52,409 nt of DNA from an uncultured Porphyromonadaceae bacterium (GTDB lineage Bacteria; Bacteroidota; Bacteroidia; Bacteroidales; Muribaculaceae). The notes beneath the pieces were generated by a model. The model was not told the origin of the DNA. It saw nothing but the letters and a program-made list of their open reading frames with translations, and made no database searches. The position numbers were made by a program, and so were the translations under genes. Of the stretch, positions 1 through 52,409 are shown piece by piece (position 1 is the first letter of the stretch; each line of letters begins with the position of its first letter). The stretch is from positions 1 through 52,409 of the forward strand of contig CAMJZI010000007.1 in the NCBI GenBank assembly GCA_946410185.1, written 5' to 3'.

Positions 1-229
1 CGACAGGGATGGCGGCAGCACTGGAGTAGGCGTTCAAGGCGGCGGTCGCCGTCTGGGCCACGGCCTGGATGACCTGCATGGCGAACAGTTTTCTATTCGC
101 CTCGTTCTTGACCTGGGCCACCTCTTTCTGCTTCTGCTGCTCAAGGCGTTTCGTCTTGAACTTGTTGCCCTCTGCCATCGAGATCTCGCGCTCGTAGCGT
201 TTCTCTATTGCGGCTGTCTCCATCTCCAT
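1..229 (-). CDS. Phage tail tape-measure-like protein, partial (runs off left edge)
   Basis: The minus strand is open from 295 to the window edge, with in-frame ATGs at 229 and 223, giving at least 76 residues. The translation is a charged helical stretch (Glu/Lys/Gln-rich, residues 1-45) followed by an Ala-rich segment containing AVAQTATAALNAYSSAA. This pattern, a coiled coil then a small-residue hydrophobic stretch, is typical of the C-terminal part of tape-measure proteins of Bacteroidetes phages. Such proteins are normally many hundreds of residues long, so a start here would mean the gene lost its 5' part. No ribosome binding site precedes 229. A stop codon at 296-298 blocks a longer frame, so this is either a remnant or a short related protein. 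Family recognition is from memory of sequence style, not a search. Confidence 0.5.
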   Translation of the reverse strand, partial: MEMETAAIEKRYEREISMAEGNKFKTKRLEQQKQKEVAQVKNEANRKLFAMQVIQAVAQTATAALNAYSSAAAIPV

Positions 230-296
230 CTCACAGTTTTTTTGCAGATTAAGATTTTTTATGTTTAGAGTGCCTGATTTTGGCACTGTGTCGTTT

Positions 297-304
297 TAAC
301 TTTG
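297..304 (+). promoter_or_regulatory. -7 box TAACTTTG of the 336 gene
   Basis: TAACTTTG matches the Bacteroidetes TAnnTTTG -7 element. A TTTTGG run upstream (278-283) is closer than the usual spacing, so only the -7 element is well supported. Confidence 0.5.
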
Positions 305-322
305 CAGTGTAAAAACTAAACA

Positions 323-328
323 AGGAGG
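323..328 (+). promoter_or_regulatory. Strong Shine-Dalgarno AGGAGG
   Basis: A full AGGAGG lies 7 bases before ATG 336 and only 1 base before ATG 330, so it decides the start in favour of 336. Strong sites like this are unusual in Bacteroidales, where most starts in this window show only A-rich leaders. Confidence 0.6.
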
Positions 329-335
329 AATGACT

Positions 336-644
336 ATGAACATGAACATCTGCAACATCGTGAATTTGGGCGACATGATTTATGCCACCCTGGAGTGCAA
401 TGGTCGCCGTCTGGCCAGCGTTAACGGATCTGACTTTGTGAGCCTTGATGCCGTGAAAAGAGCCTTGCTTGATATTGCCGGACGCTATGCGGGCATGGCT
501 GTGTTGACTGTGCGCAACTGCACGCAGGGCTGGCGTGATGTCACTGCCCTTGCCACCATGCGCCGTCCCATTGTTGATGCTCAGCCTGTTACTGCCGCCA
601 CACCTCGAATGGGTAACCAGTATCTTATCCCTTGGGTCTCTTGA
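336..644 (+). CDS. Small hypothetical protein, possibly phage-associated
   Basis: This encodes 102 residues from ATG 336 (ATGs at 330 and 342 are poorer given the ribosome binding site at 323-328). I do not recognise a domain. There is no signal peptide or membrane segment. The protein has a compact, mixed alpha/beta look (IYATLECNGRRLASVNG near the N terminus) and ends in a hydrophobic QYLIPWVS. It has its own -7 promoter box at 297-304 and a classic AGGAGG, both directly upstream, which makes it a convincing expressed gene. It sits divergently next to the tape-measure-like fragment, so a phage or mobile-element origin is plausible, but nothing in the protein proves it. Confidence 0.6.
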   Translation: MNMNICNIVNLGDMIYATLECNGRRLASVNGSDFVSLDAVKRALLDIAGRYAGMAVLTVRNCTQGWRDVTALATMRRPIVDAQPVTAATPRMGNQYLIPWVS

Positions 645-690
645 GTGAAGAATTGTGCCATCGAGTGCACCATGATTGGCGAATATGTTG

Positions 691-698
691 TAAATTTG
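691..698 (+). promoter_or_regulatory. -7 box TAAATTTG before the ADP-ribosylglycohydrolase
   Basis: TAAATTTG fits TAnnTTTG and lies 25 bases before ATG 724. No good -33 TTG was found at the usual distance, so this is a moderate call. It would drive the 724-2279 pair and possibly radA and the acyltransferase. Confidence 0.4.
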
Positions 699-723
699 TA
701 ATCTCAAAAAATATAAAAGTACT

Positions 724-1533
724 ATGAAAGGAATTATTGGAGCCATTGCCGGCGATGTGATAGGGTCGGCATACGAGTTTAACCCGACGCGTGACTATAA
801 CTTTGATCTGTTCACGCCCGAGAGCACCTTCACCGACGACACGGTGCTTACCATAGCTAATGCCCGCTGGTTGCTCGAGGATGGGCAACACACGCCCGAG
901 AACTTGGTCGAAATCATGCTTGACCTGTGCAGGAGATATGTTGACCGTGGATATGGCGGCCGATTCGCCGGCTGGATTCTCAGCAATAATCCTCAACCTT
1001 ACAACTCGTTTGGTAATGGGTCGGCGATGCGTGTGAGTCCTGTCGGCTATTATGCCAAAACTCTTGATGAGGCCATGGAACTGGCCAAAATCTCGGCCGA
1101 GGTTACTCATAACCACCCCGAGGGTATCAAGGGGGCTCAGGCAACTGCCGGAGCCATCTTCCTGGCCCGTCAAGGAAAAGATAAACAGGAGATTCGCGAC
1201 TATGTGTCACAGACGTTCGGCTACGACCTGTCGCGCACTCTTGACGAGATACGTCCGACGTTCACCTTTGATGAAACCTGCCAGCGCACTGTCCCCGAGG
1301 CCATCACTTGTTTCCTTGAAGGCAAGGACTATGAGGATGTCATCAGGCTCGCGGTATCGCTTGCTGGTGATGCCGACACGCTGGCCGCAATTGCAGGATC
1401 CATTGCCTCGGCTACCATGGATGTCTCCACCGAGGTGTCGCAGCAGGTCATCTCATTGCTGAGCCAGGAATTTTGTACCACCCTGCTGCAGTTCAACGAA
1501 CTGGTGGCAAAACGTGAGAGTAAAGCACTATGA
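724..1533 (+). CDS. ADP-ribosylglycohydrolase family protein (DraG-like)
   Basis: This 269-residue protein belongs to the ADP-ribosylglycohydrolase family, cytosolic enzymes that remove ADP-ribose from protein side chains or related ADP-ribosyl substrates using two Mg2+ ions. Visible family features are the N-terminal GAIAGDVIGSAYEF (residues 6-19), the metal-binding TDDT at 37-40, GNGSAMRVSP at 98-106, and the C-terminal GDADTLAAIAG at 215-225 carrying the second Asp pair. Length is normal for single-domain bacterial members. Its TGA stop overlaps the ATG of the next gene (ATGA at 1530-1533), so the two are translationally coupled. The actual substrate cannot be read from sequence. No partner ADP-ribosyltransferase is visible in the window. 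Confidence 0.9.
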   Translation: MKGIIGAIAGDVIGSAYEFNPTRDYNFDLFTPESTFTDDTVLTIANARWLLEDGQHTPENLVEIMLDLCRRYVDRGYGGRFAGWILSNNPQPYNSFGNGSAMRVSPVGYYAKTLDEAMELAKISAEVTHNHPEGIKGAQATAGAIFLARQGKDKQEIRDYVSQTFGYDLSRTLDEIRPTFTFDETCQRTVPEAITCFLEGKDYEDVIRLAVSLAGDADTLAAIAGSIASATMDVSTEVSQQVISLLSQEFCTTLLQFNELVAKRESKAL

Positions 1534-2279
1534 TGGACATGAACAATGGCATCCTCAAGGTGGTGAAAAGCCTTGCAGCCAAGAAATATCGAGATGACGA
1601 AGGCTTGTTTGTTGCCGAGGGGACCAAGTGTGTGCGCGACACGTGGCAGCACTTTAATTGCCGCTGGCTCATTGCCAAGCGCTCGTGGTATGAGCAGTGC
1701 GGCACGGCCGAGCACTATGACAAAATCGTGTTTGCCAATGGACAACAGATGGCGCGTATTTCTCAGTTTGACACGCCCAGCGATGTCATTGCCGTCTACG
1801 AGAAACCTGTTGACACCATCGACAGTGCCCGTGTCGCTGATAGCCTGAACATAGTTCTCGACAACATCCAGGATCCTGGCAATCTGGGTACCATCATCAG
1901 ACTTGCCGATTGGTTCGGCATTCGTGACATCTTTGCCAGCCGAACCACGGTCGATGTTTATAAACACAAGGTGGTACAAGCCACGATGGGCGCTATTGCA
2001 CGTGTCAAGGTGCACTATGTGGATCTGGAAGGTCTGTTCGAGAGTTATCCTGATTTGCCAGTTTATGGCACCTTCCTTGATGGCAAGGATATTTATCAGA
2101 GTGACCTGGGCAAGAAGGGCTTTGTGGTCTTTGGCAACGAGGGCCAGGGCATCGGAGCCAAGGTGGCCAAGCATGTGGATCAGCGATTGCTCATTCCCAA
2201 AGCCAAGAGCGCAGGCAGCGAGTCGCTCAATGTGGGTGTCGCCGCCGCAATAACAATCAGTGAGTTCTACAGGCGTTAA
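1530..2279 (+). CDS. TrmH/SpoU family RNA 2'-O-methyltransferase
   Basis: This 249-residue SPOUT-fold methyltransferase probably places a 2'-O-methyl group on rRNA or tRNA using SAM. The N-terminal part (about residues 1-95) matches the small substrate-binding domain found in RlmB-like enzymes. The catalytic domain carries the three SpoU motifs: NIQDPGNLGTIIR near residue 115, VVFGNEGQGI near 200, and IPKAKSAGSESLNVGVAAAI near 230, which form the trefoil knot. ATGs at 1530, 1533 and 1539 are all possible. The first overlaps the upstream stop. The exact RNA target (RlmB versus another SpoU paralogue) is not certain. Confidence 0.9.
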   Translation: MMDMNNGILKVVKSLAAKKYRDDEGLFVAEGTKCVRDTWQHFNCRWLIAKRSWYEQCGTAEHYDKIVFANGQQMARISQFDTPSDVIAVYEKPVDTIDSARVADSLNIVLDNIQDPGNLGTIIRLADWFGIRDIFASRTTVDVYKHKVVQATMGAIARVKVHYVDLEGLFESYPDLPVYGTFLDGKDIYQSDLGKKGFVVFGNEGQGIGAKVAKHVDQRLLIPKAKSAGSESLNVGVAAAITISEFYRR

Positions 2280-2317
2280 ACTGTCAAATCCGTCTTCATC
2301 TGTTATATCCGTCCATT

Positions 2318-3706
2318 ATGGCCAAGCAAACCGTCAAGACCACCTATTATTGCAAGAATTGCGGCAACGAGTCACCCAAGTGGCTCGGCAAGTGTCCCGC
2401 CTGCGGTGAATGGAACACCTATATCGAGGAACCCAAGGCACCCAAGTCGTCATCGTCGATGCGTTATGGCCCTGTGGGCGACAGCGGTCACAGGACAATC
2501 GAACCGGTCAAAATCTCGGAGATCAGTGCCGAGGACCAGCCTCGCATCAATCTGCCCAGCAATGAACTCAACAGGGTGCTGGGCGGTGGCCTTGTGCCGG
2601 GCAGCATTGTGCTGTTGGGTGGCGAACCGGGCATTGGTAAATCGACCCTTGTTTTGCAGAATGTGTTGCGCATTCGTTCGCGCCGCGTGCTTTATGTTTC
2701 GGGCGAGGAGAGCCCACAGCAGTTGCGCATGCGTGCCGATCGCATTGCCGGCGGCCGCATGGACTGCGAGTGCTACTTGTTGTGCGAGACATCGCTTGAC
2801 AATATCTTTGCCAGCATTCGCGCGTTCCAACCAGGACTCATCATTGTCGATTCTATCCAAACTATCGCCAGCGAGCAGCTCGAGAGCGCCCCGGGCAGTG
2901 TGACCCAGGTGCGTGAGTGTGCAGCCGCTTTCCAGCGCTATGCCAAGGAAACCTATACGCCGGTGATCCTTATCGGCCATATCAACAAAGAGGGCAGCAT
3001 CGCGGGCCCCAAGGTGCTTGAACACATTGTGGATGCCGTCATACAGTTCGAGGGTGACCGCAACTACCTGTACCGCATCCTGCGTCCCATCAAGAACCGC
3101 TTTGGCAACACAAGCGAGATAGGCATTTATGAGATGAAAGAGGACGGCCTGCGCGAGGTGACCAATCCCAGTGAGTTATTGCTCGGCGACAGGGAGTCGG
3201 AGTTGTCAGGCACCGCCATTGGCGTTACCATCGACGGTATGCGCCCATTCCTTATCGAGGTCCAGGCCCTGGTCAGCACGGCTGCCTATGGCACTGCACA
3301 ACGGTCGGTGACGGGTTTTGATCAGCGGCGCATGAACATGCTGCTTGCTGTGCTCGAGAAGCGACTGGGGTTCAAGCTTGCCCAAAAGGATGTCTTTCTC
3401 AACATCGTTGGCGGTATCAAGGTCAATGACCCGGCTCTTGACCTCGCGATTATCAGCGCGATTCTCTCTTCCAACGTCGATATGGCTATTAATAATAATG
3501 TGTGCTTTGCCGGTGAGGTGGGCCTTTCGGGCGAGATTCGCCAGGTAACACGTTGTGAGCAACGGGTTACCGAGGCCCAGAAACTGGGCTTCGACACCAT
3601 CATCATTCCCAAAAATAACCTCAAGGGCGTTAAACGCGATGGCTGGACCATACGGGTTGTTGAAGTTGCCCGTGTCGAAGACGCTTTTAGATATCTCTTT
3701 GGTTAA
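2318..3706 (+). CDS. radA: DNA repair protein RadA
   Basis: This 462-residue RadA (Sms) is a RecA-like ATPase that helps process recombination intermediates and drives branch migration. Domains in order are a C4 zinc finger (Cys12, Cys15, Cys26, Cys29), a RecA-type ATPase with Walker A GEPGIGKST at 102-110, the RadA signature KNRFG at 259-263, and a C-terminal Lon-like domain from about residue 290. Length and order match the family. It follows the SpoU methyltransferase by 38 bases and precedes the acyltransferase by 25 bases, so it probably shares a transcript with them. Confidence 0.97.
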   Translation: MAKQTVKTTYYCKNCGNESPKWLGKCPACGEWNTYIEEPKAPKSSSSMRYGPVGDSGHRTIEPVKISEISAEDQPRINLPSNELNRVLGGGLVPGSIVLLGGEPGIGKSTLVLQNVLRIRSRRVLYVSGEESPQQLRMRADRIAGGRMDCECYLLCETSLDNIFASIRAFQPGLIIVDSIQTIASEQLESAPGSVTQVRECAAAFQRYAKETYTPVILIGHINKEGSIAGPKVLEHIVDAVIQFEGDRNYLYRILRPIKNRFGNTSEIGIYEMKEDGLREVTNPSELLLGDRESELSGTAIGVTIDGMRPFLIEVQALVSTAAYGTAQRSVTGFDQRRMNMLLAVLEKRLGFKLAQKDVFLNIVGGIKVNDPALDLAIISAILSSNVDMAINNNVCFAGEVGLSGEIRQVTRCEQRVTEAQKLGFDTIIIPKNNLKGVKRDGWTIRVVEVARVEDAFRYLFG

Positions 3707-3731
3707 GGTTTCATTTTCATCAATTTGGCCT

Positions 3732-4712
3732 ATGAAAGAACGGAATATCGGCATTGACATCCTCAAGTTTATCGCTATTCTCTTGATAACAAACACTCAC
3801 CTGAAGTCTCTCTATGTCGACTTCAGTTTCTTGAGCACTGGCGGTGCGATAGGGAATGCTCTGTTTTTCTTCTGCTCTGGTTTCACGTTGTTCATGAAAC
3901 CGTTCAGCAACATCAAGGATTTCCCTGATTGGTACAAACGTCGCATCAACCGCATCTATCCTTCGGTCTTTGCCGTGTCTATCGTGTTATGCACGTTCAC
4001 GGTATTAAAATATGACATCAATACGGTTATCCTGCATGGTGGTCAATGGTTTGTGACGGTGATCATGGTTTACTATGTTTTTCTATATCTAATAGGGTTG
4101 TATCTCAGAGAGCGAATCGATTGGGTGCTGGGCATTGTTGTTGTGGCGCTGTTTGTCTGGTTCTACATGACTGACTTCCCGCCATATTTCAATCTGTTTG
4201 GCAATGATTACATCAGGTACAAGTGGATATTGTATTTTGTCTTCATGCTGTTTGGCGCAAGAGTAGGCATGATGTCTCACGAAAAGCAGTCCAAACCTCA
4301 ATGGCGTAATCTGCTCCTTGCCTTGCTCGGACTTGCCTTTTTCTATGTATTGCTGGGCGTGACCACAGGGCAACAACAATTTGCTCCGTTGCACGTGTTC
4401 ACGGTCTTTCCCATGATGATGGCACTTTATTTCCTCTACCTGTGGGCCAATGGAAAATGGGCTCGTTCGGTATACAATACCAAATGGGGAAACCTGGTTA
4501 TCCGCTTTATAGGAGGAATGTGCCTTGAAATTTACTTGATTCAAAACATACTGATTACCAGGAAACTGAATTTCCTGTTCCCGCTTAATATCCCGATAGT
4601 GCTTTGCGAGATTATCGTTGGCGCTTACCTGTTAAGATGTATGGCCAGGTTCATCTCCCAGACATTCAAGGAGGCTCCCTATGACTGGAAAAAGATGGTC
4701 GATATCTATTAA
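3732..4712 (+). CDS. Acyltransferase family 3 membrane protein
   Basis: This 326-residue integral membrane protein belongs to the acyltransferase 3 (OafA-like) family, which transfers acyl groups to sugars or other cell-surface molecules. The N terminus, KERNIGIDILKFIAILLITNTH, has the family's early helix with a conserved His. About nine or ten hydrophobic helices follow, for example near residues 35-55, 75-95, 100-120, 130-150, 160-175 and 190-210. ATG 3732 is chosen because the protein then begins with this typical motif. The longer open frame from 3555 overlaps radA and is not family-like. The substrate is unknown. The stop shares TTAA with the convergent small gene at 4709-4864. Confidence 0.85.
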   Translation: MKERNIGIDILKFIAILLITNTHLKSLYVDFSFLSTGGAIGNALFFFCSGFTLFMKPFSNIKDFPDWYKRRINRIYPSVFAVSIVLCTFTVLKYDINTVILHGGQWFVTVIMVYYVFLYLIGLYLRERIDWVLGIVVVALFVWFYMTDFPPYFNLFGNDYIRYKWILYFVFMLFGARVGMMSHEKQSKPQWRNLLLALLGLAFFYVLLGVTTGQQQFAPLHVFTVFPMMMALYFLYLWANGKWARSVYNTKWGNLVIRFIGGMCLEIYLIQNILITRKLNFLFPLNIPIVLCEIIVGAYLLRCMARFISQTFKEAPYDWKKMVDIY

Positions 4713-4864
4713 TGATGATTCTTGCACTTGCAATTCTTGCCGCAACCACAGCCGCAGTCACCATTGCCGCGGCTGGTCTTGATGACGCGTCTAAGCACAT
4801 ATACCAGTGCCACGGCAACGATGCCGAGCACTACAATTGTCTGAATCAACGTTGATGTTGTCAT
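4709..4864 (-). CDS. FeoB-associated Cys-rich membrane protein
   Basis: This 51-residue protein starts at ATG 4864 with AGGA eight bases upstream. Its single hydrophobic helix (about residues 6-24) is followed by a basic stretch and a C-terminal cluster with five cysteines (CGCGCGKNCKCK) ending in two histidines. Small proteins of this shape are a known accessory of Bacteroidetes FeoB operons and are thought to assist Fe2+ handling at the inner membrane. The gene lies 31 bases downstream of feoB on the same strand, consistent with one operon. Its TAA stop overlaps the TAA of the convergent acyltransferase gene. Confidence 0.9.
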   Translation of the reverse strand: MTTSTLIQTIVVLGIVAVALVYVLRRVIKTSRGNGDCGCGCGKNCKCKNHH

Positions 4865-4895
4865 GTCATGAATCCTTTAGTCAGGTGGTTATACG

Positions 4896-7271
4896 CTATA
4901 AGATTCTGGCCACTTGGTAGAACAAGAATGAGATGAGCCACGCCACACCAGTGGTATAGAATATCTCGAAAATCATCCACTTGGTGCCCGCTTCACGCTT
5001 GATGGCCGCCAGTGCCGCTATGCATGGGAAGTATAGCAGGATGAAGAGCATGAACGAATAGGCAACTATGGGATCAAACACGTGCTCGCCATCGGGCTTG
5101 GTGGCGGTTTGCAGTTTTTCCTTGAGCGATGCCGACTCCTCGGTCGCATCGGCCTCGCCGGTATAGAGCACTCCCATCGTCGAGACAACAATCTCCTTGG
5201 CCGCTGCGCCAGTGAGGACGCTTACTCCCATCTGCCAGTTGAACCCCAAGGGTGCAACAACTGGCTCAATGGCCTTGCCCATTTGTCCCATGAAGGAGTT
5301 CTCGATCTGTTCCTGCGGAGTCTGCCCATCGTGGCGGGGAAAATATCCCAGTGCCCATACGATGATGGACGCGGCAAGGATGATGGTGGCCATCTTCTGC
5401 AAGTACTGTTTGCCCTTGCTCCACATGTGGATGGTGGCGTTGCGGGCGGTGGGTTTGCGATAGGGTGGCAACTCCATCACAAACTGGGACTTGTCATGCT
5501 TCAATAAGGTCTTGCTCATGACGATGGCAGTGAGTGCGGCGACCAGAATGCCCACTAAATAGATACTCATCAGAATGAGACCCTGGTTGGCCGTGAAGAA
5601 GGCTGCTACCAGCAACAGATAGGCCGGAAGCCTGGCAGAGCAAGACATGAACGGAACGGTTAGAATGGTCACCAGTCGGTCACGGCGGTTCTCAAGTGTG
5701 CGTGTTGCCATGATTGCAGGAACACCACATCCAAAGCCGATGAGGTAGGGGATAAAAGATTTGCCGTGCAAGCCCACGCGGTGCATAATGCGGTCCACGA
5801 TGAATGCGGCACGCGCCATATAGCCGCTGTCCTCAAGCAGTGAGATAAAGAAGAACAGTATCAGAATCTGCGGCAGGAACACAAGTACGCCTCCCACGCC
5901 GCCGATGATGCCATCGACAATCAAGTCGCGCAAGATGCCGTCGGGCATGGCATTGCCAATCCATTCGCCCAGCCATCCGATACCGTTTTCAATCCACTCC
6001 TGCGGATAGGCGCCTAGCGTGAAAGTCGCTTCAAACATCAGCCACATCAATATCAGCAGTATGGGCAACGCCAGCCAGCGGTTGGTCAGCAGGCGGTCAA
6101 GCGAGTAGCCGGGCTTGGTCTCGCCAGTGCTGCGTTCGGGATTAGGCACAAGGACCTCGGCTAGGGCGCCCCTTACAAACCCGTATTTCAAGTCGGTGAT
6201 GATGCTCACAATGTCGTCATTGAAATCGCGCTCGATGTGCTGGCGCATGTCGGCAGCCGCCTGTTTGATCTTTTCGGCATCATCTTTGCCATTGAGCAAG
6301 TCGATGGCATGCTGATCGTTCTCGATGATTTTGAGCACGGTGTACCTGTCCAAATCTGGGCACATTTCGCCCAGATTTTTCAGGCAGTCTTCGATTAGGG
6401 TGCCATAGTTCACGTTGTGGTGCAAGGTGTCTTGTTCGCTGTCGTCGATGGCATCCATGACGGCTTGCAGCACCTCATGCACGCCATTGCCGTTATAGGC
6501 TGTCATGGGAATCATGCGTGCTCCCAGCAGCCTGCTCATCATCTCAATATCCAGGTGGTCGCCGCTCTTCTCGAGCTCGTCCCACATATTCAGAGCGATG
6601 ACCATCGGGATGTTCATGTCCATCAACTGGGTGGTCAGGTACAGGTTGCGCTCCAGATTGCCGGCGTCAACAATGTTGAGGATGGCATCAGGGCGATTAT
6701 CGCGGATGTAGGTGCGGACATACATTTCCTCTGGCGAGTATTCGGTCAACGAATAGGTCCCGGGCAGGTCCACTAGTTGCACTTTGTGTCCCCCGATATT
6801 GAACCACCCTTCCTTGCTGTCCACGGTCACTCCGCCGTAGTTGCCCACCTTTTCGCGAGCGCCGGTGGCATTGTTAAAGAGAGAGGTCTTTCCGCAATTG
6901 GGGTTGCCCACGAGCACCACGCGCAGCACGTCGTCGGCCATCGGGTCGGCGGCAGCTACCTCGGTTTCAACGATGCCGTTGTAAGCATCTTCCAGGTCGC
7001 AGAACTCGGCATCCTTGTCAGTCACTTCGATCTGGGCGGCTTCGCTGTGGCGCAGTGAAATGTGCGACCCCAGGATCATATATTCCACCGGATCCTTGAG
7101 CGGAGCGTTTTTCAGAACTGTGACCTGAGCGCTGCGCACAAACCCCATCTCCAGTAAACGCTGCCTGAAGGCGCCGTCGCCCATAACCCGGACGACCTGC
7201 ACTGTCTTGCCCACCGGCTCGTCATCGAGCAGGCGGGTCTTAATACGATTATTGTTTTGGTCTGTTGCCAT
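4896..7271 (-). CDS. feoB: Ferrous iron transporter, FeoA-FeoB fusion
   Basis: This 791-residue protein imports Fe2+ across the inner membrane. An N-terminal FeoA-like SH3 domain (about residues 15-85) is fused to the FeoB G domain, which shows G1 GNPNCGKTS at 123-131, G3 DLPGTYSL at 168-175 and G4 NMWDE at 228-232. A linker and the polytopic membrane domain follow from about residue 400, including Gate motifs such as GCGVPAIMATRT. Start 7271 is chosen because an upstream in-frame ATG at 7301 lies inside the predicted -7 box (7299-7306), so it cannot be translated from that transcript. The FeoA-FeoB fusion is common in Bacteroidetes. The Cys-rich partner gene follows directly. Confidence 0.96.
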   Translation of the reverse strand: MATDQNNNRIKTRLLDDEPVGKTVQVVRVMGDGAFRQRLLEMGFVRSAQVTVLKNAPLKDPVEYMILGSHISLRHSEAAQIEVTDKDAEFCDLEDAYNGIVETEVAAADPMADDVLRVVLVGNPNCGKTSLFNNATGAREKVGNYGGVTVDSKEGWFNIGGHKVQLVDLPGTYSLTEYSPEEMYVRTYIRDNRPDAILNIVDAGNLERNLYLTTQLMDMNIPMVIALNMWDELEKSGDHLDIEMMSRLLGARMIPMTAYNGNGVHEVLQAVMDAIDDSEQDTLHHNVNYGTLIEDCLKNLGEMCPDLDRYTVLKIIENDQHAIDLLNGKDDAEKIKQAAADMRQHIERDFNDDIVSIITDLKYGFVRGALAEVLVPNPERSTGETKPGYSLDRLLTNRWLALPILLILMWLMFEATFTLGAYPQEWIENGIGWLGEWIGNAMPDGILRDLIVDGIIGGVGGVLVFLPQILILFFFISLLEDSGYMARAAFIVDRIMHRVGLHGKSFIPYLIGFGCGVPAIMATRTLENRRDRLVTILTVPFMSCSARLPAYLLLVAAFFTANQGLILMSIYLVGILVAALTAIVMSKTLLKHDKSQFVMELPPYRKPTARNATIHMWSKGKQYLQKMATIILAASIIVWALGYFPRHDGQTPQEQIENSFMGQMGKAIEPVVAPLGFNWQMGVSVLTGAAAKEIVVSTMGVLYTGEADATEESASLKEKLQTATKPDGEHVFDPIVAYSFMLFILLYFPCIAALAAIKREAGTKWMIFEIFYTTGVAWLISFLFYQVARIL

Positions 7272-7298
7272 TTCGTGTCTGTATTTAATTCCAATCTG

Positions 7299-7329
7299 CA
7301 AAATTACTATATCATTTCAAGCATAACAA
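7299..7329 (-). promoter_or_regulatory. feoB promoter (TTG-N20-TAATTTTG)
   Basis: On the minus strand a -33 TTG (7329-7327) is separated by exactly 20 bases from TAATTTTG (7306-7299). This is a full sigma-ABfr match, placing the transcript start near 7292 and a leader of about 20 bases before ATG 7271. Confidence 0.7.
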
Positions 7330-7589
7330 TCACCTAAAAATGGTGTTTGTGTCCTTTTCTTATCCCCATTAATGGGGGTGTTGGCTGTCTTTAATGGGTC
7401 AGAATAGTTAAGGTATGTTAAAATAAGTCGTTTGATTAAACTTTTCTCGTTTTTGTAAGTCAATATATCGACTTCGATGAAGAAAGAACGCTTCAAACGA
7501 AATAAAACTGACTTTTTCTTAATAATAAAACACTTCAACAACCTTGTGTCAAACTGCTGACGAAGCATCACGAGACACGAAACATATAG
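7330..7589. other. AT-rich intergenic region without a supported gene
   Basis: This AT-rich stretch lies between the feoB promoter and the orphan terminator at 7590-7636. It contains an 84-residue minus-strand open frame with no family resemblance, which I do not support. A plus-strand small RNA ending at the terminator is possible, but I found no TAnnTTTG box for it. Confidence 0.3.
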
Positions 7590-7636
7590 GTCCCGACCGG
7601 CATTTCTAAGGTGTCACGGGACTTTTGTTTTTTTTT
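7590..7636 (+). terminator. Orphan Rho-independent terminator
   Basis: GTCCCG (7590-7595) pairs with CGGGAC (7617-7622), with a possible inner ACC/GGT pair. A T-rich run (7623-7636) follows. It faces the plus direction, where no gene is visible upstream. It may close a small RNA or shield trmN6 from antisense transcription. Confidence 0.5.
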
Positions 7637-7640
7637 AGCG

Positions 7641-8348
7641 TCACATTTTCAAGTAGAAGTCACCTGTCAGTTCAATGTATTCTTGTGTGAAAGTGCCGTC
7701 GCGGTTGGCAATGGTTAAGGTGTCTTCATGGTAGGCGATGTCGCGTGGAGTGAGGAGCCACAAGGTGCGCTTGGGGAGAGCGCCATCCACGGGGATGACG
7801 TGTGTCACCTGGCGCACGGGCAACGTGGCAAAGGTGGCTGCCTCGATGATCTCACCCTCGGCATCGGTGGGTGAAATCAATGCTAGAGCACCGTGGCTGG
7901 ATAGCAACCTGGCGGCACCCTCGATAAGTTGCCGATAAGTCAGGGATTGGGTGTGCCGCGCAGCGATGCGTGCATCGCCAGCGGGGAGGACACCATTGGT
8001 GAAGAAGGGTGGGTTAGAGACGATGACGTCAAAGCCACTGGTGCTCATGTCATTGAAATTGCCTTCCACGGCGGTCAGTCGGTCGCTCCATGGCGATCGC
8101 TCAAAATTGAGGGTGGCTTCCTGGACGGCATCATGATCGATATCGATGCCTGTGATGACGGCTTCGTGGTTGCGCTGGGCAATCATCAGGGCTATGACAC
8201 CACAACCCGTGCCCACGTCGAGCACGTGTCGAGCTCCCGCAACGGGACACCAAGCCCCGAGCAGGACCCCGTCGGTGCCCACTTTCATCGCCGTGCGGTC
8301 GTTCAGCACCGCAAATTGCTTGAATCTAAAAACCTTTTCCCGGCCCAT
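7641..8348 (-). CDS. trmN6: tRNA1(Val) (adenine(37)-N6)-methyltransferase
   Basis: This 235-residue SAM-dependent methyltransferase of the TrmN6/YfiC group methylates N6 of A37 in tRNA1(Val). The N-terminal FKQFAVLNDRTAMKVGTDG segment (residues 9-27) is the hallmark of the group. The Rossmann motif I is LDVGTGCGVIAL at 43-54, and the adenine-methylating catalytic motif is SNPPFF at 111-116. Length is normal. A -7 box (8392-8399) lies upstream. The gene is alone on the minus strand between feoB and a divergent secreted-protein gene. Confidence 0.9.
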   Translation of the reverse strand: MGREKVFRFKQFAVLNDRTAMKVGTDGVLLGAWCPVAGARHVLDVGTGCGVIALMIAQRNHEAVITGIDIDHDAVQEATLNFERSPWSDRLTAVEGNFNDMSTSGFDVIVSNPPFFTNGVLPAGDARIAARHTQSLTYRQLIEGAARLLSSHGALALISPTDAEGEIIEAATFATLPVRQVTHVIPVDGALPKRTLWLLTPRDIAYHEDTLTIANRDGTFTQEYIELTGDFYLKM

Positions 8349-8391
8349 TAGTGCAATTCTTTCTATCTAATGTCACATGACATTGAGTCTG

Positions 8392-8399
8392 CAAAGGTA
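8392..8399 (-). promoter_or_regulatory. trmN6 -7 box TACCTTTG
   Basis: The minus-strand TACCTTTG is a good -7 element 43 bases before ATG 8348. No -33 TTG was found at the expected distance. Confidence 0.45.
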
Positions 8400-8537
8400 C
8401 TCAATTATTTGCAATCATGGTTCTTGGCATGGTTATTGCATTCAATGGGTGCGCCGGGCGGTTAAAAAATGAGGGCATTTAGTTTTTTTTCACTATTAAA
8501 AATGCGATTTGTGCCTTTTGGTTTATAACTTGCAGCG

Positions 8538-8556
8538 CTTTTAAAACTTTTAAAAG
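8538..8556. repeat. Perfect 19-base palindrome before the 8642 gene
   Basis: CTTTTAAAA and TTTTAAAAG flank a single central C (8547). It lies about 85 bases before ATG 8642 and just after a degenerate promoter-like TATAACTTGC (8524-8533), so it may be an operator. AT-rich composition makes chance occurrence less unlikely. Confidence 0.45.
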
Positions 8557-8641
8557 TTGTTACATTCATCTTAAACTTTTTTAATCGATTCTTGTCTAAA
8601 AAGCAAACAAGATATTTATGAATTTTTAAAACGTAATAGCT

Positions 8642-9832
8642 ATGAAGTACCGATTATTATCAATTTTAGCCTTACTGGTGCTGGGCGCCGGTTCGGTGAT
8701 TCAGGCTCAGGACTACGACGACATCTATTATGATGCCAGCAAGTCCTCAGGCACGGTGAAGACCAAGGTCGAAACACCAGCCAAGACCGTTGTTGTCTAT
8801 GGAGAAGTCCCCGAGAAGTACAAGACTGTTGCCAAAGACAATTACCGCGAGGAGCGCGACGTTGACGAGTATAACCGTCGCGGCAACTTTGAACCCGAGT
8901 ATGAGGTGGATATCAATGGCGATACCATCTATGAAGAGTCCTTTGCCAACACTCGTCGCATCGAGCGTTTCTATAACCCCGATGTCGTGATCCTGAGTGA
9001 TGACGATGACCTGGTTGAACTCTATTATGACGAGTCTCCCACTATCAATCTGGTGGTTGGCAGCGATTGGGGCATGTATTCCGATTATGGATGGGCTTCT
9101 TCCTACTATCCTTGGTACACAGGTTGGTACGAACCTTGGCACATGGGCTGGTACAGCAGTCCGTGGCGCTATGGTTGGTACACCGGCTGGTACACGTCAG
9201 GTATTTATAGGCCCTATTACTGGAACTGGAACTATGGCCCCTGGTATTACAGCTATTGGCGCAATCCTTACTATTGGGGATATACCGGATGGTATGGATG
9301 GGGACATCCTCATCACTATCCCAGTTGGGGCAGGCCTGACAGACCTCATTACTCAGATTTAGGCCGCAATAGCGGTAGCTGGCGTCATGGTGGTGGCCGT
9401 GCAGGATTGGCCACGAACCGTAATACCCGTGGCCGCGTGGGTTTGGGCGGCACTGGTAGCCGTCAAGGAATCACCTCTCGTGGTGCTAGCGGCAACCGTA
9501 GCCATGGGGTGGGTAATGTGACGACCCGTACCCGTTCTGGATACGCCACAACTCGCAGCTCTGGCAACATGAGCACACGCAGCAGCAGTGGTGTGGCAAC
9601 GCGTAACACCGGCGTTTCACGTCCCTCTTCGTCAGGCAGCCGTTCCTATAGCGGCAACCGCTCCTACAGTGGTAACCGTTCCTATAGTGGCAGCAGCTCG
9701 TCGCGCAGCAGTGGCAGCTACAGCGGTGGCTCGCGCAGCTCTGGTGGCAGCTATAGCGGTGGCGGCAGCCGCGGCTCGTCGGGTGGCGGCAGCCATGGTG
9801 GCTCATCGGGTGGCGGTGGCCGTCGTCGATAA
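8642..9832 (+). CDS. Secreted low-complexity Trp/Tyr/Gly-rich protein
   Basis: This 396-residue protein has a clear signal peptide (residues 1-22, ending IQAQ). I do not recognise a named family. Three zones are visible. An acidic N-terminal region (about 23-140) is rich in Tyr, Asp and Glu. A middle zone (about 141-240) is packed with Trp and Tyr in YTGWY-like repeats, with more than 40 aromatic residues. A C-terminal Gly/Ser/Arg tail (about 240-396) contains repeated RSYSGN units and ends GGGGRRR. The product is probably surface or periplasmic and partly disordered. Tandem near-repeats such as the three RSYSGN units (about residues 331-348) suggest expansion. It lies 73 bases before the FadL-like barrel gene and may be co-transcribed with it. 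Confidence 0.85.
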   Translation: MKYRLLSILALLVLGAGSVIQAQDYDDIYYDASKSSGTVKTKVETPAKTVVVYGEVPEKYKTVAKDNYREERDVDEYNRRGNFEPEYEVDINGDTIYEESFANTRRIERFYNPDVVILSDDDDLVELYYDESPTINLVVGSDWGMYSDYGWASSYYPWYTGWYEPWHMGWYSSPWRYGWYTGWYTSGIYRPYYWNWNYGPWYYSYWRNPYYWGYTGWYGWGHPHHYPSWGRPDRPHYSDLGRNSGSWRHGGGRAGLATNRNTRGRVGLGGTGSRQGITSRGASGNRSHGVGNVTTRTRSGYATTRSSGNMSTRSSSGVATRNTGVSRPSSSGSRSYSGNRSYSGNRSYSGSSSSRSSGSYSGGSRSSGGSYSGGGSRGSSGGGSHGGSSGGGGRRR

Positions 9833-9905
9833 TCGGCTCAACGCTTCCACACACACGCATTAATCCTATTTAGATGTATTAATCGAACCTAAATCTTTTG
9901 TAGAA

Positions 9906-11549
9906 ATGAAGAAGAAAGTTTTAGCCCTCCTTTTGTGCGGACTTCCTCTTGTGATCAACGCTCAGGACGCTTTTGATGTCCTGCAGATGTCTCAAACCGA
10001 ATTGCGCGGCACTTCGCGCTTCCAGTCGATGGCAGGTGCCTTTGGCGCCCTGGGTGGTGATCTCTCGGTACTGACTCAGAATCCTGCTGGCATTGGTGTC
10101 TATCGCAACTCCGACCTGGGTATCACCATGAGTCTGGATTTCAATAGCACCAAGGCTGGCATGGATAAGCTCAACGAGACCAAGTTCAATGTGAGCAACG
10201 TGGGTTATGTGGGCGCCATCCGTCTCGACAGCGAGTCGGTTCCCAACCTGAATTTCGGTTTTACCTATAACAGGTTGCAGTCTTACAATCGTCACTACCG
10301 GGGTGCCGTGGGTGACATCCCTTACTCGATGAGCAACTACATTGCCGACGAGTTCGTCAATGTGAGTGATTATGGCATTGAAGACCTCTTGTGGGACGAT
10401 GATTTCAACCCATATTTTCATGGATATGCTCCCTGGGCTGCAATCACGATGACCGAAATGAAATCCACTGCCCCTGGCGGGAACAAGGGTTTTGTGGGAA
10501 TTATCTATCCTATGGGTGACCTCATGCAGGGTCTCTACGGCAACGGAACAAGTGGCAATGCTTACTATGAGGTGGATGAACGAGGCCATGCTGACGAGTA
10601 CAACATCGCCTTCGGCGGCAACATCGGCAACAAGTTGTATCTGGGTATTGACTTCGGCATTCTGGATTTGGATTATTGGAGCACTCAGTACTATCGCGAG
10701 GAGCTTGACAATCCCTACATCATGGCCGATAATGTGGATCTGTTCGAGAGTGACATTACCAATGTCAATACCAGTGCCGACTGGGGCTTGAACAACTATC
10801 TGCACACCAAGGGCACCGGTGTCAACTTCAAGTTAGGCCTCATCTGGCGTCCTACCCAGGCTCTGCGATTGGGTGCCGCCTTCCACACACCCACCTATTA
10901 TGACATGCGCGATACCTATCGCGTGGATGCCTGGCTCGACGGCTATCAGAATGACGAAATGCTTTACAGTGCCGACAAGAGCAGCAACGGTGGCGATGAA
11001 AACTCCAGCACCTATACCATCTCCACGCCATGGCGCTTCATGGGCAGTGTGGCTGGTGTGATCGGGACAAAAGGTATCCTGAGCCTCGACTACGAGTATG
11101 TGGCTAACCAAACGATGCGCGTGGGCAACGACCGTGGGCACAACTATCCCGACGTGACCGACAGGGTCAAGGAATACTTCAAGCCCTCGCACATTATCCG
11201 CCTGGGTGCCGAGTACCGCGTGAGTCCCAGCTGGAGCCTGCGTGCCGGTTACAGTTACAAGACTAGCCAGGTTAAGAAAGATGTAGACGACTATAACCTC
11301 AACATTGTCACTGTGGGCACCAATCCTGCCTACCAGTATGACAATACGGTTCAAAACATCACCTGCGGCGTGGGTTATCGTCACAAGGCATTTTATGCCG
11401 ACATGGCCTATGTGCACAAGATTCGCAACAGCGTTTACAATGCCTTCTCACCCGTTGTGATTGACGACAGGCATGGCTTTGACAACGTCAGCGCCGATGT
11501 CAAGGACAACAATGACCGTATCTCGCTCACGTTGGGTATGAGGTTCTAA
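9906..11549 (+). CDS. OmpP1/FadL/TodX-family outer-membrane protein
   Basis: This 547-residue predicted outer-membrane beta-barrel has a signal peptide (residues 1-19, ending VINAQ). The N-terminal SRFQSMAGAFGALGGDLSVLTQNPAGIGVYRN (about residues 37-68) is the conserved plug region of the OmpP1/FadL/TodX family, whose members move hydrophobic compounds across the outer membrane. Bacteroidetes members are often annotated as hemin receptors, but the substrate is not proven. Alternating strands run to the end, and the last residue is Phe (LGMRF), as expected for barrel insertion. A hairpin with a T run (11609-11646) lies about 60 bases downstream as a terminator. Confidence 0.9.
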   Translation: MKKKVLALLLCGLPLVINAQDAFDVLQMSQTELRGTSRFQSMAGAFGALGGDLSVLTQNPAGIGVYRNSDLGITMSLDFNSTKAGMDKLNETKFNVSNVGYVGAIRLDSESVPNLNFGFTYNRLQSYNRHYRGAVGDIPYSMSNYIADEFVNVSDYGIEDLLWDDDFNPYFHGYAPWAAITMTEMKSTAPGGNKGFVGIIYPMGDLMQGLYGNGTSGNAYYEVDERGHADEYNIAFGGNIGNKLYLGIDFGILDLDYWSTQYYREELDNPYIMADNVDLFESDITNVNTSADWGLNNYLHTKGTGVNFKLGLIWRPTQALRLGAAFHTPTYYDMRDTYRVDAWLDGYQNDEMLYSADKSSNGGDENSSTYTISTPWRFMGSVAGVIGTKGILSLDYEYVANQTMRVGNDRGHNYPDVTDRVKEYFKPSHIIRLGAEYRVSPSWSLRAGYSYKTSQVKKDVDDYNLNIVTVGTNPAYQYDNTVQNITCGVGYRHKAFYADMAYVHKIRNSVYNAFSPVVIDDRHGFDNVSADVKDNNDRISLTLGMRF

Positions 11550-11608
11550 AAAAGGGGGATAGGATTACACCAGAAATTACGTTTTTAATTATTCATTAAG
11601 AGGGAGTT

Positions 11609-11646
11609 TGGCAAGGATCGGTCATCGAGCCTTGCCAGACTTGTTT
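11609..11646 (+). terminator. Terminator after the FadL-like gene
   Basis: TGGCAAGG (11609-11616) pairs with CCTTGCCA (11630-11637), with an inner TCG/CGA pair and a short loop. TTGTTTTTT follows. Confidence 0.6.
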
Positions 11647-11649
11647 TTT

Positions 11650-11744
11650 GGACTCTAGGGTGGCCGTGGAAAGGCCGTTACCTGAACGAAATCAAGCAGC
11701 ACCACCTATCAGGTTTACTAGTTCCTGGAATACAAGGAGACTTG
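11650..11744 (+). ncRNA. Candidate structured RNA (unassigned)
   Basis: This gene-free stretch folds by eye into nested helices. GGA-CTAG (11650-11658) pairs with CTAG-TCC (11718-11725). Inside this are GGTGGCC/GGCC-ACC (11659-11682) and ACCTGA/TCAGGT (11680-11685 with 11709-11714), which share ACC. GGTGG (11659-11663) is also complementary to CCACC (11702-11706), a possible pseudoknot. A CAAG-GAGA-CTTG tetraloop hairpin (11733-11744) ends it. It lies between the FadL-gene terminator and the merR-gene terminator, so it belongs to no obvious transcript. I cannot match it to a known RNA class. The strand is a guess. Confidence 0.3.
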
Positions 11745-11756
11745 AATCGTTAACAA

Positions 11757-11789
11757 AGAGGGCCATTTCATTATCCGAAACGGCCCTCT
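11757..11789 (-). terminator. Hairpin terminator downstream of the MerR-family gene
   Basis: AGAGGGCC and GGCCCTCT form a perfect 8-base stem, with an inner TTTC/GAAA helix. It lies 30 bases past the minus-strand stop at 11820. The T run is short. Confidence 0.5.
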
Positions 11790-11819
11790 CTGTTATTGTT
11801 GATGACATCTGATGGATGC

Positions 11820-12176
11820 TTACTTGGCTGCAGGAATATCAGGATATAACTGGTCTAACGCACGCTGGAATTCCACGAGTTGTTCCTTAATGCCTTTAAG
11901 TTGCTCGATGGCGTCAAAACGCTTGTCCACACCATCGCGGTTGTGGCGAATCTGGGCTTGTGCGGCATCAAGTTTGAGACCCTTTTCCTTAACCAGATAA
12001 TACACTCGGCTGATCATCTCGATGTCGTGAGGAGTGTAATAGCGGATGTTCTTCTTGTTGCGCTTGGGCTTGATGATGGTGAATTGTGTTTCCCAATAGC
12101 GCAACGTGGATTCTGGAATGCCCAGAATCTCAGAGACGTCACCGATTTTGTAGAATTTTTTGTCCAGTTCCTGCAT
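11820..12176 (-). CDS. MerR-family transcriptional regulator
   Basis: This 118-residue regulator has a MerR winged helix at the N terminus: KKFYKIGDVSEILGIPEST (about residues 5-23) is the recognition helix region, and LRYWETQF and RYYTPHDIEMI follow. A short dimerising coiled coil (about 75-118) completes it. There is no ligand-binding domain or conserved metal-binding cysteines, as in the small MerR proteins common in Bacteroidetes. ATG 12176 is chosen. The longer frame from 12233 would begin inside the predicted -7 box (12231-12238) and cannot be the start. It is transcribed away from alaS from an interlocked promoter pair, so it may affect alaS or itself. Confidence 0.9.
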   Translation of the reverse strand: MQELDKKFYKIGDVSEILGIPESTLRYWETQFTIIKPKRNKKNIRYYTPHDIEMISRVYYLVKEKGLKLDAAQAQIRHNRDGVDKRFDAIEQLKGIKEQLVEFQRALDQLYPDIPAAK

Positions 12177-12180
12177 AGTC

Positions 12181-12211
12181 TTGCACAAATTAATAGAATT
12201 ATTTACCTTTG
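12181..12211 (+). promoter_or_regulatory. alaS promoter (TTG-N20-TACCTTTG)
   Basis: TTG at 12181-12183 and TACCTTTG at 12204-12211 are separated by exactly 20 bases. The predicted start is near 12217, giving a leader of about 85 bases. It interlocks with the opposite-facing merR promoter. Confidence 0.7.
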
Positions 12212-12240
12212 CAAGTTGATTACAACCCTGCAAAGGTAAA
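12202..12240. repeat. Perfect inverted repeat formed by two opposing -7 boxes
   Basis: TTTACCTTTGCA (12202-12213) and TGCAAAGGTAAA (12229-12240) are exact reverse complements separated by 15 bases. Each arm holds one -7 box, pointing toward the other. Confidence 0.85.
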
Positions 12241-12261
12241 CAAATAGTTTAGACTTTGCAA
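12231..12261 (-). promoter_or_regulatory. merR-family gene promoter (TTG-N20-TACCTTTG)
   Basis: On the minus strand TTG (12261-12259) and TACCTTTG (12238-12231) are separated by exactly 20 bases. The predicted start is near 12225, only about 8 bases from the alaS start, so the two transcripts begin overlapping. Confidence 0.7.
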
Positions 12262-12301
12262 CAAAACGAGAACATTTATAATATATTAAGATAAAAACAT
12301 T

Positions 12302-14917
12302 ATGCTTACTGCAAAAGAAATCCGAGAGACTTTCAAGCGTTACTTCGAGGAGCATGGCCATCACATCGTGCCGTCGGCTCCCATGGTCATCAAGGACGAT
12401 CCTACCCTCATGTTCACCAATGCCGGTATGAACCAGTTCAAGGATATCATCCTGGGCAACAAGGATGCCCAGTGGCGGCGTGTTGCCGATTCTCAAAAGT
12501 GCCTCCGCGTGAGCGGCAAGCACAATGATCTGGAAGAGGTGGGCCATGATACCTATCATCACACCATGTTTGAGATGCTGGGTAACTGGTCGTTTGGCGA
12601 CTATTTTAAGCATGAGGCCATCGACTGGGCATGGGATTTGTTGGTCAATGTGTACAAACTGGATCCTAAAAATCTGTATGCCACCGTTTTTGAGGGTGAT
12701 GACAACATCGGCGTGAGCCGTGATGATGAGGCCGCCAAGTTCTGGGAATCTCATCTGCCCCAGGATCACATCCTCAATGGCAATGCCCATGACAACTTCT
12801 GGGAAATGGGTGACACTGGCCCCTGCGGACCTTGCAGTGAGATTCACATCGACTTGCGCAGCGATGAGGAGAAGGCTGCTGTGCCCGGAGCTTCGCTCGT
12901 CAATAAGGATAACCCCCTCGTGATTGAGATTTGGAACCTCGTGTTCATGCAGTATAACCGCAAGGTGGATGGCTCTCTCGAGCCATTGCCCAACAAGGTG
13001 ATTGACACTGGCATGGGCTTGGAGCGTTTGTGCATGGCCCTGCAGGGCAAGAAGTCCAATTACGATACCGACGTGTTCCAGCCCCTGATTGGCAAGCTTG
13101 GAGAAATGTGCGGCAAGAAATATGGTGATAAAAAAGATGTAGATATTGCCATGCGTGTCGTGGCCGACCATGTACGCACCATTGCATTCTCGGTTGCTGA
13201 CGGCCAGTTGCCCAGCAATGCCAAGGCTGGTTACGTGATTCGCCGCATCCTGCGCCGTGCAGTGCGTTATGGTTACACCTTCCTCGGTTTCAAAGAGGCC
13301 TTCATGTACAGGCTCATCGATACGCTCATCGATGGCATGGGAGAGGCTTATCCCGAAATCAAGGCTCAGGCCGACCTGATCAAGCATGTCACCAAGGAGG
13401 AAGAAGATGCATTCTTGCGCACCCTTGAGACGGGTATGAAACTCATCGAGAAGGTGATGGCCGACACCAGAGGCGCTGGCAAGACCGTTGTTGATGGCAA
13501 AGAAGCGTTCACGCTCTATGATACCTTTGGTTTCCCGCTTGACCTGACCGAACTCATCCTGCGCGAGAACGGCATGACCGTCAACGAGGAGGAATTCAAT
13601 GTAGAGATGCAGAAACAGAAACAGCGCGCCCGCAATGCCGCCGCTGTCGAGGCAACCGACTGGGTGGAACTCAAGGACGGGGTTACCGAGTTTGTCGGCT
13701 ATGATCTCACCGAATGTGATGTCAACATCCTGCGCTACCGCAAGGTGACCCAGAAGAACAAGTCCTTCTACCAGATTGTGCTTGACCGCACACCGTTCTA
13801 TGCCGAGATGGGTGGTCAGGTGGGTGACCGTGGCACGCTCAAGCTGGGTGACGAAGTCATCGAGATTACCGATACCAAGCGCGAAAACAACCTGCCCGTC
13901 CACATCAGTGCCAAGCTCCCCAGCGACGTGAATGCGACTCTTCATGCCGCTATCGACGTCGAGGCGCGTCATGCCATCGAGTGCAACCACACAGCAACGC
14001 ATCTGTTGCACGCCGCCCTGCGTCAAGTGCTGGGTAATCATGTGGAGCAGAAAGGCTCTTATGTTGACCCCATCACGTTGCGATTCGACTTCTCCCACTT
14101 CCGCAAGGTGACTCCCGAGGAAATCCGTCAGGTAGAGCATCTCACCAATAAGATGATTCGTGAGGCCATCGTTCGTGAAGAACACCGCGAGATGCCTATC
14201 GATGAGGCCCGCAAGATGGGCGCCATGGCACTTTTTGGAGAAAAGTATGGCGACCGTGTGCGTGTGATCAAGTATGGTGACTCTGTGGAGCTGTGTGGTG
14301 GTACCCATGTGAGCAACACGGGAAACATAGGAATGGTGCGCATCGTCAGCGAGAGCAGTATTGCCGCCGGCATACGCCGCATCGAGGCTGTGACTGGTTC
14401 TCGGGTCGAAGAAATGATCGACGCGGTGCAGGACACCTTGGGACAGATCAAGGAAATGCTCAATAACGCTCCCGATGCCATTGCCGCATTACAACGATCG
14501 CTCGTCGAGAATGCCAACCTCAAGAAGCAGGTAGATGATTTCATGAAGCAGCGCATCGCGATTATCTCCAAGCAGCTACAGGCCGAGGCCAAGCAGGAAA
14601 ACGGCATCAACATCTTGACCCTTACCGGCGACCGCTTGCCAGATGTGGTGAAGGGTGTGGCTCTCGCCATCAAGGCCGACTGCCCGGTAGCATCTGCTTT
14701 CCTTGCTGCGACAGAGTATGAAGGCAAGCCCATGCTTACGGTCATGCTCAGCGAGGATATCGTCAAGAGCGGCAAGCATGCCGGTAACATTGTTAAAGCT
14801 GCCGCCAAGTGCATCCAGGGAGGTGGCGGTGGCCAGCCTCACTTTGCCCAGGCTGGTGGCCGCAATCCTCAAGGCCTTGAGGATGCAATGGTTGCCATGC
14901 GCGAAGCTCTCAAGTAA
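12302..14917 (+). CDS. alaS: Alanine--tRNA ligase
   Basis: This 871-residue AlaRS charges tRNA(Ala) in the cytosol. The order is a class II catalytic core (about residues 1-460; motif 2 near [17 protein letters not shown]), a central tRNA-recognition region, an editing domain with [11 protein letters not shown] near residue 565 and CGGTH near 667 that hydrolyses mischarged Ser/Gly, and a C-Ala domain ending with [14 protein letters not shown]. Length is typical. A hairpin (14932-14964) follows the stop. Its leader contains the opposing promoter arrangement shared with the MerR-family gene. Confidence 0.98.
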
Positions 14918-14931
14918 AAGACTCATCATCA

Positions 14932-14964
14932 CTGCCGCATTCCGCGTGGGTCGGGATGCGGCAG
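14932..14964 (+). terminator. Hairpin after alaS
   Basis: CTGCCGCAT (14932-14940) and ATGCGGCAG (14956-14964) form a perfect 9-base stem 15 bases after the alaS stop. The following CTGTGTTTATAA has only a weak T run, so termination may be partial. Confidence 0.5.
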
Positions 14965-14985
14965 CTGTGTTTATAACAACAATAT

Positions 14986-15960
14986 ATGGACTATTTATTG
15001 CTCATTGTCGGTTTGGGCCTCTTGTTGCTCGCCGCCAACTATCTCGTGGACTCGTCGGTGGCTATTGCCCAACGGGCCAAGATTTCTAATTTTATCATCG
15101 GACTCACGATTGTGGGCATCGGCACCAGTGCGCCCGAGTTGTTTGTCTCGGTGTCATCAGCTCTGAGCAACAGCGGTGACATCGCGATGGGTAATGTCAT
15201 TGGCTCTAACATTGCCAACGTTTTACTGATTCTGGGTGTGACTGCGATGATATTGCCATTTCCTATCGAGCGGTTACAGCGTCACCGTGACATCCCGTTT
15301 GTGATTATTGCCACTGTTTTTGTCACCATCATTGCCAATGACTCGATAGTGCCCGGCATCAAGGATAATTCACTTAATCGACTGGACGGCATTGTGTTGC
15401 TGCTGCTGTTTATCGGTTACATGGGATGGGTGATTGTTCAAAAAGGCAAGGACCCCAAGAAGGCGCTCGAAGATGCCGACGAGGAGGCTTCCTCCTCGTT
15501 GACGGGAAAGAATCCATGGCTCTTGTGGGCTATCGCCATTGTCTCGCTGGTGGCGCTCATCTATGGAGGCAACCTGTTCCTGGATAGTGCCAAGAGCCTG
15601 GCAAGGGCATGGGGCATGAGCGAGGCTGTGATTGCTATCACCATCGTGGCTGTGGGCACGTCTTTGCCCGAATTGGTTACCGCAATCATAGCAGCCAGTA
15701 AGAAGAATCCGCAGCTGGCACTGGGCAACGTTATTGGCAGCAATCTGTTTAACCTGATGTTTATACTGGGTGCTGCTTCCACCGTCAAGCCGCTGGTGCT
15801 CGTGGACATCAACATCTGGGACTATGTGGTGATGCTGGGAGCGGCCATCATGTTGTTTATGGTGGTGCTTACCTTCAAGAAGGACAAGTTTGACCGCATC
15901 GAGGGTGCCATCTTCTTTGCCGCTTATGTGGCCTACACCATCTATCTGCTTCTGCGTTAA
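14986..15960 (+). CDS. Calcium/sodium antiporter (CaCA family, YrbG-like)
   Basis: This 324-residue inner-membrane antiporter of the CaCA family exchanges cations, probably Ca2+ for Na+. Two inverted halves of about five helices each carry the alpha-repeat signatures GIGTSAPELFVS (about residues 43-54) and AVGTSLPELVTA (about 222-233). A short charged cytoplasmic loop (about 145-170, rich in Asp/Glu/Lys) lies between the halves. Length is typical of bacterial YrbG. It begins 68 bases after alaS, past a hairpin that may only partly end the alaS transcript. Confidence 0.93.
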   Translation: MDYLLLIVGLGLLLLAANYLVDSSVAIAQRAKISNFIIGLTIVGIGTSAPELFVSVSSALSNSGDIAMGNVIGSNIANVLLILGVTAMILPFPIERLQRHRDIPFVIIATVFVTIIANDSIVPGIKDNSLNRLDGIVLLLLFIGYMGWVIVQKGKDPKKALEDADEEASSSLTGKNPWLLWAIAIVSLVALIYGGNLFLDSAKSLARAWGMSEAVIAITIVAVGTSLPELVTAIIAASKKNPQLALGNVIGSNLFNLMFILGAASTVKPLVLVDINIWDYVVMLGAAIMLFMVVLTFKKDKFDRIEGAIFFAAYVAYTIYLLLR

Positions 15961-16048
15961 ACTGTTTGTGCCCCCCTACACGGGCCAGCCGTGGGCTTAA
16001 ACCATGACGTTGTTTTTTTGTCAAACGAATAATCGAATGATACTCGCT

Positions 16049-17326
16049 ATGAAAAAAAAGAATAGAACTTTATCGCTGCTGTGCCTCAGTCTGTTGGCAG
16101 TTGTGGCCATGGCTCAGGGCAGGGTGGACACGCGTACCCATATCTTTGATACCAACGTGCGTTCGCTCAAGGTGTGTCTGGCCAACAACATGTACGTTCC
16201 GCCAGTGCTCATGATGGGTGGCGACGACCACTTGATTGTTAACTTCGATTATCTGGACTACAACGTTCATTATCTGCGCTACAGTGTCACCCACTGTAAT
16301 GCTGACTGGCAACCGTCACAACTGGTCGAAAGCGAGTATGTGAGTGGTTTCAACTATGCCGATGTTGACGATTATGCACAAAGCGAAGCCACCTACGTCC
16401 ATTACTATAATTACCAGTTTGTCTTGCCTAATAACGACATGGAGTTTCTAGTGAGTGGTAATTACATGTTGTCGGTCTATGAACAGGACGACCCCAACGC
16501 AATTCTGTTCCAGACCCGTTTCTCGGTTTGCGAAGGCGAGGTCAGTGTATTCCCTCAGGTGACTTCTCGCACCGATATTGATTATAATAACCGATTCCAG
16601 CAGGTGTCCTTTGATGTGCGCTACAAACCCAACCAGATCAAGGACCCCTACAGCGAGTTTACCTGTGTTGTGACACAAAATTCTCGGCAGGACAATGCAG
16701 TGATTGTCAATCGTCCCATGATGGTGGGTGTGGATTATGTGACCTACGACCACAACCGGGATCTCATTTTCCCCGCCGGAAACGAGTTCCGTCGTTTTGA
16801 AACGGTCAATGCCCACAACATCAACATGGGTGTGCAGTCGATTCGCTATTACGAACCCATGTATCATGCAATCTTGATGATGGATGAGCCCCGCAACGAG
16901 ATGCAGTATCTCTATGATAAGACCCAATTTGGTCGGTTCACCATCCGCAATGCCGAGGCTTATCAAGAAAACGAACTCGAGGCCGATTACATGATCACTC
17001 ACTTCACTCTCAACACTGCTGGCAAGCTCAATGGTGGCAATGTGTTGCTGTATGGCGAATTTCTCAATGGCTATCCTGCATCACAATCGGTAATGAAGTA
17101 TGACGCTTCCAGTGGATGCTACACCGCCGACCTGTTGCTCAAACAGGGAGCCTACAACTACATGTACCTGTGGGTGCCTGATGGCACATCGGTGGGTCAG
17201 ACTGGCAAAATCGAGGGTGACCACTACGAGACGGTCAACGAGTATCTTGTGATGGTATATGACCGACCTATGGGCGAGCGTTACGACCGTCTGGTGGGCT
17301 ATGGTGTAGCCTACTCTGGCAAATAA
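16049..17326 (+). CDS. DUF5103 / type IX secretion plug-like protein
   Basis: This 425-residue secreted protein has a signal peptide (residues 1-22, ending VAMAQ). The segment after it, with NVRSLKVCLANN and then LDYNVHYLRYSVTHCNADWQPSQL, matches the DUF5103 family, members of which are described as the plug of the type IX secretion translocon in some Bacteroidetes. The rest is beta-rich. ATG 16049 is used because it gives a clean signal peptide; in-frame ATGs at 16004 and 16037 only add residues before it. No other type IX genes are visible in the window, so the secretion link is family knowledge only. Confidence 0.8.
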   Translation: MKKKNRTLSLLCLSLLAVVAMAQGRVDTRTHIFDTNVRSLKVCLANNMYVPPVLMMGGDDHLIVNFDYLDYNVHYLRYSVTHCNADWQPSQLVESEYVSGFNYADVDDYAQSEATYVHYYNYQFVLPNNDMEFLVSGNYMLSVYEQDDPNAILFQTRFSVCEGEVSVFPQVTSRTDIDYNNRFQQVSFDVRYKPNQIKDPYSEFTCVVTQNSRQDNAVIVNRPMMVGVDYVTYDHNRDLIFPAGNEFRRFETVNAHNINMGVQSIRYYEPMYHAILMMDEPRNEMQYLYDKTQFGRFTIRNAEAYQENELEADYMITHFTLNTAGKLNGGNVLLYGEFLNGYPASQSVMKYDASSGCYTADLLLKQGAYNYMYLWVPDGTSVGQTGKIEGDHYETVNEYLVMVYDRPMGERYDRLVGYGVAYSGK

Positions 17327-17363
17327 TCCCCCCTTAAAGTTTGTTTAGAAAAATCAGGTTTTC

Positions 17364-18506
17364 TCAGCTCATTCGGGTCTTGTAGTCGATGTAATCAAAT
17401 TCCCGCAAGACCTCGATAGAGCCGTCCATTCGTTTGAACAAGATGGACGGATGCTGGATGCCGTTGAACATATTGGTCTTGACGGTGGTGTAGTGGTTCA
17501 TGTCCTCAAAGGTGATGCGGTCGCCGCGTTTTAAGGGCTTCTCAAAGCTCCAGTCGCCCACATAGTCGCCGCTAAGACACGAATTGCCGCCCATGCGGTA
17601 AGTCGGTTTGGATGGGTCAACTTCTTCAAGGGCCTGTGTGATCCTGGGTTGGTATGGCATTTCCAGGCAATCGGGCATGTGACAAGCAAATGACACGTCA
17701 ACGATAGCTGTGCTGATGCCGCTGTTGTTCACCACATCCACCACAGTGGACTCCAGGTCTCCAGTTTGCCAACACCAGGCGCTTCCAGGTTCCATGATAA
17801 GCTGCAGGTTGGGATAGGCTGCCTGGAAGGCGCCCAGCACCTGTTCCAGGTGGCCGATGTTGTAGCCCTTGCGGGTCATCAGGTGACCACCGCCCATGTT
17901 GAGCCACTTGAGACGGGGCAGATATTGGCCAAACTGCTGCTTCAACGCCAACAGCACTTTCTCTAGGTCAAAACTGGTGCTTTCGCACAGGGCGTGGAAG
18001 TGAAATCCCTCGATTCCCTCAGGTAATTCTTCTAAGTCGCTGGCCAGCACACCAAACCGTGATCCTGGGCAGCAAGGATTGTAGATGTCCGTCTCGATGA
18101 CTGAGCACATCGGGTTCACCCTCAAGCCGCAGCTCACCTGCTCGCCAGGCCAGTCGGCATTGTGCTGATTCACTCGGTCGGCAAAACGCAGATACTGGTC
18201 CACCGAGTTGAAGGTGATGTGTGAACTGCCGGCGATATAGGCATCGATGGTGTCATCGGTGTAGGCGGGGCAGTAGGTGTGGGTTCGGCACTTGAGTTCG
18301 TCATTGGCAAGCAACATCTCGTTGACCGAGCTGGCGGTGGACTCGATGCCATATTCCCTGAACACGTCAAATGTCCGCCACAGTGCATTAGCTTTGAAGG
18401 CCATGATGATATCCACTCCGGTGCGCTGGGCCACACCTGTGATTAACTCGATGTTGCGGCGCAACTTGTCTTCATAGACAATATAGTAAGGTGTTTTATA
18501 GTCCAT
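17364..18506 (-). CDS. nspC: Carboxynorspermidine decarboxylase
   Basis: This 380-residue PLP enzyme of the alanine-racemase-fold decarboxylase family makes spermidine or norspermidine from the carboxy intermediate. The N-terminal KTPYYIVYEDKLRRN and the lysine in MAFKANALW (about residues 39-47), which forms the PLP Schiff base, are visible. HALCES (about 171), GGGH (about 206) and the C-terminal CLSGDYVGDW (about 311) are substrate and PLP sites typical of NspC. ATG 18506 is 5 bases after the uvrD stop. A GTG at 18515 would overlap it. No carboxynorspermidine synthase gene is visible nearby. It forms an operon with uvrD. Confidence 0.92.
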   Translation of the reverse strand: MDYKTPYYIVYEDKLRRNIELITGVAQRTGVDIIMAFKANALWRTFDVFREYGIESTASSVNEMLLANDELKCRTHTYCPAYTDDTIDAYIAGSSHITFNSVDQYLRFADRVNQHNADWPGEQVSCGLRVNPMCSVIETDIYNPCCPGSRFGVLASDLEELPEGIEGFHFHALCESTSFDLEKVLLALKQQFGQYLPRLKWLNMGGGHLMTRKGYNIGHLEQVLGAFQAAYPNLQLIMEPGSAWCWQTGDLESTVVDVVNNSGISTAIVDVSFACHMPDCLEMPYQPRITQALEEVDPSKPTYRMGGNSCLSGDYVGDWSFEKPLKRGDRITFEDMNHYTTVKTNMFNGIQHPSILFKRMDGSIEVLREFDYIDYKTRMS

Positions 18507-18511
18507 AATGG

Positions 18512-20920
18512 TCACAATATTTCAAATTTGGCAAATTTTAACAGTAATTTGCGACTTTGTCCGTCATTGAAGCTGACATCAATTTTGGCGTCACTGCCAC
18601 TGGTATCCACATTCGTTACAGTGCCGCGTCCAAAGCGCTGGTGCAAAATCTCACTCCCCTCCTTTAACTCCTCAACCAAGTGAATAGTAAAATTGCCGTT
18701 ACCACCCGCAGGATGTGTAGAAGAAGAGGGAGCAACAGGTCGTGAAGGTGCCGTTGAAGAAGAAGTGCCAGGCCTCGATGTCGGCATTGTCCTCGTGGGC
18801 CGAGGCTTTGTCTCGGTAGTTCTCAAGCTGTGTTTCAAGCCCTGCCTTGTCTCCATCGGCACGTCAAAGTCATCATCCCAGCGGTTGCGTTTGCGTGACG
18901 GCATGGGCGCCGATCCGGTACTGCCTATCATCAGGTACTCGGGTGCGATGTCGCGCAGGAATCGGCTCATCACGCATGTCTTGGTCTGTCCGTTATGATA
19001 TCGCGAGGTGGCATAGGTGATGATGCAATTCACCTCGGCACGCGTGATGGCTACGTAGAGCAGGCGCCGCTCTTCCTCGATTTGGTAGAGCGAGTCCATG
19101 CTCATCGAGCTGGGAAAGAGGTCTTCTTCCACGCCGACAACAATCACATTGCGGAATTCAAGACCCTTGGCGGCATGTACAGTCATCAAAGTCACTTTTT
19201 CGCCGTCGGGGTCATTCATGTCCTGGTCGGTAAGCAATGAGGTCTCGGCAAGGAAGTCTCCTATCTGAGAGTGTTCGTCACCGCTCTCTTCCTTAACCTG
19301 CTGGAAATCGCTCAGGGCATTCATCAACTCATCAAGGTTCTCGATGCGGCTGATGTTCTCTGGCGTGTTGTCGCCCATGAGCACACTCTTGAGGCGTGTT
19401 TGCTTGATGACTTCTTGGGCTACAGTCAGGGCATCGTTACCTGCCTGGTTCAACTCAATCAACCCTTTCATCAGGTTGCCGAAGGTCTCTATCTTGGTGA
19501 GAGTGCCACGGTTCACGTTCAGCCCGTATTGTTCAGCATGGTTCATCACTTGCCACATGCTCACGCCATTCTCGTTGGCACAATGGCTGATTTTGCCCAT
19601 CGTGGTGTCGCCAATGCCTCGGGTGGGGTAGTTGATAACGCGCCTCAACGCTTCGTCATCATCGGGATTGATGACGAGCCTGAAGTAGCAGATGGCGTCT
19701 TTCACCTCCTTGCGCTGGTAGAACGACAGACCTCCGTAAATGCGGTATGGAATGGCATTGCGCATGTTGCCGTGCTTGTCGCGGCGGCCTCCGTTGCTCA
19801 GGGCCTCCTCGAGCACACGCGATTGGGCATTGGTGCGGTAGAGTACGGCATAGTCTTCATAGCTGTCGCCCTGGCGCGCTTTGAGAGCGGCAATCTGATT
19901 AGCTACGACATAGGCTTCTTCATAGTCGCTATAGCACCTGATGACCGGTATTTTTTCTCCCACCTGGTTTTTGCTGAACAGGTGCTTGGCAATCTGACCC
20001 TTGTTCTTCTCAATGAGGCTGTTGGCGGCATCGGTGATCGTTTGGGTCGAACGGTAGTTGCGCTCGAGCTTAAAGGTCTTGATATCGGGGTAGAAACGTT
20101 GTAGCCGCAGGATGTTCTCGATGTTGGCACCGCGAAAACTATAGATGCTCTGGGCATCATCTCCAACGACACACAATAGGTTATAACGCTTGCTCAACTG
20201 GTGCACGATCAGGTGCTGCGAGAAGTTGGTGTCCTGATACTCATCAACAAGGATATAGCGGAAAAATTCTTGGTACCTTTCCAGCACGTCCTCGTGGTCG
20301 CGCAGCAGGATATTGGTGTATAGCAGCAGGTCGTCAAAGTCCATAGCACCGGCTATGCGGCAGCGGTTCCAGTAGGCCTTGTAGATGTTGGCTGTTTCGG
20401 GACGCTGTGCGTCTCGGTCGGCATCAATGAGCCCCTGGTTGCGGGCATAGTCGTCGGGGGTGATAAGGGCGTTCTTGGCGTTGCTGATTTGATTCTGAAT
20501 CGTCGCGGGCTTATATACCTTGTCATCAAGACCCATGTCTTTGACAATGAGCTTGATCAGTGACCTGGAGTCACTCTGGTCATAGATGGTGAAATCGCTC
20601 TTGAATCCGATGCGCTCAGCATTCCGGCGCAGCAATCGTGAAAAAATAGAGTGGAAGGTGCCCATCCACAACTGCGCGGCTACTTCGGGACCTGCCAGAG
20701 GCTCGATGCGTTCGCGCATCTCGCGTGCCGCCTTGTTGGTGAACGTGAGCGCCATGATGCGCCATGGCTCGTAGCCTTGTCGCAGCAGGTGCACAATTTT
20801 ATAGGTCAACACGCGAGTCTTGCCCGACCCGGCGCCGGCAATCACCAGCTGCGGTCCGTCGCAATACTCTACAGCTGCCCGCTGTTGCTCGTTAAGTTTC
20901 TCCAGATAGTCCTCGTTCAT
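18512..20920 (-). CDS. uvrD: UvrD/PcrA-type ATP-dependent DNA helicase
   Basis: This 802-residue superfamily 1A 3'-to-5' helicase acts in nucleotide excision and mismatch repair and clears recombinase filaments. Visible motifs are QQRAAV (Q motif), Walker A AGAGSGKT at 28-35, DEYQDTN (motif II) near 233, GDDAQSIYSFRGA near 262 (motif III), and VTLMTVHAAKGLEF near 580 (motif V). The C-terminal 60 residues form the Tudor-like domain (LHQRFGRGTV). A Ser/Thr/Pro-rich linker (about residues 680-740) precedes it. ATG 20920 is chosen. It lies only 5 bases from the end of a -7 box (20926-20933), suggesting a leaderless mRNA. Confidence 0.96.
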   Translation of the reverse strand: MNEDYLEKLNEQQRAAVEYCDGPQLVIAGAGSGKTRVLTYKIVHLLRQGYEPWRIMALTFTNKAAREMRERIEPLAGPEVAAQLWMGTFHSIFSRLLRRNAERIGFKSDFTIYDQSDSRSLIKLIVKDMGLDDKVYKPATIQNQISNAKNALITPDDYARNQGLIDADRDAQRPETANIYKAYWNRCRIAGAMDFDDLLLYTNILLRDHEDVLERYQEFFRYILVDEYQDTNFSQHLIVHQLSKRYNLLCVVGDDAQSIYSFRGANIENILRLQRFYPDIKTFKLERNYRSTQTITDAANSLIEKNKGQIAKHLFSKNQVGEKIPVIRCYSDYEEAYVVANQIAALKARQGDSYEDYAVLYRTNAQSRVLEEALSNGGRRDKHGNMRNAIPYRIYGGLSFYQRKEVKDAICYFRLVINPDDDEALRRVINYPTRGIGDTTMGKISHCANENGVSMWQVMNHAEQYGLNVNRGTLTKIETFGNLMKGLIELNQAGNDALTVAQEVIKQTRLKSVLMGDNTPENISRIENLDELMNALSDFQQVKEESGDEHSQIGDFLAETSLLTDQDMNDPDGEKVTLMTVHAAKGLEFRNVIVVGVEEDLFPSSMSMDSLYQIEEERRLLYVAITRAEVNCIITYATSRYHNGQTKTCVMSRFLRDIAPEYLMIGSTGSAPMPSRKRNRWDDDFDVPMETRQGLKHSLRTTETKPRPTRTMPTSRPGTSSSTAPSRPVAPSSSTHPAGGNGNFTIHLVEELKEGSEILHQRFGRGTVTNVDTSGSDAKIDVSFNDGQSRKLLLKFAKFEIL

Positions 20921-20925
20921 GACCA

Positions 20926-20933
20926 CAAAGTTA
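20926..20933 (-). promoter_or_regulatory. uvrD -7 box TAACTTTG
   Basis: The minus-strand TAACTTTG ends 5 bases before ATG 20920, so the predicted transcript start is at or beside the start codon. No clear -33 TTG was found. Confidence 0.5.
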
Positions 20934-21009
20934 CACTATTTTTCCCGTTTTGTCGTTCTTTTTTGATGGTTAAGTATGCTGGGTGATATCGCTATGGTTT
21001 GCCTCGTGA

Positions 21010-21462
21010 TTAAAGGTCCTGATAACAGGGAATATCTTTCAAGAACCTGTAGCTGCCCGTTTCATAGTCGATATGGCAGCAATAATGTACCAATCCGTTG
21101 CTCACCATCAGGTAGTGTGCGTGTAGCACCATGTTGTAACGCACAATCTGGTCAAAGGTCTTCTGCGTCACATTGATGCTGGGCGCCTTGTATTCCACGA
21201 TGACCAGCGGCTGCCCGGTGCGGTCGGCCACCACGGTGTCACAACGGCGAGCGATGCCATTCTGTGTCAGCGACACCTCGTTGCCCATCAGTGCAGCGGG
21301 AAACTGCTTGTCATTGACGAGCCATTCCACAAAGTGCTGTCGCACCCATTCCTCGGGCGTCAAAGCCACCCAGCGGTCCCTCAGCCGGTCCCAGATGACC
21401 CACGAGCCGCCCTCGATCTTCTTTACCTTGAAGCTGTATTCGGGTAAATTCAGTTCCACCAT
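21010..21462 (-). CDS. Orphan HsdR N-terminal-type (type I restriction R-like) domain protein
   Basis: This 150-residue protein from ATG 21462 resembles the small N-terminal nuclease-like domain of type I restriction R subunits (HsdR_N_2). Recognisable features are ALTPEEWVRQHFVEWL (about residues 32-47), the acidic CDTVVADRTGQPLVIVEYKAPS (about 76-97), which contains the D-x(n)-ExK nuclease-like motif, and TQKTFDQIVRYN (about 101-112). No helicase, S or M subunit is nearby, so this is a stand-alone protein. Such orphans are widespread in Bacteroidetes, with no assigned role that I know. ATG 21462 is better than the longer open frame from 21585, which overlaps the promoter (21484-21491). Confidence 0.75.
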   Translation of the reverse strand: MVELNLPEYSFKVKKIEGGSWVIWDRLRDRWVALTPEEWVRQHFVEWLVNDKQFPAALMGNEVSLTQNGIARRCDTVVADRTGQPLVIVEYKAPSINVTQKTFDQIVRYNMVLHAHYLMVSNGLVHYCCHIDYETGSYRFLKDIPCYQDL

Positions 21463-21483
21463 CGCTATCTCAAATTCTATCCA

Positions 21484-21491
21484 CAAAGATA
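21484..21491 (-). promoter_or_regulatory. HsdR-N gene -7 box TATCTTTG
   Basis: The minus-strand TATCTTTG sits 21 bases before ATG 21462. No -33 TTG is evident. Confidence 0.5.
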
Positions 21492-21524
21492 CAACATTTC
21501 TCTTATTTATCCCGAGAAAAACAC

Positions 21525-21532
21525 TACCTTTG
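21525..21532 (+). promoter_or_regulatory. Dockerin/FISUMP gene -7 box TACCTTTG
   Basis: TACCTTTG lies 22 bases before ATG 21555. It is divergent from the HsdR-N promoter 34 bases away. Confidence 0.55.
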
Positions 21533-21554
21533 CAAAAATAAATTGTTAGCTGAA

Positions 21555-22388
21555 ATGAAAAAAAAGATTTTCCTAACCATATCATTTTTGTTGACCTTGA
21601 CCTTCAACGGCTATGCACAACAAACCGGTGACGTGAATGGTGACCATGAAATCAACATCGCCGACATCAACGCTGTCATCAACATTATCTTGGATGGTTC
21701 CGGCTTTATCACAGCTGCCGACGTGAATGGCGACCATGAAATCAACATTGCCGATATCAACGCTGTCATCAACATCATCCTGGGCGGTTCTGAAGAGGGC
21801 GACTGGGTTGATTTAGGGTTGCCCAGCGGCACACTCTGGGCGACGCGCAACATAGGCGCCAGCAGCCCCGAGGACTATGGCGACTATTTCGCTTGGGGCG
21901 AGACGGAGCCCAAGGAATCCTACGATTTGTACACATACAAGTGGTGGAAATCCTGGTGTGAATCCGGTAACACTTACTGGGGTTACTCGAAATACTGCAA
22001 TAGCAGTTCTGCCTACATGGGCAACCCCGACGACAGAACCGAGTTGGACCCCGAAGACGATGCCGCCACGGTCAACTGGGGTTCGGACGCACGTATGCCG
22101 TCGTCTGAACAGTTCCAGGAACTGATCAGTTCTTGCACAAGGCAATGGACTCAGAGGAATGGTGTGAATGGCAATTTGATAATCGGCCCGAACGGTAACA
22201 CTATCTTCTTGCCCGCCGCGGGTGTATACTATCTCGAAATGCTTGACCGCGCGGGCTCGTCCGTTTTGTATTGGTCGCGCACGGTCGCCGGCCCCGTCGG
22301 AGCCTACTACTTGCGAGGCTCTTCGGTATTCAGCGACGAACGTTACTATGGGTTTACCGTCCGCGCTGTGCGCGTCCCGCAGGATTAG
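21555..22388 (+). CDS. Secreted protein with two dockerin-like repeats and a FISUMP domain
   Basis: This 277-residue secreted protein has a signal peptide (residues 1-22, ending NGYAQ). Two nearly identical 30-residue units follow, each with GDVNGDHEINIADINAVI or its variant. This is the Ca2+-binding loop pattern of dockerin type I repeats (Asp/Asn at loop positions 1, 3, 5, 9 and 12). The rest, from WVDLGLPSGTLWATRNIG to the end, matches the Fibrobacter succinogenes major paralogous (FISUMP) domain, found in many secreted Bacteroidetes proteins of unknown role. The DNA repeat period is 90 bases (21630 to 21720). No cohesin gene is visible in the window, so the dockerin partner is unknown. 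The start is ATG 21555. Confidence 0.85.
   Translation: MKKKIFLTISFLLTLTFNGYAQQTGDVNGDHEINIADINAVINIILDGSGFITAADVNGDHEINIADINAVINIILGGSEEGDWVDLGLPSGTLWATRNIGASSPEDYGDYFAWGETEPKESYDLYTYKWWKSWCESGNTYWGYSKYCNSSSAYMGNPDDRTELDPEDDAATVNWGSDARMPSSEQFQELISSCTRQWTQRNGVNGNLIIGPNGNTIFLPAAGVYYLEMLDRAGSSVLYWSRTVAGPVGAYYLRGSSVFSDERYYGFTVRAVRVPQD
21630..21785 (+). repeat. Tandem 90-base dockerin repeat
   Basis: Two copies of a 90-base unit (beginning 21630 and 21720) encode dockerin-like loops. The first 66 bases of each copy are almost identical, with mostly silent changes. Confidence 0.8.
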
Positions 22389-22499
22389 CGCCTTCTCCCT
22401 GGAAGAAAGCAATTAGGACTGCGCCGCTTTCTCCTCAAGATGCCGATGGTTACATGAGGAAATGATGTGAATTCGTGGAATAAAAATTAAATGATAGCT

Positions 22500-23912
22500 A
22501 TGAAACAAAAGATTTTGATAATCGCCGCGTTGCTTGTATCGATGGTGGCTGTGGCCCAATCGTTTGACAACTATTTTGATGGCCGCACGTTGCGCCTCGA
22601 TTACATTTTTGCCGGCAACAATCATGACCAGCAGATATTTTTTGAACAGGCTTATTGCACACCGCAATGGGCTGGGCGCAAGAGCCGGCTGGCCGATGTC
22701 CCGCTCAAGGGCAACGGGCAGATCCAGGTCAAGGACCACGCCACAGGACGACTGCTGTTTGTCCACACATTCTCGACATTGTTTCAAGAGTGGCAGGCTA
22801 CCGAAGAAGCGACCAAGGTCAATAAGGCTTTTGCTGCCAGCTACAATGTGCCCATGCCCAAGCAGCCCGTTGACATCACGGTCTCGCTCATTGATTTTCA
22901 TGGCAAGGTTGTCGGTTCGATGACCCATACTGTCGATCCCGCCGATATCTTGATCCGTCACATTGGTGAAAATGGTATTCCTCATCACTACGTCTGGAAA
23001 GGCAAGACCTTGCCTGCTGATGGAAAAAATGCTGATCAACCTGGCAAGCGTGATTACACTCCCACCGAGGGACCCCTTGATGGCGTACCCGATATCACCC
23101 AGTGCATCGATCTGGCCATTGTTGCCGAGGGTTACACCCGTGCCCAGATGGGCAAGTTCTATCACGATTGCCAGCGTGTGGTCGATGCCCTGTTTGCCCA
23201 CGAGCCTTTCACTTCGCTCAAAGATCGTTTCAACGTTGTTGCCGTGGCTGCCGAGTCGTTGACCAGCGGTCCCAGCGTGCCTCATTTGGGCCGCTGGAGC
23301 TCGACACCAGTGGGCACCCACTACGACACCTTCTACAGCGACCGCTACCTGATGACGCAGGATATCCACCGCTTGTATGACGTGCTGTCAGGAGTTCCCT
23401 TCGAGCACATCATTGTGCTGGTCAACAGCGATACCTATGGTGGCGGCGGTATTTATAATCAGATTACGGTCTCCACCAGTGACCATCCCACATTCCATCA
23501 GGTGCTAGTACATGAATTCGGCCACGCCTACGCAGGTCTGGGCGACGAGTACTTCTATGATGACGGCTACGAGTCGATGTATCCTGCCGATACCGAGCCG
23601 TGGGAGCCCAATCTGACGACACTCGTCGATTTCCAAAGCAAGTGGGCCGATATGTTGCCCAAGGGTACTCCGATTCCCACGTCTCCCGACCCCAAAGTGC
23701 CCAACTACCGTAAAATCACCAATGAGAAGGAACAGCGTCTGCTGGATGCAGCAACCCAACGCGTCGGTGTGTTCGAGGGTGGGGGATACCAGAGCAAGGG
23801 GGTTTACCGCCCCGCACAGGAATGTCGCATGAAAATCAACGAGGTGGCCAACTTCTGCCCCGTGTGCTCCCGTGCCATCCAGCGCATCACCGACTTCTAT
23901 ACGGCTCACTGA
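22500..23912 (+). CDS. Secreted M64-family metallopeptidase (IgA peptidase-like)
   Basis: This 470-residue secreted zinc protease has a signal peptide (residues 1-20, ending VAVAQ). The zinc motif HEFGHAYAGLGDEY at 338-351 (HExxH plus GDEY) is the signature of peptidase family M64, first described as an IgA protease. An N-terminal domain of about 190 residues precedes the catalytic domain, which begins near IDLAIVAEGYT. ATG 22500 gives the cleaner signal peptide; an in-frame ATG at 22491 adds three residues. The natural substrate in this organism is unknown. Its neighbours are the dockerin/FISUMP protein and gpmI. Confidence 0.88.
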   Translation: MKQKILIIAALLVSMVAVAQSFDNYFDGRTLRLDYIFAGNNHDQQIFFEQAYCTPQWAGRKSRLADVPLKGNGQIQVKDHATGRLLFVHTFSTLFQEWQATEEATKVNKAFAASYNVPMPKQPVDITVSLIDFHGKVVGSMTHTVDPADILIRHIGENGIPHHYVWKGKTLPADGKNADQPGKRDYTPTEGPLDGVPDITQCIDLAIVAEGYTRAQMGKFYHDCQRVVDALFAHEPFTSLKDRFNVVAVAAESLTSGPSVPHLGRWSSTPVGTHYDTFYSDRYLMTQDIHRLYDVLSGVPFEHIIVLVNSDTYGGGGIYNQITVSTSDHPTFHQVLVHEFGHAYAGLGDEYFYDDGYESMYPADTEPWEPNLTTLVDFQSKWADMLPKGTPIPTSPDPKVPNYRKITNEKEQRLLDAATQRVGVFEGGGYQSKGVYRPAQECRMKINEVANFCPVCSRAIQRITDFYTAH

Positions 23913-23978
23913 TGTGAGCATTGGCGGTGGCTGAATAACTAATGGCAGCTAACCATTCGATATTCACCAAAAAATCAC

Positions 23979-23986
23979 TATCTTTG
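23979..23986 (+). promoter_or_regulatory. gpmI -7 box TATCTTTG
   Basis: TATCTTTG lies 47 bases before ATG 24034. At the -33 position there is TTC in place of TTG (23956-23958). Confidence 0.55.
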
Positions 23987-24033
23987 CAGTCCCAAAATCA
24001 GGTTTAATCATTTTTTAAGGTAATATTTCTATC

Positions 24034-25557
24034 ATGGCAAAAAAAGCATTATTGATGATATTAGACGGTTGGGGCGAGGGTCCCAAGGGTCATAGCAACG
24101 CTATTTATAGCACTCCGACACCTTATCTCGACTTTCTGCGCGCCGCCTATCCACACAGCACTCTCAAGGCCTGTGGCGAAGACGTGGGTCTGCCCGATGG
24201 ACAGATGGGTAACAGCGAGGTTGGCCACTTGAACATTGGTGGCGGACGTGTGGTCTATCAGGATTTGGTCAAGATTAACAAGAGCATTCAGGATGGTTCC
24301 ATCATGAAGAATCCCGAGGTGATCAACGCGTTTACCTATGCCCGTGACCATAGCAAAGCTTTGCATATCATGGGCTTGACAAGCACAGGCGGCGTTCATA
24401 GTTCGCAAGAGCACTTGATGGCCTTGTGCGACATCGCCAAGGAGTATGCCTTGGAGCGTGTGTTTGTTCACTGTTTCATGGATGGTCGTGACACCGACCC
24501 CGAGAGCGGCAAGGGCTTTGTAGCAACTGTCGCAGAGCACTGCAAGCAGAGCGCTGGTACAGTGGCCACCGTTATTGGCCGCTATTATGCGATGGACCGT
24601 AATAACAACTGGGATCGCATCAAGGTGGCCTATGACATGCTTACGGCTGGCGTGGGCAAGCAGAGCAACGATATGGTGCGTGCCATCCAGGAGTCCTATG
24701 ACGAGGGCGTTACCGACGAGTTTATCAAACCCATCGTCAACTCGACTGTTGACGGACGCATCCAGGAGGGCGATGTGGTGCTCTTCTTCAACTTCCGCAA
24801 CGACCGCGCCAAGCAGATTACCATTGCGTTGACTCAGAAGGACATGCCCGAGGACGGCATGAAGGTCATTCCCGGCCTGCAATATTATTGCATGACTCCC
24901 TATGATCCCACCTTCAAGGATGTTCATGTCCTTTTCCCCAAGGAAAATGTGGATAACACCCTGTCGGAGTATCTTTCAAGCCAGGGACTGCGTCAGCTGC
25001 ACATTGCCGAGACCGAGAAGTATGCCCATGTGACCTTCTTCTTCAGTGGCGGTCGCGAGCAGCCCTTTGATGGTGAAGACCGCATTCTGGTGCCGTCACC
25101 CGATGTGGCTACCTATGACCTGAAGCCCGAGATGAGCGCCTATGAGGTACGCGACAAGCTGGTAGCCGCCATTGGCGAGGGTTGCTACGACTTTATTGTT
25201 GTCAACTATGCCAATGGCGACATGGTCGGCCACACTGGCGTGTATGATGCTATTACTAACGCGGTAAAGGCCGTTGACCGTTGTGTGCACGATACTGTTG
25301 AGGCTGCACGCGCTGCAGGCTATGAGGTTATTATTATCGCCGATCATGGCAATGCCGACCATGCCATTAACAGCGACGGCACTCCTAACACCGCCCACTC
25401 GCTCAATCCTGTGCCTATCATCTACGTCACCGAGGACCCCGAACTTATCATCAACACGGGCCGGCTGGCCGATGTGGCTCCATCAATTCTCCAGATCATG
25501 GGACTGCCTCAGCCCTCGCAGATGACTGGTCACGGCTTGATTGCTATGACAAAATAG
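24034..25557 (+). CDS. gpmI: 2,3-bisphosphoglycerate-independent phosphoglycerate mutase
   Basis: This 507-residue Mn2+-dependent mutase interconverts 3- and 2-phosphoglycerate in glycolysis. The alkaline-phosphatase-like core starts with LMILDGWG (residues 7-14). The catalytic Ser is residue 61 in [21 protein letters not shown] (about residue 149), NFRNDRAKQ (about 251) and [11 protein letters not shown] (about 444) bind metal and substrate. Length is typical. A strong terminator (25671-25714) follows 113 bases after the stop. Confidence 0.97.
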
Positions 25558-25670
25558 GCGTTGCATTGGCGCGACATTTAGCGCCTCGTGTTTCGTGACG
25601 CAGCACCATTGTATAGTCTTGTCATCAGTGTCAATTCCTGCTGTCAAGATTGATGTGTGTGCACAATATA

Positions 25671-25714
25671 GAATGACCACTATGAACATCAACCTCATAG
25701 TGGCATTCTTTTTT
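25671..25714 (+). terminator. Strong Rho-independent terminator after gpmI
   Basis: GAATG-CCACTATGA and TCATAGTGG-ATTC form a 14-15 base stem with one mismatch, a 9-base loop and six Ts (25709-25714). Confidence 0.85.
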
Positions 25715-25821
25715 ATTATAAGGTGTCAACGTCTTGTTGGCAGGATGGCCTCCAACGGACATGGCCATACCAATAACGATTGATAATCAGAATGGAAAAT
25801 GATGGTACGGGTTTGTAAAAA

Positions 25822-25870
25822 ATAGCCTATTATTGTGTGTTTTACCTCAAAATTCCCAAAAATAGGCTAT
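25822..25870. repeat. Inverted repeat, operator-like, before the receptor operon
   Basis: ATAGCCTATT (25822-25831) and AATAGGCTAT (25861-25870) are perfect 10-base inverted arms with a 29-base spacer. The right arm occupies the expected -33 position of the promoter whose -7 box is at 25893-25900. Confidence 0.6.
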
Positions 25871-25892
25871 CGTGAGATCTTTTTGATCGCAG

Positions 25893-25900
25893 TAATTTTG
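25893..25900 (+). promoter_or_regulatory. Receptor operon -7 box TAATTTTG
   Basis: TAATTTTG lies 35 bases before ATG 25936. The -33 position lacks TTG and is instead covered by the right arm of the inverted repeat, suggesting a regulated promoter. Confidence 0.55.
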
Positions 25901-25935
25901 CGTGGAATTCAAGACACAACAACCCTATCAGAAAA

Positions 25936-28677
25936 ATGAGAATTAATCATATTGTTGTTTTGATGGCGATGTCGCTCACCGCCCTTTGTGCTGCTGGTTA
26001 CACCTTGCGAGGCTCGGTAAGCGATGGTCAAACGCATGAGAAAATACCTTTTGCAACGGTAAAGGTAACCCCTGGTAATCATGTCACACAGACCGACGCA
26101 TCAGGCAATTTCTATCTTACCATCGATGGCGGTAACTACACCGTTACCGTGTCTTTTGTGGGGTATAAGTCCTCGCAATCGTCAGTTGTCCTTAATAGCG
26201 ACCGCACGCTTGATTTGAATATAGAGGAGGACAGCCATGTACTCGGCGATGTCGTGGTGACTGCCAAGGAATCGACGGGCATTACCAGCACCTCGCGCAT
26301 CGACCGCGACGCGATGGCACACCTGCAACCCACAAGTTTTACCGATTTAATGGAATTGCTGCCTGGCAACATCTCGCACAATCCCAACATGGGGGCTGTC
26401 AATTCCATTAAATTGCGAGAGACTGGCAGCAGCAATTCAGATTATGACATCTCGTCGCTGGGAACGTTGTTCATGGTGGATGGAGCGCCCATCAATGGCG
26501 ATGCCAATATGCAGAATGTGCCTGACGGCAGCGAGGCGGCCCGTGATATGACGGGCAAGGGTGTTGACATGCGAACACTGAGCACCGACAATATCGAGAG
26601 TGTGGAGGTCATCCGTGGCATCCCATCGGCCGAGTATGGCAACCTCACCAGCGGCATGGTCAACATCAAGCGCATCAGGCGTGCCACACCGTTCACTGCT
26701 CGTTTCAAGGCCGATGAATACAGCAAACTGGTGTCATTGGGAAAAGGCTTCTACATGGGTAACTCGGGACACATTGTTAATGTTGACGGCGGTTACTTGG
26801 ATTCCAAAATTGACCCTCGCAATCATCTAGAGAATTACAAGCGTCTGAATCTCTCGACACGCTTGAATCTGCGTTTTGAACACCCGGCGATTACAACTTC
26901 GTTGATTACGGGCGTGGACTATACTGGCTCGTTTGATAATGCCAAGGAAGATCCCGACTTGAGCTACCGTAAGGTGGATGAGTATCGGTCACGCTACAAC
27001 CGCTGGAACTATACCAGCGATTTGACTTTATCATTTAACCGTATGTCATGGCTCAGAAGCATAAATGTCAATACCTCGGTGAGTTATCAGCACGACCGCC
27101 TTGAACGTAATAAGCAGGTGGCTCCGCAACGCGCCTCGGTGGCTCCCACCACGATGGAAGAGGGAGAGCACGACGGCCAGTACCTGCTCAGCGAGTATGT
27201 TGCCAATTATGTGAGTGACGGTAAACCCCTCAATATATATGTCAAGGCCAAAGCCGAGGGCGCATGGAACTTATCGCGTGTCAAGAATACTTACAAGGCT
27301 GGTATGGAATGGACCTTGTCCAAGAATTACGGCGATGGTCAGGTCTATGACCTCACACGTCCGCTTGGTGCGTCATGGACGACCCGTCCGCGTGCCTATA
27401 AGGACATTCCTGCATTGAATGTGCTCTCGTTTTATCTCGAAGACAACTTTTCTGTCCCCATCGGCTCGACTTCACTCGAGGCGCAATTGGGCGTGCGATC
27501 CATCCAACTGCCAGGTCTTGACAGCCGTTACTATTTGAGCAACCACCCATATCTGGATCCACGCATGAACGTCAAGTGGAGCCTGCCTGCCATTGTCGTC
27601 GGGGGGCAGGATCTGCATTCCTACCTGGCTGGCGGTTTTGGCCTGACCACCAAGATGCCTACCATTAATCATCTGTTCCCCCAGGTGAATTATCATGACT
27701 ATATCCAGCTCAACTACTATGATGTGAACGATCCAGTGAACCGCAGCCGCATCAGCCTGCGCACCTATATCGACGATGTGACCAACTATGACCTGAAGCC
27801 CGCCCGCAACCACAAGTGGGAAATCCGCTTCGGTGCCAATATTGGACGCAATAGTCTATCAGTCACCTATTTTAATGAGAAAATGCACTCGGGCTATCGT
27901 TATAGCGCCTACTATAAACCTTATAGCTATCGCTGGTATGACGTGGATGCTATTGATCCGTCAGCGCTTACTTCGGCCCCTGTGCTTCAAGACCTGCCTT
28001 TTGAAGACCGCACGGTGTTGGGTGGCTATAGCAAGCAGACCAATGGCAGCAGGTTGAACAAGGAAGGTATCGAGTGGGTCCTCACCACAGCCCGCTGGCA
28101 ACCCATTGCCACCGCGCTTACTGTGACGGGTGCATGGTTCCGCTCGACATATACCAACTCCCAGCAGATGTATAGTACCGTGAGCGATGTGGTGGCGGGT
28201 GTCATCGTTAGCAACCACTATGTGGGGCTGTATGATTGGAACGACGGCCGTGTCAACGAGCAGTTGAATACCAATTTCATGTTTGATACCCAGGTCAAGC
28301 GCTGGGGGCTGGTCTTCACAACCAACGTGCAGTGCATGTGGTTTGAGAGCACGCGCCGCATGTCGCAGGATGGCATGCCCGTGGCCTATATCGACGTGGC
28401 CGATGGCCAGTTGCATCCTTATACCGCAGACCTGCTTTCTCACCCGCTGTTGCAATTCCTCACTAAATATTACAACAGTGATGTCTATAAACGGCAGACG
28501 ACCCCCACGGCAGTTTACATCAACCTGAAAGCGACAAAAGAAATAGGTAAGCACCTGAAGGTCGCAGTCTTTGTGAATCGTATCCTCGATTACCTGCCTG
28601 ATTATAAGTCTAATGGATTGACGATTCGCCGCAGTAGCGACCCTTACTTTGGAATGGAACTTAATTTTTCACTATAA
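25936..28677 (+). CDS. TonB-dependent outer-membrane receptor
   Basis: This 913-residue receptor has a signal peptide (residues 1-20), a carboxypeptidase-regulatory-like beta-sandwich (about 22-105, with YTLRGSVSDGQTHEKIPFATV), a plug domain (about 110-245, including VVVTAKES and SVEVIRGIPSAEYGN), and a long barrel ending in Phe-Ser-Leu. It takes up an unknown substrate across the outer membrane using TonB energy. It is the first gene of a four-gene operon with a lipoprotein, another barrel and an M16 protease. A SusD-like partner is absent, unlike glycan-uptake systems, which argues for a peptide or metal ligand. An inverted repeat sits over its promoter. Confidence 0.93.
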   Translation: MRINHIVVLMAMSLTALCAAGYTLRGSVSDGQTHEKIPFATVKVTPGNHVTQTDASGNFYLTIDGGNYTVTVSFVGYKSSQSSVVLNSDRTLDLNIEEDSHVLGDVVVTAKESTGITSTSRIDRDAMAHLQPTSFTDLMELLPGNISHNPNMGAVNSIKLRETGSSNSDYDISSLGTLFMVDGAPINGDANMQNVPDGSEAARDMTGKGVDMRTLSTDNIESVEVIRGIPSAEYGNLTSGMVNIKRIRRATPFTARFKADEYSKLVSLGKGFYMGNSGHIVNVDGGYLDSKIDPRNHLENYKRLNLSTRLNLRFEHPAITTSLITGVDYTGSFDNAKEDPDLSYRKVDEYRSRYNRWNYTSDLTLSFNRMSWLRSINVNTSVSYQHDRLERNKQVAPQRASVAPTTMEEGEHDGQYLLSEYVANYVSDGKPLNIYVKAKAEGAWNLSRVKNTYKAGMEWTLSKNYGDGQVYDLTRPLGASWTTRPRAYKDIPALNVLSFYLEDNFSVPIGSTSLEAQLGVRSIQLPGLDSRYYLSNHPYLDPRMNVKWSLPAIVVGGQDLHSYLAGGFGLTTKMPTINHLFPQVNYHDYIQLNYYDVNDPVNRSRISLRTYIDDVTNYDLKPARNHKWEIRFGANIGRNSLSVTYFNEKMHSGYRYSAYYKPYSYRWYDVDAIDPSALTSAPVLQDLPFEDRTVLGGYSKQTNGSRLNKEGIEWVLTTARWQPIATALTVTGAWFRSTYTNSQQMYSTVSDVVAGVIVSNHYVGLYDWNDGRVNEQLNTNFMFDTQVKRWGLVFTTNVQCMWFESTRRMSQDGMPVAYIDVADGQLHPYTADLLSHPLLQFLTKYYNSDVYKRQTTPTAVYINLKATKEIGKHLKVAVFVNRILDYLPDYKSNGLTIRRSSDPYFGMELNFSL

Positions 28678-28698
28678 GAAATAAAATACTATTAAACA

Positions 28699-29961
28699 AT
28701 GAAGAAGATATTGATGATTTCGGCCTTAATGTTCGTGATGGTCGCCTGTGACGACAATCTCGATGAAGGCTTGACTTACTGCACGCCTGATTTTACCGTG
28801 CAGTTACCTGTGGACCTGCAGGGCGCCGCTATCCAGTCACAAACACTCGAAGTGAAAGACGTTTCCAGTGGCCGTAAGGTCGTTTACAGTGACCTCAATG
28901 GTGTGGCCCTCAAGACCGGCCTGTATGACATGGGCTATGAAGCCGATGTGACAATGGGCGGAACCACTCGCCATGTGACAGCCTATGTCCAATCGGTGCA
29001 GATTTCATCAACGACCCAATCGGTTGTGCTACCTGCATTTGAAAGCCTTGTGAACGATGATTTCATTATCGAGGAAATATTTTTCACGGGCACCTTGCAG
29101 ACCTCTGGTAACCAGTATTATGGCGATGATTATATCAAGATTTATAACAATACCGACCATGTGCTCTATGCCGACGGCTTGTCAATTGTCGAGTCCAAAT
29201 TCCTCACGACCGCGAAATATGACTATGATCCCGATATCATGAACGAGGCCATGACTGTGCAAGCCATTTATACAATCCCTGGTAACGGTACTGAGCATCC
29301 CGTCGAGCCTGGTCAGAGCCTCATCATCGCCGACACGGGCATTGACCACAAGGTGGCTAACCCCAACAGTTTTGACCTGAGTGCGGCCGATTGGGAGTGG
29401 TATGACATATCGATCAGTGCCAGTCACATGGACATTGATAGCCCCACAGTACCAAATCTCGACAAGTGGTATTGTTACACGCAGTCTTTCTTTGTACTCC
29501 ACAACCGCGGTTTCAAGGCCTGGGCACTGGCGCGCATCCCGGTGGACAAGGAAGAATATTTGACCCATTACAACTACCAGTACAGTTATGTCATCATGAA
29601 CGCCTCTGGCACCTTCCCGATGACACAATCGGCCTATAAGATACCCAACACCTGGATTGTGGATGCCGTTAATTGCGGTGTGGAATCAGAGTATGTGTGG
29701 AATGTGACCGCACCTTCTCTTGATCGAGGCTGGTCTTATTGCGGAACCATCGACCATGACAAGACTCGCTACTTTCACAGTGTGCGTCGCAAGATGCTTT
29801 ATCTGAAGGACGGTCATCCCCATTTCAAGGATACCAATAATTCCACAGATGATTTTAACCCCTATTGCATTCCAAGCTTGATTGAGGAGCAGGGTACAGT
29901 CATTGACATGGATGGCCATGTGGCGACGCAACTCACATGGGATGGCGTGACATCTAAGTAG
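28699..29961 (+). CDS. DUF4876-like lipoprotein
   Basis: This 420-residue lipoprotein has the lipobox VMVAC with Cys17. The residues after it are acidic (DDN), similar to signals that send Bacteroidetes lipoproteins to the cell surface. The N-terminal half (about 30-120, with YTCTPDF-like and VTAYVQSVQI beta strands) is a sandwich-like domain, and the C-terminal half includes FFTGTLQTSGNQYYGDDYIKI and DNTNSTDDFNPY-type segments, matching DUF4876. The role is unknown in the literature I know. It lies 21 bases after the receptor gene and 8 bases before the next gene. A role as surface ligand-binding partner of the receptor is an inference. Confidence 0.75.
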   Translation: MKKILMISALMFVMVACDDNLDEGLTYCTPDFTVQLPVDLQGAAIQSQTLEVKDVSSGRKVVYSDLNGVALKTGLYDMGYEADVTMGGTTRHVTAYVQSVQISSTTQSVVLPAFESLVNDDFIIEEIFFTGTLQTSGNQYYGDDYIKIYNNTDHVLYADGLSIVESKFLTTAKYDYDPDIMNEAMTVQAIYTIPGNGTEHPVEPGQSLIIADTGIDHKVANPNSFDLSAADWEWYDISISASHMDIDSPTVPNLDKWYCYTQSFFVLHNRGFKAWALARIPVDKEEYLTHYNYQYSYVIMNASGTFPMTQSAYKIPNTWIVDAVNCGVESEYVWNVTAPSLDRGWSYCGTIDHDKTRYFHSVRRKMLYLKDGHPHFKDTNNSTDDFNPYCIPSLIEEQGTVIDMDGHVATQLTWDGVTSK

Positions 29962-29969
29962 ACTAGGCC

Positions 29970-31481
29970 ATGAAGCGATTGGGCATATTATTACTGATAA
30001 GTCTTGCTGGTTGTGCAGCAGCGATGGCACAGGAGGCCCCGCGCTGGATGTCGCTCGACGATACCTTGCGCGTTGAACATCTGCTCTCGCTGGCTTGGCA
30101 AAATCCGGTCATCAAGCAGTTCTCACAGGCCAGTGGCGAGAGCCATGCCGGTGGCGGCTTTGTCATCAGTGACGAGGATAGCGGTAGCCCTCTTGATATC
30201 CAGCGTGGTGACTATTCACGTATGTGGCATCTGGCTGCCGACACCCATATCAAGCATAATGCCTCCACCTTGTGGGGATTTGCTCGTTATGAGAATGGCT
30301 TTACCGATGGCATCACGTGGAATGAGACGAGTGATATCGACATCATTTACCCGGTTGTTCTGGCCGATAGTGTGCGCGGGGCCAGCGTAAAAACCGAGCG
30401 TTATAGCTTTGGCGGTGGTTATGCACAAGGCAATGGCCGCTTCTACTGGGGGGCCTATATCGATTATACCGCTGGTCTTCACTATCGTCGGGTAGATCCC
30501 CGTCCTCGTAACATTACCGCCTGCCTGAATCTATCGGCTGGTGTCGGCATGAGAGCCGTCAATTCACATATTCTGGCCGTGTCGCTCAACTTCAGGAAAT
30601 ACAAGCAGACCAATAACGTGGCCTTCTATAGCGAATTAGGCCATGACAAGATTTTCCATTTGACTGGCTTGACCAACGATTACGGCCGCTTTGCTGGTAC
30701 TGGCGAGGCTTCTTATTACAACGGCTATCGTTGGGGCGTGACTGTCAATCTGCAACCAGAGCGGGCCCGGGGACTGTCGATGTGCGTGAATGCTTCAAGG
30801 TTCTCCTTTGACAACATTCTCACGGCACTCAATAAATTGCCGCTGGCCCATATTACCCATAACAGTATTGATGGCGAACTGGGCTGGTTGCAGCGCAACT
30901 GGGGCGTTCGGGCCGTTGTCGGTGCGTCAAGGCGTGTTGTGACCGAGAATGTCTTTGGTGATGCTGCAGCAATGGTTTACCCTCAGATTGGGAGTAATGA
31001 CATGTATCACGAGAACCGTTTCAATGCTGGCCTCGATGCCATGTGGTCAAAGTTGTGGTCGGCATCATTGATGACCGTCTTGCGTCCCTTTGCCAGTTAT
31101 CATCATGTAAATGAGATATATGCCGATCCTCGCGGCAGACGGCTGCTCAACACGGTTGAGTGGGGCGCTCGCCTGGGTTCGCAATGGCACTTTGGACGTT
31201 TCATGCCCGGATTACAACTTGGAGTGATGCTTGATCACCCCATTGATAGCCAGTGGTTTGTGGCGGGTGTGAAAGACGAGTTAAAGGGCCTCTTGAGGGC
31301 AAAACAGGCTGGCTATGACTATCTCAGTCATTTCCACAGCCATGGACAAGCAGTGTTCTCGTTGCAAGTGGCTGTGAATAAACGGCAGGCCATCCGTGCC
31401 GAGTGCGGTGCCACTGTGGGGCGGTATCATGGTGGGCACAAGACTATTGATGCCTTTACATCGATTAACTATGTGTTTTGA
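29970..31481 (+). CDS. DUF6850-like outer-membrane beta-barrel protein
   Basis: This 503-residue protein has a signal peptide (LLLISLAGCAAAMAQ; the Cys could make it a lipoprotein, but cleavage at AMA-Q is also plausible). The mature part starts APRWMSLDDTLRVEHLLSLAWQNP and then shows regular amphipathic beta strands with many aromatic residues to the end, which finishes in Phe (TSINYVF). This matches the DUF6850 family of Bacteroidetes barrels that occur beside DUF4876 lipoproteins. The function is unknown. Its tight spacing to both neighbours (8 and 29 bases) marks it as part of the operon. Confidence 0.75.
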   Translation: MKRLGILLLISLAGCAAAMAQEAPRWMSLDDTLRVEHLLSLAWQNPVIKQFSQASGESHAGGGFVISDEDSGSPLDIQRGDYSRMWHLAADTHIKHNASTLWGFARYENGFTDGITWNETSDIDIIYPVVLADSVRGASVKTERYSFGGGYAQGNGRFYWGAYIDYTAGLHYRRVDPRPRNITACLNLSAGVGMRAVNSHILAVSLNFRKYKQTNNVAFYSELGHDKIFHLTGLTNDYGRFAGTGEASYYNGYRWGVTVNLQPERARGLSMCVNASRFSFDNILTALNKLPLAHITHNSIDGELGWLQRNWGVRAVVGASRRVVTENVFGDAAAMVYPQIGSNDMYHENRFNAGLDAMWSKLWSASLMTVLRPFASYHHVNEIYADPRGRRLLNTVEWGARLGSQWHFGRFMPGLQLGVMLDHPIDSQWFVAGVKDELKGLLRAKQAGYDYLSHFHSHGQAVFSLQVAVNKRQAIRAECGATVGRYHGGHKTIDAFTSINYVF

Positions 31482-31510
31482 CAATTAACCAGAATAAAGA
31501 AATATAACTG

Positions 31511-34333
31511 ATGAGAAGACTATTTTTGACATTTGTGGCCTTTGTTGTATTGGCAGCCACGGCAACCGACGTGATTCCGATGGACCCGACTGTGCGCACA
31601 GGCACACTGGACAACGGCCTCACCTACTATGTGAAGCATAACAATTATCCCGAACACCATGCCGACTTTTTTATCGCCCAGTGCGTGGGCTCGATTCAAG
31701 AGGAGGAAAATCAGCGTGGTCTGGCCCACTTCTTGGAGCACATGTGTTTTAACGGAACCAAACATTTTCCTGGCAATTCCCTCATCGACTACCTGGAGAA
31801 GAATGGAGTTAAATTCGGAGCCAATCTCAATGCCTACACCAGTACCGATGAGACTGTTTATAACATTAGCAATGTGCCCACAGGGCGACAGGGCTTGCTG
31901 GATTCATGCATGCTCATTTTGAGTGACTGGGGCCACGATCTCTTGCTCAAGGGTAAAGATATTGACGAGGAACGAGGCGTTATTGAGGGAGAGTACCGCC
32001 ACCGCAGCGGTGCTAACTACCGCTTGATTGAGAAATCTTCACCCGATGTTTATCCTGGCTGTCTTTACGGGTCCCGCATGCCCATCGGCTTGATGAGCGT
32101 TGTCAAGAATTTCAAGCACAAGGAACTGCGTGACTACTACAAGAAATGGTATCACCCCAGTAATCAGTGTGTGATTGTTGTGGGAGACATCGACCCAGAC
32201 TGGGCAGTCGCCAGAATTCATGAACTTTTCGGAAAAGTGAAGAATCCCAAGAAGGCAGCTCCTGTGGCCAAGGTAATGGTTCCTGACAATGAACAGATTA
32301 TTGCTACCGTTCAGACCGATCCCGAGCAGACCACTACTAGCGTGCGCCTGTTGTTCAAGCACGACCGGTTGTCTGAGGATTTGATGCCGACAACTGCTTT
32401 TTTGCGCGATGATTACCTCAAGCATGTGGTTGCAGCCATGATGACATCACGCTTCAACGACCTCAACCAGCAGGCTGATGCCCCCTTTACCCACGTGGGT
32501 GTGACCGACCGCAATTTCATCATTTCCAAGACTTGCAAGGCTTTCCAACTCATTGCAATGACTAAGGACGGCCAGGCCGATCGGTCTATCCAGTGGCTAG
32601 CCCGCGAGGTGAACCGTGCAGCACGTTTTGGTTTTACCGATAGTGAGCTGCGTCGTGCGCGGCTCAATTATGTGTCGGCTCTCGACAAACTGTATCGTGA
32701 GCGTGATCGCTATAGCAATACCACTCTGGCCAGGGACTTTGTCAGAACATATCTGGATGGCGAGCCCATTGCCACCATCGAGGTCTATCGTGACTTGATG
32801 ATGAAGGAAATCGACGACATTACCCTTGACGAGGTAAACCGCTATTTTAATACCTTGGTCAGCCCTACCGATCGTAACGTGGTGTTAATGACTTATGCTC
32901 CTGAGAAGGCTGGAACTGCCATTCCCACCAAGCAGTCCTTAATTGACAGTTTCCATGCCGGTCGGGCGATGGATGTGCATGCTTGGGTGGACAGCGTGGC
33001 TGATTCTCGCTTGCTCACTATTGAACCCGAGGCCGGCGAGGTTGTGAAGACCGAGCCCTTGCCTGTGTTTGATGCCGAGTTGTGGACACTCTCCAATGGC
33101 ATGAAGGCGATGGTCAAACACACGGCTCTCAAACCCGGCGAGGTGGTTATCGCAGGCGCTGGCCCTGGTGGATTGTCACAGAACTACCGTGGTGCCGAAG
33201 ACGGTCCTTCGTTCAAAGTGTTTGGCAACGTGGCTGCCACAATGGGTTTCGGTCAGTTCTCGAGCAATGACTTGAAAAAAGCTCTGGCCGGCAAGGAGGT
33301 CTCGATGCGCACATTCGTAAGCAAGACCGAGGAGGGCTTCCAGGGTACGGCTACCCGTGGCGACCTTGAGACGGCATTCCAGTTACTGTATCTCAAACTG
33401 ACTTCGCCACAGAAGGACGAACCTGCCTTTAACGCTTACTTGGAGAATACGCGTTCACGCATGGCCAACCAGATGGCCGACCCCAAGTTTGAGTTTGCCG
33501 ACTCGTTGTTCGCCAACGTATTCAACCACCATCCACTGGGCGGAGAGCGATTGGGCAGGGACGAGGTGAACAAGGTGGACCTGAATAGGGTGCTTGAGGT
33601 CTACCGGGATCGGTTTGCTGAATTGAGCGACATCACTCTGTATATAGTCGGTGACTTTGATACCGATTCGCTCAAGACGCTGTTGGGCCGTTATGTGGCT
33701 TCGCTGCCAGCTTCGGTCGATGGACGCTATGAAAGTCCACGTGATATCGGTTATCGCTTGTATGATCACCACATCGACACCCGCTGGACTCGCAAGATGG
33801 AGAATCCGCAGGACAAGGTCTATTTCTTCTGGACTGCACAGTGCGACTATAATCTGCGCAATGCTCTGTTGGCCAAGGTGACAGGGCAGCTTTTCACGGC
33901 TATATTCCGCCAGCAACTGCGCGAAGACCGTGGATGGACTTATCATGTGGACACCCATTGCAGTGTTGTGCCTGACCAGAATGGCAATGATGCCCCGGTC
34001 ATCTTCATGCCGCTCAACGTCACGGTAACTGCTGGAAAGGCCGATGAGACACGCCAAATCATCAGTGAGGATATCAATCAGGTCGCTCTCAACGGGGTTA
34101 CACAAGAACAGCTCGACAAAGTCGTGAAATACCTGTGCAAGGTCAATGCCGAGGATCAGCAGGACAACACCTACTGGATGTCGATGATGAAGTACTACGA
34201 CAAGTTCGGCATCGATTTCGACACCGATTATGTAAAGACCCTGCAGGGCTTTACAACAGAAGACATCAGGCACTTTGTGGCTACCTATATCGCTCCGGCA
34301 AAGGTCCTCAACCTGACCATGACCCCTGAATGA
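31511..34333 (+). CDS. Secreted M16-family zinc metalloprotease
   Basis: This 940-residue pitrilysin/insulinase-like protease has an N-terminal signal peptide (about residues 1-19). The inverted zinc motif HFLEH lies at 73-77, with the third ligand Glu in the ERGVIEGE segment (154-161). The C-terminal half has the inactive M16 lobe, including LREDRGWTYHV, which contributes the substrate-binding Arg/Tyr. Two-lobed M16 enzymes form a clamshell that digests short peptides or small unfolded proteins. Secretion means it probably acts in the periplasm. Its place at the end of a TonB-receptor operon resembles the ferredoxin-uptake pair FusA/FusC of Pectobacterium; this analogy is inference. Confidence 0.92.
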   Translation: MRRLFLTFVAFVVLAATATDVIPMDPTVRTGTLDNGLTYYVKHNNYPEHHADFFIAQCVGSIQEEENQRGLAHFLEHMCFNGTKHFPGNSLIDYLEKNGVKFGANLNAYTSTDETVYNISNVPTGRQGLLDSCMLILSDWGHDLLLKGKDIDEERGVIEGEYRHRSGANYRLIEKSSPDVYPGCLYGSRMPIGLMSVVKNFKHKELRDYYKKWYHPSNQCVIVVGDIDPDWAVARIHELFGKVKNPKKAAPVAKVMVPDNEQIIATVQTDPEQTTTSVRLLFKHDRLSEDLMPTTAFLRDDYLKHVVAAMMTSRFNDLNQQADAPFTHVGVTDRNFIISKTCKAFQLIAMTKDGQADRSIQWLAREVNRAARFGFTDSELRRARLNYVSALDKLYRERDRYSNTTLARDFVRTYLDGEPIATIEVYRDLMMKEIDDITLDEVNRYFNTLVSPTDRNVVLMTYAPEKAGTAIPTKQSLIDSFHAGRAMDVHAWVDSVADSRLLTIEPEAGEVVKTEPLPVFDAELWTLSNGMKAMVKHTALKPGEVVIAGAGPGGLSQNYRGAEDGPSFKVFGNVAATMGFGQFSSNDLKKALAGKEVSMRTFVSKTEEGFQGTATRGDLETAFQLLYLKLTSPQKDEPAFNAYLENTRSRMANQMADPKFEFADSLFANVFNHHPLGGERLGRDEVNKVDLNRVLEVYRDRFAELSDITLYIVGDFDTDSLKTLLGRYVASLPASVDGRYESPRDIGYRLYDHHIDTRWTRKMENPQDKVYFFWTAQCDYNLRNALLAKVTGQLFTAIFRQQLREDRGWTYHVDTHCSVVPDQNGNDAPVIFMPLNVTVTAGKADETRQIISEDINQVALNGVTQEQLDKVVKYLCKVNAEDQQDNTYWMSMMKYYDKFGIDFDTDYVKTLQGFTTEDIRHFVATYIAPAKVLNLTMTPE

Positions 34334-34391
34334 ACCTTGGTGGAATAGTCCTGAACTTAACAGGCTCCCATCGGTGCCCAGATCGAAAAGA

Positions 34392-34427
34392 AACGCCGAG
34401 AGACGCTATTGTCTGTCTCTTGGCGTT
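34392..34427 (-). terminator. Terminator shared at the end of the receptor operon and GH92 gene
   Basis: AACGCCGAGAGAC and GTCTCTTGGCGTT form a 13-pair stem including one G-U. On the minus strand the T-rich TTTCTTTTCG follows, fitting termination of the GH92 gene; on the plus strand it may also end the receptor operon. Confidence 0.65.
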
Positions 34428-34469
34428 GAATGTTATAAAAACACGATAGTGTAGCGGCAAGAAGAAGGA

Positions 34470-36740
34470 TTACTTTGCTGTGGAGAAAGAGTAGGGGACA
34501 TCGTTCTTGCCGGTGCCGCGCTTGGTGTTGGGGGTATCACTCATGACAAAGCGGATGTCGGCACCCTGCAACATTTGTTCATGATCCAGATAGTTGCGGT
34601 TGTATGACTTGCCATCGATGGTCATTGATTGGATATAACAACCGTTTCCATCACAGGTCAAGCTCACCTGTTTGCCGTTTTCAAGATGAAGCGTCATCTT
34701 GTCAAAGTACGGTGAACCCATCACATACTGGTTGCTGCCAGGGCACACGGGATAGAATCCCATTGCCGAGAAGACGTACCAGGCCGATGTCTGGCCGTTA
34801 TCCTCATCACCGCAATAACCGTCGGGAGCGGCGCTGTAGAGGCGGTCCATCACCTGATGGATCCAGTACTGGGCTTTCCACGGCTGACCGCCGTAGTTGT
34901 AGAGGTAGATCATGTGCTGGATGGGTTGGTTGCCGTGGGCATAGTTACCCATGTTCATGATCTGCATCTCACGAATCTCGTGGATGGTGAATCCATAATA
35001 GCTGTCATCAAACAGGGGTGGGATGGCAAACACCGAGTCCAGCATCTGACAGAACACTGTCTTGCTTCCCATCAGGTTGATGAGGCCTTGAGGGTCATGG
35101 AATACACTCCATGTGTAGTGCAGGCTATTGCCCTCGGTAAACGCTCCGCCCCATTGCAGTGGGCTGAAGGGGGATTGGAAGGACCCGTTCTTGAGCCGGC
35201 CGCGCATTAGTTTGCTCTCAGCGTCAAACACATTGCGGTAATTCATTGCCCGCTTGGCAAAAATCTCGATTTCTTCCTTTGGTTTGCCCAGGGCTTTGCC
35301 CAGTTGGTAGATGCACCAGTCGTCATAGGCATACTCCAGTGTCCTGGCTACGCTCTCGTTGATACCGGCATCACAGGGAATATAGCCAAGCTGGTTGTAA
35401 TAGTCATAGCCCAAACGGCCCGTTGATTTCACCTCAGGGTGCACGGCTGTGGTGCCATGAACGACAGCTTTCCACAATTGGTCGATGTCATATCCGCGAA
35501 GGCCCTTCATGTAGCCATCGGCCACCACCGAGGCGCTGTTATTTCCCACCATGCAGTTGCGGTGTCCTGGACTGGCCCATTCTGGCAGAAAACCGCTCTC
35601 GAGCCAAGTGTTCACTAGTCCCTCTTGCATCTGCTTGCCCATCGAGGGGTACATCAGGTTGACTAGCGGGAACAAGGCACGGAAGGTGTCCCAGAAGCCC
35701 GTGTCGGTGAACATTCGCCCAGGCAACACCTGGCCATTGAAAGGGCTATAGTGAACAGGCTGCCCCTTTTCGTCGATTTCATAGAGACAGCGGGGAAATA
35801 GCACCGAGCGGTACAGGCAAGAGTAGAAGGTGCGCAGGTGGTCGATATTATCATCTTGAACTTCGATGCGCCCCAGTATGTCGTTCCAGCGCTGGCGGCC
35901 TTTCTGCTTGATGGCCTCGAGGTTGTCATGACCCAGTTCGGCCAAGTTGCGCTCGGCTTGCTCAAGGCTGATGAATGACGAAGCCACACGGGCGTTGACC
36001 TGATTTACGTTGCGGGTGTCAAAGGTCACGATAGCTCCTGCATGGTTGCAAAGGCTGTGCCTCTCTCCCGTGAGCAGAATACTGTCTTTCACGGCGCAAA
36101 AGGCGGTGAACGGCTTGTCAAATTCAATGACAAAGTAATTCTTGAAGTTCTCGGGAACGCCGCTGCTATTGCGCGTAGTGTAACCTACAATGCGTCTGGC
36201 ATCAGGCAGAATGGTGACCTCTGAGCCCTTGTCGAAGGCGTCAATCACCACGTTGGCCTGATCTGTCTTGGGGAAGCTGAATCGTAGGATGGCGGCTCGT
36301 TCGGTAGGTGCGATCTCGGTTGTCACGTCATGGTCGGCGAGATAAACCTGGTAGTAATAGGGTGCGGCCACTTCGGCTTTGTGCGAGAACCAGCTGGCGC
36401 GTTTGTTCTCGTCAAATACAGGCTCGCCAACGGTGGGCATCAACGAGAACTGGCCGTAGTCATTGATCCACGGGCTGGGCTGGTGCGTCTGTTTGAAGCC
36501 GCGTATCTTTTTCGCGCCATAGGTGTATTGCCAGCCGTCGCCCATCTTACCCGTCTGCGGCACCCAGAAGTTCATGCCCCAGGGCATGGCGATTGCAGGG
36601 TAGGTGTTACCCGTTGATAACTCGAAACTCGACTCGGTACCAACCAGTGTGCTGACATAATCCACGGGATCAGTTTGACTGGCAAAAGCTTGCGCGCTCA
36701 GCCCTAAAACCAAGCATAAAGTAATGATTATTCTTTTCAT
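34470..36740 (-). CDS. GH92 family alpha-mannosidase
   Basis: This 756-residue glycoside hydrolase of family GH92 has a signal peptide (residues 1-20). GH92 enzymes are Ca2+-dependent exo-alpha-mannosidases that trim mannose from N-glycans and mannans. The N-terminal beta-sandwich starts VDYVSTLVGTESSFELSTGNTYPAIAMPWGM (about 27-57). The catalytic domain has MFTDTGFWDTFRALFPLVNLM (about 338-358), the catalytic-Glu region FTEGNSLHYTWSVFHD (about 541-556), and GDEDNGQTSAWYVFSAMG (about 645-662). The VFHD segment differs from the usual VPHD. Specificity cannot be decided. A second GH92 gene lies 266 bases upstream on the same strand. Confidence 0.92.
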   Translation of the reverse strand: MKRIIITLCLVLGLSAQAFASQTDPVDYVSTLVGTESSFELSTGNTYPAIAMPWGMNFWVPQTGKMGDGWQYTYGAKKIRGFKQTHQPSPWINDYGQFSLMPTVGEPVFDENKRASWFSHKAEVAAPYYYQVYLADHDVTTEIAPTERAAILRFSFPKTDQANVVIDAFDKGSEVTILPDARRIVGYTTRNSSGVPENFKNYFVIEFDKPFTAFCAVKDSILLTGERHSLCNHAGAIVTFDTRNVNQVNARVASSFISLEQAERNLAELGHDNLEAIKQKGRQRWNDILGRIEVQDDNIDHLRTFYSCLYRSVLFPRCLYEIDEKGQPVHYSPFNGQVLPGRMFTDTGFWDTFRALFPLVNLMYPSMGKQMQEGLVNTWLESGFLPEWASPGHRNCMVGNNSASVVADGYMKGLRGYDIDQLWKAVVHGTTAVHPEVKSTGRLGYDYYNQLGYIPCDAGINESVARTLEYAYDDWCIYQLGKALGKPKEEIEIFAKRAMNYRNVFDAESKLMRGRLKNGSFQSPFSPLQWGGAFTEGNSLHYTWSVFHDPQGLINLMGSKTVFCQMLDSVFAIPPLFDDSYYGFTIHEIREMQIMNMGNYAHGNQPIQHMIYLYNYGGQPWKAQYWIHQVMDRLYSAAPDGYCGDEDNGQTSAWYVFSAMGFYPVCPGSNQYVMGSPYFDKMTLHLENGKQVSLTCDGNGCYIQSMTIDGKSYNRNYLDHEQMLQGADIRFVMSDTPNTKRGTGKNDVPYSFSTAK

Positions 36741-36914
36741 GATCTCATTGAGATAATTATTAGTTTACCCAAAATATACTTGTAGTAAAAGATTCAGAAA
36801 CAGTCTTTCTCTGTTCATTAAAACTCAGCAAATCTACAAAAAAAAACATATCAATCACATTTTTTATTTAAAAAACGTCGCAAACTCCATTTTTTAAAAA
36901 CTATTTGCGAATAT

Positions 36915-36963
36915 AAACTGGCGCCTTGAGGTTGCTATGATCAATCCTCAGGGCGCCAAGTTT
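36915..36963 (-). terminator. Strong hairpin between the two GH92 genes
   Basis: AAACTGGCGCCTTGAGG and CCTCAGGGCGCCAAGTTT form a long GC-rich stem with a 14-base loop, 42 bases past the stop of the upstream GH92 gene. Both strands have few Ts after it. It separates the two genes' transcripts. Confidence 0.65.
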
Positions 36964-37005
36964 ATGAAATCTGCTGTAGCGAAAAATAATGCTTATGTTT
37001 TTAAT

Positions 37006-39177
37006 TTATGGGCGTGCATTCTTTCCCGTTCCCCACTTGCTGGGCTTGGGACCCATGACAAGTTCAAGGATTCCGCCTGCTACGATTTCTTTGTAGTCAA
37101 TATAATTCTTGTTGTAGGTCTTGCCGTTGAGCTTTGCGCTTTGCACATAGATGTTCACGTCACTATTGTTGATGGCCTTGACGGTGAATGTTTTACCATC
37201 GCCAACATTGAGAGCGGCCTGCTTGAACAACGGCGAGCCGATGATGTATTTACCACCTGCGGGTTCTTCCTGATATAAGCCGATCGACGACAAAACATAC
37301 CATGCCGACATCTGCCCCACATCCTCGTTGCCCGACAGGCCATCAACGTCGTTACGGTACTGCTCGCGCAGCACTTGGCGGATGAGTCGTGCCGCTTTGT
37401 AGGGCTGCCCCACATAGTTGTACATGTACAGGATGTGGTGACTCGGCTCGTTGCCATGGGCATATTGTCCGATAAGGCCCGAAACATCGGGTGATGCTTC
37501 TTCGCCCAAGTCTCCCTCAATGATAAACAATGAGTCGAGTTTGGTGATGAAAGCCTTCTCGCTGCCAAAGAGTTTGACCAGACCATGCACGTCGTGGGGT
37601 ACGAGCCAGGTGTATTGCCAGGCATTACCCTCACAATAGTCGTCGTTGCGGTGCTTGGTCGATAGCGGATCAAAGTCCTTGGTGTCGCGGAAGTTACCCT
37701 TTGAGTCCTTGCCGCGCATGAAGCGGGTTTTCTTGTCGAAATAGTGCTGATAAGACCTGCTACGGTTATCAAAATAGTCAAACTTCTCCTTGTCGCCAAC
37801 CTTTTGGGCCACGCGGGCAATACACCAGTCGGCAAGGGCATATTCGAGGCCACGCGCCACTGTCTCTTTTTCTCCCTCCAGATCATAGGGGATGTAGCCA
37901 TACTTCTTCAGCAGTCCCATCGAACGCTCATCGAGCATGGCGCTGGTGGCCATTGCATTCAAGGCGGCCTTGGGGTCCACATCAAATCCTTTCAATACCA
38001 GGTCGGCCAGAACAGGGGCAGCGGGATTACCCACCATGCAGTCGGTTTCGTTGCCCATCAAGTGCCACACGGGGAGCTTGCCTTGCTGCTCAAAAATGTG
38101 CAGGAAGGTTTGGGCCATGTCGCGCTGCTTCTCGCGGTGGATAAGCGTCTGCAGCGGATGGGCAGCACGGTAGGTGTCCCATAGCGACAAGGTGGTATAG
38201 TTGGTGAAATCACCCTCGTGCACCTCGCCGTCGGCACCCCGGTATTCGCCGCACACGTCATTGAATACCGATGGGGCAATCATCGTGTGGTACAGGGCTG
38301 TGTAGAAGACCGTGCGATCGTCATTATTCTCGGTTTCGATGGCTACTTTACCCAGTTCATCGTTCCATGCCTTGTCGGCCCCTTTCATGATGGCGTAGAA
38401 ATCCCAACCGGGATTCTCGGTAGCCAGGTTGCCGATGGCATTCTCGATGCTCACGGCCGACATCCCCACCTTGACGAGCAAGGGCTCGCCATTGTTGGCA
38501 GTAGTGATGATACCTGTGGTGTCATTCTTGAGTTTCTCAAGTGTCACGTCTTGAGAGAATTCCATCACATAGAAATCCTTTTGGTTTCTTGCCCAGCCCA
38601 TCGAGTGACGGTATCCGGCAATCATGCGAGGCGACAACTGCTTCATCTTAACCTGCTTGGGTGAGTCCCAGCCGATGCCCTGGCGCAGGTCCAGTATCAG
38701 TTGGGCTGTCTTCAGCTCGGGAGCAAACGTATAGCGGTGCATACCCGTGCGCTGTGTGGCAGTAAGCTCAGCATAGACGTAGGGCTTGCCGTTTTCTCTC
38801 AAGGTGATAGCATAATAGCCGGGGCGGACGATCTCGTCGCTGTGCTTAAAAATAACCTGCTGCTGGTCACGGTTGGTGACGGGCAGCAGTGCCACATCGC
38901 CCAGGTCGCCGATTCCAGTGCCGCTCAGGTGCTGGTGGCCAAAGCCGATGAGTACCGAGTCGGTCGTGTGATACCCCGAACACCAGTCCCAGCCGCGAGT
39001 GGGCTGAGTGGGTCCCAGCTGAATATAACCAAATGGCACATTGGCTCCCAGGAACACGTGCCCATGGCCTCCTGTACCGATGAGCGGATTCACCCATTGC
39101 GTGAAGTGGTCACTGCCTGCAGCGTTGAGCGACATGAAACTCAACACAGCGGTCAGCATAAGAACTAATTTTTTCAT
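37006..39177 (-). CDS. GH92 family alpha-mannosidase
   Basis: This second GH92 enzyme has 723 residues, with a signal peptide (residues 1-20, ending LNAAG). The N terminus FTQWVNPLIGTGGHGHVFLGANVPFGYIQLGPTQ is a textbook GH92 start. LWDTYRAAHPLQTLIH (about 330), CEGNAWQYTWLVPHDVHGL (about 518) with the catalytic Glu, and GNEDVGQMSAWYVLSSIGLY (about 620) are conserved. It keeps the standard VPHD. Fairly low identity to the neighbouring enzyme suggests different linkage preferences, not a recent duplication. No SusC/SusD pair or regulator is attached, so it is not a classical polysaccharide-utilisation locus. Confidence 0.94.
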   Translation of the reverse strand: MKKLVLMLTAVLSFMSLNAAGSDHFTQWVNPLIGTGGHGHVFLGANVPFGYIQLGPTQPTRGWDWCSGYHTTDSVLIGFGHQHLSGTGIGDLGDVALLPVTNRDQQQVIFKHSDEIVRPGYYAITLRENGKPYVYAELTATQRTGMHRYTFAPELKTAQLILDLRQGIGWDSPKQVKMKQLSPRMIAGYRHSMGWARNQKDFYVMEFSQDVTLEKLKNDTTGIITTANNGEPLLVKVGMSAVSIENAIGNLATENPGWDFYAIMKGADKAWNDELGKVAIETENNDDRTVFYTALYHTMIAPSVFNDVCGEYRGADGEVHEGDFTNYTTLSLWDTYRAAHPLQTLIHREKQRDMAQTFLHIFEQQGKLPVWHLMGNETDCMVGNPAAPVLADLVLKGFDVDPKAALNAMATSAMLDERSMGLLKKYGYIPYDLEGEKETVARGLEYALADWCIARVAQKVGDKEKFDYFDNRSRSYQHYFDKKTRFMRGKDSKGNFRDTKDFDPLSTKHRNDDYCEGNAWQYTWLVPHDVHGLVKLFGSEKAFITKLDSLFIIEGDLGEEASPDVSGLIGQYAHGNEPSHHILYMYNYVGQPYKAARLIRQVLREQYRNDVDGLSGNEDVGQMSAWYVLSSIGLYQEEPAGGKYIIGSPLFKQAALNVGDGKTFTVKAINNSDVNIYVQSAKLNGKTYNKNYIDYKEIVAGGILELVMGPKPSKWGTGKNARP

Positions 39178-39212
39178 AATAGTTGGTTGTTCATTTAGAA
39201 ATTTGAAGATTG

Positions 39213-39220
39213 CAAATATA
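39213..39220 (-). promoter_or_regulatory. GH92 (37006-39177) -7 box TATATTTG
   Basis: The minus-strand TATATTTG is 35 bases before ATG 39177. No -33 TTG is seen. Confidence 0.45.
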
Positions 39221-39250
39221 CGTCAATTTATTTAATCCGAGGGCTATTTA

Positions 39251-39281
39251 TTGCTACTTATTTGGAAAAAGACTAACTTTG
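39251..39281 (+). promoter_or_regulatory. Serine hydrolase promoter (TTG-N20-TAACTTTG)
   Basis: TTG (39251-39253) and TAACTTTG (39274-39281) have exact 20-base spacing. The predicted start is at or within a base or two of ATG 39287, so the mRNA is probably leaderless. Confidence 0.7.
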
Positions 39282-39286
39282 CGGGC

Positions 39287-40402
39287 ATGAATAGAATAAG
39301 TTTAATCTTGATGGTGCTGTTGACAATGGCCACCACCATACAGGCACAAGATATGAATCGTGGTGAATTAGCCGGGTGTATCGACGAGGTGTTCGGTGAG
39401 GTATATAGCAATCCCGAAGAGCCTGGTGCGGCGGTGCTTATCATGCAGGGCGGTGATACACTTTATAGCCGCTGCTTTGGTGTTGCCGACATGGTCACCA
39501 GGCAACCTGTATCTTTCGAAACCAACTTCTGCATCGCATCGGTTTCCAAGCAGTTCGCGGCAGTGGCGTTGATGCAACTGTCCGAAACGGGTGTGTTGTC
39601 ACTCGATGACCCGCTATCTAAGTTCTTCCCCGAGTTCCAGGCTCCGTTTTTCAAGGACATCACCTTGCATCACATTATGAGCCACACCTCGGGCATTCCC
39701 GATGCGCGGCCTCGCAGCGACCGCAACTTTGTACTCTATAGTACCGATGTCAATTCGGTGCAGTATATGTGTACGCTCGACCACTTGAATTTCCTGCCCG
39801 GAACGCAATATGAGTACATCAATCCCACCTTCCAACTTATTTACCAGATTGTGGAGCGTGCCACGGGCATCCCTTTTGAGACCTATATGCACGAGAACGT
39901 CTTTGCCAAGGCTGGCATGAAGACCTGCCGCTATTTTGAACCTGACCGTAACATCGCGCATCTGGCCCATGGCTATGAGCGTGATAGCAAGGGCAACTGG
40001 CAGGAATATGACTATGGCGAGGAGAGTTTCTTTGCCACCAAGGCCGATGGTGCTCTCTATTGCTCAATCAATGATTTTGTAGCTTGGGAACGTGCCTTGA
40101 GGGACAACAAGGTTTGGACGGCTGCCAGCAAGCGCTTGGCTTACACGCCGTGGATTCAGATTCCGGCAGATGCCGGATACGGTTACCAGCCCCATACCGG
40201 TTATGGATATGGTTTCTTTGTCCAGGATATGCCGGAGCATCCCACCCATGTCTATCACTTGGGCGACAACGGTGGTTTCACTATCTATGCTGGAAAAATT
40301 CCCGAGCGCGACTTGATCTTTCTTTTTTTCTCGACCCGCCCTGACATTGACCGTCTGGGTATCGTGAACAAAGTCTATCGCATCCTCGGCTACAATTTTT
40401 AA
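39287..40402 (+). CDS. Serine hydrolase, class C beta-lactamase/D-Ala carboxypeptidase-like
   Basis: This 371-residue secreted protein has a signal peptide (residues 1-22, ending TTIQAQ). The penicillin-binding fold is marked by the catalytic SVSK (about residues 86-89), the YIN tripeptide (about 180), and the later HLGDNGG (about 325), which replaces the usual KTG-like third motif. Family members hydrolyse beta-lactams, D-Ala peptides or esters; the true substrate is unknown, and many relatives are not resistance enzymes. ATG 39287 is chosen because the -7 box ends 5 bases before it. Its stop shares TTAA with the convergent gene at 40399-42420. Confidence 0.88.
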   Translation: MNRISLILMVLLTMATTIQAQDMNRGELAGCIDEVFGEVYSNPEEPGAAVLIMQGGDTLYSRCFGVADMVTRQPVSFETNFCIASVSKQFAAVALMQLSETGVLSLDDPLSKFFPEFQAPFFKDITLHHIMSHTSGIPDARPRSDRNFVLYSTDVNSVQYMCTLDHLNFLPGTQYEYINPTFQLIYQIVERATGIPFETYMHENVFAKAGMKTCRYFEPDRNIAHLAHGYERDSKGNWQEYDYGEESFFATKADGALYCSINDFVAWERALRDNKVWTAASKRLAYTPWIQIPADAGYGYQPHTGYGYGFFVQDMPEHPTHVYHLGDNGGFTIYAGKIPERDLIFLFFSTRPDIDRLGIVNKVYRILGYNF

Positions 40403-42420
40403 GTTTTTCTCGGTTTTCGCTTTGGCTTGATGACCAGGTTGTCGGTAGTCATGCGTTGCATGTACTGCTGGATGACTGCTTTCATGTGCCGCTGCATGCG
40501 GTCCAGAGTGCCGGGTGGCATGGAGCGCAGCACGTTGTGCGAGAAGGTGGAGTCGGTGCGGAAGGCATAAGCCGAAGTGACCTGCTTGCCGTCGAAATGC
40601 AGGGCGTAATCTCCCCAAACATATTCGTAACTGCTGGACTCTGGAAGCCAGTGCAGTGCAAAGCCGTTATCATTGTTGCCGCTCAGCATGTCGCGTCCGA
40701 AGGCGATGTAGGGCTGCTCATAGTGCAGGTAAGTGAGGACTGTGGGCATGATATCGATCTGTTCTACCACGCGCTCCTCGTCGTAGCCATGCAGCGACGG
40801 GTCGCCCGGGGCGTAGAGGATGATGGGCACGCAGTAGTTGCCTAGCGTTGTGCAGTAGAACGGGTCTATCTGCTGGCTCACATGGTCGGCAGTGATGACA
40901 AACAGAGTATTTTTGAACCATGGCTGCCGGCTGGCGGTCTCAAAGAAACGTTTCAGGGCATAGTCGGTATAGGCAACGCATTGCTGCAAGGGGCGTTCTC
41001 CCTGTGGGAAGCGGCCCTTGTACTTCTCGGGCACGACAAAGGGATCGTGCGATGATGCGCTGAACAGCGCTGTCATGAACGGCTCTTGCATTTGGCTCAT
41101 CTGATGGGCATAGAATTGGAAGAACTCCTCGTCCCAGATAGCCCATGTGCCGTCAAAATCCTCATCTCCGTTAAATCGCGAATCGGCATTATACTCGGTT
41201 CGGCCATAGTAGCGTTGGAAACCAGTAGCGCGGGCAAAGGCCTGAAAGCCCATCGAGCCGTTTTGAGCTCCATGGAAAAAGGCCGTGGTATAGCCCTTGT
41301 GTTCTCCCAGTTCACGCGCTAATCCTGACATGGCATTGAGCGATGCGGGCGTCAAGAATAACGGCTCGACAAAGTTGGGCAGTGACGACAGCACCGATGG
41401 CATGCCCTCAATGCTCTTGCGCCCGTTGGCATAGGAATACCGCCATGTTTTTGACACCGTGATGAGCGAGTCAAGAAAAGGTGTGAATCCCTTATAGGTG
41501 CCATTTCTCAAAGTCTTGTTATAGAAACCTATGTGTTGTTTGCTGTAACTTTCTAATATCAGCACCACAACGTTGCGTGGTGTGAAAGTGCCATCCCCGG
41601 CAGGCTGGTGGAGTGGGGTATAGAGGGCCTGCGCCTCATCTTCGCTCATATAATCGGGAACAACAAACGGCGTCTTTTTCAGTGTCCTGAAGATGGAGAA
41701 CGGCGTGTTAAGCACGATACCAGTCTCGGCAGGACGATTGACATACTGGTTGGCGTTGCTGATGGTGATGGGGCGGGTCGCCTTGGTGAAACCGCCTCGA
41801 ATGGCACCGATACACAACGGAATGGCAACCAGCAGCGATATCGTCTGAATGAGATAATATCTGGAAAGGTTAAAATTCCTGTTTCCTTCGTAAATTCCGT
41901 TAGTCCTGTCCCCGCTTGGCCTGAACAATTTCCAAAACGCCCAGGTAATCAATGCCGCCAGCAACACAAGATACCAGTGGCTCAGGAACTGGCCTCCAAA
42001 AATTTTCAGCATCTCGCCTGTGCTCTCATTGCCAAACTCGGCAAACACCGACGCGGTGGTTCGCTTTCCGGTAAACGGGAAATACACGCAGTCCATGAGA
42101 TTCATGTAAACGGCGATACTGTTCACGATGGTGTAGATCCAACGTGCCACGCGATAAAACCCTGGGCGCTCCTTCCAGTGCAGTGGCAGCAGGAACATCA
42201 GCAGGATGATGGCGTTGGTGTACAGGATGGCAGGCGTGTCAAAAAGCAGACCGGCGCCAAACAATTCCGCCCCGTGGCCCAGGGTTAGCGTTCCAGCAAA
42301 AAGAGGCCAGTTGAGCACCAGAAAGATCGTGCGGCACAGGGTGTAAGCGCAATAGACAATCAGCAGGTTCCAGAGCAACGCTGGAACGGTTGAATTCAAA
42401 TAAGGTATCGATCGTTTCAT
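40399..42420 (-). CDS. LTA-synthase-family membrane sulfatase-fold protein
   Basis: This 673-residue protein has five N-terminal membrane helices (within about residues 10-220) and an extracytoplasmic alkaline-phosphatase/sulfatase-fold domain. The catalytic part includes VVVLILESYSKQHIGF (about residues 288-303), a probable nucleophile in ANGRKSIEGMPS (about 334-345), and the metal site ITADHVS (about 500). Relatives transfer glycerol- or ethanolamine-phosphate groups to lipids or polymers. A Gram-negative organism has no lipoteichoic acid, so it is more likely to modify a glycan or membrane lipid; the substrate is unknown. Its stop overlaps the convergent serine hydrolase stop. Confidence 0.88.
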   Translation of the reverse strand: MKRSIPYLNSTVPALLWNLLIVYCAYTLCRTIFLVLNWPLFAGTLTLGHGAELFGAGLLFDTPAILYTNAIILLMFLLPLHWKERPGFYRVARWIYTIVNSIAVYMNLMDCVYFPFTGKRTTASVFAEFGNESTGEMLKIFGGQFLSHWYLVLLAALITWAFWKLFRPSGDRTNGIYEGNRNFNLSRYYLIQTISLLVAIPLCIGAIRGGFTKATRPITISNANQYVNRPAETGIVLNTPFSIFRTLKKTPFVVPDYMSEDEAQALYTPLHQPAGDGTFTPRNVVVLILESYSKQHIGFYNKTLRNGTYKGFTPFLDSLITVSKTWRYSYANGRKSIEGMPSVLSSLPNFVEPLFLTPASLNAMSGLARELGEHKGYTTAFFHGAQNGSMGFQAFARATGFQRYYGRTEYNADSRFNGDEDFDGTWAIWDEEFFQFYAHQMSQMQEPFMTALFSASSHDPFVVPEKYKGRFPQGERPLQQCVAYTDYALKRFFETASRQPWFKNTLFVITADHVSQQIDPFYCTTLGNYCVPIILYAPGDPSLHGYDEERVVEQIDIMPTVLTYLHYEQPYIAFGRDMLSGNNDNGFALHWLPESSSYEYVWGDYALHFDGKQVTSAYAFRTDSTFSHNVLRSMPPGTLDRMQRHMKAVIQQYMQRMTTDNLVIKPKRKPRKT

Positions 42421-42445
42421 CTCGGATTATCAGCAGTTCTTTTTG

Positions 42446-42453
42446 CAAAAGTA
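42446..42453 (-). promoter_or_regulatory. LTA-synthase-like gene -7 box TACTTTTG
   Basis: The minus-strand TACTTTTG is 25 bases before ATG 42420. A TACTTTTG also precedes the divergent gene (42569-42576). Confidence 0.5.
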
Positions 42454-42568
42454 CTAAAAAGAACTCACAGGAGGGTTATTTTGCCTTTTTTTTCGGCAAG
42501 CGGCATTCAACAGGTCAATGAATACGAAAAAATGAGCACAATAGGGCGGTGATTTGCCTAAAAAGAAG

Positions 42569-42576
42569 TACTTTTG
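42569..42576 (+). promoter_or_regulatory. Metallophosphoesterase -7 box TACTTTTG
   Basis: TACTTTTG ends 8 bases before ATG 42585, predicting a transcript start nearly on the start codon. Confidence 0.5.
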
Positions 42577-42584
42577 CCTCAAGT

Positions 42585-43964
42585 ATGAAAACGGTAAGAA
42601 GAAAAATTACTAAAATCATAGGTCTGCTGATATTTGTGGCTCTGTGCGTGTGGGTTGCTATGCGCTGGAACGTGTGGTTCGGTAACCCGCCCGAGGAGCC
42701 CGCACAACCGTTTGCCGGGCCATCACACGTTTTACTCACCTTTGGTGACAGCGATGAACTGTCACGAAACATCAGCTGGCAGTGCGACACCGTGATTCAT
42801 CCCTCCTCCCTGCAACTGGCTTGTGGCAGCGATACGGTAAACATTGAGGCGACTGGCGAGGTGTTTGCATCGCGTTGTGGACGTGCGGCCTACTATGTGG
42901 CCCGCCTGCGCCATCTCAAGCCGGATACCCGTTACAGCTATCGTGCCGTCACCGACGGGAAGGCATCTCCATGGTATTGTTTCCAGACCCATCAACCTCA
43001 TCGTGGCCGGTTCTCGTTCTTGTTTGTCGGTGATGTCCAGGATACGATTGGCGGTGAGGCAAACCGTTTGCTGCGAGAGGCTTGTGCTCGTCATCCCCAG
43101 GTCGAGTTTCTCGTGTGTGGTGGTGACCTTACCGAGAGACCCACTAACCAGCATTGGGCCGAGACTTTTAGAGACATCGACAGCGTGGCGCAGAGTATGC
43201 CGTTTCTCAATGTCACAGGTAATCACGATTATTTCAAGGGCGTTATCAGGAAGCTGGAACGCCGTTTCCCGCTCGTGTTCTCTTATTTCCTTGACTCCAA
43301 GGTCGGGGACAACATGGTCTATACCTTGAATTATGGATCGGCTCAGATCTTTGTGCTCGACAGTAACCGTGAGTTTTTCCACCTGTGGACCCAGCGCCAG
43401 TGGCTTGAAGAGCAACTGGAGAAGAGTCAAGCCAAGTGGAAAATACTTGTGCTGCATCACCCGCTCTATTCCATCAAGGGTAACAACAATCTGATACAGA
43501 GATGGATGTTTGATGACTTGGTGCGTCAGTACGGCGTTGACCTCGTCCTTCAGGGTCATGAGCACGCCTATGCCCGCTGGATTGGTGGCACGTATAAAAA
43601 TGGCGCTCCTGCCGTGCCCGTTTACACCATTAGCCATTGTTCGCCCAAGAATTACCGCATCGAGTTTGATGAACGGTTCAACAAGTTCGGCATCTCATGC
43701 CGCTACTATCAGACGGTGAGTGTCGGTGGTGACACCCTGACAATGGCCACCTACGATGCCAATACCCATGCCCTCTATGATTCCCTGATGGTATTCATTA
43801 ATCACCATGGAGCACACCTTGTCGAGGACCTGGGTAAGGATATTCCCGAGAATATGGACTTCACTCCCGATCCAACGAATAAAAAGGACAAGAAGTTTGC
43901 CAAGCGAATCCAGGAATATGTCACCCGCCACCCTGAAAGAATAAAAACTACAACAAAGAACTAG
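42585..43964 (+). CDS. Membrane-anchored metallophosphoesterase with N-terminal Fn3-like domain
   Basis: This 459-residue protein has an N-terminal hydrophobic helix (about residues 8-25), probably a signal anchor. An Fn3-like purple-acid-phosphatase N domain follows (about 45-145, with LKPDTRYSYRAVTDG near 115). The phosphoesterase domain has the five canonical metal motifs: GDVQD (about 156), GGDLTE (about 186), GNHDYF (about 220), HHPLY (about 300) and GHEHAY (about 335). Secreted members release phosphate from phosphomonoesters or phosphodiesters. ATG 42585 is chosen. The stop is 2 bases before the prfA start, so the two genes share a transcript. Confidence 0.9.
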   Translation: MKTVRRKITKIIGLLIFVALCVWVAMRWNVWFGNPPEEPAQPFAGPSHVLLTFGDSDELSRNISWQCDTVIHPSSLQLACGSDTVNIEATGEVFASRCGRAAYYVARLRHLKPDTRYSYRAVTDGKASPWYCFQTHQPHRGRFSFLFVGDVQDTIGGEANRLLREACARHPQVEFLVCGGDLTERPTNQHWAETFRDIDSVAQSMPFLNVTGNHDYFKGVIRKLERRFPLVFSYFLDSKVGDNMVYTLNYGSAQIFVLDSNREFFHLWTQRQWLEEQLEKSQAKWKILVLHHPLYSIKGNNNLIQRWMFDDLVRQYGVDLVLQGHEHAYARWIGGTYKNGAPAVPVYTISHCSPKNYRIEFDERFNKFGISCRYYQTVSVGGDTLTMATYDANTHALYDSLMVFINHHGAHLVEDLGKDIPENMDFTPDPTNKKDKKFAKRIQEYVTRHPERIKTTTKN

Positions 43965-43966
43965 AT

Positions 43967-45076
43967 ATGGCTGAAAACGCATTACTACAACGACTTGAAG
44001 GCCTTGATGCCCGGTTTGAAGAAATCGGGACGCTCATCACCGACCCTAACGTGATTGCCGACCAGCGGCGATATGTCAAGCTCACCAAGGAATACAAGAG
44101 CCTGGAAACCCTGCTGGGCGCTACCAACCGTTATCGAAAACTCCTCGAGGACATCGAGCAAGCCAAGGCAGTGCTGGAAACCGAGAGCGACGAGGAACTG
44201 AGGACCATGGCGCGTGAAGAAATTGACGCCAATCAGGCCGAGGTTCCAAAACTGGAAGAGGAAATCAAACTATTGCTCATCCCGGAGGATCCCGAGGACA
44301 GTAAGAACGTGGTACTCGAGATTCGTGGCGGTACAGGCGGCGACGAGGCGGCCCTGTTTGCAGGCGACCTGGCGCGCATGTACACCCGCTATTGCGAGAC
44401 CAAGGGCTGGAACGTGCAGATGTCAAGTTGTAGCGAGGGTGCTGTGGGCGGCTTCAAGGAGGTGGTGTTCAGCATCACAGGCGACAACGTCTATGGCACA
44501 TTAAAGTATGAGTCGGGTGTGCACCGCGTGCAGCGCGTGCCTGTCACCGAAACTCAGGGACGTGTCCACACCAGCGCCGCCAGTGTGGCCGTGCTGCCCG
44601 AGGCCGAGCCCTTTGACGTGCACATCAACGAGGGCGAAATCAAGTGGGACACCTTTCGCAGCGGCGGTGCTGGTGGCCAGAACGTGAACAAGGTGAACAG
44701 TGGTGTGCGTCTGCGCTACATGTGGACCAACCCCAACACTGGTGAGCAGCAGGAGATTCTCATCGAGTGTACCGAGACCCGCGACCAGCCCAAGAACAAG
44801 GAGAGGGCTCTGGCGCGCCTGCGCACGTTCATCTATGACCACGAGCACCAGAAGTACATGGACGACATCGCCTCACGCCGTAAGACCCTCGTCTCGACAG
44901 GCGACCGCTCGGCCAAAATCCGCACCTACAACTATCCTCAGGGTCGCATCACCGACCATCGTATCGGCTACACGATCTACAACCTGCCTGCCTTTATGGA
45001 TGGCGATATCCAGGATTGCATCGATCACCTCATCGTGGCCGAGAATGCCGAGAAACTCAAGGAAGCAGAACTCTAA
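43967..45076 (+). CDS. prfA: Peptide chain release factor 1
   Basis: This 369-residue release factor recognises UAA and UAG. The RF1-type anticodon motif is PVT at 192-194 (RF2 would have SPF). The catalytic GGQ is at 236-238 in SGGAGGQNVNK. N-terminal helices (about 1-110) and the C-terminal helical part are of normal length. It starts 2 bases after the metallophosphoesterase stop, so it is translationally linked to that gene. The convergent DUF1893 gene ends 29 bases downstream. Confidence 0.97.
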   Translation: MAENALLQRLEGLDARFEEIGTLITDPNVIADQRRYVKLTKEYKSLETLLGATNRYRKLLEDIEQAKAVLETESDEELRTMAREEIDANQAEVPKLEEEIKLLLIPEDPEDSKNVVLEIRGGTGGDEAALFAGDLARMYTRYCETKGWNVQMSSCSEGAVGGFKEVVFSITGDNVYGTLKYESGVHRVQRVPVTETQGRVHTSAASVAVLPEAEPFDVHINEGEIKWDTFRSGGAGGQNVNKVNSGVRLRYMWTNPNTGEQQEILIECTETRDQPKNKERALARLRTFIYDHEHQKYMDDIASRRKTLVSTGDRSAKIRTYNYPQGRITDHRIGYTIYNLPAFMDGDIQDCIDHLIVAENAEKLKEAEL

Positions 45077-45105
45077 CCGTTTCATGCCTCCTTCAGTTAT
45101 CTCCT

Positions 45106-45516
45106 TTAATGGGACCGGAAGAACTCTTGGATTTTCTCTATGATGGAGACAGGGTCATCAATGTCACGACTCAACTTTTCCATCGGGCACCAGTCGGTAC
45201 CGGTGCGGTTGATGATATGGTCCACAAGTTGACCATATTGGGCTTTCACGCCATGGGTCTGCAGTAGCCCAAGGGCCGGTTCACTCATCACGTCGGCATG
45301 GACTTGTTGAACTCCGCCCACGACCATGCAGGCCGCTGCCGCTTTGCCTACCGCCTTATCGGCAACAAGGGCATGATGTAAAACCTCGGGAGTCGCGGTC
45401 ACCAGGGTCAACAGATCTTTCACGCCGCGCTGGGTAAAACGGTGAATATTCCCGTCGTCGCTTTTGATAACCAGGGTTAGCCCCTCGTTGTGCAGGGTGT
45501 CTATCAACTGTTTCAT
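45106..45516 (-). CDS. DUF1893 domain protein
   Basis: This 136-residue cytosolic protein of the DUF1893 family starts LIDTLHNEGLTLVI (about residues 4-17). The central VADKAVGKAAAACMVVGGV (about 54-72) is the conserved family core, and a Cys in WCPMEKLS lies near residue 117. The fold is reported to resemble cytidine-deaminase-like proteins, but its substrate is not established. ATG 45516 lies only 4 bases from the end of a -7 box (45521-45528), so the mRNA is probably leaderless. The gene lies between prfA and mtnN on the opposite strand. Confidence 0.85.
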   Translation of the reverse strand: MKQLIDTLHNEGLTLVIKSDDGNIHRFTQRGVKDLLTLVTATPEVLHHALVADKAVGKAAAACMVVGGVQQVHADVMSEPALGLLQTHGVKAQYGQLVDHIINRTGTDWCPMEKLSRDIDDPVSIIEKIQEFFRSH

Positions 45517-45520
45517 GTGA

Positions 45521-45528
45521 CAAAAATA
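45521..45528 (-). promoter_or_regulatory. DUF1893 gene -7 box TATTTTTG
   Basis: The minus-strand TATTTTTG ends 4 bases before ATG 45516. Divergent to it is the mtnN -7 box (45550-45557). Confidence 0.45.
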
Positions 45529-45549
45529 GTACAATTCGAGAATAAATAG

Positions 45550-45557
45550 TAATTTTG
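45550..45557 (+). promoter_or_regulatory. mtnN -7 box TAATTTTG
   Basis: TAATTTTG lies 26 bases before ATG 45584. Confidence 0.5.
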
Positions 45558-45583
45558 TGGCAAAATATATTAAAAACAAATCA

Positions 45584-46261
45584 ATGAAGATAGGAATTAT
45601 CGTAGCCATGCACAAGGAGCTGGAACTGCTCCTTCCATTGCTCAAGAATAGCGAAGAGAGCCGCATGGGCGGTTTTGAGTTTTACCGCGGTATGGTTGGG
45701 CATCACGATGTGATTGCCATGCAATGCGGCATTGGCAAGGTCAATGCTGCCATGGGCACGTTGACATTGATCAATGCTTTTCTGCCTGACTATGTCATTA
45801 ACAGCGGCGTTGCCGGTGGTGCCGACTTGTCGGTCAATGTGATGGACGTGGTGGCAGGTGCCCGTGTGGCCTATCACGATGTGTGGTGTGGCCCCGAGAG
45901 TGAGTTGGGACAGGTGCAGGGATTGCCTCTCTATTTTGAAGGCGCCAGTCGGTTACTGGATCTTGTGCCAGAGCGAGAGGGCATTCACAAGGGCCTGATA
46001 TGCAGCGGAGATCAGTTTATCGACAAACTGGAAGATATCAAACGCATCAAGGGAAGCTTCCCCGATGCCCTTGCCGTTGATATGGAGTCGGGAGCCATTT
46101 CCCAGGTCTGCTATCTGAACAAGGTGCCGTTTCTGGCCCTGCGTGTAATCAGCGACTCGCCTGGTGCCAGCCACGATAACACCAAGCAGTACCTTGACTT
46201 CTGGACCGATGCGCCCCAAGAGACCTTCATGCTGTTAAAAGACATCATTAAGCGGCTTTAG
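45584..46261 (+). CDS. mtnN: 5'-methylthioadenosine/S-adenosylhomocysteine nucleosidase
   Basis: This 225-residue nucleosidase (MTAN/Pfs) cleaves SAH to S-ribosylhomocysteine and adenine. The N-terminal KIGIIVAMHKELELL places the catalytic Glu at residue 12. INSGVAGGA is at 72-80 (ribose/purine site), VDMESGAI at 165-172 binds the ribose, and Asp191 in ISDSPG is the general acid. ATG 45584 is chosen as the typical family start. It is followed 77 bases later by luxS, the next enzyme in the same detoxification route. Confidence 0.95.
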   Translation: MKIGIIVAMHKELELLLPLLKNSEESRMGGFEFYRGMVGHHDVIAMQCGIGKVNAAMGTLTLINAFLPDYVINSGVAGGADLSVNVMDVVAGARVAYHDVWCGPESELGQVQGLPLYFEGASRLLDLVPEREGIHKGLICSGDQFIDKLEDIKRIKGSFPDALAVDMESGAISQVCYLNKVPFLALRVISDSPGASHDNTKQYLDFWTDAPQETFMLLKDIIKRL

Positions 46262-46291
46262 GTTAGCTGTTGGCTTTCATCGATTGCACAT

Positions 46292-46320
46292 CCCGTTTAA
46301 CCCGTTAATCCTGTTAAATA
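46292..46320 (+). repeat. Three short GTTAA-type direct repeats
   Basis: CCCGTTTAA, CCCGTTAAT and CCTGTTAAA follow in tandem between mtnN and luxS, with unknown function. Confidence 0.4.
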
Positions 46321-46338
46321 CGTAAAATACAAGACATT

Positions 46339-46824
46339 ATGGAAAAGATTGCAAGTTTCAAGATTGACCATACAAAGTTGCTGCGTGGCATCTATGTATC
46401 CCGCAAGGATTACCTTGCTGGTGGCGACGTTGTGACGACGTTCGACATCCGCATGAAGTTGCCCAACCGTGAACCGGCAGTGAGCCAGAGCGCTCTGCAC
46501 ACCATCGAGCACCTGGCTGCAACCTACCTGCGTAATCACCCCCAATGGGGAGATAAAGTGGTTTATTGGGGTCCTATGGGTTGCTGCACAGGCAACTACT
46601 TGTTGCTTAAAGGTGACCTTGAGAGTCGAGATATCGTGCCGTTGATGCAGGAACTCTTCCAGTGGGTGGCCGACTTTGAGGGCGATATTCCTGGTGCCAA
46701 CGCCCACGATTGCGGCAATTACATGCTCAATAACCTGCCCATGGCCAAGTGGGAAGCCCGCAAATTCTATATCGAAGTCCTCAAGAACATTCAACCCGAA
46801 AATCTCACCTATCCCGAGGGCTGA
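46339..46824 (+). CDS. luxS: S-ribosylhomocysteine lyase (AI-2 synthase)
   Basis: This 161-residue metalloenzyme converts S-ribosylhomocysteine to homocysteine and DPD, the precursor of autoinducer-2. The Fe2+ ligands are His54 and His58 (HTIEH) and Cys125 (AHDCGNY). The catalytic Cys82 is in [10 protein letters not shown]. Length is standard. Together with mtnN it completes SAH recycling and AI-2 formation in two adjacent genes. A bidirectional terminator (46838-46885) separates it from the convergent lon gene. Confidence 0.97.
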
Positions 46825-46837
46825 ACCGTATTAAATC

Positions 46838-46885
46838 GTAAAACAAAAGGGGACAACAAACTCATGTTGCCTCCTTTTGTTTTAC
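46838..46885. terminator. Bidirectional terminator between luxS and lon
   Basis: GTAAAACAAAAGG (46838-46850) and CCTTTTGTTTTAC (46873-46885) are a perfect 13-base stem with further inner pairs. The A/T-rich arms provide a T run on both strands. Confidence 0.85.
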
Positions 46886-46903
46886 ATGAAGTATGCAGTT
46901 CGT

Positions 46904-49348
46904 TTACAGTTCAATGGCGTCTTTTACCTTTTCGGGAAGCAGGGCGATATCGAGCACATCCTTGATGGTGTTGACGTAGTGGAACGTCAATCCCTTGAGG
47001 TATATTTCGTTGATTTCCTCAATGTCCTTGCGGTTGTCATTGCACAGGATGATATCCTTGATGCCGGCACGCTTGGCGGCAAGGATTTTCTCCTTGATGC
47101 CCCCCACAGGTAGCACCTTGCCGCGCAGGGTAATCTCGCCTGTCATGGCTAGATGATCTTTGACCTTGCGCTGGGTGAACGACGATGCCAGCGAGGTTAC
47201 CATTGTCACGCCAGCCGACGGACCATCCTTGGGGATAGCGCCCTCGGGCACATGAATATGGATATTATATTTGTCGAACAAGTCTGGGTCAATGTTCAGC
47301 AGCGAGCAGTGAGAGCGCAAGTACTGTAATGCTATCACTGCCGATTCCTTCATCACGTCGCCCAGGTTGCCTGTCAAGGTCAGTTTCTCACCCTTGCCGC
47401 GCGCCAGTGATGATTCCACAAACAAAATCTCACCTCCCACGGCAGTCCATGCCAGGCCTGTCACCACACCTGCAAACTCGTTGCCCTCATACTTGTCGCG
47501 GCTGTAATCGGGTGCGCCCAGGTATTCCTTCAGGTCTTCAACCTTGATGCTGGTGGGGTAGGGGTCGCCGCTTGCTTTGTGACGGGCCACACGGCGCAGC
47601 ACGGTCGCGATTTTCTTTTCCAATTGACGAACGCCCGACTCGCGCGTGTAGTCTTCAATCATTTTGAGAAGAACCTGTTTGCCAAATTTGATTTCATTCT
47701 TCTTGAAACCGTTTTCGCGCAATTCCTTGGGAACAAGGTGGCGCTTGGCAATTTCCAGTTTCTCTTCAGGAATGTAACCGCTTATCTCGATAACCTCCAT
47801 GCGGTCGAGCAGTGGACGGCTGACGGTCGAAAGGCTGTTGGCCGTAGCGATGAACAGAATCTTGGACAGGTCATAATCCACGTCAAGATAATTGTCGTGG
47901 AAGTGGCCGTTCTGCTCGGGGTCAAGCACCTCGAGCAAGGCCGACGACGGGTCGCCCTTGAAATCCTGTCCCACCTTGTCGATCTCGTCAAGCACGATGA
48001 CGGGATTGTTGCTGCCACACTTGGCTAGGGCGGCAATGATGCGGCCGGGCATGGCACCGATGTAGGTGCGGCGGTGACCGCGTATCTCGGCCTCATCGTG
48101 CAGGCCACCCAGCGAAATGCGGGCATACTCGCGGTTCAGCGCGTCGGCAATCGACTTGCCAAGCGAGGTCTTGCCCACACCCGGAGGACCGAAGAGGCAC
48201 AATATCGGAGCCTTGAGGTCGCCACGCAGTTTGAGCACTGACAGGTGCTCGAGGATGCGGTCCTTGACCTTCTCCAAGCCGTAGTGGTCATCATTGAGTT
48301 TCTTCTCTACCTTTTTGAGATCAAAGTTGTCTTCGGTATAGGTGTCCCACGGCAGGTTGAGCATATTGTCGAGGTAGGCGTACTGTACCGAGTAGTCGGG
48401 CGTCTGGGGGTTGAGGCGTTCCAGTTTGCGCAGCTCTTTTTCGAACTGTTTCTTTACGTCCTCGTTCCATTTCATCTGGTTGCCTCTCTCTTGCAGCTCC
48501 TCAATGTCGTCGATATCGGTACCCAGTTCTTCTTGGATGGTACGTATCTGTTGCTGCAGGAAGTGGTCGCGCTGTTGCTGGGACAATTCCTCGCGGGTGC
48601 GTGACTGGATATTGGCCTTGATCTCCACCAGTTGCTCTTCTCGTGACAACAGGGCAAATAGCAGGTAGGCGCGTTTCTTGATGTCACGCTCCTCCAGCAT
48701 GTGCTGCTTCTGGTCTGAATCAAAAGCGATGTTGGTGGCAAGAAAGTTCATCAAGTACATGGGACTGTCGATGTTCTTCATGGCGAAGGCCAGTTCACGT
48801 CCGTTTGGACCCATGTTGCGCAGCATGCGCATGGTGACCTCGGCAATCGACTGCATCAACATCTCAAATTCCTTGTCTCCAGCCAGGGGAAGTTTGTCCT
48901 CGACCAGCGTAACCGAACCGCGCAGGTAGGGTGATACCTGCGTCACCCGTTCTAACTGGCATGCCGAGCGTCCCTGCAGGATGACGTTGGTCGAACCATC
49001 GGGCAACTCCAGCACCTTGATGATGTTGGCAATTGTGCCAAAGCGGTACAAGTCACGTTCGGCAGGATCCTCGACTTGACTGTCATATTGGCAGAAAACG
49101 GCGATTGAATTGTGTCCGTTTTCGGCCTCTTTGATGAGTTGCATGGATTTCTCCCTGCCCACCGACACAGGCATGGTCATCGAGGGAAACAAGACCATGT
49201 TGCGCAACGGCAGGATGGGTATATCGTCGGCTTTATTATCTTGAATGTCAGTGCTGTCCCCCACCTCATGTATCTCGGTGATGATGGGTACGACATGTGC
49301 GCTGTTGTCATTCATTTCGGCATCTATATTGTCTAGAAAGTCTATCAT
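46904..49348 (-). CDS. lon: Endopeptidase La (Lon protease)
   Basis: This 814-residue ATP-dependent serine protease degrades damaged and short-lived cytosolic proteins. An N-terminal LON substrate domain (about residues 40-240), a coiled coil (about 245-310), an AAA+ module with Walker [10 protein letters not shown] (about residue 389) and Walker [10 protein letters not shown], and the protease domain with catalytic Ser in [10 protein letters not shown] and Lys in [14 protein letters not shown] are all visible. The start [14 protein letters not shown] is acidic, as in other Bacteroidetes Lon proteins. A -7 box (49399-49406) lies upstream. Confidence 0.97.
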
Positions 49349-49398
49349 TTGTTATTAAATGGGATGGCGTTATAGCTTTGTCATAGCAAATTGGGTGC

Positions 49399-49431
49399 CA
49401 AAGGTACAAAAAACCGTTGAATTGCTGTCAA
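49399..49431 (-). promoter_or_regulatory. lon promoter (TTG-N22-TACCTTTG)
   Basis: The minus-strand TACCTTTG (49406-49399) is preceded by TTG at 49431-49429 with 22-base spacing. The leader is about 45 bases. Confidence 0.55.
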
Positions 49432-49504
49432 CCACTGTCCATCATTTATGGAAAATTAATAAAAAACGTTACTTTGGCCAGCTGTCACTAGGCTACCCCC
49501 CCCT

Positions 49505-49547
49505 CAAAAAAAAACATGCAGGAGGAACAAGACATTCTTCCTGCACG
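49505..49547 (-). terminator. prs terminator
   Basis: A TGCAGGA/TCCTGCA stem is followed on the minus strand by nine Ts (49514-49506). It lies about 30 bases beyond the prs stop. Confidence 0.85.
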
Positions 49548-49575
49548 TTAAATGTGCTATTACAAAACTGTTGTG

Positions 49576-50508
49576 TTACAAAAGGTAAGCCGAACTGATA
49601 GACCGGTTGTCATGAACGCGGGTGATGGTGTCGGCAAACAATCCTGCAATGCTCAGGATGTGTGCCTTGGGGCACTTCTCCTGCTCAAAGGGGATGCTGT
49701 TGCTGAACACGAGTTCATCGAGGCCGCTGGCCATGACACGCTCCGATGCCGGGTCACTCATCACGGCATGCGAGACAAAGGCGCGGACACTCTTGGCTCC
49801 TGCCTCTTTCATGATGTTGGCGGCCTTGCAGATCGTGCCCGCTGTATCCACCATGTCGTCAATCAGGATGACATTCTTGTCCTTCACGTCGCCAATGATC
49901 GTCATGTTGGCAACGACATTGGCCTGCAGGCGCTGCTTGTGGCACAGCACGAGAGGCGCGTTAAAGTAGCTGGAGTAGGAGTTCGCACGCTTGGCTCCGC
50001 CCACATCAGGCGAAGCGATTACCAGATTATCGAGGTGCAGCGACTCGATATAAGGCACAAACACCGACGAAGCGTAAAGGTGGTCAACGGGTACATTGAA
50101 GAAACCTTGAATCTGATCGGCATGCAGGTCCATCGTGATCAGACGGTCAATGCCGATGGCACTGAGAAGGTCGGCAACCATCTTGGCGGCAATGGATACG
50201 CGAGGCTTGTCCTTGCGGTCCTGTCGAGCCCAGCCAAAATAGGGGATGACTGCTGCAATCGACTTGGCCGAGGCGCGCTTGGCCGCATCGATCATGAGCA
50301 ACAGCTCCATCAGGTTTTCACTACTATTAAATGTGGATTGTATTAGATAAACCTCGGCACCACGCACCGATTCTTCATAGGACACTTCAAACTCACCGTC
50401 GGCAAAGTGCTGGATGTTGAGTTTACCCAGTTCAACGCCCAGTTCTTTGGCTATCTCATTGGCAAGATAACGGGAGTTAGTGCCCGAAAAAACTTTAAAT
50501 TGAGCCAT
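49576..50508 (-). CDS. prs: Ribose-phosphate pyrophosphokinase
   Basis: This 310-residue enzyme makes PRPP from ribose 5-phosphate and ATP for purine, pyrimidine, His and Trp synthesis. The N terminus FKVFSGTNSRYLANEIAKELG is characteristic. The ATP/Mg2+ region DLHADQIQGFF lies at about 129-139, and the PRPP loop DDMVDTAGT at about 217-225. Length is typical. It is divergent to rpsA, with a terminator directly downstream. Confidence 0.97.
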   Translation of the reverse strand: MAQFKVFSGTNSRYLANEIAKELGVELGKLNIQHFADGEFEVSYEESVRGAEVYLIQSTFNSSENLMELLLMIDAAKRASAKSIAAVIPYFGWARQDRKDKPRVSIAAKMVADLLSAIGIDRLITMDLHADQIQGFFNVPVDHLYASSVFVPYIESLHLDNLVIASPDVGGAKRANSYSSYFNAPLVLCHKQRLQANVVANMTIIGDVKDKNVILIDDMVDTAGTICKAANIMKEAGAKSVRAFVSHAVMSDPASERVMASGLDELVFSNSIPFEQEKCPKAHILSIAGLFADTITRVHDNRSISSAYLL

Positions 50509-50537
50509 AACAAAAAACCATAAATCTGTTTCCTGTG

Positions 50538-50545
50538 CAAAGGTA
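50538..50545 (-). promoter_or_regulatory. prs -7 box TACCTTTG
   Basis: The minus-strand TACCTTTG is 29 bases before ATG 50508. A TTTG (50571-50568) upstream with slightly long spacing may serve as the -33 element. Confidence 0.55.
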
Positions 50546-50650
50546 GCAATTAATCATCGTTTTCAGTCAAACTTTTAACAATTAATTTTATTACCCCGGA
50601 AAAGTGGCCTCGAATTTAATTGAAAAAAATAAAAAAAGTGGCTTTCGTGC

Positions 50651-50679
50651 TTGTGTCTCAAGAATTTTGTGTACCTTTG
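50651..50679 (+). promoter_or_regulatory. rpsA promoter (TTG-N18-TACCTTTG)
   Basis: TTG (50651-50653) and TACCTTTG (50672-50679) are 18 bases apart. The predicted start is near 50685, giving a leader of about 60 bases that contains the hairpin at 50688-50711. Confidence 0.6.
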
Positions 50680-50687
50680 CAGTCGCG

Positions 50688-50711
50688 CTTTTCGGGAACG
50701 TGTCCGAAAAG
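50688..50711 (+). promoter_or_regulatory. rpsA leader hairpin
   Basis: CTTTTCGG (50688-50695) and CCGAAAAG (50704-50711) are a perfect 8-base stem with an 8-base loop at the very 5' end of the predicted leader. It could stabilise the mRNA or bind S1 for autoregulation. Confidence 0.5.
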
Positions 50712-50743
50712 GCTGTTTAACTAACTTATTATTAACTTTTTAA

Positions 50744-52409
50744 ATGAGCGAAGAATTAAAAAATTCTCCAATCGCCGATTTTGATTGGGACGCCTATGAG
50801 AAAGGCGAGACCAAAAGAGACAAATCTTTTGAGGAACTGGAAAAAACCTACGACAACTCCTTGAACAAGTTCCAGGAGAACGAAGTGACCGAAGGTACTG
50901 TTATCTCGATTAACAAGCGCGAGGTAGTGGTTAACATCGGTGCTAAGTCGGACGGCATCATTCCCGTTAGCGAATTCCGTTACAACCCCGACCTCAAGGT
51001 GGGTGACACTGTTGAAGTGTATGTAGAGAACCGCGAGGACAAGAAGGGTCAGCTCGTGCTGTCGCACCGCAAGGCTCGCGCCGCCAAGAGCTGGGATCGC
51101 GTTAACGAAGCGCTTGAGAACAACGAGGTCATCAAGGGTTACATCAAGTGCCGCACTAAGGGTGGTATGATTGTCGATGTATTTGGCATCGAGGCCTTCC
51201 TGCCCGGTTCGCAAATCGACGTACGCCCCATCCGCAACTATGATGACTACGTTGACAAGACCATGGAGTTCAAGATCGTGAAGATTAACCAGGACTTCCG
51301 CAATGTTGTTGTTTCGCACAAGGCTCTTATCGAGGCCGAGCTCGAACAGCAGAAGAAAGAAATCATGTCCAAGCTCGAGAAGGGTCAGGTACTCGAGGGT
51401 ACCGTTAAGAACATCACCAACTATGGTGTGTTCATCGACCTGGGTGGCGTGGACGGTCTGATTCACATCACCGATTTGTCGTGGGGCCGCGTGAACAACC
51501 CCGCCGACATCGTTCAACCCGAGCAGAAGCTGAATGTTGTTATCCTCGACTTCAACGAGGAGAAGAACCGCATCGCCCTGGGTCTGAAGCAGCTGCAGCC
51601 CCATCCCTGGGATGCGCTTGATCCCGACCTCAAGGTGGGTGACCACATCAAGGGTAAGGTTGTCGTCATGTACGACTACGGTGCATTTGTTGAGGTGGCT
51701 CCCGGCGTCGAGGGCCTGATCCACGTGAGTGAAATGAGCTGGTCACAACGTCTGCGCCCTGCTCAGGACTTCATGAAGGTGGGTGACGAGGTTGAGGCCG
51801 TTATCCTGGCTCTTGACCGCGAGGACCGCAAGATGTCGCTGGGCATCAAGCAGCTCACCAACGATCCTTGGGACACCATCGAGGTGAAATATCCCGTTGG
51901 CAGCAAGCACACCGCTAAGGTTCGCAACTTCACCAACTTCGGCATTTTTGTTGAGATGGAAGAGGGCGTTGAGGGTCTTATCCACATCAGCGACCTGTCA
52001 TGGACCAAGAAGATCAAGCATCCGAGCGAGTTCACTAAGGTGGATGCTCCCATCGACGTTGTCGTTCTCGACATCGACAAGGAGAACCGTCGCCTGAGCC
52101 TCGGCCACAAGCAGCTCGAGGAGAATCCTTGGGAGACCTATGAGACCATCTTCACCCGTGGCAGCGTGCACGAGGGTACCATCAGCGAGCTCACCGAGCG
52201 TGGCGGCCAGATCCGTCTGGATCCCTACGGCGTTGAGGGCTTTGCAACTCCCAAGCACCTGACCAAGGAAGACGGTACCACTGCCAAGCAGGGCGAGACC
52301 TTGATGTTCAAGGTGATCGACTTCAACAAGGACAGCAAGCACATCATCCTGTCACACAGCCGCATCTTTGAGGATGAGCAGCGCAGCGAGGCCCGCAAGG
52401 CTCGCCGTC
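50744..52409 (+). CDS. rpsA: 30S ribosomal protein S1, partial (runs off right edge)
   Basis: The open frame begins at ATG 50744 (MSEELKNSPIADFDWDAYEKG) and stays open to the window end, giving 555 residues without a stop. Six S1 RNA-binding domains can be counted: about residues 50-115, 130-195, 215-285, 300-370, 385-460 and 470-540. Domains 3 to 5 carry the conserved GLIHI/V-x-DLSW-like strand (for example VDGLIHITDLSW). S1 unwinds mRNA on the small subunit and is especially important where Shine-Dalgarno sequences are rare, as in this genome. The start is preceded by an A/T-rich leader without a Shine-Dalgarno site. Confidence 0.96.
   Translation, partial: MSEELKNSPIADFDWDAYEKGETKRDKSFEELEKTYDNSLNKFQENEVTEGTVISINKREVVVNIGAKSDGIIPVSEFRYNPDLKVGDTVEVYVENREDKKGQLVLSHRKARAAKSWDRVNEALENNEVIKGYIKCRTKGGMIVDVFGIEAFLPGSQIDVRPIRNYDDYVDKTMEFKIVKINQDFRNVVVSHKALIEAELEQQKKEIMSKLEKGQVLEGTVKNITNYGVFIDLGGVDGLIHITDLSWGRVNNPADIVQPEQKLNVVILDFNEEKNRIALGLKQLQPHPWDALDPDLKVGDHIKGKVVVMYDYGAFVEVAPGVEGLIHVSEMSWSQRLRPAQDFMKVGDEVEAVILALDREDRKMSLGIKQLTNDPWDTIEVKYPVGSKHTAKVRNFTNFGIFVEMEEGVEGLIHISDLSWTKKIKHPSEFTKVDAPIDVVVLDIDKENRRLSLGHKQLEENPWETYETIFTRGSVHEGTISELTERGGQIRLDPYGVEGFATPKHLTKEDGTTAKQGETLMFKVIDFNKDSKHIILSHSRIFEDEQRSEARKARR

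Follow-up and report, generated by a model that had tools for sequence, protein, structure and literature searches.

What does a locus import, and for what gain, when it sets a TonB-dependent receptor, a DUF4876 lipoprotein, a DUF6850 barrel and an M16 zinc protease in a single run? The initial annotation of this DNA had proposed the import of a protein or peptide followed by its degradation. The window analyzed here is a whole contig of 52,409 bp from a 62%-complete, 1.84-Mb assembly, and its relevant features are collected in Table 1. ORF coordinates and Pfam bore out the described layout, with four ORFs on the plus strand (25936-34333) separated by intergenic gaps of 21, 8 and 29 bp. The remaining sequence features of that annotation also held, namely the HFLEH motif of the M16 protein (from residue 73), the acidic pair behind the lipobox Cys (C17-D-D), and the absence of a SusD partner from the four-gene run in the Pfam search.

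Table 1. Coordinates of the operon, its promoter elements and the second operator copy in the window
Feature	Position	Strand	Basis or remark
Operator, degenerate AATACC-N8-GGTATT, overlapping the -33 region	25852..25871	+	Trained matrix
-7 box TAATTTTG	25893..25900	+	21 bp after the operator; same spacing in relatives
TonB-dependent receptor	25936..28677	+	913 aa; CarbopepD_reg_2 and plug; non-SusC/RagA type
DUF4876 lipoprotein	28699..29961	+	420 aa; lipobox Cys17, then Asp-Asp
DUF6850 outer-membrane barrel	29970..31481	+	503 aa; about 18 long strands in the model; C-terminal Phe
M16 zinc protease, predicted secreted, two-lobed, PqqL-like	31511..34333	+	940 aa; Pfam and phmmer
HFLEH zinc motif codons	31727..31741	+	Residues 73-77 of M16
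Second operator copy, before feoAB	7328..7347	-	21 bp from TAATTTTG at 7306-7299
feoAB fusion, ferrous iron transporter	4896..7301	-	FeoB_N 4.6e-60, FeoA 5.6e-17

We lean towards reading the receptor, DUF4876, DUF6850 and M16 genes as one operon under an iron-starvation promoter. A terminator scan found several terminator-like matches within the operon, and because the 12 matches in the region compare with a shuffle mean of 6.6 (SD 3.1), the scan speaks neither for nor against a single transcript. The GH92 pair downstream and the M64/iPGM genes upstream were rejected as operon parts, since they lie on the opposite strand or behind a 378-bp gap and do not recur at related loci. A secreted family of about 600 aa found beside many related loci was set aside as a fifth partner, being absent from the window and represented in its own genome by only a 54-residue tail match. 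A viral or mobile origin was also dropped, as the viral-contig scan gave no relative.

Import through the receptor follows from its family, for which Pfam reports CarbopepD_reg_2 and Plug (1.3e-12) domains; the SusC/RagA models gave no match at E values up to 0.001. The operon resembles SusC/SusD systems in joining a receptor that carries a CarboxypepD_reg domain to a surface lipoprotein, but it differs from them in having neither a SusC/RagA match nor a SusD gene, and a glycan uptake system was rejected on these grounds. Among solved PDB chains, which presumably include the FusA structure, phmmer found no FusA match and only N-terminal matches to 9gbc and 9hfj, in a single-sequence search that can miss distant kin.

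Both middle genes score far above their Pfam cut-offs, DUF4876 (PF16215) with E 5.6e-73 and 245.4 bits against 27.9, and DUF6850 (PF21012) with E 9.5e-70 and 236.4 bits against 27. The DUF4876 profile matched one solved structure, 4q1z, a "Putative lipoprotein" (E 1.2e-43), and the AlphaFold2 model of the window protein is confident (pLDDT 91.7). A lipobox-like Cys was present in 181 of 193 DUF4876 proteins, with at least two acidic residues right behind it in 125 of those 181. Acidic residues just after the lipobox Cys are expected of surface-exported lipoproteins, and the DUF4876 protein is probably displayed on the cell surface. The DUF6850 model (pLDDT 92.3, pTM 0.88) is a barrel, and 136 of 168 DUF6850 proteins end in Phe. 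Foldseek matched it to a broad range of outer-membrane barrels (TonB receptors, FadL, AlgE; TM at most 0.41), and these matches thus indicate no specific function. In the literature searched, the available parts of the papers that mention DUF4876 name no function for it, and DUF6850 is not mentioned. Likewise, we found no function for the receptor-DUF4876-DUF6850 system in the available portions of papers on the BT and PG loci, the 9ldy structure and the CdhR motifs.

The expectation of the initial annotation that these genes occur together elsewhere was confirmed. DUF4876 and DUF6850 scored above cut-off in the identical 53 of 119 family genomes, and DUF4876 was found in 26 of 149 order genomes and 29 of 296 phylum genomes. 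We compared the surroundings of 58 family-survey loci (window included), 57 order/phylum loci (further copies within one genome left out) and 78 named loci; L038, L147 and L190, which kept no DUF4876 ORF, were dropped. In these three sets, DUF4876 shared a same-strand run with a receptor at 55/58, 55/57 and 71/78 loci and with DUF6850 at 55/58, 48/57 and 70/78 loci. M16 joined the run at 16/58, 3/57 and 41/78 loci, the last count being biased because the named loci were ranked by similarity to the window. A receptor-DUF4876-DUF6850 core thus recurs across Bacteroidota, and the module downstream of it is exchanged.

The 58 family loci carried M16 (16), ABC/DUF4857 (20), a C25-like (gingipain-like) peptidase with HEAT repeats (12), a secreted protein of about 410 aa (4) or no module (6, two of them at a contig end). 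The order/phylum loci held M16 (3), C25 (7, one shared with M16), ABC (13, one shared with M16) or none (36), and the named loci held M16 (41), ABC (10, one with C25) or none (27). Here "none" means none of the modules with models in this analysis: L117 and L131, for instance, hold a di-haem CCP/MauG-type gene, and L031 and L040 are M16 loci of the family survey counted as "none" because no DUF6850 ORF was kept. Pfam scores for C25 were 3.3e-6 in L061 and 0.0037 in L055, and a His-Gly/Ala-Cys dyad was kept in 24 of 28 C25-like proteins, the others being the distant L136, L137, L138 and L142. A C1-like (papain-like) peptidase with an HmuY-like protein stood behind the core at five loci and accompanied the C25-like protein at 4 of the 12 C25-like family loci. 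In the receptor tree (148 of 175 rows kept), the rows to which a module was assigned showed 13 changes of module, and the M16 label changed 12 times, at least 11 of them forced by well-supported branches, compared with 40.9 in shuffles.

These surveys bear in two ways on the earlier proposal of import followed by degradation. It gains indirect support from the unrelated peptidases (M16, C25-like, C1-like) that share the slot after the core. However, proteolysis is not the core function, because in the family survey ABC/DUF4857 fills this slot about as often as a peptidase does (20/58 versus 28/58). The core works without a linked protease, since those 20 loci have no peptidase and 6 more hold none of the modules with models here.

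For the M16 protein itself, Pfam found Peptidase_M16 (8e-26) and two Peptidase_M16_C stretches. The closest solved chain was 9ldy (6e-188), and phmmer matched PqqL (6ofs) over residues 22-927, nearly the whole length, at 5.2e-64, so that a secreted M16 of the PqqL/FusC kind is present in the operon. It also matched the "Putative zinc protease" 6b03 (1.3e-34), which we take to be FusC. All 60 full-length M16s linked on the same strand keep HxxEH, and 54 of them passed a crude signal-peptide test. Together with the signal-peptide-like start of the window protein, this agrees with the earlier view that the protease is secreted and not cytosolic; it would most plausibly act in the periplasm. Matches to the window M16 at 1e-20 occurred in 114 of 119 family genomes (PqqL-like M16), and the window's own genome holds several M16 genes. 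The best 15 matches among the 119 genomes all lay in DUF4876 loci, and in a 71-row tree (56 linked, 15 unlinked) the linkage label changed 2 times compared with 13.8 in shuffles. By sequence, then, the window M16 stands apart from its paralogue elsewhere in the genome, and the linked M16s appear to form a clade apart from the unlinked paralogues. The M16 proteins of L141 and L143 belong to a different subfamily, and M16 may therefore have been recruited a second time there. DUF6850 lay immediately upstream of M16 in 38 of 64 cases and DUF4876 in 16, and in 48 of 54 the gap did not exceed 60 bp; two of these 16 (L040, L164) share a 1,544-bp gap and keep no DUF6850 ORF. Prevotellaceae-like loci follow the order receptor, a gene of about 127 aa, DUF6850, DUF4876, M16, and because they keep M16 despite the changed order, the linkage has outlived rearrangement.

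New here is a shared palindromic operator, AATACC-N8-GGTATT, which is common to many related promoters and stands upstream of the receptor gene, 21 bp ahead of a -7 box TAnnTTTG. A plain consensus search allowing at most 3 mismatches gave no hit in either the window or its genome; the window copies are degenerate, so that only a trained matrix finds them. This matrix, built from 39 distinct sites with the window excluded, was run at fixed spacing over the 36 TAnnTTTG positions of the window. It ranked this operon first and feoAB second, with the third position far below (direct matrix 9.65, 6.03 and -3.51; symmetric matrix 10.42, 9.47 and -1.13). None of 200 shuffles reached the second-best window site, although the highest shuffle score under the direct matrix was 6.00 against 6.03 for feoAB. 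An in-frame ATG at 7271 is the likely true start of feoAB. Upstream of related operons, GGTATT-N15..24-TAnnTTTG occurred at 28/60 M16, 11/35 ABC, 2/18 C25, 0/4 OB and 6/59 other loci, with shuffled means of at most 0.08. The matrix counts (40/60, 20/35, 6/18, 0/4 and 17/59, respectively, and 36/105 in a further count of loci) are partly circular because the matrix was trained on promoters of the same operons.

In 10 named genomes, the palindrome with one mismatch allowed gave 45 sites compared with 4 for the reversed control. We examined the regions around 38 of the 45 and obtained 18 distinct sites with the 21-bp spacing. Behind these stood four TonB receptors (one of a DUF4876 locus), one OMP_b-brl_3 barrel, a flavodoxin, a TetR protein and a hemerythrin plus LuxR regulator, as well as two LRR proteins, OprB, a C1 peptidase, an enolase and five proteins without a Pfam family. 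In other genomes, the operator precedes genes for flavodoxin, receptors, FeoB and a hemerythrin-LuxR protein but also unrelated ones. FeoB or FeoAB followed the palindrome in L303 and L315 with no -7 box in range. In B. fragilis, the DUF4876 locus has two tandem palindrome sites and another site lies ahead of a siderophore-type receptor; a site at L272 was rejected as iron-linked because its neighbors are not iron-like. The palindrome resembles what we take to be the 7-2-7 site of LuxR/NarL regulators, and the hemerythrin-LuxR protein may be the reader of the operator. Of 21 relatives, 20 have proteins like it, two of these relatives at full length, and the operator accompanies one of the two full-length genes at 22 bp; no such protein turned up in the 62%-complete genome to which the window belongs.

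Published RNA-seq shows that related DUF4876/receptor loci rise when iron is limited. According to the available portions of PMC10434189, low iron raised PG1019-22 of P. gingivalis 20.8- to 214.5-fold, and in B. thetaiotaomicron BT1933-39 (including a HEAT-repeat protein) 3.5- to 7.4-fold and BT3625-33 (ABC, PepSY, DUF4857) up to 128-fold. Other partly available papers describe a DUF4876 gene strongly decreased under hemin excess (PMC10470040) and PG1019 and PG1020 raised together with CdhR in a hemerythrin-protein mutant (PMC10101095). These loci resemble the window operon in keeping DUF4876 and a receptor together and in their induction, but they differ in that their partners, by the gene names in the available text, are HEAT-repeat or ABC/PepSY/DUF4857 proteins and not M16 (PMC10434189). 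PIOMA14_I_1877-79 of P. intermedia (receptor, peptidase), reported there to rise 9.4- to 72.4-fold (PMC10434189), may be an M16-type locus. In the available parts of the literature searched we found no expression data for an M16-type locus, the published induction being that of relatives with other modules. The same source, in its available part, calls the iron regulon of Bacteroidota sparsely known (PMC10434189). Given the operator common to feoAB and the induction of relatives, the window operon is probably switched on by iron shortage, a link to iron that the initial annotation had missed.

Among known systems, the Fus system of Pectobacterium (FusA-FusB-FusC-FusD) and YddB-PqqL of E. coli are alike in that a TonB-dependent receptor adjoins a secreted M16 of the PqqL/FusC type. 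Fus, as described in the available text (PMC6793856, PMC6071955), serves here as the model for digestion of the cargo, and Fus-type systems are described there as proteobacterial on the basis of FusA homologues (PMC6793856). Their expression is reported to be iron dependent (PMC6793856, as far as available), where our operon has the iron operator common to feoAB. By contrast, the receptor here lacks a FusA match, so we do not file the operon as a Fus member, and DUF4876 and DUF6850 are additional and constant, with the protease as the exchangeable part. Neither a FusB-like TonB paralogue nor a FusD-like ABC transporter occurs in the four-gene run, and ABC modules belong to relatives of other subtypes. 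Hmu haem uptake (HmuY-HmuR) likewise combines a surface lipoprotein and a TonB receptor with low-iron expression (PMC10434189, available part); however, the families DUF4876 and HmuY are distinct, and an HmuY-like protein joins the C1 subtype only.

From the computed gene content, the conservation of the core, the exchange of the module behind it and the operator common to feoAB, we arrive at a reading that we favor by a modest degree: a system for import under iron starvation that operates in the manner of Fus protein piracy, though with no FusA homologue. The receptor would serve as the energized outer-membrane gate, the probably surface-displayed DUF4876 lipoprotein would capture the ligand, and the DUF6850 barrel would act as an obligate outer-membrane partner. 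In the periplasm, M16 would then cut the imported ligand and free iron (or haem) for further uptake, for example as Fe2+ by FeoAB, which has the same operator. It is this order of capture, import and M16 cutting for iron that likens the system to ferredoxin uptake by Fus, on which model digestion of the cargo would be the natural role of M16. We infer that the cargo is a protein or peptide and that iron or haem is the prize of import.

The same promoter evidence and the iron-induced relatives would also suit the import of a small iron chelate or of haem (siderophore-like, xusABC type), in which M16 trims the peptide part of the ligand or clears peptides. The ABC/DUF4857/PepSY-type modules that replace proteases and the HmuY-like partner of the C1 subtype fit such a system as well, and we consider it a possible though rather doubtful account, because full-length dedicated proteases of several clans stand repeatedly behind the core, which goes beyond what a small chelate requires. 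If the operon served peptide nutrition instead, taking up oligopeptides or proteins for carbon and nitrogen without a metal, the secreted peptidases in the slot and the nearby M64 peptidase gene would be expected; the iron-type promoter and the non-protease modules of many relatives make this unlikely.

Some relatives hint at copper rather than iron, that is, at a receptor with a surface protein and a maturation module akin to methanobactin/CorA-type or Nos-type copper handling. A MauG/MbnH-like di-haem enzyme follows DUF6850 in L117 and L131, and NosR/NapH-like and HMA/MerTP-like proteins lie near the distant L143 and L136. We judge this distinctly unlikely for the window, from which such hints are absent, given an operator common to feoAB that also precedes flavodoxin and the reported induction by iron limitation. 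The M16 gene might also be a co-transcribed but functionally unrelated neighbor, as M16 genes are common. Its persistence beside the core in a changed gene order, its separation from the unlinked paralogues and the different subfamily recruited at L141 and L143 render such a coincidence very improbable.

Beyond the window, we suggest tentatively, and with more doubt than for the operon itself, an outer-membrane "piracy" class that spans the Bacteroidota. Its constant core of receptor, DUF4876 and DUF6850 would take up iron- or haem-bearing proteins or peptides, and its plug-in module (M16, gingipain-like, papain-like plus HmuY-like, ABC/DUF4857 or di-haem) would be matched to the cargo of each lineage, under an iron-starvation operator (AATACC-N8-GGTATT) that is common to the phylum and would be recognized by a hemerythrin-LuxR regulator. 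To our knowledge, whole-protein or peptide import for iron is established in a few Proteobacteria only. If the piracy reading is true, gut and rumen Bacteroidota would own a version that was assembled independently and whose processing enzyme can be exchanged, and two families of unknown function, DUF4876 and DUF6850, would be assigned to a pathway. The operator, in turn, offers a practical entry point to the iron regulon of Bacteroidota.

The operator, a palindrome (AATACC-N8-GGTATT) that we read as an iron-starvation promoter element, also precedes the feoAB fusion gene in a degenerate copy, and its 21-bp spacing is identical for feoAB and the receptor-DUF4876-DUF6850-M16 operon. The in-frame ATG at 7271 is likely the start of feoAB. 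In Bacteroides fragilis, an enolase gene lies downstream of the operator with the 21-bp spacing (L296), which is difficult to reconcile with iron; at two further sites, in B. fragilis and Prevotella disiens (L294 and L311), the operator is followed by leucine-rich-repeat surface-type proteins.

Features in the window
Feature	Position	Strand	Remark
feoAB fusion	4896-7301	-	gene
Operator of feoAB and promoter stretch	7299-7347		same palindrome as four-gene operon
T9SS plug protein domain, PF17116	16004-17326	+	domain match
M64 gene (IgA peptidase family)	22491-23912	+	phosphoglycerate mutase gene downstream
Two adjacent GH92 genes (alpha-mannosidase family)	34470-39177	-	convergent to four-gene operon

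The window's own genome holds a second DUF6850-like match (G000:C16:26566-26937), which is weak and under the cut-off (E 3.5e-5). At L117 and L131, a CCP/MauG-type di-haem enzyme gene lies immediately 3' of DUF6850, and both MauG and MbnH models score on its product under their cut-offs. The distant loci L136 and L143 carry a YCF48/BNR propeller, with a T9SS tail observed in L136, together with M16 and Fe-S proteins resembling NosR/NapH or HMA/MerTP.

A secreted family of ~600-800 aa, absent from the window, is encoded divergently to related operons or within them (L032, L035, L089, L146, L148, L150, L154, L159, L160, L163, L168, L169, L173 and L178-L180), and some members bear T9SS-like tails. 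Because the window encodes a PF17116 domain, its organism may possess type IX secretion, which would agree with the T9SS-tailed neighbours at related loci.
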